From a virus, in IMG/VR virus record IMGVR_UViG_3300044675_004686, positions 1 to 23,015 of that record: 23,015 bases of DNA. One strand, written 5' to 3'. The notes beneath the pieces are model-generated. The model did not search any database and was not told the DNA's origin. It was given only the letters and a program-made list of their open reading frames with translations. Shown in pieces: positions 1 through 23,015 of this stretch; position 1 is the stretch's first letter, and each line of letters opens with the position of its first letter. The translations under genes and the position numbers were made by a program.

Positions 1-90
1 TTTCGTCGAATGATCTCCGAGGGTGTTGACATCCCTGACGACATCTTCAATATCCAGCCCTTTATCCGTGCGTCGATCGTAAAAGCTTAA
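1..90 (+). CDS. 3' end of an unidentified upstream gene (partial)
   Basis: The first frame is open from the window edge to a TAA at 88-90, giving 29 residues that end FIRASIVKA; the other two forward frames hit stops within the first 30 bases. Codon choice (ATC, GAC, CCC) resembles the genes that follow. Too little is visible to name a family. It lies 72 bases upstream of the probable ssDNA-binding gene on the same strand, so it probably belongs to the replication block. The start lies outside the window. Confidence 0.7.
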   Translation, partial: FRRMISEGVDIPDDIFNIQPFIRASIVKA

Positions 91-97
91 AAAATCG

Positions 98-130
98 TCT
101 GTCCACGTGGATCGGGGCACACCGGACAGA
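98..130 (+). terminator. candidate hairpin after the upstream gene
   Basis: TCTGTCC at 98-104 is the exact reverse complement of GGACAGA at 124-130, leaving a 19-base loop that itself holds the palindrome CCACGTGG (103-110). Only four T follow (131-134). It begins eight bases after the stop of the partial gene and ends about 30 bases before the next ATG. It could be a weak terminator, an mRNA-processing or stabilising hairpin, or a protein-binding site; the large loop and short T run argue against an efficient terminator. Confidence 0.35.
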
Positions 131-162
131 TTTTCAACCGCCCCTGTTTTTAAGGAAATCAA

Positions 163-930
163 ATGGCTACCAACAAAAAAGCTGAAGTTGCAGTGAAAGA
201 AGAAGGCGCACTGGCATTCTCGCAAGAGGCACCAGCCTATCTGAATCAAGGCTCCGCTCGTGGATCGGAAGAGGTCAAAGCCTCCGACATCGTTCTGCCC
301 CGACTCGAAATCGTCCAAGCACTCTCCCCCATCAAGGAAGTGAACGACGACGCTCGTGAGGGCTACCTGTTCAATAGCGTCACCCAAGCCGTGATCGGCG
401 AGTTGATGTACTTCGTCCCCGTTTACTACCGTATGGAGTATCTGGTCTGGAAAGATCAAGACCAAGGTGGTGGCTTCTTCGGTTCGTTCAACAACCAGAA
501 GGAAGCGGAAGACCGCAAAGCTCAGGCAGTCGCTGAGGGCGAGAACCCTGAGCACATCGAGATTGTCGATACCCCTGTGCAGTACGGCATCCACGTGCTG
601 GAAAGTGGCGAGATCGAGCAGATCGTGATTTCTATGGCCAAGACCAAATCTAAGGTCTCACGTAAATGGAACGCCATGATCCAGATCGCTGGCGGTGACC
701 GATTCAGCCGTGTTTACAAGATCACCACGTTTCGTGACGAGAACAAGAAGGGCCAAAAGTTCTTCAACTTCGTCGTGCAACCCGCTGGTTACACTCCCGA
801 GCGTATTTACCATGAAGCCGAGAAGATGTACGAGGTGCTCAAGACTCAGGATTTCCGCGTTGCTCACGAGACCGTGTTCGAAGCGGACGGATCCGACCAC
901 CCAACGACCGCCGACCGAGGCGAACTCTAA
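163..930 (+). CDS. probable phage ssDNA-binding-type protein
   Basis: 255 residues, starting at the ATG at 163, which is preceded by TAAGGAAATCAA, a fair Shine-Dalgarno site. The N-terminal 45 residues are rich in charged and small residues and probably flexible. A beta-rich core follows, from the segment VLPRLEIVQALSP through YFVPVYYRMEYLVW to the region around residue 215, and the C-terminus is mildly acidic. Phage proteins of this general build that lie just upstream of a DNA polymerase are usually annotated as ssDNA-binding or hypothetical replication proteins. No catalytic motif is visible. It is followed directly by two hairpin terminators, so it may be expressed at a different, higher level than the polymerase operon, as expected for a stoichiometric ssDNA-binding protein. 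That it is a real gene is very likely; the function is an inference. Confidence 0.75.
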   Translation: MATNKKAEVAVKEEGALAFSQEAPAYLNQGSARGSEEVKASDIVLPRLEIVQALSPIKEVNDDAREGYLFNSVTQAVIGELMYFVPVYYRMEYLVWKDQDQGGGFFGSFNNQKEAEDRKAQAVAEGENPEHIEIVDTPVQYGIHVLESGEIEQIVISMAKTKSKVSRKWNAMIQIAGGDRFSRVYKITTFRDENKKGQKFFNFVVQPAGYTPERIYHEAEKMYEVLKTQDFRVAHETVFEADGSDHPTTADRGEL

Positions 931-948
931 ACCCTTTCCTCCCCCCTC

Positions 949-982
949 CCCCGCAAACTTTGCAGTTGCCAGCGGGGTTTTT
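949..982 (+). terminator. first of two tandem terminator hairpins
   Basis: CCCCGC at 949-954 pairs with GCGGGG at 972-977. Inside the loop AACT (956-959) can pair with AGTT (964-967) around TTGC, so the structure is two stacked stems with unpaired bases between them. Five T follow at 978-982. It starts about 20 bases after the stop of the preceding gene, where a Rho-independent terminator would be expected. Confidence 0.6.
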
Positions 983-983
983 G

Positions 984-1011
984 CCTCCAGCCTTCGGGCT
1001 GGGGGTTTTTT
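984..1011 (+). terminator. strong Rho-independent terminator
   Basis: A nine-pair stem, 984-992 with 997-1005 and one G-U pair, closed by a TTCG tetraloop and followed by six T (1006-1011). This is a textbook intrinsic terminator. It comes one base after the T run of the previous hairpin and ends 19 bases before the DNA polymerase ATG, leaving almost no room for a separate promoter and leader. Confidence 0.9.
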
Positions 1012-1030
1012 CAGACAATAGATCAATAGC

Positions 1031-2860
1031 ATGTTCCCACGAATTCCCCCAAAAGCGCCTATCGGTTTCGACTACGAGACCAGTGGGCTGAATTATTGGC
1101 ACCCAGATTTTCGCGTCATTGGCGTCTCAGTCGCCGTTGGCCAAGAGGGTTGGTATTGGGATCTCCGGACCACCCCCAACGTTGTTCCATTCCTGCGTGA
1201 CCTATTGGTCAACCGGGTAGTCGCGGCACATAATGCCCAATTTGAAGTCCAGTGTACCCGAGTACTCGGAATTGACCCAAGAGGGGTTGACTGGTACTGT
1301 ACAATGGTCAATCAGTGCTTAATTGACGAGCACCTCATGTCTTACGCTCTCGCGTCTGTCGCCCGAGCCAACGGGATCGACACGAAGAAGGACGAGCACC
1401 TAGAGGCTATCCGAGCCGCGATGGGATGGAAAAACGCCGCCGAGGTACTCGCCCGGTTCTCCGAGGTACCTCCCGATATCGCCGCCCCCTACGGCATCTC
1501 AGACTCTCTCGACGCACTTCGGATCTACGAGAAGCACCTGCCCGAGATTCAGCGTCAAGACCTCCAGCGAGTGTCGAAGCTTGAAATGGACCTGCTCCCC
1601 GTATTGGCCGACATGTCTTGGCACGGGGTCCGTGTTGATCTGGAAGCAGCGCACGCCGCGATCCCAGCGTTGGATGCGAAAGAACTGGAGTTGCAGCGCG
1701 AAGTAGACGAGATCGTCGGCGTTCCGTTCAACGTCAACTCGTCACCCCAGATCCGCGACTTCTTCAAGCCCGAGCCAGTCAACCGCTTTCAATGGAAGTT
1801 GATCGACGGTACGCTCGTGGGACCGACAAAAGGCGGAAAAGGCCCATCACTGGACCAGAACGCGATGCGGGAAATTAAGCACCCGTTGGCCGCGAAGATT
1901 CTGGATCTCCGCAAGACGATCAAGCTCCGCGACACGTTTATCCGAGGCCACGTAATCGGGAGTGCAGATCCAGACGGGTACGTCCACACGTCGTTCAACC
2001 AGACCCGCAACGATGCGGACGCTGGGACTGTAACCGGACGGCTGTCTTCGACCGACCCGGCGCTGCAGCAGATCACCAAACGGGACAAAGGCAACGCGGC
2101 CATCCTTCGCGCCATGTTCATGCCCGACCGTGACCACACTTGGCTTTGTGCCGACTATTCTCAAGTCGATTTCCGCTGTGGTGCTCACCTCCAGAATGAC
2201 CCTGCTGTGATTGCCGCCTATCTGGAGAACCCAGCACTCGATTACCATCAAGTAGTCTCCGACATGACGGGGATCCCGAGGAATCCGGCTTACGCTGGCG
2301 CTCCGAACACGAAGCAGTTGAATCTCGGTCTGTCTTTCGGTGCTGGTCAAGGCAAACTCGGGTTCATGATGGGCATGCCGTACGAGGTGCGAGAGTACAA
2401 GGGTAAAATGCAGTACGTGCCGGGACCAGAGGCGGTGGCGGTATTCGAACTGTACCACCGGAAGCTCCCAGCGGTCAAGGAATTTATGAAGCGTGCCGAG
2501 AACGTGGCGAAAGAGTCGGGGTACGTTAAGACCCAGATCGGTCGTAGACTCAGGTTCCCGAGAGGGCTTGGAGCGCACAAGGCCGCTGGATTCCTATATC
2601 AAGCGTACGCGGCTGACATCCACAAGGCCGGGTTGATCATGGTGGACGCCGCAATCCGGGAAATGGGACTACCTGCACGACTGATGTTGTCAGTGCACGA
2701 TGAGATTGGCGTTTCGATGCCGATAGATGATGACGTGAAGAACGTGATTGTCAAGAACTATACCGACTTCAATAGTGAAGCTTCACCTATCCAGATGCGG
2801 GTGCCGATCGCGGCCAGCGCTGACTATGGTGTTAATTGGTATGAAGCAAGTAAAAACTGA
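1031..2860 (+). CDS. dpoZ: family A DNA polymerase with 3'-5' exonuclease, DpoZ type
   Basis: 609 residues. The N-terminal DEDD exonuclease domain shows Exo I D14/E16 in FDYETSGL, Exo II at N68-E72 (HNAQFE, with Glu where Asp is usual) and Exo III Y154/D158. The polymerase domain follows: TGRLSS, motif A DYSQVDFR (D375-R382), motif B around K428 (TKQLNLGLSFG) and motif C VHDE (555-558). There is no 5'-3' nuclease domain. Motifs A and B depart from E. coli Pol I: Asp for the Glu710 steric gate, Leu for Phe762, Phe for Tyr766, and no Arg four residues before the motif B Lys. The catalytic Asp residues of motifs A and C remain. It lies 14 bases upstream of purZ, and polymerases in this position are the DpoZ group that copies with dZTP. 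Its preference for dZTP is inferred from context. The ATG has no obvious Shine-Dalgarno sequence. Confidence 0.92.
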   Translation: MFPRIPPKAPIGFDYETSGLNYWHPDFRVIGVSVAVGQEGWYWDLRTTPNVVPFLRDLLVNRVVAAHNAQFEVQCTRVLGIDPRGVDWYCTMVNQCLIDEHLMSYALASVARANGIDTKKDEHLEAIRAAMGWKNAAEVLARFSEVPPDIAAPYGISDSLDALRIYEKHLPEIQRQDLQRVSKLEMDLLPVLADMSWHGVRVDLEAAHAAIPALDAKELELQREVDEIVGVPFNVNSSPQIRDFFKPEPVNRFQWKLIDGTLVGPTKGGKGPSLDQNAMREIKHPLAAKILDLRKTIKLRDTFIRGHVIGSADPDGYVHTSFNQTRNDADAGTVTGRLSSTDPALQQITKRDKGNAAILRAMFMPDRDHTWLCADYSQVDFRCGAHLQNDPAVIAAYLENPALDYHQVVSDMTGIPRNPAYAGAPNTKQLNLGLSFGAGQGKLGFMMGMPYEVREYKGKMQYVPGPEAVAVFELYHRKLPAVKEFMKRAENVAKESGYVKTQIGRRLRFPRGLGAHKAAGFLYQAYAADIHKAGLIMVDAAIREMGLPARLMLSVHDEIGVSMPIDDDVKNVIVKNYTDFNSEASPIQMRVPIAASADYGVNWYEASKN

Positions 2861-2874
2861 AAGGAAACTGTAAA

Positions 2875-3921
2875 ATGCCTCACAAAATCGATATGGTACT
2901 GGATTTCCAGTACGGTTCCACCGGAAAAGGCTTGATCGCTGGCTACCTTGCCAAGCGCAATAGCTACGACACTGCAATCTGTGCTTTCGCCACAAATGCG
3001 GGTCACACGTACATCGACGAAGAACGCGGTATTCACGTCATGACTCAGCAACTGCCAACGGCCATCACCAGCCCCTCAGTGCGGACAATTCTGATCGGAC
3101 CCGGATCCGCCATTCACCTGCAGACCCTGCAAGAAGAAATCGCCCGATACGCGCCTTTCCTCGAAGGCAAGCAGGTTCTGATTCACCCGCACGCTGCTGT
3201 AGTGGAAGATTATCATGCCGAGTTCGAAATGTCGGACGGTCGCACCAAGATGGGGTCGACCGCAAAAGGCGTGGGTGAAGCTTACATCGAGCGAATCCGC
3301 CGAAATCCCCAAAATCCGAATACGATCGGCCACAGGGTCTCGACAGCGGACGCTCTCTATGGTATGATCGCCACTCCAGAGGAGTACCGGGACGCTCTCG
3401 CCGCCGCCGAATCAGTGATCGTCGAAGGCGCTCAGGGCTATTCTTTATCAATGTACCACGGCCAATACCCATACACCACGTCACGCGACGTAACCCCATG
3501 GCAAGTGGCAGCAGATTGCGGGTTACCTTATCGTTGGGCTTCTTACATTCAGGTAATCGGCACGTTACGCACTTTCCCGATTCGGGTTAGCAATCGCGAC
3601 GGATCCTCTGGACCTCATTATCCCGACCAAGTGGAGTTGAAGTGGGAAGATATCGGCATTCAGCCAGAATTGACAACAGTGACCAAGCTACCGCGACGGA
3701 TCTTCTCGTTCAGCCAACAGCAACTGCAGGAAGCCTTGTTCCACTGTGGCGGCTATTGGAATACCCGGCTGTTCCTAAACTTCGCCAACTACGTGACCGA
3801 CAAAGAGTTGCTCACTGAAATGATCAAGATGATCGAGTCCCCCACCCGGATGAACATGAATAACGCCAAAGTGGCTTGGATCGGTAACGGTCCAGATGAT
3901 AAGGATGTGGTAGCGTTATGA
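2875..3921 (+). CDS. purZ: PurZ, 2-aminodeoxyadenylosuccinate synthetase
   Basis: 348 residues in the adenylosuccinate synthetase (PurA) fold, shorter than bacterial PurA (about 430). The N-terminal motif is QYGSTGKG (12-19) where PurA has QWGDEGKG: the catalytic Asp is Ser15 and the next Glu is Thr16. The Ser is the hallmark of phage PurZ, which joins aspartate to dGMP rather than to IMP. Other family motifs remain: NAGHT with H44, GSTAKG (127-132), VEGAQG (183-188), HGQYPYTTS, and LPRR (272-275). The product, N6-succino-2-aminodeoxyadenylate, would be cleaved by host PurB to dZMP and then phosphorylated by host kinases. AAGGA lies nine bases before the ATG. The gene overlaps mazZ by four bases (ATGA). 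Identification is strong because the key substitution and all three partner genes are present. Confidence 0.96.
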   Translation: MPHKIDMVLDFQYGSTGKGLIAGYLAKRNSYDTAICAFATNAGHTYIDEERGIHVMTQQLPTAITSPSVRTILIGPGSAIHLQTLQEEIARYAPFLEGKQVLIHPHAAVVEDYHAEFEMSDGRTKMGSTAKGVGEAYIERIRRNPQNPNTIGHRVSTADALYGMIATPEEYRDALAAAESVIVEGAQGYSLSMYHGQYPYTTSRDVTPWQVAADCGLPYRWASYIQVIGTLRTFPIRVSNRDGSSGPHYPDQVELKWEDIGIQPELTTVTKLPRRIFSFSQQQLQEALFHCGGYWNTRLFLNFANYVTDKELLTEMIKMIESPTRMNMNNAKVAWIGNGPDDKDVVAL

Positions 3922-4304
3922 ACCAAATCGAAATGGAACTCGACCTGACTATCGGGGATCTGGAAGTTGAAAACCGAATCCTTCGTGCCCGTAACCGCCG
4001 ACTCGAAGACGAGAACCCGCACGATATCGACGTGTTGTCGGGCACCGTGTTTCAATGGGCGAACGAGGCATTTCCACACCGTACTGACGCTAGTATGTTT
4101 CTCAAGATGTATGAAGAGATCGGTGAGGTAATCCGGTCCGGTGGTGACCGATTGGAAGTCGCCGACTTGTTCATCCTGATCCTCGATTATGCGAAACGTA
4201 AAAATATCGCACTCAGTGATGCGATCGGCGAGAAGCTGGAAATTAACCGCAACCGTGACTGGAAGCTGAACGCTAACGGCACAATGAGCCACAAGGAGAA
4301 ATAA
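3918..4304 (+). CDS. mazZ: MazZ, MazG-like dGTP pyrophosphohydrolase
   Basis: 128 residues. The first 30 form a charged, probably coiled-coil helix. The MazG-type all-alpha NTP pyrophosphohydrolase core follows, with metal ligands in EEIGE (E66, E67, E70) and EVADL (E80, D83). A KxxxNxxRxW signature (K106, N110, R113, W115) sits near the C-terminus. In characterised Z-DNA phages MazZ converts dGTP (and dATP) to the monophosphate, which supplies dGMP for PurZ and lowers competing nucleotides. Its ATG overlaps the purZ stop and there is no well-spaced Shine-Dalgarno site, so translation is probably coupled to purZ. Two bases separate it from datZ. Activity on dGTP is inferred from family and position. 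Confidence 0.92.
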   Translation: MNQIEMELDLTIGDLEVENRILRARNRRLEDENPHDIDVLSGTVFQWANEAFPHRTDASMFLKMYEEIGEVIRSGGDRLEVADLFILILDYAKRKNIALSDAIGEKLEINRNRDWKLNANGTMSHKEK

Positions 4305-4306
4305 TC

Positions 4307-4846
4307 ATGGATGACTTTCGCGTAGATGTAGATATCGATCCGGGACTGGAAGCAGTGACTCGATTCCAGTCGATCAAACGTTGGCATATGATCGACACCA
4401 CCCGCACGCAGTCGATCGCTGAGCATTCGGCGAATGTGGCACTACTGGCCTACCATATCAGTATCACCGCCCCGGCAGGATACTTCGGTTCTGGAGAGGC
4501 TGCGCTGGCCCCAGCACTGTTCCATGATTTGCCTGAAGTATTTTGTGGCGACATTCCGACCCATACGAAAAAGCATCTAACTGGTTTAAAGGAGTTAGAA
4601 GAGCGCTTGACGCCCCCGGAATTCCGATATGAGGTGGATGAAAAAATAGCCGCCTTGGTTAAGCTCTGCGATCTCGCGGACGGAATCCGGTTCATCGAGC
4701 GTTATGGCGTGGATCGAGTCGCCATTTTTGCTACTGACGGACTACGCATCCAGATGTCAGCCAAATTATTACGTGCTCGTGCAGCTTGGCCAACGCACGT
4801 GTTCGAACACGTTAACGACAAAATCCAGACCTACGTGTCTCAATGA
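4307..4846 (+). CDS. datZ: DatZ, HD-domain dATP triphosphohydrolase
   Basis: 179 residues, close to cyanophage S-2L DatZ and to the YfbR-like HD hydrolases. The metal-binding set is complete: H40 in SIAEHS, H73-D74 in LFHDLPE, and D122 in LCDLADG. The conserved GDIPTHTKK segment follows the HD pair. DatZ removes triphosphate from dATP, keeping adenine out of the phage DNA while dZTP accumulates. AAGGAG at 4293-4298 precedes the ATG by eight bases, the best ribosome binding site in this operon. The stop overlaps the next ATG (ATGA). A general dNTPase role cannot be excluded from sequence, but the position beside purZ and mazZ makes DatZ the clear choice. Confidence 0.94.
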   Translation: MDDFRVDVDIDPGLEAVTRFQSIKRWHMIDTTRTQSIAEHSANVALLAYHISITAPAGYFGSGEAALAPALFHDLPEVFCGDIPTHTKKHLTGLKELEERLTPPEFRYEVDEKIAALVKLCDLADGIRFIERYGVDRVAIFATDGLRIQMSAKLLRARAAWPTHVFEHVNDKIQTYVSQ

Positions 4847-5301
4847 ACAAGCTGGAACTCGAATTCCGCAAACGCTTGTGCGACAAAATGGCAGGTCGCT
4901 GGCTCGTGGCCATTCACGTGGAAAACCACCTGAATCCGGGAGTCCCCGACTTGTCTTATGTGATGCTGGACCAGTTCAAGCCGATCTACGAAACTGGATG
5001 GCTTGAACTCAAGGCAGCTGAACATCGAGCGGTTCCAAAATTCGAGGTGGAACCCTCCCAACATAACTGGATGCGACGCTATGCCCACCGTGTCCCTACG
5101 CATTTTTTGGTCTTGGTCGGTACGCGATGCTACCTGCTAGACGGAAAAGTACACTCACTCTTGATCGGATCAGTGACACTGGAACAGTTACAGGAGTGGG
5201 CGATAGTGGCGTTTGAAGAACAAGAATTAATACAGACGCTCCCAATAATTTTAAAGGGTTTGACCCAGAGGGGTGATGATGGAACTGAAAGAGTTATATA
5301 A
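4843..5301 (+). CDS. VRR-NUC-like PD-(D/E)XK nuclease
   Basis: 152 residues with the motifs of VRR-NUC/PD-(D/E)XK phage nucleases: GVPD at 33-36, WLELK with E55 and K57, and a downstream Gln in PSQHNW (Q73). Such proteins are small endonucleases, and some relatives resolve branched DNA. It overlaps datZ by four bases and the primase-helicase by about 23, and its start lacks a clear Shine-Dalgarno site, so it is translated as part of the operon. Likely roles are resolving replication or recombination intermediates, or degrading host DNA; the sequence does not decide between them. It is not part of the known Z pathway, but it must act in a cell that holds both A-DNA and Z-DNA. Confidence 0.85.
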   Translation: MNKLELEFRKRLCDKMAGRWLVAIHVENHLNPGVPDLSYVMLDQFKPIYETGWLELKAAEHRAVPKFEVEPSQHNWMRRYAHRVPTHFLVLVGTRCYLLDGKVHSLLIGSVTLEQLQEWAIVAFEEQELIQTLPIILKGLTQRGDDGTERVI

Positions 5302-7840
5302 AGACGTAAAACCTGCAGTGATGATCAAGTCGGCGCTAGACTTGATCCACGAGCCGGGAGAGGTCTTTGAAGTGCGGATTCCCAAGACAAAAGCGGGAAC
5401 ATTGAGCGGATACTTTAACGACACGTCGAAAGCCGCACTCGTGTTGGCGCGAGAAAACGGGAAGCACCAAGCGATTTACGCGACTGTGAATCCGGTGAAG
5501 CCGTCACTGATGGCCCGGATGGAGAATCAAATCGGGATTTCACATACGACCACGACGGACAGCGAGATTGAGCGTCGTCGTTGGTTCCTGCTTGACTTCG
5601 ACCCGGTACGCCCTACGGGGATTTCGTCAACAAATGGTGAATTGGCGATGGCTGAGGATGCCGCGATCCGGACCGCCGAATGGCTGACAAGTCTGGGATG
5701 GCCAGAACCGATCCATGCAGCTAGCGGCAACGGTTGGCACCTGATGTACCGGATCGACGAGCCGAACGATGATGCGACAAAAATCGACATCGAATTCGCC
5801 ACTAAGATGCTGTCTTCGATCTTTACAGACGATAAAGTACAGGTCGACACCAGCGTCCACAATGCGTCACGGATCTGGAAAGTCTACGGTACAGTCAGCA
5901 GCAAGGGATCGCACACTTCTGAACGCCCCCACCGGGTCGCCAGCCTCGCGAAAGTCCCGAACGTACTCGGGATCGTGACAACAGCACAGATCGAAAACAT
6001 TGCCCGTGCTCTTCGTGATGCAAAATCCGAAGAATACAAGGACATGACGGGCGAGTATATCGGTGACATGTCCAAATGGCTGACCGATCGCGGCCAAACC
6101 GTTGTGAGTGGTCCACGTCCGATGTTCGGTAATGAGGGCCAGAAGTGGTTGCTCTCGAAATGCGCATTCGATGCAAACCACCAGACCCCAATGGTCGGTC
6201 TGGTCAACAATCGTCCCGTCTACCGTTGCCTCCACAATTCCTGCTCCTCTTATCGTTGGAAAGAATTTCGCGAGAAGATCGATCCTAACTACAAAGATCC
6301 GGACACGATTTTCGCCCGACTGAAAGAATGGTGCGACAGCGACAGCGAGAAGCCCGATGCCGAATTGCTCCAAGCCGCCAGCGCCACCGGAAAGCAGTTA
6401 TCAGGTATCATCAAGAAGGTGGCCAAGCTCTGTACCCGAGCACGAGTTCACGCACTGGAAGGATTCCTGAAAGAGGAGCGCCGCCGATTTCTGAAAGAGA
6501 CAATCGGGGAAAATAACGAGAAAGGCAACTTGGTTGGCCTGATCAACCGTACCCGAGAAATGCAAGAAGCCGGGGACGTTCCGATGTACTGGATCGCGGA
6601 CTACGATCACCGGATCCGATGCGGAAAAGTAGGAGACGTGACAAGCCCGAAATCATCTGAGGCGGAAGAAATTGCGTTGATGGTAAAGTACCATTCGCTC
6701 GGAGACTCGTGGGTCAAGCAGACGCACACGGCACAAGTAATCAAATTCCTCGCAGAATCCTATCGGGTCAACCCGCTGAGAGCATTCTTGAAGGCGAAGC
6801 GCTGGGATGGCTTGGAACGTCTGACGACATGGCTCCCGCACTACATGGGAACCAAAGATGATGAATATACCCGTGCCGTTGGCCGCAAATGGCTGATTTC
6901 TGCCGTTGCTCGTGCTATGGAACCCGGTTGTCAGGCGGACCATATGTTAATTTTCGAAGGTCGTCAAGGCGTCGGTAAATCGCGTGCCGCACGAATCGTC
7001 GGGGGGCAATTTTATACGGAATTCTCAGGTACAGTACACGGCAATACCGCCATGAAAGACTTGGTGGCCGCAATCAGTGGAAAAGTCGTGGTCGAAATGT
7101 CGGAATTGGCGACTATGCGACGTGCCGAGATCGAGTCATTGAAGGCTATCTTGACCACCACAGTGGATGACGTGCGATTGAGCTACGAACGCGACGTTAA
7201 ATCCTACCCCCGTACCTGCGTGTTTATCGGTACTACGAATGAATTGGGTGGAAGCTACATTGCCGACGCTACAGGCGCTCGTCGATTCTGGCCAGTGGCG
7301 GTCGCGATGGAGGGACCAGTTAAGACCAAGCAATTGGAAGAGGATGTTGATCAACTATGGGCCGAGGCGGTCGAGGCGTACGAGAATCACGAAGATTGGT
7401 TCACGGTCCCACGAGAACTGGCTATGATGGAACAGGCGGACCGCCAAGTCACTGTGGAGGACGCCGAACCTTGGTACCCACGGATCCGTAACGCTCTGAC
7501 AGATCCGGACAGTTTTGCTGAAGTGTTCCATGTCCGGGACGAGTACATGTCGGGTCAAAAGACCGGGGGATTCACCGTGCGTGCCGGGTCGTTTAGTGCG
7601 ATCCTCAGCGTCATCATTGGACTGGAACCAGCGCGACAATCCGGGATCGACGTAATCCGGGTCCGCAAAGTGTTGGAGACGATCGGGTTCAAGAAAATGC
7701 GGCCATCAAAGGGATGGCATGGGTCGAGTTACGCGTACGATCTGTCCCGCGAATCTCAACCCCACCTATGGCCAGCCGTCATTGCGGCCAAGAACGCCCT
7801 CAAATTCCCGAAGCACACTCGGGAAGAAGAGGAATCTTGA
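5279..7840 (+). CDS. primase-helicase: AEP-like primase, zinc site, VapE ATPase
   Basis: 853 residues. The frame is open from GTG 5273, but ATG 5279 has the best spacing (seven bases) from GAGG at 5268-5271; ATG 5276 is also possible. The N-terminal part resembles an archaeo-eukaryotic primase/primase-polymerase: LLDFDP with D106 and D108, SGNGWHL (149-155), and NASRIWKVYGT (195-205). A zinc site follows (C295, H301, C317, C322), typical of phage primase-helicases. The C-terminal half is a VapE-type P-loop helicase domain: Walker A GRQGVGKS (561-568), acidic EMSE (606-609), sensor CVFIGTTN (647-654) and DATGARRFW. It probably primes and unwinds the phage origin with the family A polymerase. 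It is the last gene of the + operon, and its stop touches the stop of the opposing endolysin gene. Confidence 0.9.
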   Translation: MELKELYKDVKPAVMIKSALDLIHEPGEVFEVRIPKTKAGTLSGYFNDTSKAALVLARENGKHQAIYATVNPVKPSLMARMENQIGISHTTTTDSEIERRRWFLLDFDPVRPTGISSTNGELAMAEDAAIRTAEWLTSLGWPEPIHAASGNGWHLMYRIDEPNDDATKIDIEFATKMLSSIFTDDKVQVDTSVHNASRIWKVYGTVSSKGSHTSERPHRVASLAKVPNVLGIVTTAQIENIARALRDAKSEEYKDMTGEYIGDMSKWLTDRGQTVVSGPRPMFGNEGQKWLLSKCAFDANHQTPMVGLVNNRPVYRCLHNSCSSYRWKEFREKIDPNYKDPDTIFARLKEWCDSDSEKPDAELLQAASATGKQLSGIIKKVAKLCTRARVHALEGFLKEERRRFLKETIGENNEKGNLVGLINRTREMQEAGDVPMYWIADYDHRIRCGKVGDVTSPKSSEAEEIALMVKYHSLGDSWVKQTHTAQVIKFLAESYRVNPLRAFLKAKRWDGLERLTTWLPHYMGTKDDEYTRAVGRKWLISAVARAMEPGCQADHMLIFEGRQGVGKSRAARIVGGQFYTEFSGTVHGNTAMKDLVAAISGKVVVEMSELATMRRAEIESLKAILTTTVDDVRLSYERDVKSYPRTCVFIGTTNELGGSYIADATGARRFWPVAVAMEGPVKTKQLEEDVDQLWAEAVEAYENHEDWFTVPRELAMMEQADRQVTVEDAEPWYPRIRNALTDPDSFAEVFHVRDEYMSGQKTGGFTVRAGSFSAILSVIIGLEPARQSGIDVIRVRKVLETIGFKKMRPSKGWHGSSYAYDLSRESQPHLWPAVIAAKNALKFPKHTREEEES

Positions 7841-8278
7841 TCAGGCGAACGGGCGAGTTCCCGCTTTATCGATGATTAACGCTTGCTTGCGTGGAGCGTT
7901 GGAATCGGTATTCGGGATACTCACGTGCGTCCAGCGGTCGAATTCCCGGATTACTTGATCATAGCCGATACCGCTAGCGATAATGGCTTTCACCACTTGA
8001 TCAGGAGTCATCCCCGGCACACGAATATCGGCGGCACAACCGATTCGGTGTTGACTGGTGTCCCTGCTTCCCACGGCGTCATTCACCTTCTTGGATCGGA
8101 AGGCACTGTTGATCATGACAGGTTTGTTACCCAGCACCACTTTGACCTGCTCCAGAAAGTCAGCCAGTCGAGTGAGGTTGGCAAGTTCTGTGTCATTGGG
8201 ACTATTATCCCATCCATTGCGTTCGGCGGTCTCCGATACGGTCAGTTCGTCGAGTGTAAAATGTGGTGTCAAGTTCAT
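7841..8278 (-). CDS. endolysin, M15-type peptidase
   Basis: 145 residues of the peptidase M15_3 (VanY/D-Ala-D-Ala carboxypeptidase-like) type. Zinc ligands are visible in SQHRIGCAAD (H77, D84) and in WTHVSI (H118), with the SAFRS segment (R61) ahead of them. It would cleave peptidoglycan peptides at the end of infection. There is no signal peptide, so it needs a holin for export. AAGG lies eight bases before the ATG, and the start overlaps the holin stop by four bases. It is the last gene of the - strand block. The family is usual in phages of Gram-negative bacteria. Confidence 0.93.
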   Translation of the reverse strand: MNLTPHFTLDELTVSETAERNGWDNSPNDTELANLTRLADFLEQVKVVLGNKPVMINSAFRSKKVNDAVGSRDTSQHRIGCAADIRVPGMTPDQVVKAIIASGIGYDQVIREFDRWTHVSIPNTDSNAPRKQALIIDKAGTRPFA

Positions 8279-8685
8279 TTGCGTGCCTTCATGTCCATGA
8301 TTTTCTCAAGAGTGCGTCCACCAAAGTAGAACGACATGATCAACATGCCCCACTGCCCGAGTAGTTCGACATACTTTTCGTTAGCACTCATCCCGTAGGC
8401 AGACATCATCGCGAAGATAAAATAAGCCAATAGGATGAAGATCAACGTCATGGGTCTGATGTTCTTGGACAGCCAAGAATCACTACTCATATCGGCTTTG
8501 AGGCGATCGGTCAGGTTGTTTTGTTCCGTCTTGAAAAGGTCAGTTTCGTTGGCCATCTTCGCCAATTCACCATCTTGTACCATCTTCGCCAGTTCAAGGT
8601 GCGCTTTAGCTTTGGCCTCTGGGTCAGGTATAAGTTTATCGACGAGCTTTTCGCCGATACCTAAGAGTGCTGCGAGTGGGAACAT
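8275..8685 (-). CDS. holin, 3-TM phage holin family
   Basis: 136 residues. A hydrophobic or amphipathic N-terminus (FPLAALLGIGEKLVDKL) is followed by a charged helical stretch (22-75) and two clear membrane segments near 78-98 (TLIFILLAYFIFAMMSAYG) and 107-123. This matches the 3TM phage holin / gene-transfer-agent holin family. It would permeabilise the inner membrane and release the endolysin encoded immediately downstream, with which it shares ATGA. AAAGG precedes the ATG by about seven bases. The family call rests on topology, position and the SKNIRPMTL segment. Confidence 0.85.
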   Translation of the reverse strand: MFPLAALLGIGEKLVDKLIPDPEAKAKAHLELAKMVQDGELAKMANETDLFKTEQNNLTDRLKADMSSDSWLSKNIRPMTLIFILLAYFIFAMMSAYGMSANEKYVELLGQWGMLIMSFYFGGRTLEKIMDMKARK

Positions 8686-8688
8686 GAT

Positions 8689-9108
8689 TCAACCTTTCGA
8701 TGTGGTGATCTGGTCATCGCCTTTTGTGACCGTGACTTTTTCGCCCTCGACTGTGACTTTCATTGGCTGCTCTTTGCGATCCAGTTTATCCAGCTTGTCG
8801 ATCAGTTGCTTCATGACCTCAAATTCGGGCTTTTCCTGCTTGGCGTTCGCCCCAGCGATGCCGTTGAGCATCGAAATCAAAGCAGTGAGTGACGCACCTA
8901 AAAGACCCATGACAGCCGCGATTTTGTCTTTATCTAGTACGAGACTGGACGCGACGCCAATAGTGACAATCAGGGTAATATAGAACAGACCATGCTTACC
9001 AATCGCGCGACCTGCTACGTCCTTAGCCGGAGAATTCGCCTCCAACTTATTCAGTTCGACTCTGGCTTGCGCCTTGATCAACTCGATTTGGTGTAGTTGT
9101 TCATTCAT
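8689..9108 (-). CDS. two-TM membrane protein of the lysis group
   Basis: 139 residues. A soluble helical N-terminus (1-38) is followed by two adjacent membrane segments at about 40-58 and 63-86 and then a charged C-terminal tail with a short beta-prone KVTVEGEKVTVTKG segment. I do not recognise a specific family. Position between a small one-TM protein and the 3-TM holin suggests a second holin, an antiholin or a holin regulator. It is not a recognisable spanin, because it has neither a single N-terminal anchor with a long periplasmic coil nor a lipobox. It overlaps the upstream small gene by four bases and ends three bases before the holin start. Confidence 0.75.
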   Translation of the reverse strand: MNEQLHQIELIKAQARVELNKLEANSPAKDVAGRAIGKHGLFYITLIVTIGVASSLVLDKDKIAAVMGLLGASLTALISMLNGIAGANAKQEKPEFEVMKQLIDKLDKLDRKEQPMKVTVEGEKVTVTKGDDQITTSKG

Positions 9109-9284
9109 TTAAGTATCCAGACAGCAGAAAAAATTGTTCCGGCCATAGACAGGATCATGACACCAGCGGTCTTGAGCATGATGCCTTCGATCCGTTTTAG
9201 ACGCGCATTAATCTGATCGTACCTGATAGCGCAAACCTCTTCGTGTGTCGAGAGTCGTGCCTCAGTTGCATCGATTGTCGTCAT
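9105..9284 (-). CDS. 59-residue one-TM protein, XhlA-like
   Basis: Reading the - strand from ATG 9284-9282 gives 59 residues ending in TGA at 9107-9105. The N-terminal 36 residues are polar and helical (MTTIDATEARLSTHEEVCAI, then RYDQINARLKRIEG), followed by one membrane segment (VMILSMAGTIFSAVWIL) at the C-terminus. This amphipathic-helix-plus-TM plan is that of hemolysin XhlA-like proteins found in lysis cassettes, although sequence similarity was not tested. It starts one base after the upstream gene's stop and shares ATGA with the next gene, so it fills an otherwise empty gap exactly. Confidence 0.75.
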   Translation of the reverse strand: MTTIDATEARLSTHEEVCAIRYDQINARLKRIEGIMLKTAGVMILSMAGTIFSAVWILK

Positions 9285-9285
9285 T

Positions 9286-9639
9286 TCAAAGGCCTTGCCC
9301 CGGCGTCACGTAGACGGTAGCGGCTGCGCTAGACAAGCCACTGAAGTATGTGTCCTGATTGAAGCGCAAGATTTCAACTGCACCAGGAATCAGCACAATG
9401 GCCGCTGAAGGCGTACCGGCGACAGGAGCTACAGCATTGGCCGTAGCTTCTGTTGCGCTCGCGCCAGTGCCCAAGAACACCGTGGTGCTGCCTGCATTGA
9501 TGAAACGATACTGGCCTGTATTCTGTGGGTCAAACTTTGCATAGACAGGTGCTTGGATACCAGCAGGTGCAGTGCCTGCGGCAGCAACGACAACAGTTTT
9601 TCCAAGTGGGGTGAATGCAATTTGTGAATTGGTGGACAT
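9286..9639 (-). CDS. small Ala/Thr-rich protein, unknown
   Basis: 117 residues from the ATG at 9639. The frame is open seven codons further, but AAAGGAG at 9646-9652 lies six bases before ATG 9639 and fixes the start there. The protein is rich in Ala, Val, Thr and Gly with repeated beta-strand-like stretches (TVVVAAAGTA, AAIVLIPGAVEILRF, AATVYVTPGQG) and no TM or enzyme motif. A small beta-sandwich virion or decoration protein would fit, but no family is recognised. It lies between the tail fibre genes and the lysis genes, two bases after the preceding stop. Confidence 0.75.
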   Translation of the reverse strand: MSTNSQIAFTPLGKTVVVAAAGTAPAGIQAPVYAKFDPQNTGQYRFINAGSTTVFLGTGASATEATANAVAPVAGTPSAAIVLIPGAVEILRFNQDTYFSGLSSAAATVYVTPGQGL

Positions 9640-9640
9640 G

Positions 9641-9898
9641 TCAGACTCCTTTGCTTTCAAGTGCTTTCATTTGCGCAGCATATGCTGAGATCACTTCATG
9701 AGTATGTGCGGCAGTGCAGATTGCCTGCACCCTCACATCTTCTTGGCTGTAATCTTTGCCTGGCGCAATTGAGTGACGATGGTATGCAGTGCTGATTACA
9801 GCACCGTTCTCAATGATTTTTGTTGCCGTTCTTACTTGAACAACACCATTTTCAGTGACTTCAATTTGGTCGATGACCACAAGTTTTTCGAGTGCCAT
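9641..9898 (-). CDS. small conserved-looking protein, unknown
   Basis: 85 residues from ATG 9898, which is preceded by AAAAGGAAAAATC, a good ribosome binding site; the frame is open 11 codons further upstream to ATG 9931, but that would overlap the upstream gene without a better site. The sequence runs from MALEKLVVIDQIEVTENGVV through HRHSIAPGKDYS to a helical C-terminus. The N-terminal beta-hairpin with a repeated V/I pattern recalls small proteins encoded after tail fibre genes in many phages. Function is unknown. Confidence 0.75.
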   Translation of the reverse strand: MALEKLVVIDQIEVTENGVVQVRTATKIIENGAVISTAYHRHSIAPGKDYSQEDVRVQAICTAAHTHEVISAYAAQMKALESKGV

Positions 9899-9915
9899 GA
9901 TTTTTCCTTTTAGAT

Positions 9916-10446
9916 TCAAACAGAGTAGCAACCAGAGAATTGAACAATCGCAGAAACATCGTATGCAACACTGCCAGTGCTGACGCCAGATGCACCTAGA
10001 CCAATTGGTGTTTCTTTGAAATTCAAAGCAGTTCCTGCGGCCTCAAGACTTACAGTGGTATTGACTGAATAAGATAAGTCGTTGACAAAATCAATTCCTA
10101 AACAATCACCATTTGCCGCAGAAAATGGAAGCCCTGCAATTTTTAGATTCCCAGTTCCAGTTCCGGTATTCCAGCCAACAATCCCATACACATGAACGAG
10201 ACGGCCAACTTTCGTGTACCGAGCAATCTGGAGTGAATACGATGCCGTGCCTGCCGATGTTGATCCTTCAATCGTCGGTGTCCAAGTTCCCTCTTCGTAA
10301 TCATCCAGCAACTCGCTAGTCATCCCAGGAGCGCTTGGATCAGATGAAAAATCTATGCCTTTGCCTGCCGTCCCAATAACAAGATTGCCATCAATGATGG
10401 TTTGATCGCCATAGCGAAGAGATGGGTTTCCTACTGTTTTCAACAT
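9916..10446 (-). CDS. small tail-fibre-like protein
   Basis: 176 residues. Residues 47-58, LLDDYEEGTWTP, followed by YTKVGRLVHVYG, form a motif common in phage tail fibre and tailspike modules. The rest is beta-rich with many Gly, Ser and Thr and a short N-terminal GDQTIIDGNLVIGTAGKGI segment. It lies three bases after the tailspike stop, with GGAG eight bases before its ATG, so both are made together. It may form a separate short fibre or an added receptor-binding domain on the tail. The family is reasonably clear; its role is an inference. Confidence 0.8.
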   Translation of the reverse strand: MLKTVGNPSLRYGDQTIIDGNLVIGTAGKGIDFSSDPSAPGMTSELLDDYEEGTWTPTIEGSTSAGTASYSLQIARYTKVGRLVHVYGIVGWNTGTGTGNLKIAGLPFSAANGDCLGIDFVNDLSYSVNTTVSLEAAGTALNFKETPIGLGASGVSTGSVAYDVSAIVQFSGCYSV

Positions 10447-10449
10447 GAT

Positions 10450-12702
10450 TTATGCTCCTGCTTTCAGTGCGTCGATCTCGGCCTTCAACTCTTGAACAGC
10501 CTTCATCAACATTGGGATAAATACGCTCATTTTGACTGACTTGGTGGTAGTGCCAAGAGCCACGCGCTCAACGTACTTTTCTACCTCGTCTTTTTCATTG
10601 ATGCGTTCTTTTTCAACGTACTCGAAGTCTTCGGCTTCTTCGACCAAAGACGGGAACACCTGCTCCAGTTCCTGAGCGATGACACCAAGTAACTTCTGCT
10701 CAGGATTGGTCTTAAGGTTGTAGTTGACCAAGCGAACTTGACACAGACGGTCAAGATAACTAGGTGCATCGACCACGTTCTCTTTCAGCTTTGCGTCCGA
10801 GATCGTGCCATAGCTGCCAGTGACGTTCACCACGTTGCCGTTAGACCACACCTTAAAACGGTCATTGCCAAGTGAAGTAGCAAGGATGAAATACTGCGTG
10901 GTGTTGTTTGGGTCAGCAACGGAGTTGTACAGGATGACACCGTTCGGAGATGCGCTGGCGTTGTGAAACTGAGCAACAGGGAATGTGCTGTTGGACTGGT
11001 TCAGTTCATGATACGCACCATCCGGGTCAATGTAGGTCGCGTCAACATCGCTGGCCTTCAAAAAACCAGCCGGGTTGATGCGAACATTCTCGTCACCAGT
11101 CGTGCCGAGCTTCAAGATGCCAGCAGGGTTTGGAGCATTGATCCATCCGCTGACGTTGGGGTCAACACCGATCTCCAACTCCAACTCGTTGTCACGCCAC
11201 CAGCGCATACGAGACTTGCCTTTGCCAAGTGCGCCAGAGCCTTTGAAGTTGAAATCTGCAGCAGTGGCATTGCCGATGAACGTGTTTCCGCGAGAGCCGC
11301 CACCAGCAAAGAAGTTCGCAACTTCTTCATTGAACGATGCGCTCCCGCTATCCACCAAAACCGGGCCATTGATGAAGTTGTTGCTCGAAACGATGTTGGC
11401 ATAAACCAGATCGTAGATCGAGGCAACGCCAGCAAGGAAACGAACGGCTGCAAACAGGGGCGATCCACCAACCCAACTGATGTTGGTGTTGATCAAGTGC
11501 CAATTGATGACGCCGGTCTTGATGTAAATGCCGGTGCTGTTTGTGAACCCGTTGATGGTGCAACTGTTCAACATGATGTTGGTGGTGTCATCAGTGCCAC
11601 CACCCAACTCCACGTTGGCATAAGTTGCGTAATCCGTCGTGCCGTTGTTCTCGATGTAGCAACCACTCAGGTCAATGAACGATGCGCGTGTCGGAACATA
11701 CGGTGCAGACAGCGGAACAGACTTGATGATGACACCCTGCGTTCCGTTGTTTTCGATACCACCAGTGACGCGTATGCCAGTGCCCGACAGAATCGCCAGC
11801 CCGTGGCCGTCGTTGTGGGTGCAGTTGATGTTCAAAAGCTCCCAGTTGTTGGCTTCGCTGATCAGCGTGACACCATTGCCAGAGTTGTAGTCAACAGACA
11901 GGTTTTGCACTCCGCATGACCAGCCGCGCCAGTGTTTCAGGCCGTCTTGCAAAGTTCCAGTGACGCGAACGTCTGTGATGAAATTTGGAGAAATTTCAAC
12001 GCTACTGGAAATGCCAATGTCAGCTTTGCTGTCTCCATCAATGGTGAAGCCGCGCAACTCAATGTCACGGATTACGAACGCAACAGTTGTGGGATCGCCT
12101 TGAATGTTCAAAAATTTATTGACGGGGACTCCGGCCTTCAAAATTGTATGAGCCTGGCCAGCGCCAACGATTGAGACTCCAACACGATTAATCAGAATGC
12201 TACTAAGGAGATAAGTTCCTTCTGGAATATAAATTCTGTCGTTCGCAGCAAGGGCAGCAGCAAAAGCAGCAGTGTCATCTGCCAGGCCATCTCCAACAGC
12301 GTTATATGGAGCATTTTTGACGTTTACATAGCCTTGCAATGCAAGGCCAACAGAGCCTTGTGGATAGTTTGCATTTTGAGCAAAACTAATCCATCCAGCA
12401 TCGTATCGTTCAGTGGCATATGGCGCTGAATACACTAGGCTGCCTTTGCTGTTTTGAACTCGAATGCTGTAGTCGCTATTGACATACAGGCGTGCAGGCG
12501 TGCCACTGCGTGAAGGGTAGCCATTGAGTGTGCGAATTGGCTGTGGTGCTGAAATTGTCAGTGCAGCGTCCCAGTACAAATTGATGGGGTTACCTTGTGG
12601 GTCAAGATTGGCCGCGCCAATCCAGATGTAACCGTTCTCCAATGGCAAGCCGTCCGTCTCTGTGAAGATCGGGTATGTTGGTTGAATGCTGAGTGCTGAC
12701 AT
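10450..12702 (-). CDS. tailspike: P22-like head-binding, beta-helix, S74 chaperone
   Basis: 750 residues. Residues 1-100 (FTETDGLPLENGYIWIG ... GTPARLYVNSDYSIRVQ) match the N-terminal particle-binding domain of P22-type tailspikes. A pectate-lyase-3-like entry strand follows at 128-170 (YNAVGDGLADDTAAF, IYIPEGTYLL) and leads into a right-handed beta-helix to about residue 480. The C-terminus carries SDAKLK (635-640), then a peptidase S74 intramolecular chaperone domain and a terminal coiled coil; this domain normally cleaves itself off just before the Ser once the trimer has folded. The protein binds the tail and recognises, and probably cuts, surface polysaccharide; the substrate cannot be told. 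AGGAG precedes the ATG, which follows the previous stop with no gap. Confidence 0.93.
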   Translation of the reverse strand: MSALSIQPTYPIFTETDGLPLENGYIWIGAANLDPQGNPINLYWDAALTISAPQPIRTLNGYPSRSGTPARLYVNSDYSIRVQNSKGSLVYSAPYATERYDAGWISFAQNANYPQGSVGLALQGYVNVKNAPYNAVGDGLADDTAAFAAALAANDRIYIPEGTYLLSSILINRVGVSIVGAGQAHTILKAGVPVNKFLNIQGDPTTVAFVIRDIELRGFTIDGDSKADIGISSSVEISPNFITDVRVTGTLQDGLKHWRGWSCGVQNLSVDYNSGNGVTLISEANNWELLNINCTHNDGHGLAILSGTGIRVTGGIENNGTQGVIIKSVPLSAPYVPTRASFIDLSGCYIENNGTTDYATYANVELGGGTDDTTNIMLNSCTINGFTNSTGIYIKTGVINWHLINTNISWVGGSPLFAAVRFLAGVASIYDLVYANIVSSNNFINGPVLVDSGSASFNEEVANFFAGGGSRGNTFIGNATAADFNFKGSGALGKGKSRMRWWRDNELELEIGVDPNVSGWINAPNPAGILKLGTTGDENVRINPAGFLKASDVDATYIDPDGAYHELNQSNSTFPVAQFHNASASPNGVILYNSVADPNNTTQYFILATSLGNDRFKVWSNGNVVNVTGSYGTISDAKLKENVVDAPSYLDRLCQVRLVNYNLKTNPEQKLLGVIAQELEQVFPSLVEEAEDFEYVEKERINEKDEVEKYVERVALGTTTKSVKMSVFIPMLMKAVQELKAEIDALKAGA

Positions 12703-15075
12703 TTATTCTTTCTCCTGTTCTTCGGGGACTGATACCCGCTGCTCAGCAGCAAGGCTGGACATCAAGCGTTTGACAAGTGCAGCTTCTTCAGCGCTACCCG
12801 CTTTCGTACGTGGGATCTGCATCAAGAGGTTACGAACGGGGGCCGATTCGTAGAGTCGGGCAGCGCCGCCGACAGTACCCATCAAAGCGCCAGTCGTAAC
12901 CGCGCCCGACAGTCCACCTTGCAAACCACCAGCACCTACACCAAGCATCGCATAAAAATTCTGGACGCCAGAAGGTGGAAGGAGTGCAGCTTCGGAGGCA
13001 CGACGAGTCGTGTTAATTACACGGGATAAGCCTTGAATTCGATTGAGGTCATCGCCTGAAAAGAAGATGTTGATCGACTTGCCGAGATCTTTGACCTGTG
13101 TCGCGAATCGCTCAGGACTCACGTCACCGTTCTTGCTAGCTTTCTCGAATGCCCGAGCGATGATCGCTGAACGAGCGTTCGCACGACCCTCGGGGGTTAG
13201 GCCACGGTAGAGTTGGGCTACTTCACTTGGTTTCGAACTGAAAAGCAATCGATTGACGGTCTCGGGCACTAATTTACCTTCACCGAGCACCGATTTCAGT
13301 GTGGCAAGCTTCAGATCACCACTCATTTCTTCTAATCGGTTGTTAGCGACTTTCCATTTCATGTAATCACGACGATCGCCGTTTTGCTGAATAAAGTCAC
13401 CCATGTCGTCAGTCAGCGATTTATAAACATTCGAGACGACTTTGTCACCGATACCGCGAATGTTGGTCAACTCGGGGGCTTTGAAGCTCTGGCTCAACTG
13501 CTTTCGCAGCAACTCCACGTTCACCAGATCTTGACCTTGGATCGACGCTTTCCAGTCGCGCAAAATATTGATCGCTGGCTGCATTTGCTCCGAGCGCATT
13601 CCAGATAGTGTGGCGATTTCGTTATCAATTGCATTTACGGTACGACCAACTTCCACGGCTTTGCCGGACACATCGTCCACCATGACTTGGCCGAGTTGCC
13701 GCTTCTCCACAGCCGCCGTATTAGCTTCGTCAATTGCTTTGCGGTACTCGTCAATCCGAGTGTTCAAGCGGTCGATCCGTTGTTGGCCAGCCCAGCCGAG
13801 GTCACGCTTCGTTAGGTTGTTAACGCGATTCACAAGATTCGCTTGGTCAGCGTACAGCTTGCCAGCTTTCTGTGTCAATTCGTCCGCCTCGTCGATCATT
13901 TTCTGGCCGAGCACTGCGTTGGACTGAGCGCGAGAGATCTTGCCAATCACTTCTTCTTTCGCGCCGACATATTTCGTCAGGTCGTCGCCACGCTTGGTGG
14001 CCAGATCCTTCATGATCTTGGTCGACAAGATTTGCGGATCGTCGATACCAAAATCCGATGCAACGTCTTTGACCGCTTGAATCCGCTGCTCTTGCTGTTG
14101 TTGGCGCACTGGTCCGGTACCGACCAACGGGATTCGCTCCCCGATGGTCTGCAGCCATTTGGAGGCAAAAGTACGAGGAGGCACCACGTCCGAGGTCATA
14201 ACCCGAACTCCGGCACGCTCCGCCTCCGCCAGATCCGAGGGGAGTTGAACGGGGGCACGGGGAGCCACGGCACGAGCACCCGCCATACCGCCGCCGATAC
14301 CCGCGACGACCTGTCCGACAGGTCCGAGACCCGCCTCCTGTGCCATCTGGCTAGCAGCACCCGCTCCAGCACCGCCAGCGACTTGGGCCACAGGCTGAGT
14401 GGCCAACATTCGACCGACTTCGCGAGTCACAGGAGCGGCAGCACCTGCAGCGGCTTGGATAGCTTTACCCGCCCCGACGAATCCCCCCGCCCCGGCAGCA
14501 CCTGCAGCAGTCGATTGAACGATTCGTTCCGCTTCTGTCTTCGGTTGTGCGACACCAATACGGGTCAGCAAGTCTTCCATCGCCTGAGTCGGCAACGTAT
14601 ACTTGGTCCCGAGCATGCTATTGATAGTGCTGACGATCGGATCACCAAGTGTTGTAGCCAGAGCACCAGCGCCAGCACCCGCGATCGCTCCGGGGATAGC
14701 CCCGACGCCACCCACGGGAGCGCCGAGCATAGCCCCGAGCGCCGCTCCCCCGGCCACGGGAGCCACGCCACGAGTGATCGCGCCCATCAGCCCGGTCGCA
14801 GTAGTCTGGGGGCCAGCGGCTGAAGTGTCCTCGACCACTGGAGTAACACCGGGAGTCGCAGGTTGTGGTTGTTCAACGGGGGCTTGCGCTTCAGCACCCG
14901 GAAAACGCACATCGACCGCCACGCCACGACCCTCAGGGGTCTGGACGTTGAACGTCTGAGCACGCTGAGCGAAGGCGGCTTGAGCCGCTTGCCCGATTTG
15001 CTCTGGAGTCGCACCCTCTGGCCCCTCAATATTGAGGATAGTACCGTCAGGAGCTTGGATTTTATAAATTTTCAT
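12703..15075 (-). CDS. large ejection protein in gp16 position
   Basis: 790 residues. The N-terminus (MKIYKIQAPDGTILNIEGPE, then GATPEQIGQAAQAAFAQR) is a small module common at the start of phage internal virion proteins. A Pro-rich linker (60-90) follows. Two Gly/Ala-rich hydrophobic segments, near 95-150 and 195-275, could insert into membranes. The remainder is mostly helical, with coiled-coil potential around 350-560. I see no lytic transglycosylase motif. P22 gp16 occupies the same position after gp20 and before the tailspike, and is ejected into the cell to help DNA cross the envelope, but this protein is longer (P22 gp16 is about 610). The role is from synteny and composition. Confidence 0.8.
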   Translation of the reverse strand: MKIYKIQAPDGTILNIEGPEGATPEQIGQAAQAAFAQRAQTFNVQTPEGRGVAVDVRFPGAEAQAPVEQPQPATPGVTPVVEDTSAAGPQTTATGLMGAITRGVAPVAGGAALGAMLGAPVGGVGAIPGAIAGAGAGALATTLGDPIVSTINSMLGTKYTLPTQAMEDLLTRIGVAQPKTEAERIVQSTAAGAAGAGGFVGAGKAIQAAAGAAAPVTREVGRMLATQPVAQVAGGAGAGAASQMAQEAGLGPVGQVVAGIGGGMAGARAVAPRAPVQLPSDLAEAERAGVRVMTSDVVPPRTFASKWLQTIGERIPLVGTGPVRQQQQEQRIQAVKDVASDFGIDDPQILSTKIMKDLATKRGDDLTKYVGAKEEVIGKISRAQSNAVLGQKMIDEADELTQKAGKLYADQANLVNRVNNLTKRDLGWAGQQRIDRLNTRIDEYRKAIDEANTAAVEKRQLGQVMVDDVSGKAVEVGRTVNAIDNEIATLSGMRSEQMQPAINILRDWKASIQGQDLVNVELLRKQLSQSFKAPELTNIRGIGDKVVSNVYKSLTDDMGDFIQQNGDRRDYMKWKVANNRLEEMSGDLKLATLKSVLGEGKLVPETVNRLLFSSKPSEVAQLYRGLTPEGRANARSAIIARAFEKASKNGDVSPERFATQVKDLGKSINIFFSGDDLNRIQGLSRVINTTRRASEAALLPPSGVQNFYAMLGVGAGGLQGGLSGAVTTGALMGTVGGAARLYESAPVRNLLMQIPRTKAGSAEEAALVKRLMSSLAAEQRVSVPEEQEKE

Positions 15076-15078
15076 CCT

Positions 15079-16530
15079 TTACCCCGGAATCAATACAAAC
15101 CCGCCACCGAGAGGAGTACCACCACGGCCACCACCTGCAGGAGGAGCGGCTGGTGTTGGAGTACCCCCACCCGCTGGAGCACCACCACCAAATCCGAACT
15201 TCGAAGCGTTCGGGTAAGCAGCGGCTTTCTTCATGATACCGGTATAGATCTTTTCCAGACGATCAAGGTTACGAATGATGTCCGCGTCCTTCTGGTTCAG
15301 ATCAATAGAACCCAGCACGCTCTGCAAGAATTTCAATTCCTGTTCGGTGATGTTACCAAGAGCGCCGCCTGTTGGAGATTCCATCCGCATCTGGTTCAAG
15401 CGATCAAAACCGATGTTAGCCTGAATTGTTCGGACCAAGCCTTCAGCGGACCTTCGGGCAGAACCAGCAGCAAGAACACCACCTTGTTCTCCTACAACCG
15501 CACCAGCCGTTCCAGTAATCGGGTCTACGATTTTCTGCTTTTTAATATCGTTCCGTAACTTTTTCACATCATCCAAAACGATCGTCGACGCTGTGACTGC
15601 AGATTCAGCAGCAGCAGCACCTTTGCCAGCAGCGGCTTCCAATTCACGAGCCGTTTTCGATCCGGGGATCACTTCCATGGCGACTGGCTTGTTGCCATCG
15701 TAGGTCATCCGGTAATCCGGGGGGATCGACCCGATCTGGGGAGGCAGGTTGACCGTAACCCCGCCACCACCGACAGCAGTGATTTTGCCAGTATTAATAT
15801 CCTTCTGGTAAGTGTTTCCAGCCGGGAGGCCCATCGTTTTTGCATTGGCTGGAGTCAGGATTTCGAAGCGCTCACCAGTTGTACCTGTTGCACCTAGAGA
15901 CTCGATTTTACCAGTCTTCGTATTGCGTTGGTAAGTGTTGCCAGCCGGGAGGCCCAGAGTCTTGACCTTTTCGGGAGTTATGACTTCAAAGCCTTCAGTC
16001 GCCTGAACACCAGTCGCATCAGCGATCTTCTTAAACTTGTCAGGATTCAAAACCGCCAGCGCGAAATTGGTACCAGACTGAGCGCCTTTGATATCGCCCG
16101 ACTTCAGCGATTCACGGATCTGTTCGTAGATACCGACAGGCTGTTTCGAATTCTTGCGTGCTTCGATGATTACGTCAAGCTCTGCAGAAGCAGCATCAAC
16201 GTTACCTTTCTCCAGTGCGTTTGAAACTTTAGCTCCGGAAAAGAATTCATTATCAACACGCTCTTGGCCGTACATCTTCGACGCGTCACCGAACGCCTCC
16301 CGGAATTGGGGGTACTTGGTGATCATGTTCGCCCAAGTCGATTGGGTCGGGTTAGCCTGAGCAGCGGCCAGATCCGCCGCGAGTTGCTGCTTCATTTGAG
16401 CGGCCTGTTGAGCGGCCTCTCGCTTTTCTTGCATTTCACGGATGCCGACACCGAGCCTCAATCCCTCACCCAAGCTTTGCGCTAGGTTGACCTGAGGAAT
16501 CTGAGCCATATAGTTAATAGGTTGTACCAT
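15079..16530 (-). CDS. probable ejection protein in gp20 position
   Basis: 483 residues, similar in length to P22 gp20. The first 75 residues are helical and Ala/Gln-rich. Two copies of a 41-residue module occur near the middle, each with LTP or ITP, GLPAGNTYQ and TGKI in order. A Gly/Pro/Ala-rich tail ends VLIPG. GAGG lies seven bases before ATG 16530; ATG 16509 is a weaker alternative. No enzyme motif is present. P22-like order (gp7, gp20, gp16) and the predicted long helices support an internal virion protein released with the DNA. Similarity to gp20 itself was not tested. Confidence 0.78.
   Translation of the reverse strand: MVQPINYMAQIPQVNLAQSLGEGLRLGVGIREMQEKREAAQQAAQMKQQLAADLAAAQANPTQSTWANMITKYPQFREAFGDASKMYGQERVDNEFFSGAKVSNALEKGNVDAASAELDVIIEARKNSKQPVGIYEQIRESLKSGDIKGAQSGTNFALAVLNPDKFKKIADATGVQATEGFEVITPEKVKTLGLPAGNTYQRNTKTGKIESLGATGTTGERFEILTPANAKTMGLPAGNTYQKDINTGKITAVGGGGVTVNLPPQIGSIPPDYRMTYDGNKPVAMEVIPGSKTARELEAAAGKGAAAAESAVTASTIVLDDVKKLRNDIKKQKIVDPITGTAGAVVGEQGGVLAAGSARRSAEGLVRTIQANIGFDRLNQMRMESPTGGALGNITEQELKFLQSVLGSIDLNQKDADIIRNLDRLEKIYTGIMKKAAAYPNASKFGFGGGAPAGGGTPTPAAPPAGGGRGGTPLGGGFVLIPG
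15781..15993 (-). repeat. tandem in-frame repeat, 123-base period
   Basis: The segment 15781-15870 matches 15904-15993 at an offset of 123 bases (41 codons), including the shared run GCCAGCCGGGAGGCCCA. The two copies encode FEILTPANAKTMGLPAGNTY and FEVITPEKVKTLGLPAGNTY followed by Q-x-x-x-x-TGKI. Differences are scattered and mostly silent or conservative, which points to an old duplication kept as a protein module. Confidence 0.85.
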
Positions 16531-16539
16531 AGTTTAGCC

Positions 16540-17283
16540 TCAGCCGAAAATGGAACCGCTTGGGCGAAGACCTTGGCCACCACCCATATAACCCAAATTG
16601 GGAGCACCAGCACCAGCAGCAGCACCAACGGGAGCGCCACCGCCACCACCACCAAACCCTTTCATCGCACCAGCAATCGTTCCGCCAATCTGCAACAAAT
16701 CTCCAAAAGTTTGTCGGGCCACGCCACCCTGAGCAAGCTGTCCGCCAGCCATTGCCGCACCCTGTTGACCAAAAAGATTGGCCACGTTCGCGCCGAGCGT
16801 TTGACCCGCTGCTGCTTGACCCGCTGCTGCGTTCTGGCCCATGGTCGTCAAACCACCGAGCCTAGAATACTGTTGGTTGATCAAATCACTGAGGAGTTGG
16901 GGACGGAATTGAGCGAGTGCGGCCTGAACGTTACCTCCACGCAGACCGCCAGTAGCAGCAGCTTGCTGAAGAATAGCTCTTTCGCCTTGCTGGGTCATGG
17001 CCTGAAATTGTGGGGAACCTTCGATCCCGGCGATCGCTTGCTGTTGTGCCTCAGCGCCGCCGAGTCCGAGCAAGGCTTGTTGGCCACCAAGAGCACCAGT
17101 ACCCGCCGTAACATAGGGGGCCATCAATTCGACGAATTTATCGAATTGACGACGCTGCTCTTCAATGCCCTGTTGTGCTGCAGCGGATTGAGTAGCTCCC
17201 GCACGCTCCGCTGCTTTTCCAGCTTGTTTTGCTCCGGTGATACCACCGAAGACATCGCCGATTAAGTCACCGACAAAACTCAT
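16540..17283 (-). CDS. probable DNA transfer protein in gp7 position
   Basis: 247 residues from ATG 17283, chosen because GGAG (17290-17293) lies six bases upstream; the frame runs 23 codons further but without a better site. The N-terminus MSFVGDLIGDVFGG is followed by a helical, Gln- and Ala-rich body (EEQRRQFDKFVELMAPYV, GQQALLGLGG) and a Gly-rich tail. This plan is typical of phage DNA transfer / internal virion proteins, and P22 gp7 (about 229 residues) holds the same place. It shares ATGA with the GNAT-like gene upstream. The gene is secure; the function rests on composition and synteny. Confidence 0.8.
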   Translation of the reverse strand: MSFVGDLIGDVFGGITGAKQAGKAAERAGATQSAAAQQGIEEQRRQFDKFVELMAPYVTAGTGALGGQQALLGLGGAEAQQQAIAGIEGSPQFQAMTQQGERAILQQAAATGGLRGGNVQAALAQFRPQLLSDLINQQYSRLGGLTTMGQNAAAGQAAAGQTLGANVANLFGQQGAAMAGGQLAQGGVARQTFGDLLQIGGTIAGAMKGFGGGGGGAPVGAAAGAGAPNLGYMGGGQGLRPSGSIFG

Positions 17284-17861
17284 ATTGTTCTCCAATCCTG
17301 TCGGGTCATACCGAGGACGTGCACATCTTTCACAGCACCGTTTTGGATGCAAGCTTGACGACGACGACCCTCGACTTTAAACCCGAGTTTCAAGCAATAA
17401 TTCTTGGCCGATTCCAAGCCTTCGATCACGTAGGCAGTGACCCGCAAAATGGGGTGAGCGAAAGCCCAAGCCAAAAACGCATGACCGAGTTCGCGAGAGT
17501 GCCAAATGGAGGACCGCTTCAAGAATGCATGAAGCTCCATTTCGATATCCGAGAACCGGATAGCCATGAACGCACCAGCGAAATCGCCACCAATCCAAGA
17601 AGACAGATAAGTGACGGCTGGATGGTTAACGGGGGTAGCTGGACGCTGGTCGTGACCGACCTTCGTGATATACGGGTCCGAATAGACCTCAAGAAGATGG
17701 CCCTTCGTGATCCCTTCAGTAACAGCTACCTGCAGCATCGTTTCTCCGAATACGGGGGATTGAGCCGCTGGCTGCTCGATAGGCTCAGCACACGAATTTT
17801 CGCACACCGGACGCAGCCTGTCAATCCCTATGAATACACTTCGTTTACGTTGCATCATCAT
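17280..17861 (-). CDS. GNAT-like protein, P22 gp14 (DUF2824) position
   Basis: 193 residues from ATG 17861, which overlaps the stop of the upstream gene. A second start, ATG 17738, has a better ribosome binding site (GGAG, five bases before) and gives 152 residues, close to P22 gp14. The shared part looks like a GNAT acetyltransferase fold: LGHAFLAWAF for the helix with the acyl-CoA loop, then RVTAYVIEGLESAKNYCLKL and GFKVEG near the end. P22 gp14, a head assembly protein of this fold, sits between the tail needle and gp7, as here. The extra 41 residues (RSVFIGIDRLRPVCE...) are not recognised; the longer form is listed because it leaves no gap in a tightly packed block. Enzyme activity is uncertain. 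Confidence 0.65.
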   Translation of the reverse strand: MMMQRKRSVFIGIDRLRPVCENSCAEPIEQPAAQSPVFGETMLQVAVTEGITKGHLLEVYSDPYITKVGHDQRPATPVNHPAVTYLSSWIGGDFAGAFMAIRFSDIEMELHAFLKRSSIWHSRELGHAFLAWAFAHPILRVTAYVIEGLESAKNYCLKLGFKVEGRRRQACIQNGAVKDVHVLGMTRQDWRTI

Positions 17862-18481
17862 GTGGCCGGGGTTTGTGCTGTTAACAGACCGTTGGTGAAA
17901 GTCATACTACCATTAGACCCAGCCAGAGTTAATTTAGCTGTTGTGATTGTGGTAGTGAGACCACCAGCCAAAGGAGATCCATTAGAAGCCGCCGTTAACC
18001 GACCTTTGGCATCGACAGTGAATGACGCAAAAGTATAACTTCCCGGTGCAACTGTGGTGTCGTTGAGACTGATGGCCGGTGTCGAACCACCACTACTAGC
18101 GATAGGTGGAGTACCGGTAACGCTAGTCACTGGTGTGGTCCCACTGGAAGCCGCCGTTAACCGACCTTGTGCGTCGACAGTGACTGACGCATATGTATAA
18201 CTTCCCGGCGTAACTGTAGTGTCAGTGATGGCTAACGTGATCGTGCCGGGACCATTAGTGACATCGATTCCTGCGCCGGGTGTCAGTTTGTTTTTAGCGA
18301 GACCGGGAGTGTTACCAATCAACAAATCACCGTCAGTGTAACTAGTCTGACCAGTTCCTCCGCTTTCAACAGGAACCAAGTTGATATTGGCAAATAATTT
18401 TTCAAACTGCCTAATCTGTTCTTGGTCGACTAGAAATTTAGCCAACTGGTCACGAGTTAGATTGATTCGTTGAGTAGCCAT
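17858..18481 (-). CDS. repeat-containing fibre-like protein in tail-needle position
   Basis: 207 residues. The N-terminal 35 residues are helical (DQLAKFLVDQEQIRQFEKLF) and could trimerise. A GGTGQTSYTDGDLLIGN segment, frequent in phage fibres, follows. Two copies of a DTTV-x-PGSYT-[YF]-AS-[VF]-TVDA-[QK]-GRLTAAS module come next, with a beta-rich Thr-rich end. P22 has its tail needle gp26 between gp10 and gp14; this gene lies between the gp10-like and gp14-like genes. It is therefore a candidate needle or plug, but it lacks the long coiled coil of gp26. The start has no strong Shine-Dalgarno site and lies two bases after the previous stop. Confidence 0.8.
   Translation of the reverse strand: MATQRINLTRDQLAKFLVDQEQIRQFEKLFANINLVPVESGGTGQTSYTDGDLLIGNTPGLAKNKLTPGAGIDVTNGPGTITLAITDTTVTPGSYTYASVTVDAQGRLTAASSGTTPVTSVTGTPPIASSGGSTPAISLNDTTVAPGSYTFASFTVDAKGRLTAASNGSPLAGGLTTTITTAKLTLAGSNGSMTFTNGLLTAQTPAT
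17985..18225 (-). repeat. in-frame direct repeat, 162-base offset
   Basis: About 79 bases at 17985-18063 recur at 18147-18225 with an offset of 162. The longest shared runs are GAAGCCGCCGTTAACCGACC and GTATAACTTCCCGG. They encode the two fibre modules of the tail-needle-position gene. The high nucleotide identity suggests a fairly recent duplication or exchange, compared with the older repeat in the gp20-position gene. Confidence 0.85.
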
Positions 18482-18483
18482 GA

Positions 18484-19896
18484 TCAGTGTGCCAAAGGCT
18501 CGATTTGAGCTTCAAGACGAATAAACGATAAGTGCGCTTGACTGTCCCCACGGAACCGTTGGACGCGCCAATTGCGCATATAACCCTGACGCAACCATAC
18601 GAGTCGACGCTGGGTATCACCTATAGTGCCGACGGAAATCGACCTGTCTTGGCTCCATGCTATACCATCCAATGAATAACTAGTAGAAATCATCGGATTT
18701 ATCCCCAACGCCACACGACCAGTCAGTGTCACTAACTCAAGTTCACTAAAGATCGCACCATTGCTTTCATTATAGACGATCATCGTGCCAAATTCCCAAC
18801 GCACGATAACACCCCAATGGGAACCAATATCTTGCACGAGGTAGCCGATTGCGTTCGATTGAGGATCTCCGACTAGCCATTTATCGTAAGCCCAGACCAA
18901 ATTCCGGGCACGGTATTGAGCGAACCCGACTGTGGTGGAAACCAGCACAAACCATACTTGAGTTTCGAGTACTTGAGAAGCAGCAGCATCATAGACCAGA
19001 GTACGATCTGGAAGATGAATATACAGGTGTTGATGTGCCTTGTCGTTGCGTGCCTCGAATTTAGCCAACGCTAATTGCGCCTCGGTGTACTCCAGCAATA
19101 ACTCGTCAATTTCTTGTGTGCTGATCTTGCTGGTCGTGGCGTTCGCGGCAAGATATATGCCGGGGGCTTCGTTGCGTCCAGATCCCAAAAAGGCAATATT
19201 ATCTACATAGACACAGCACGCTTGGGTTCCGACGCACCCTTTTTGGACTTGAGCACCGTCGATAACAGTAAACGGGAAAGGTACTGGAGTAGTCACCCCG
19301 CCATAAACCTCAATAGTGTGACGATTGATCGCATAAACTTCGTTACGCAACCTGAGCAAAGAGGTTACCGGATCTGGATCAGCAATCGGCTCTTCAAAAG
19401 CGAAGGCATTAATGGTGAAGGGATCGCCAAGGTCAGTGACGAACAGCCGATCCCCGTCAGTTAACATAAACCGACCTTCGATAAAACAAAAATCGATGAT
19501 AGGACCGATAGTTACCGATGGGTAATTGCCGATCGTGAGCGTTCCATCCCAGAAGTAGATCCGACCACCAGAAGTCACGGCCAAATGGTCGAAACTGTAA
19601 TCGAAGATCACCAGTTGGTCAATAGGTCCACCAACATCACCCAAGACGGTTACAGCACCATTACTTGCAACGGTGACAAGCTTTGTGCCCATGGCCCGGT
19701 AGCAAACACCATTCCAGTTGATACCGCCACGGTCCACGCCGGGACCAGTACCATTGGTTACAATACCGTCACCCGGACGGATAAAGCCATTGCCGATCCC
19801 AGATTGCTTCGGTACAGGTACCAAATTTACTGGATAACTGGTACGTAAATCCGGACCACCATCAGTAAAAACACCGTTGAAGATTGGAATTTGCAT
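18484..19896 (-). CDS. packaged DNA stabilization protein, P22 gp10-like
   Basis: 470 residues, almost the length of P22 gp10 (472). The N-terminus MQIPIFNGVFTDGGPDLRTS with YPVNLVPVP is typical of this family of phage head-completion and tail-hub proteins. Beta-propeller-like repeats follow (RIYFWDGTLTIGNYPSV, RNEVYAINRHTIEVYGG, DNIAFLGSGRNEAPGIYLA, GFAQYRARNLVWAYDKWLVG). In P22 the protein binds gp4 at the portal vertex and receives gp26. The gp4-like gene lies about 2 kb upstream, separated by three other genes, an insertion relative to P22. Confidence 0.9.
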   Translation of the reverse strand: MQIPIFNGVFTDGGPDLRTSYPVNLVPVPKQSGIGNGFIRPGDGIVTNGTGPGVDRGGINWNGVCYRAMGTKLVTVASNGAVTVLGDVGGPIDQLVIFDYSFDHLAVTSGGRIYFWDGTLTIGNYPSVTIGPIIDFCFIEGRFMLTDGDRLFVTDLGDPFTINAFAFEEPIADPDPVTSLLRLRNEVYAINRHTIEVYGGVTTPVPFPFTVIDGAQVQKGCVGTQACCVYVDNIAFLGSGRNEAPGIYLAANATTSKISTQEIDELLLEYTEAQLALAKFEARNDKAHQHLYIHLPDRTLVYDAAASQVLETQVWFVLVSTTVGFAQYRARNLVWAYDKWLVGDPQSNAIGYLVQDIGSHWGVIVRWEFGTMIVYNESNGAIFSELELVTLTGRVALGINPMISTSYSLDGIAWSQDRSISVGTIGDTQRRLVWLRQGYMRNWRVQRFRGDSQAHLSFIRLEAQIEPLAH

Positions 19897-19899
19897 GTT

Positions 19900-20163
19900 T
19901 CACCACTTAACTTTATTGGCCCAATAAGCAGCACTCATTTTGCCCTTGGCGATGTTTTTGGCGTGACGAGCCTTAAATGCCTCGTTGCGCTTGCTCCCGT
20001 CCGGTGAACCTTTGACGCCCTGCTGACCGAACCGAATGGTTTTGATCTCGTCACCCGACTTGGCCACCACGACGTGGCTTTTAGTGGGATGACTTGGCGT
20101 GGCCTTGGGCTTATTGTAGCCCGAGACCCCAGCACGAGCAAGGCGTGTGTCTTTGGTGGCCAT
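19900..20163 (-). CDS. small basic protein, DUF6321-like
   Basis: 87 residues, very basic. It shows the conserved features RLARAGVSGYNKPKATPSHP, KSHVVVAKSGDEIKTIRFGQ, and the end FKARHAKNIAKGKMSAAYWA. This matches a small protein found in many tailed phages and listed as DUF6321. Its role is unknown; a nucleic-acid-binding or virion-associated role would fit the charge. The start has no evident Shine-Dalgarno site and lies three bases after the previous stop. Confidence 0.85.
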   Translation of the reverse strand: MATKDTRLARAGVSGYNKPKATPSHPTKSHVVVAKSGDEIKTIRFGQQGVKGSPDGSKRNEAFKARHAKNIAKGKMSAAYWANKVKW

Positions 20164-20166
20164 GGC

Positions 20167-21351
20167 TTAGAAGCTGATATGCAGCTTGTAAGCTTCCAAG
20201 CGCATTAGGTTATTGGCTGTCGCTGGCTTAACCGTGATGACGAAGGTTTGGTCCACAGTGGTGTCCACAGTCAAAAATACGTTCGCGCCAGTGGACAAAC
20301 CATGGCCGACTGCGCTGGCTGAATTGCTAACCACCTGTGAACCGCCACGATTACACATGAGCTTTTGTACACAAGCGCTGGAATTATTGGCTGCTGCTGC
20401 TGCCAACAAGACGCCGCCGCCGTAGGTCATACCTAAGGTTTTGACGGTAGCGTTATTGGTCAGGCTGAACAGGGCATCAATTTCCATGCCGCCGCCCGTA
20501 CCCATGGCCCATCCCGGTACGGTGATCGTGGCCACGGTTACTTCGGTATTGGCCACGGCCACGACTGGCACGCCATACCAGACCAAGGCGGTCTGAGTGC
20601 CGGACTGTGTGCCGCTGGTTGTGACGGCTGCGCCGCCTACCGAGGTGGATACTGTGAAGGTGTTGGCCGATAGTATGGTTTTGACGTAATACGTCGTATT
20701 GATGGCCAAGCCGGTCGGCAATGCACCTGTGGTGGTGAACCGGATGGTATCATCTACCGACAAGCCATGATTTGTCCATGTCACCACACCGGGCGCGGTA
20801 ATGCTGATGGTTACAGTGGAATCGACGTAAGGAAGGTCAATCGTAACTTCCTCAGTGTCGGTGTCTGCGTCCAGCACTTCATAGAAGCCGGTAGAAGCCG
20901 TGCCGCCAGTCCAAGTGATATATAAGTCCTGACCTTGTGCAACCGCGTTGGTGAGGCCGTGCACGCCAGCGCTGACCAATTTAACGTCACCAGAGTCATC
21001 ATCATAAGTCAGGGTGACGAATGTAGCAGCTGGCTCGACCAAGCTGACTGGTGCAAGGCTGCCGAGCACCAAGGCAGGAAAGCTACGAAGCTGTGGCTGT
21101 GCGCCAATACTGTACTCGACTTCAGCGTTACGGCTGGAGATTCGAATCACACGATCTTGATCATAAGGACCAAAGGTCTGAGCACTATTGAAAAGGCTAC
21201 CAACGGTAGCGTAGATCCACGGTTGGCCCGGATAGGCCGTCTGCAACTGAACAGTAGTCGGCTCGTTGCCTGTACTACCAATACTGATGAATTCACCTGT
21301 TGGGACCAGCAAATCAACATTGCTGACGGTAGGCGATGACTGAATGAACAT
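20167..21351 (-). CDS. beta-rich structural protein with two tandem modules
   Basis: 394 residues starting after a near-perfect AAGGAG with six-base spacing, so it is probably abundant. The protein is rich in Thr, Val and Ser. It holds two related beta modules, roughly 125-175 and 185-255, each beginning with a HGL segment (VHGLTNAVAQGQDLYITWTG and WTNHGLSVDDTIRFTTTGAL). Such modules occur in phage virion surface and fibre proteins. The C-terminal third (VTVATITVPGWAMGTGGGME onward) is also beta-rich. It lies in the gap between the gp4-like and gp10-like genes where P22 has no counterpart. No named family is recognised. Confidence 0.82.
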   Translation of the reverse strand: MFIQSSPTVSNVDLLVPTGEFISIGSTGNEPTTVQLQTAYPGQPWIYATVGSLFNSAQTFGPYDQDRVIRISSRNAEVEYSIGAQPQLRSFPALVLGSLAPVSLVEPAATFVTLTYDDDSGDVKLVSAGVHGLTNAVAQGQDLYITWTGGTASTGFYEVLDADTDTEEVTIDLPYVDSTVTISITAPGVVTWTNHGLSVDDTIRFTTTGALPTGLAINTTYYVKTILSANTFTVSTSVGGAAVTTSGTQSGTQTALVWYGVPVVAVANTEVTVATITVPGWAMGTGGGMEIDALFSLTNNATVKTLGMTYGGGVLLAAAAANNSSACVQKLMCNRGGSQVVSNSASAVGHGLSTGANVFLTVDTTVDQTFVITVKPATANNLMRLEAYKLHISF

Positions 21352-21371
21352 GAGAATCTCCTTATATGGAA

Positions 21372-21827
21372 TTAGGCAACGCGATACCAGCTATTGGTGG
21401 CTTGGTAAAAGCGCATGGTGAAGAATGCGTTTGCAGCCAACGTGGTGGGTGCGCCGAATGCTGCTACTGCACCATTCAAGGCTAGCGTGAAGCTGGTGAT
21501 AATCTGGGTAGTCGTGACCAATACTTGTGTACCATCTGGGACACCAGTGTTGAGCGGCAATGTGACTGTACCAGCAGCCAACGTACCAGCAGGTTGAATA
21601 ACCATCCACTGCTGTTCACTGGTGGGCGTGGGGACCGTGATATTAAAACCAGTGCCGGGGGTGTATAGATTCGTGGCCACAGTGGGAGCAGCGAACGACT
21701 GTTGAAAAAATTGCAACAACGCTCCGACCGACACACGACGAGCGTCGCCATTTGCAGGGGTGTATACCGGGAACTGGTCACCGCTAGAGACCTGAGAAAG
21801 CAGGGGGAGTTGATAAATCAATGGCAT
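21372..21827 (-). CDS. putative structural protein, unknown
   Basis: 151 residues starting after AAGGA with six-base spacing. The N-terminus (MPLIYQLPLLSQVSSGDQFP, then VYTPANGDARRVSVGALLQF) resembles the first segment of phage proteins that carry fibre- or baseplate-like modules. The remainder is beta-rich (VTLPLNTGVPDGTQVLVTTT, FFTMRFYQATNSWYRVA). It is probably a virion protein; no family is recognised. It lies between gp4-like and the 394-residue structural gene. Confidence 0.78.
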   Translation of the reverse strand: MPLIYQLPLLSQVSSGDQFPVYTPANGDARRVSVGALLQFFQQSFAAPTVATNLYTPGTGFNITVPTPTSEQQWMVIQPAGTLAAGTVTLPLNTGVPDGTQVLVTTTQIITSFTLALNGAVAAFGAPTTLAANAFFTMRFYQATNSWYRVA

Positions 21828-21836
21828 GACTGTTCC

Positions 21837-22319
21837 TTAGTTATACTGGATCGGGCCATCAGGTCCAGCGGTGGCTGGATCAAGAGGCGGACGAATGAAT
21901 GGATCGTCGTAGACACGCCATGGCTTGTTGCCTTGACCGGATGGCATAGTGCTCGGAAGCTGCTGTACGGGAGGAATCGCAGCGCGAGACAACAAAGTAT
22001 TGTAACCTTGCTTGGCCACAACCTTGGTATCCATCGACACTGTTTTACCGAAACCTGGACCGATTCGGACTCCGAGATTGGTGATGATCGCCTCATTCGC
22101 TGAATCCGGGACAAATGTCTCTTCATCTAGATCGCTTTGATCAGGGTTGGACGGGATGGGGTAACCAAGTCGAATGCCTTTAGCGTTCCACTCAGCCATC
22201 ATCGCATCGAGACGTCGCAACGCAGTTTGAAGATCTTGCGGTTGCAAATCGAACACGTAAGAAGCCAGTCCGATTTCTTCGAACGCCGCAGTCACGAACT
22301 GGCGCTTCGTGTAACTCAT
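21837..22319 (-). CDS. head completion / tail accessory factor, P22 gp4-like
   Basis: 160 residues (P22 gp4 is 166). The N-terminal helices (KRQFVTAAFEEIGL, QDLQTALRRLDAMMAEWNAK, RLGYPIP) are typical of P22 tail accessory factor gp4, which binds the portal ring and prepares it for gp10. The segment DSANEAIITNLGVRIGPGFG is the second conserved block. The start is coupled to the preceding gene through ATGA, with GAGG just upstream. The Pro-rich C-terminal 40 residues look flexible. Confidence 0.88.
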   Translation of the reverse strand: MSYTKRQFVTAAFEEIGLASYVFDLQPQDLQTALRRLDAMMAEWNAKGIRLGYPIPSNPDQSDLDEETFVPDSANEAIITNLGVRIGPGFGKTVSMDTKVVAKQGYNTLLSRAAIPPVQQLPSTMPSGQGNKPWRVYDDPFIRPPLDPATAGPDGPIQYN

Positions 22320-22513
22320 TTCATTCCTCGGCTTGCTTTATTCTTTGCCGCGCGACTACCACGGGTAGGCATGGACTTACCAGCGCCTTTTGCCGCCTTC
22401 TTAGCGGTACTCAAAGCGATGGCAACAGCTTGTTTTTGAGGCTTACCAGACTTCATTTCCTTGGAAATGTTTTTGCTGATAGACTGCTTGGAATAACCTT
22501 TAACCAACGGCAT
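22316..22513 (-). CDS. small basic Lys/Ala-rich protein, DUF6496-like
   Basis: 65 residues, strongly basic. Its N-terminal half (MPLVKGYSKQSISKNISKEM, then KSGKPQKQAVAIALSTAKKA) is the signature of DUF6496 phage proteins, which are small and of unknown function. The C-terminus is a Lys/Arg/Gly-rich tail that probably binds nucleic acid. AGGAG lies six bases before ATG 22513. It follows the coat gene and a GC hairpin, and its stop overlaps the gp4-like start. Confidence 0.88.
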   Translation of the reverse strand: MPLVKGYSKQSISKNISKEMKSGKPQKQAVAIALSTAKKAAKGAGKSMPTRGSRAAKNKASRGMK

Positions 22514-22533
22514 AGCTCACTCCTATACTAGAA

Positions 22534-22551
22534 GGGGGGCCGAAGCCCCCC
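22534..22551 (-). terminator. GC hairpin after the coat gene
   Basis: A seven-pair G/C stem, 22534-22540 with 22545-22551, closed on the - strand by a TTCG loop. It lies 15 bases downstream of the coat stop. On the - strand only TTCTAG follows, not a full T run, so it may be a leaky terminator or a stabilising hairpin that gives the coat gene more mRNA than the genes behind it. Confidence 0.6.
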
Positions 22552-22566
22552 ATTCCAAATCGCCGA

Positions 22567-23015
22567 TTAAGGCTGGTTGAACAACAAAATGCCGGACATT
22601 TCGGGTTGTTTGTTCACAACACCGAACAGCGTGTCAAGACGATACTTGATGGTCATGCTGTCGATGTCATAGAACTTCTGCATCACCAATTCGATGCCTT
22701 GGTCGGTGCTTGCACGCATCACTGCAGTACCAGCGTCGGAAGGCACGGCATAACGACCGGGAAGAATCTCGATCGAATCTTTTTGCCAGAAGGGGTTGAT
22801 GTTGGAAGCACCAGTGTTCAACCAAGTCAATGCAGCAGCGTCAGCGGCAATAGCCACTTCCACGTTCTTGTACTGCAACTGAGCATCAGTGGGGGCCACG
22901 CCCTGAGCACCGATGATTGGGGGGCTGATCACCATGGTAGTGCCGTCGGTCACGCTGATGACACGGAATGTCTTCAGTTGGCCAGTGGACTGCTTGGTGA
23001 TGTGGTGCACAGCGT
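22567..23015 (-). CDS. major coat protein, P22 gp5-like, C-terminal part
   Basis: 149 codons are visible; the frame stays open to the window edge, so the start lies beyond it and the GTG at 23010 is internal. The sequence SIEILPGRYAVPSD, VMRASTDQGIELVMQ, KFYDIDSMTIKYRLDTLFGV, and the end MSGILLFNQP match the C-terminal region of P22-type coat proteins, which use the HK97 fold. It is the first structural gene visible in the - block and lies ahead of the gp4 and gp10 genes as in P22. The remainder of the gene, with portal and terminase, would be expected to the right of the window. Confidence 0.8.
   Translation of the reverse strand, partial: AVHHITKQSTGQLKTFRVISVTDGTTMVISPPIIGAQGVAPTDAQLQYKNVEVAIAADAAALTWLNTGASNINPFWQKDSIEILPGRYAVPSDAGTAVMRASTDQGIELVMQKFYDIDSMTIKYRLDTLFGVVNKQPEMSGILLFNQP

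Follow-up and report, generated by a model that had tools for sequence, protein, structure and literature searches.

Does the uncultured phage represented by this DNA replace the adenine of its genome with 2-aminoadenine (Z), and does it package such a genome in a P22-type particle? The DNA is an IMG/VR record of 23,015 bases, a phage fragment whose whole length is referred to here as the window. Its genes dpoZ, purZ, mazZ and datZ constitute the phage half of the known 2-aminoadenine pathway, and we consider it very probable that this phage has a Z-for-A genome in a P22-type particle.

Organisation of the locus

The genes in and around the cassette are as follows.

163–930, + strand: Pam3 gp34-like protein, a replication-module neighbour (PF23977, 5e-58)
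1031–2860, + strand: dpoZ, 609 aa, phiVC8-type family-A DNA polymerase with a 3'-5' exonuclease domain (NF038380)
2875–3921, + strand: purZ, 348 aa, dGMP:aspartate ligase (succino-amino-deoxyadenylate synthase; NF038379, 6tnh, tree)
3918–4304, + strand: mazZ, 128 aa, (d)GTP diphosphohydrolase of the MazZ-1 type (sequence and fold match to 7ody)
4307–4846, + strand: datZ, 179 aa, HD-domain dATP triphosphohydrolase (phrog_7076, 1.6e-23; sequence and fold match to 6zpa)
4843–5301, + strand: nuclease/helicase-family gene (phrog_2165, 3.7e-16)
5273–7840, + strand: VapE-type helicase/primase protein, last gene of the rightward operon (PF05272, 5.5e-68)
7841–23013, − strand: lysis and P22-type virion module, comprising endolysin, holin, tail, ejection proteins, gp10, gp4 and the coat C-terminus

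The four Z genes lie head to tail on the + strand between 1031 and 4846, all with open frames. They are separated by 14 nt (dpoZ/purZ), −4 nt (purZ/mazZ) and 2 nt (mazZ/datZ); datZ overlaps the following gene by 4 nt, and the operon runs on past datZ to 7840. The initial annotation had taken this region for a complete four-gene Z cassette, and the curated models, the closest PDB entries, the fold predictions, the active-site residues and the PurZ tree all bear this out. Dozens of IMG/VR contigs have the identical dpoZ-purZ-mazZ-datZ order, which thus cannot be attributed to chance. Homologues of the upstream gp34-like protein are found in most characterised Z-phages (phiVC8, ZP6, SH-Ab 15497, PSA28, BUCT555, Bm1 and OH). 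The gene at 4843–5301 stands where phiVC8 and ZP6 have their VRR nuclease and is presumably its counterpart, an assignment based on its position.

The DpoZ polymerase and its exonuclease site

Against NF038380 (cut-off 500), DpoZ reaches 825.6 bits, and its best sequence match in the PDB is phiVC8 DpoZ (7pbk, 1.4e-90). The signatures of the phiVC8 clade, whose roles have been described (PMC8599892), are all kept, namely the equivalents of F459, L455, G548 and R440 together with insertion 2 (the helix-O insertion). The exonuclease residues, which are D26, E28 and D85 in phiVC8, correspond to D14, E16 and Glu72 in the window, the last (codon at nt 1244–1246) replacing the catalytic aspartate. 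This change from Asp to Glu in the exonuclease-II motif is seen in 16 of the 20 DpoZ proteins of the clade, including that of the window, and in none of the 60 from outside it, every one of which has Asp.

In phiVC8 DpoZ the D85A mutant retains its preference for dZTP, so that D26, E28 and D85 are not taken to determine this preference; exonuclease activity is lost in a triple mutant that includes D85A (PMC8599892). The Glu72 change therefore bears on the proofreading/backtracking model that has been proposed for how DpoZ prefers Z over A, and it offers a natural experiment on that question; the substitution could reduce proofreading.

MazZ and DatZ

The closest PDB sequences to MazZ and DatZ are both from cyanophage S-2L (7ody, 2.2e-12, and 6zpa, 4.7e-9, respectively). 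Models of the two proteins were built from the window and its relatives, with a mean pLDDT of 88.3 for MazZ and 87.5 for DatZ, and the same S-2L structures are the top PDB matches to the predicted folds (TMt 0.87 for MazZ on to 7ody).

The active sites support these assignments. The EExxE/ExxD motif claimed for MazZ is present as E66, E67 and E70 followed by E80 and D83, and the H...HD...D set claimed for DatZ as H40, H73-D74 and D122. MazZ, with all its metal ligands intact, also retains the equivalents of I56, D60 and R83 (an Arg), which have been tied to catalysis and guanine specificity (PMC8342488). In DatZ, all metal ligands are retained, as are the equivalents of E70 and D75 and those of R19, W20, K81 and K116, whose roles have been described (PMC8065100). 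Two base-contact positions differ from S-2L, with I22 replaced by Met and P79 by His; phiVC8 and ZP6 show variation at both as well.

An additional N-terminal stretch of ∼30 residues, predicted to be helical, is present in MazZ of the window (3918–4016) and of contigs L002 and L013, and is absent from S-2L MazZ.

The substitutions in the DpoZ exonuclease site and in the base-contact positions of DatZ are what might be expected if the cassette makes Z yet replaces A only in part, with a DpoZ or DatZ that is less selective in this lineage, and partial replacement is all that the three-gene S-2L cluster achieved in E. coli (PMC8342488). Exonuclease-knockout phiVC8 DpoZ nevertheless still prefers dZTP (PMC8599892), the DatZ substitutions fall at positions that are not constant among other Z-phages, and the four genes are all intact and conserved. 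We regard incomplete replacement as improbable, and complete A-to-Z replacement in this genome as the best inference from its genes.

PurZ is distinct from PurA

PurZ scores 311.5 bits against NF038379 (cut-off 300), with phiVC8 PurZ as its best PDB sequence match (6tnh/6fko, 1.9e-77). Ser15, which had been proposed to stand in place of the catalytic Asp of PurA, does align with PurA Asp13. Around the dGMP and the adenine nucleotide, 27 of the 28 contact residues described for S-2L PurZ (PMC8342488) are identical to S-2L or phiVC8, the exception being C204, which is Thr.

In a maximum-likelihood tree of 57 proteins, the window's PurZ falls in the PurZ group, separate from both PurA and PurZ0. 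Placement within the PurA clade would have told against the initial annotation; the protein instead lies far from PurA. It belongs to a clade of 16 rows with support of 100/100, made up solely of IMG/VR contigs, and this clade has no cultured member among those examined. PurZ does share a superfamily (PF00709) with PurA, and might on that account be an ordinary phage-borne PurA that boosts adenine supply beside general nucleotide-pool enzymes, but Ser15, the PurZ-specific contact residues and the position in the PurZ clade all contradict this, and an adjoining dATP-destroying enzyme and DpoZ-type polymerase would make no sense for adenine supply; we consider this reading very unlikely.

Genomes with cellular labels (L059–L067 and L070; Lachnospiraceae, Clostridia, Haloarchaea, Lokiarchaeota, a betaproteobacterial MAG and others) also have PurA-like genes in which Ser or Gly occupies the position of the catalytic Asp13. 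One of these, L062, sits on a long branch within the phage PurZ part of the tree. A scan of cellular genome contigs yielded distant PurA-like genes only, and no prophage or clue to the host.

A P22-type virion

The P22-type virion order noted at the outset is confirmed on the − strand, where the ejection proteins, a gp10-type closure protein, a gp4-type adaptor and the C-terminus of the coat protein are encoded. The coat C-terminus matches the P22 coat family at 1.6e-32, and the window ends before the portal. The complete P22 portal and coat are found in a relative with 97% PurZ identity, G001, a 39 kb contig that also encodes a terminase and an SNF2 helicase; with a 126-base overlap between its ends, it probably represents a complete genome.

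As a fragment that matches none of 50,697 phage records at the nucleotide level, the window could conceivably hold a decayed cassette or be a chimeric assembly of two phages, but this is scarcely credible given that every frame is open and that the independent contig G001, at 74-93% nucleotide identity, carries the same genes and the same P22 virion, as do further relatives.

The distribution of P22 capsid genes was examined in 50 records, comprising the window, 40 other IMG/VR contigs and nine named Z-phages. A P22 portal or coat scored above the cut-off in 14 IMG/VR records, the window included, and in none of the nine named Z-phages, BUCT555 giving one match below the cut-off. Many members of the window's PurZ clade have the P22-type portal and coat. 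Three contigs of 40-45 kb (L004, L078 and L083) belong to the same PurZ clade and are without P22 portal and coat. Among close PurZ relatives, some thus have P22 capsid genes and others do not, and we conclude that cassette and virion have been exchanged. PurZ is absent from the phages with the nearest P22-type virions among phage records (PfAn1, MW202867, MW202475 and VSN-002) and from 32 further contigs with a P22 portal. No integrase-family match was found in the window or in nine relatives.

In L048, the relative with a probably complete genome, the ∼5.7 kb that separate the terminase from the early genes (7140–12900) contain few convincing genes.

At least seven groups of Z-phages were recognised in a 2026 survey of publicly available viral genomes (PMC12884076). 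A P22-type Z-phage was not found in the literature searched, coverage of which was partial. None of the named Z-phages tested has the virion type of this Z system; the pathway itself is already known. The locus would extend Z-DNA chemistry to the P22-type virion.

Hairpins upstream of dpoZ

Two structured elements lie between the gp34-like gene and dpoZ.

949–981, + strand: leader hairpin with arms CCCCGC/GCGGGG and a loop containing the invariant GCAGTTGCC (962–970), followed by a T-run
983–1006, + strand: intrinsic-terminator-like hairpin with a 10 bp stem and a T-run; dpoZ begins after a further 24 nt

RNAfold gives −20.5 kcal/mol for 966–1015. The leader hairpin is found 5' of dpoZ in 19 loci of the clade and occurs once in the window and once in the relative with 97% PurZ identity. 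Across the clade the invariant loop motif is GCAGYTGCC, a T-run usually follows, and the stem covaries, its arms differing between members (CCCCGC, GCCCCCGGTG, CCCCATG, AGGCGCTGGGC and others) and yet still pairing. In other Z-phages, no hairpin of this kind upstream of dpoZ was seen to carry the motif. The control consisted of mononucleotide shuffles, which is a mild one, and loci L010 and L011 do not exceed the shuffles. We suggest that the hairpin is likeliest a putative attenuator or an autogenous operator bound by DpoZ.

No Rfam family matches anywhere in the window at the gathering cut-off. Assignment of the leader hairpin to the anti-hemB or Betaproteobacteria toxic sRNA families was rejected, the scores being ∼19-26 bits against cut-offs of 49.5-50 and the match lying largely in the terminator.

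Palindrome avoidance

In the window, 6-bp palindromes composed only of G and C are seen twice against 32 expected, and those that contain A or T are only mildly avoided. The same near-absence of GC-only palindromes with mild avoidance of A/T-containing ones was noted for L048–L058. As a Z-specific mark this contrast was rejected, because the non-Z phages MW202867 and Skarpretter are also without GC-only palindromes.

It is only in the relaxed A/T-containing set that the Z and non-Z groups separate. After dereplication, 44 Z loci avoid A/T-containing 6-bp palindromes less than do 14 P22-type non-Z controls (AUC 0.85, p 9e-5), and non-palindromic words show no difference between these two groups. 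Six further control genomes give an AUC of 0.77 (p 0.035), and all 20 controls together give 0.82 (p 3.5e-5), for sequences that are related and controls that are unmatched for host. Overlap with the Z range is seen for two temperate controls, APSE-1 and AH02, so that the shift is a group trend, and avoidance of GATC is inconsistent across Z-phages. The pattern fits a shielding of A-containing restriction sites by Z and supports the Z reading without proving it, and is not diagnostic for one genome. If host-matched tests uphold it, such a footprint would show both Z status and its protective value from sequence alone.

It is possible, though we put this forward only tentatively and think it rather doubtful as a whole, that the P22-type Z lineage is marked jointly by an altered DpoZ proofreading site, a clade-specific putative regulatory hairpin on dpoZ and a Z-protection footprint in which restriction-type palindromes remain depleted only if they have no A that Z could replace.

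Proposed pathway

The Z pathway is known from phiVC8, S-2L and SH-Ab 15497, and its steps have been characterised in homologues (PMC8342488, PMC8065100, PMC8599892, PMC12884076). By analogy, MazZ would convert (d)GTP to dGMP, which PurZ, using ATP or dATP, would join to aspartate, yielding dSMP; the adenylosuccinate lyase and kinases of the host would then complete dZTP. DatZ would destroy dATP, and DpoZ would copy the genome with Z opposite T. No matches to the PurB-type lyase, guanylate kinase or NDK families were found in the window or in nine relatives, and hence the host must supply these steps, as in known Z-phages. The Z-containing genome would be packaged in the P22-type particle and may be shielded from host enzymes whose recognition sites contain A.

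Comparison with known systems

Cyanophage S-2L shares the purZ-mazZ-datZ triad, and its MazZ and DatZ are the closest solved structures, but it has a PrimPol, no DpoZ and a different virion. Vibrio phage phiVC8 and Alteromonas phage ZP6 share dpoZ, purZ, datZ, the nuclease position and the upstream gp34-like protein; they differ in having a separate primase between dpoZ and purZ and a different virion, and phiVC8 has MazZ-2 where the window has MazZ-1.

The Acinetobacter phage SH-Ab 15497 and its relatives PSA28, Kokobel2 and PMBT28 share a phiVC8-type DpoZ and the order dpoZ, purZ, MazZ-1-type (DUF550) gene and datZ, with ∼35-46% identity to the window in PurZ and DpoZ. In the three examined, dpoZ and purZ are separated by a small gene, which encodes an ssDNA-binding protein in SH-Ab 15497, whereas the window has none; their MazZ is a longer fusion, and they have no P22 portal or coat. 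Conversely, Pseudomonas phage PfAn1 and the Manatee Spring phages MW202867 and MW202475 have no purZ and different replication genes, but share the P22-type virion, with portals 52-71% identical to that of G001.
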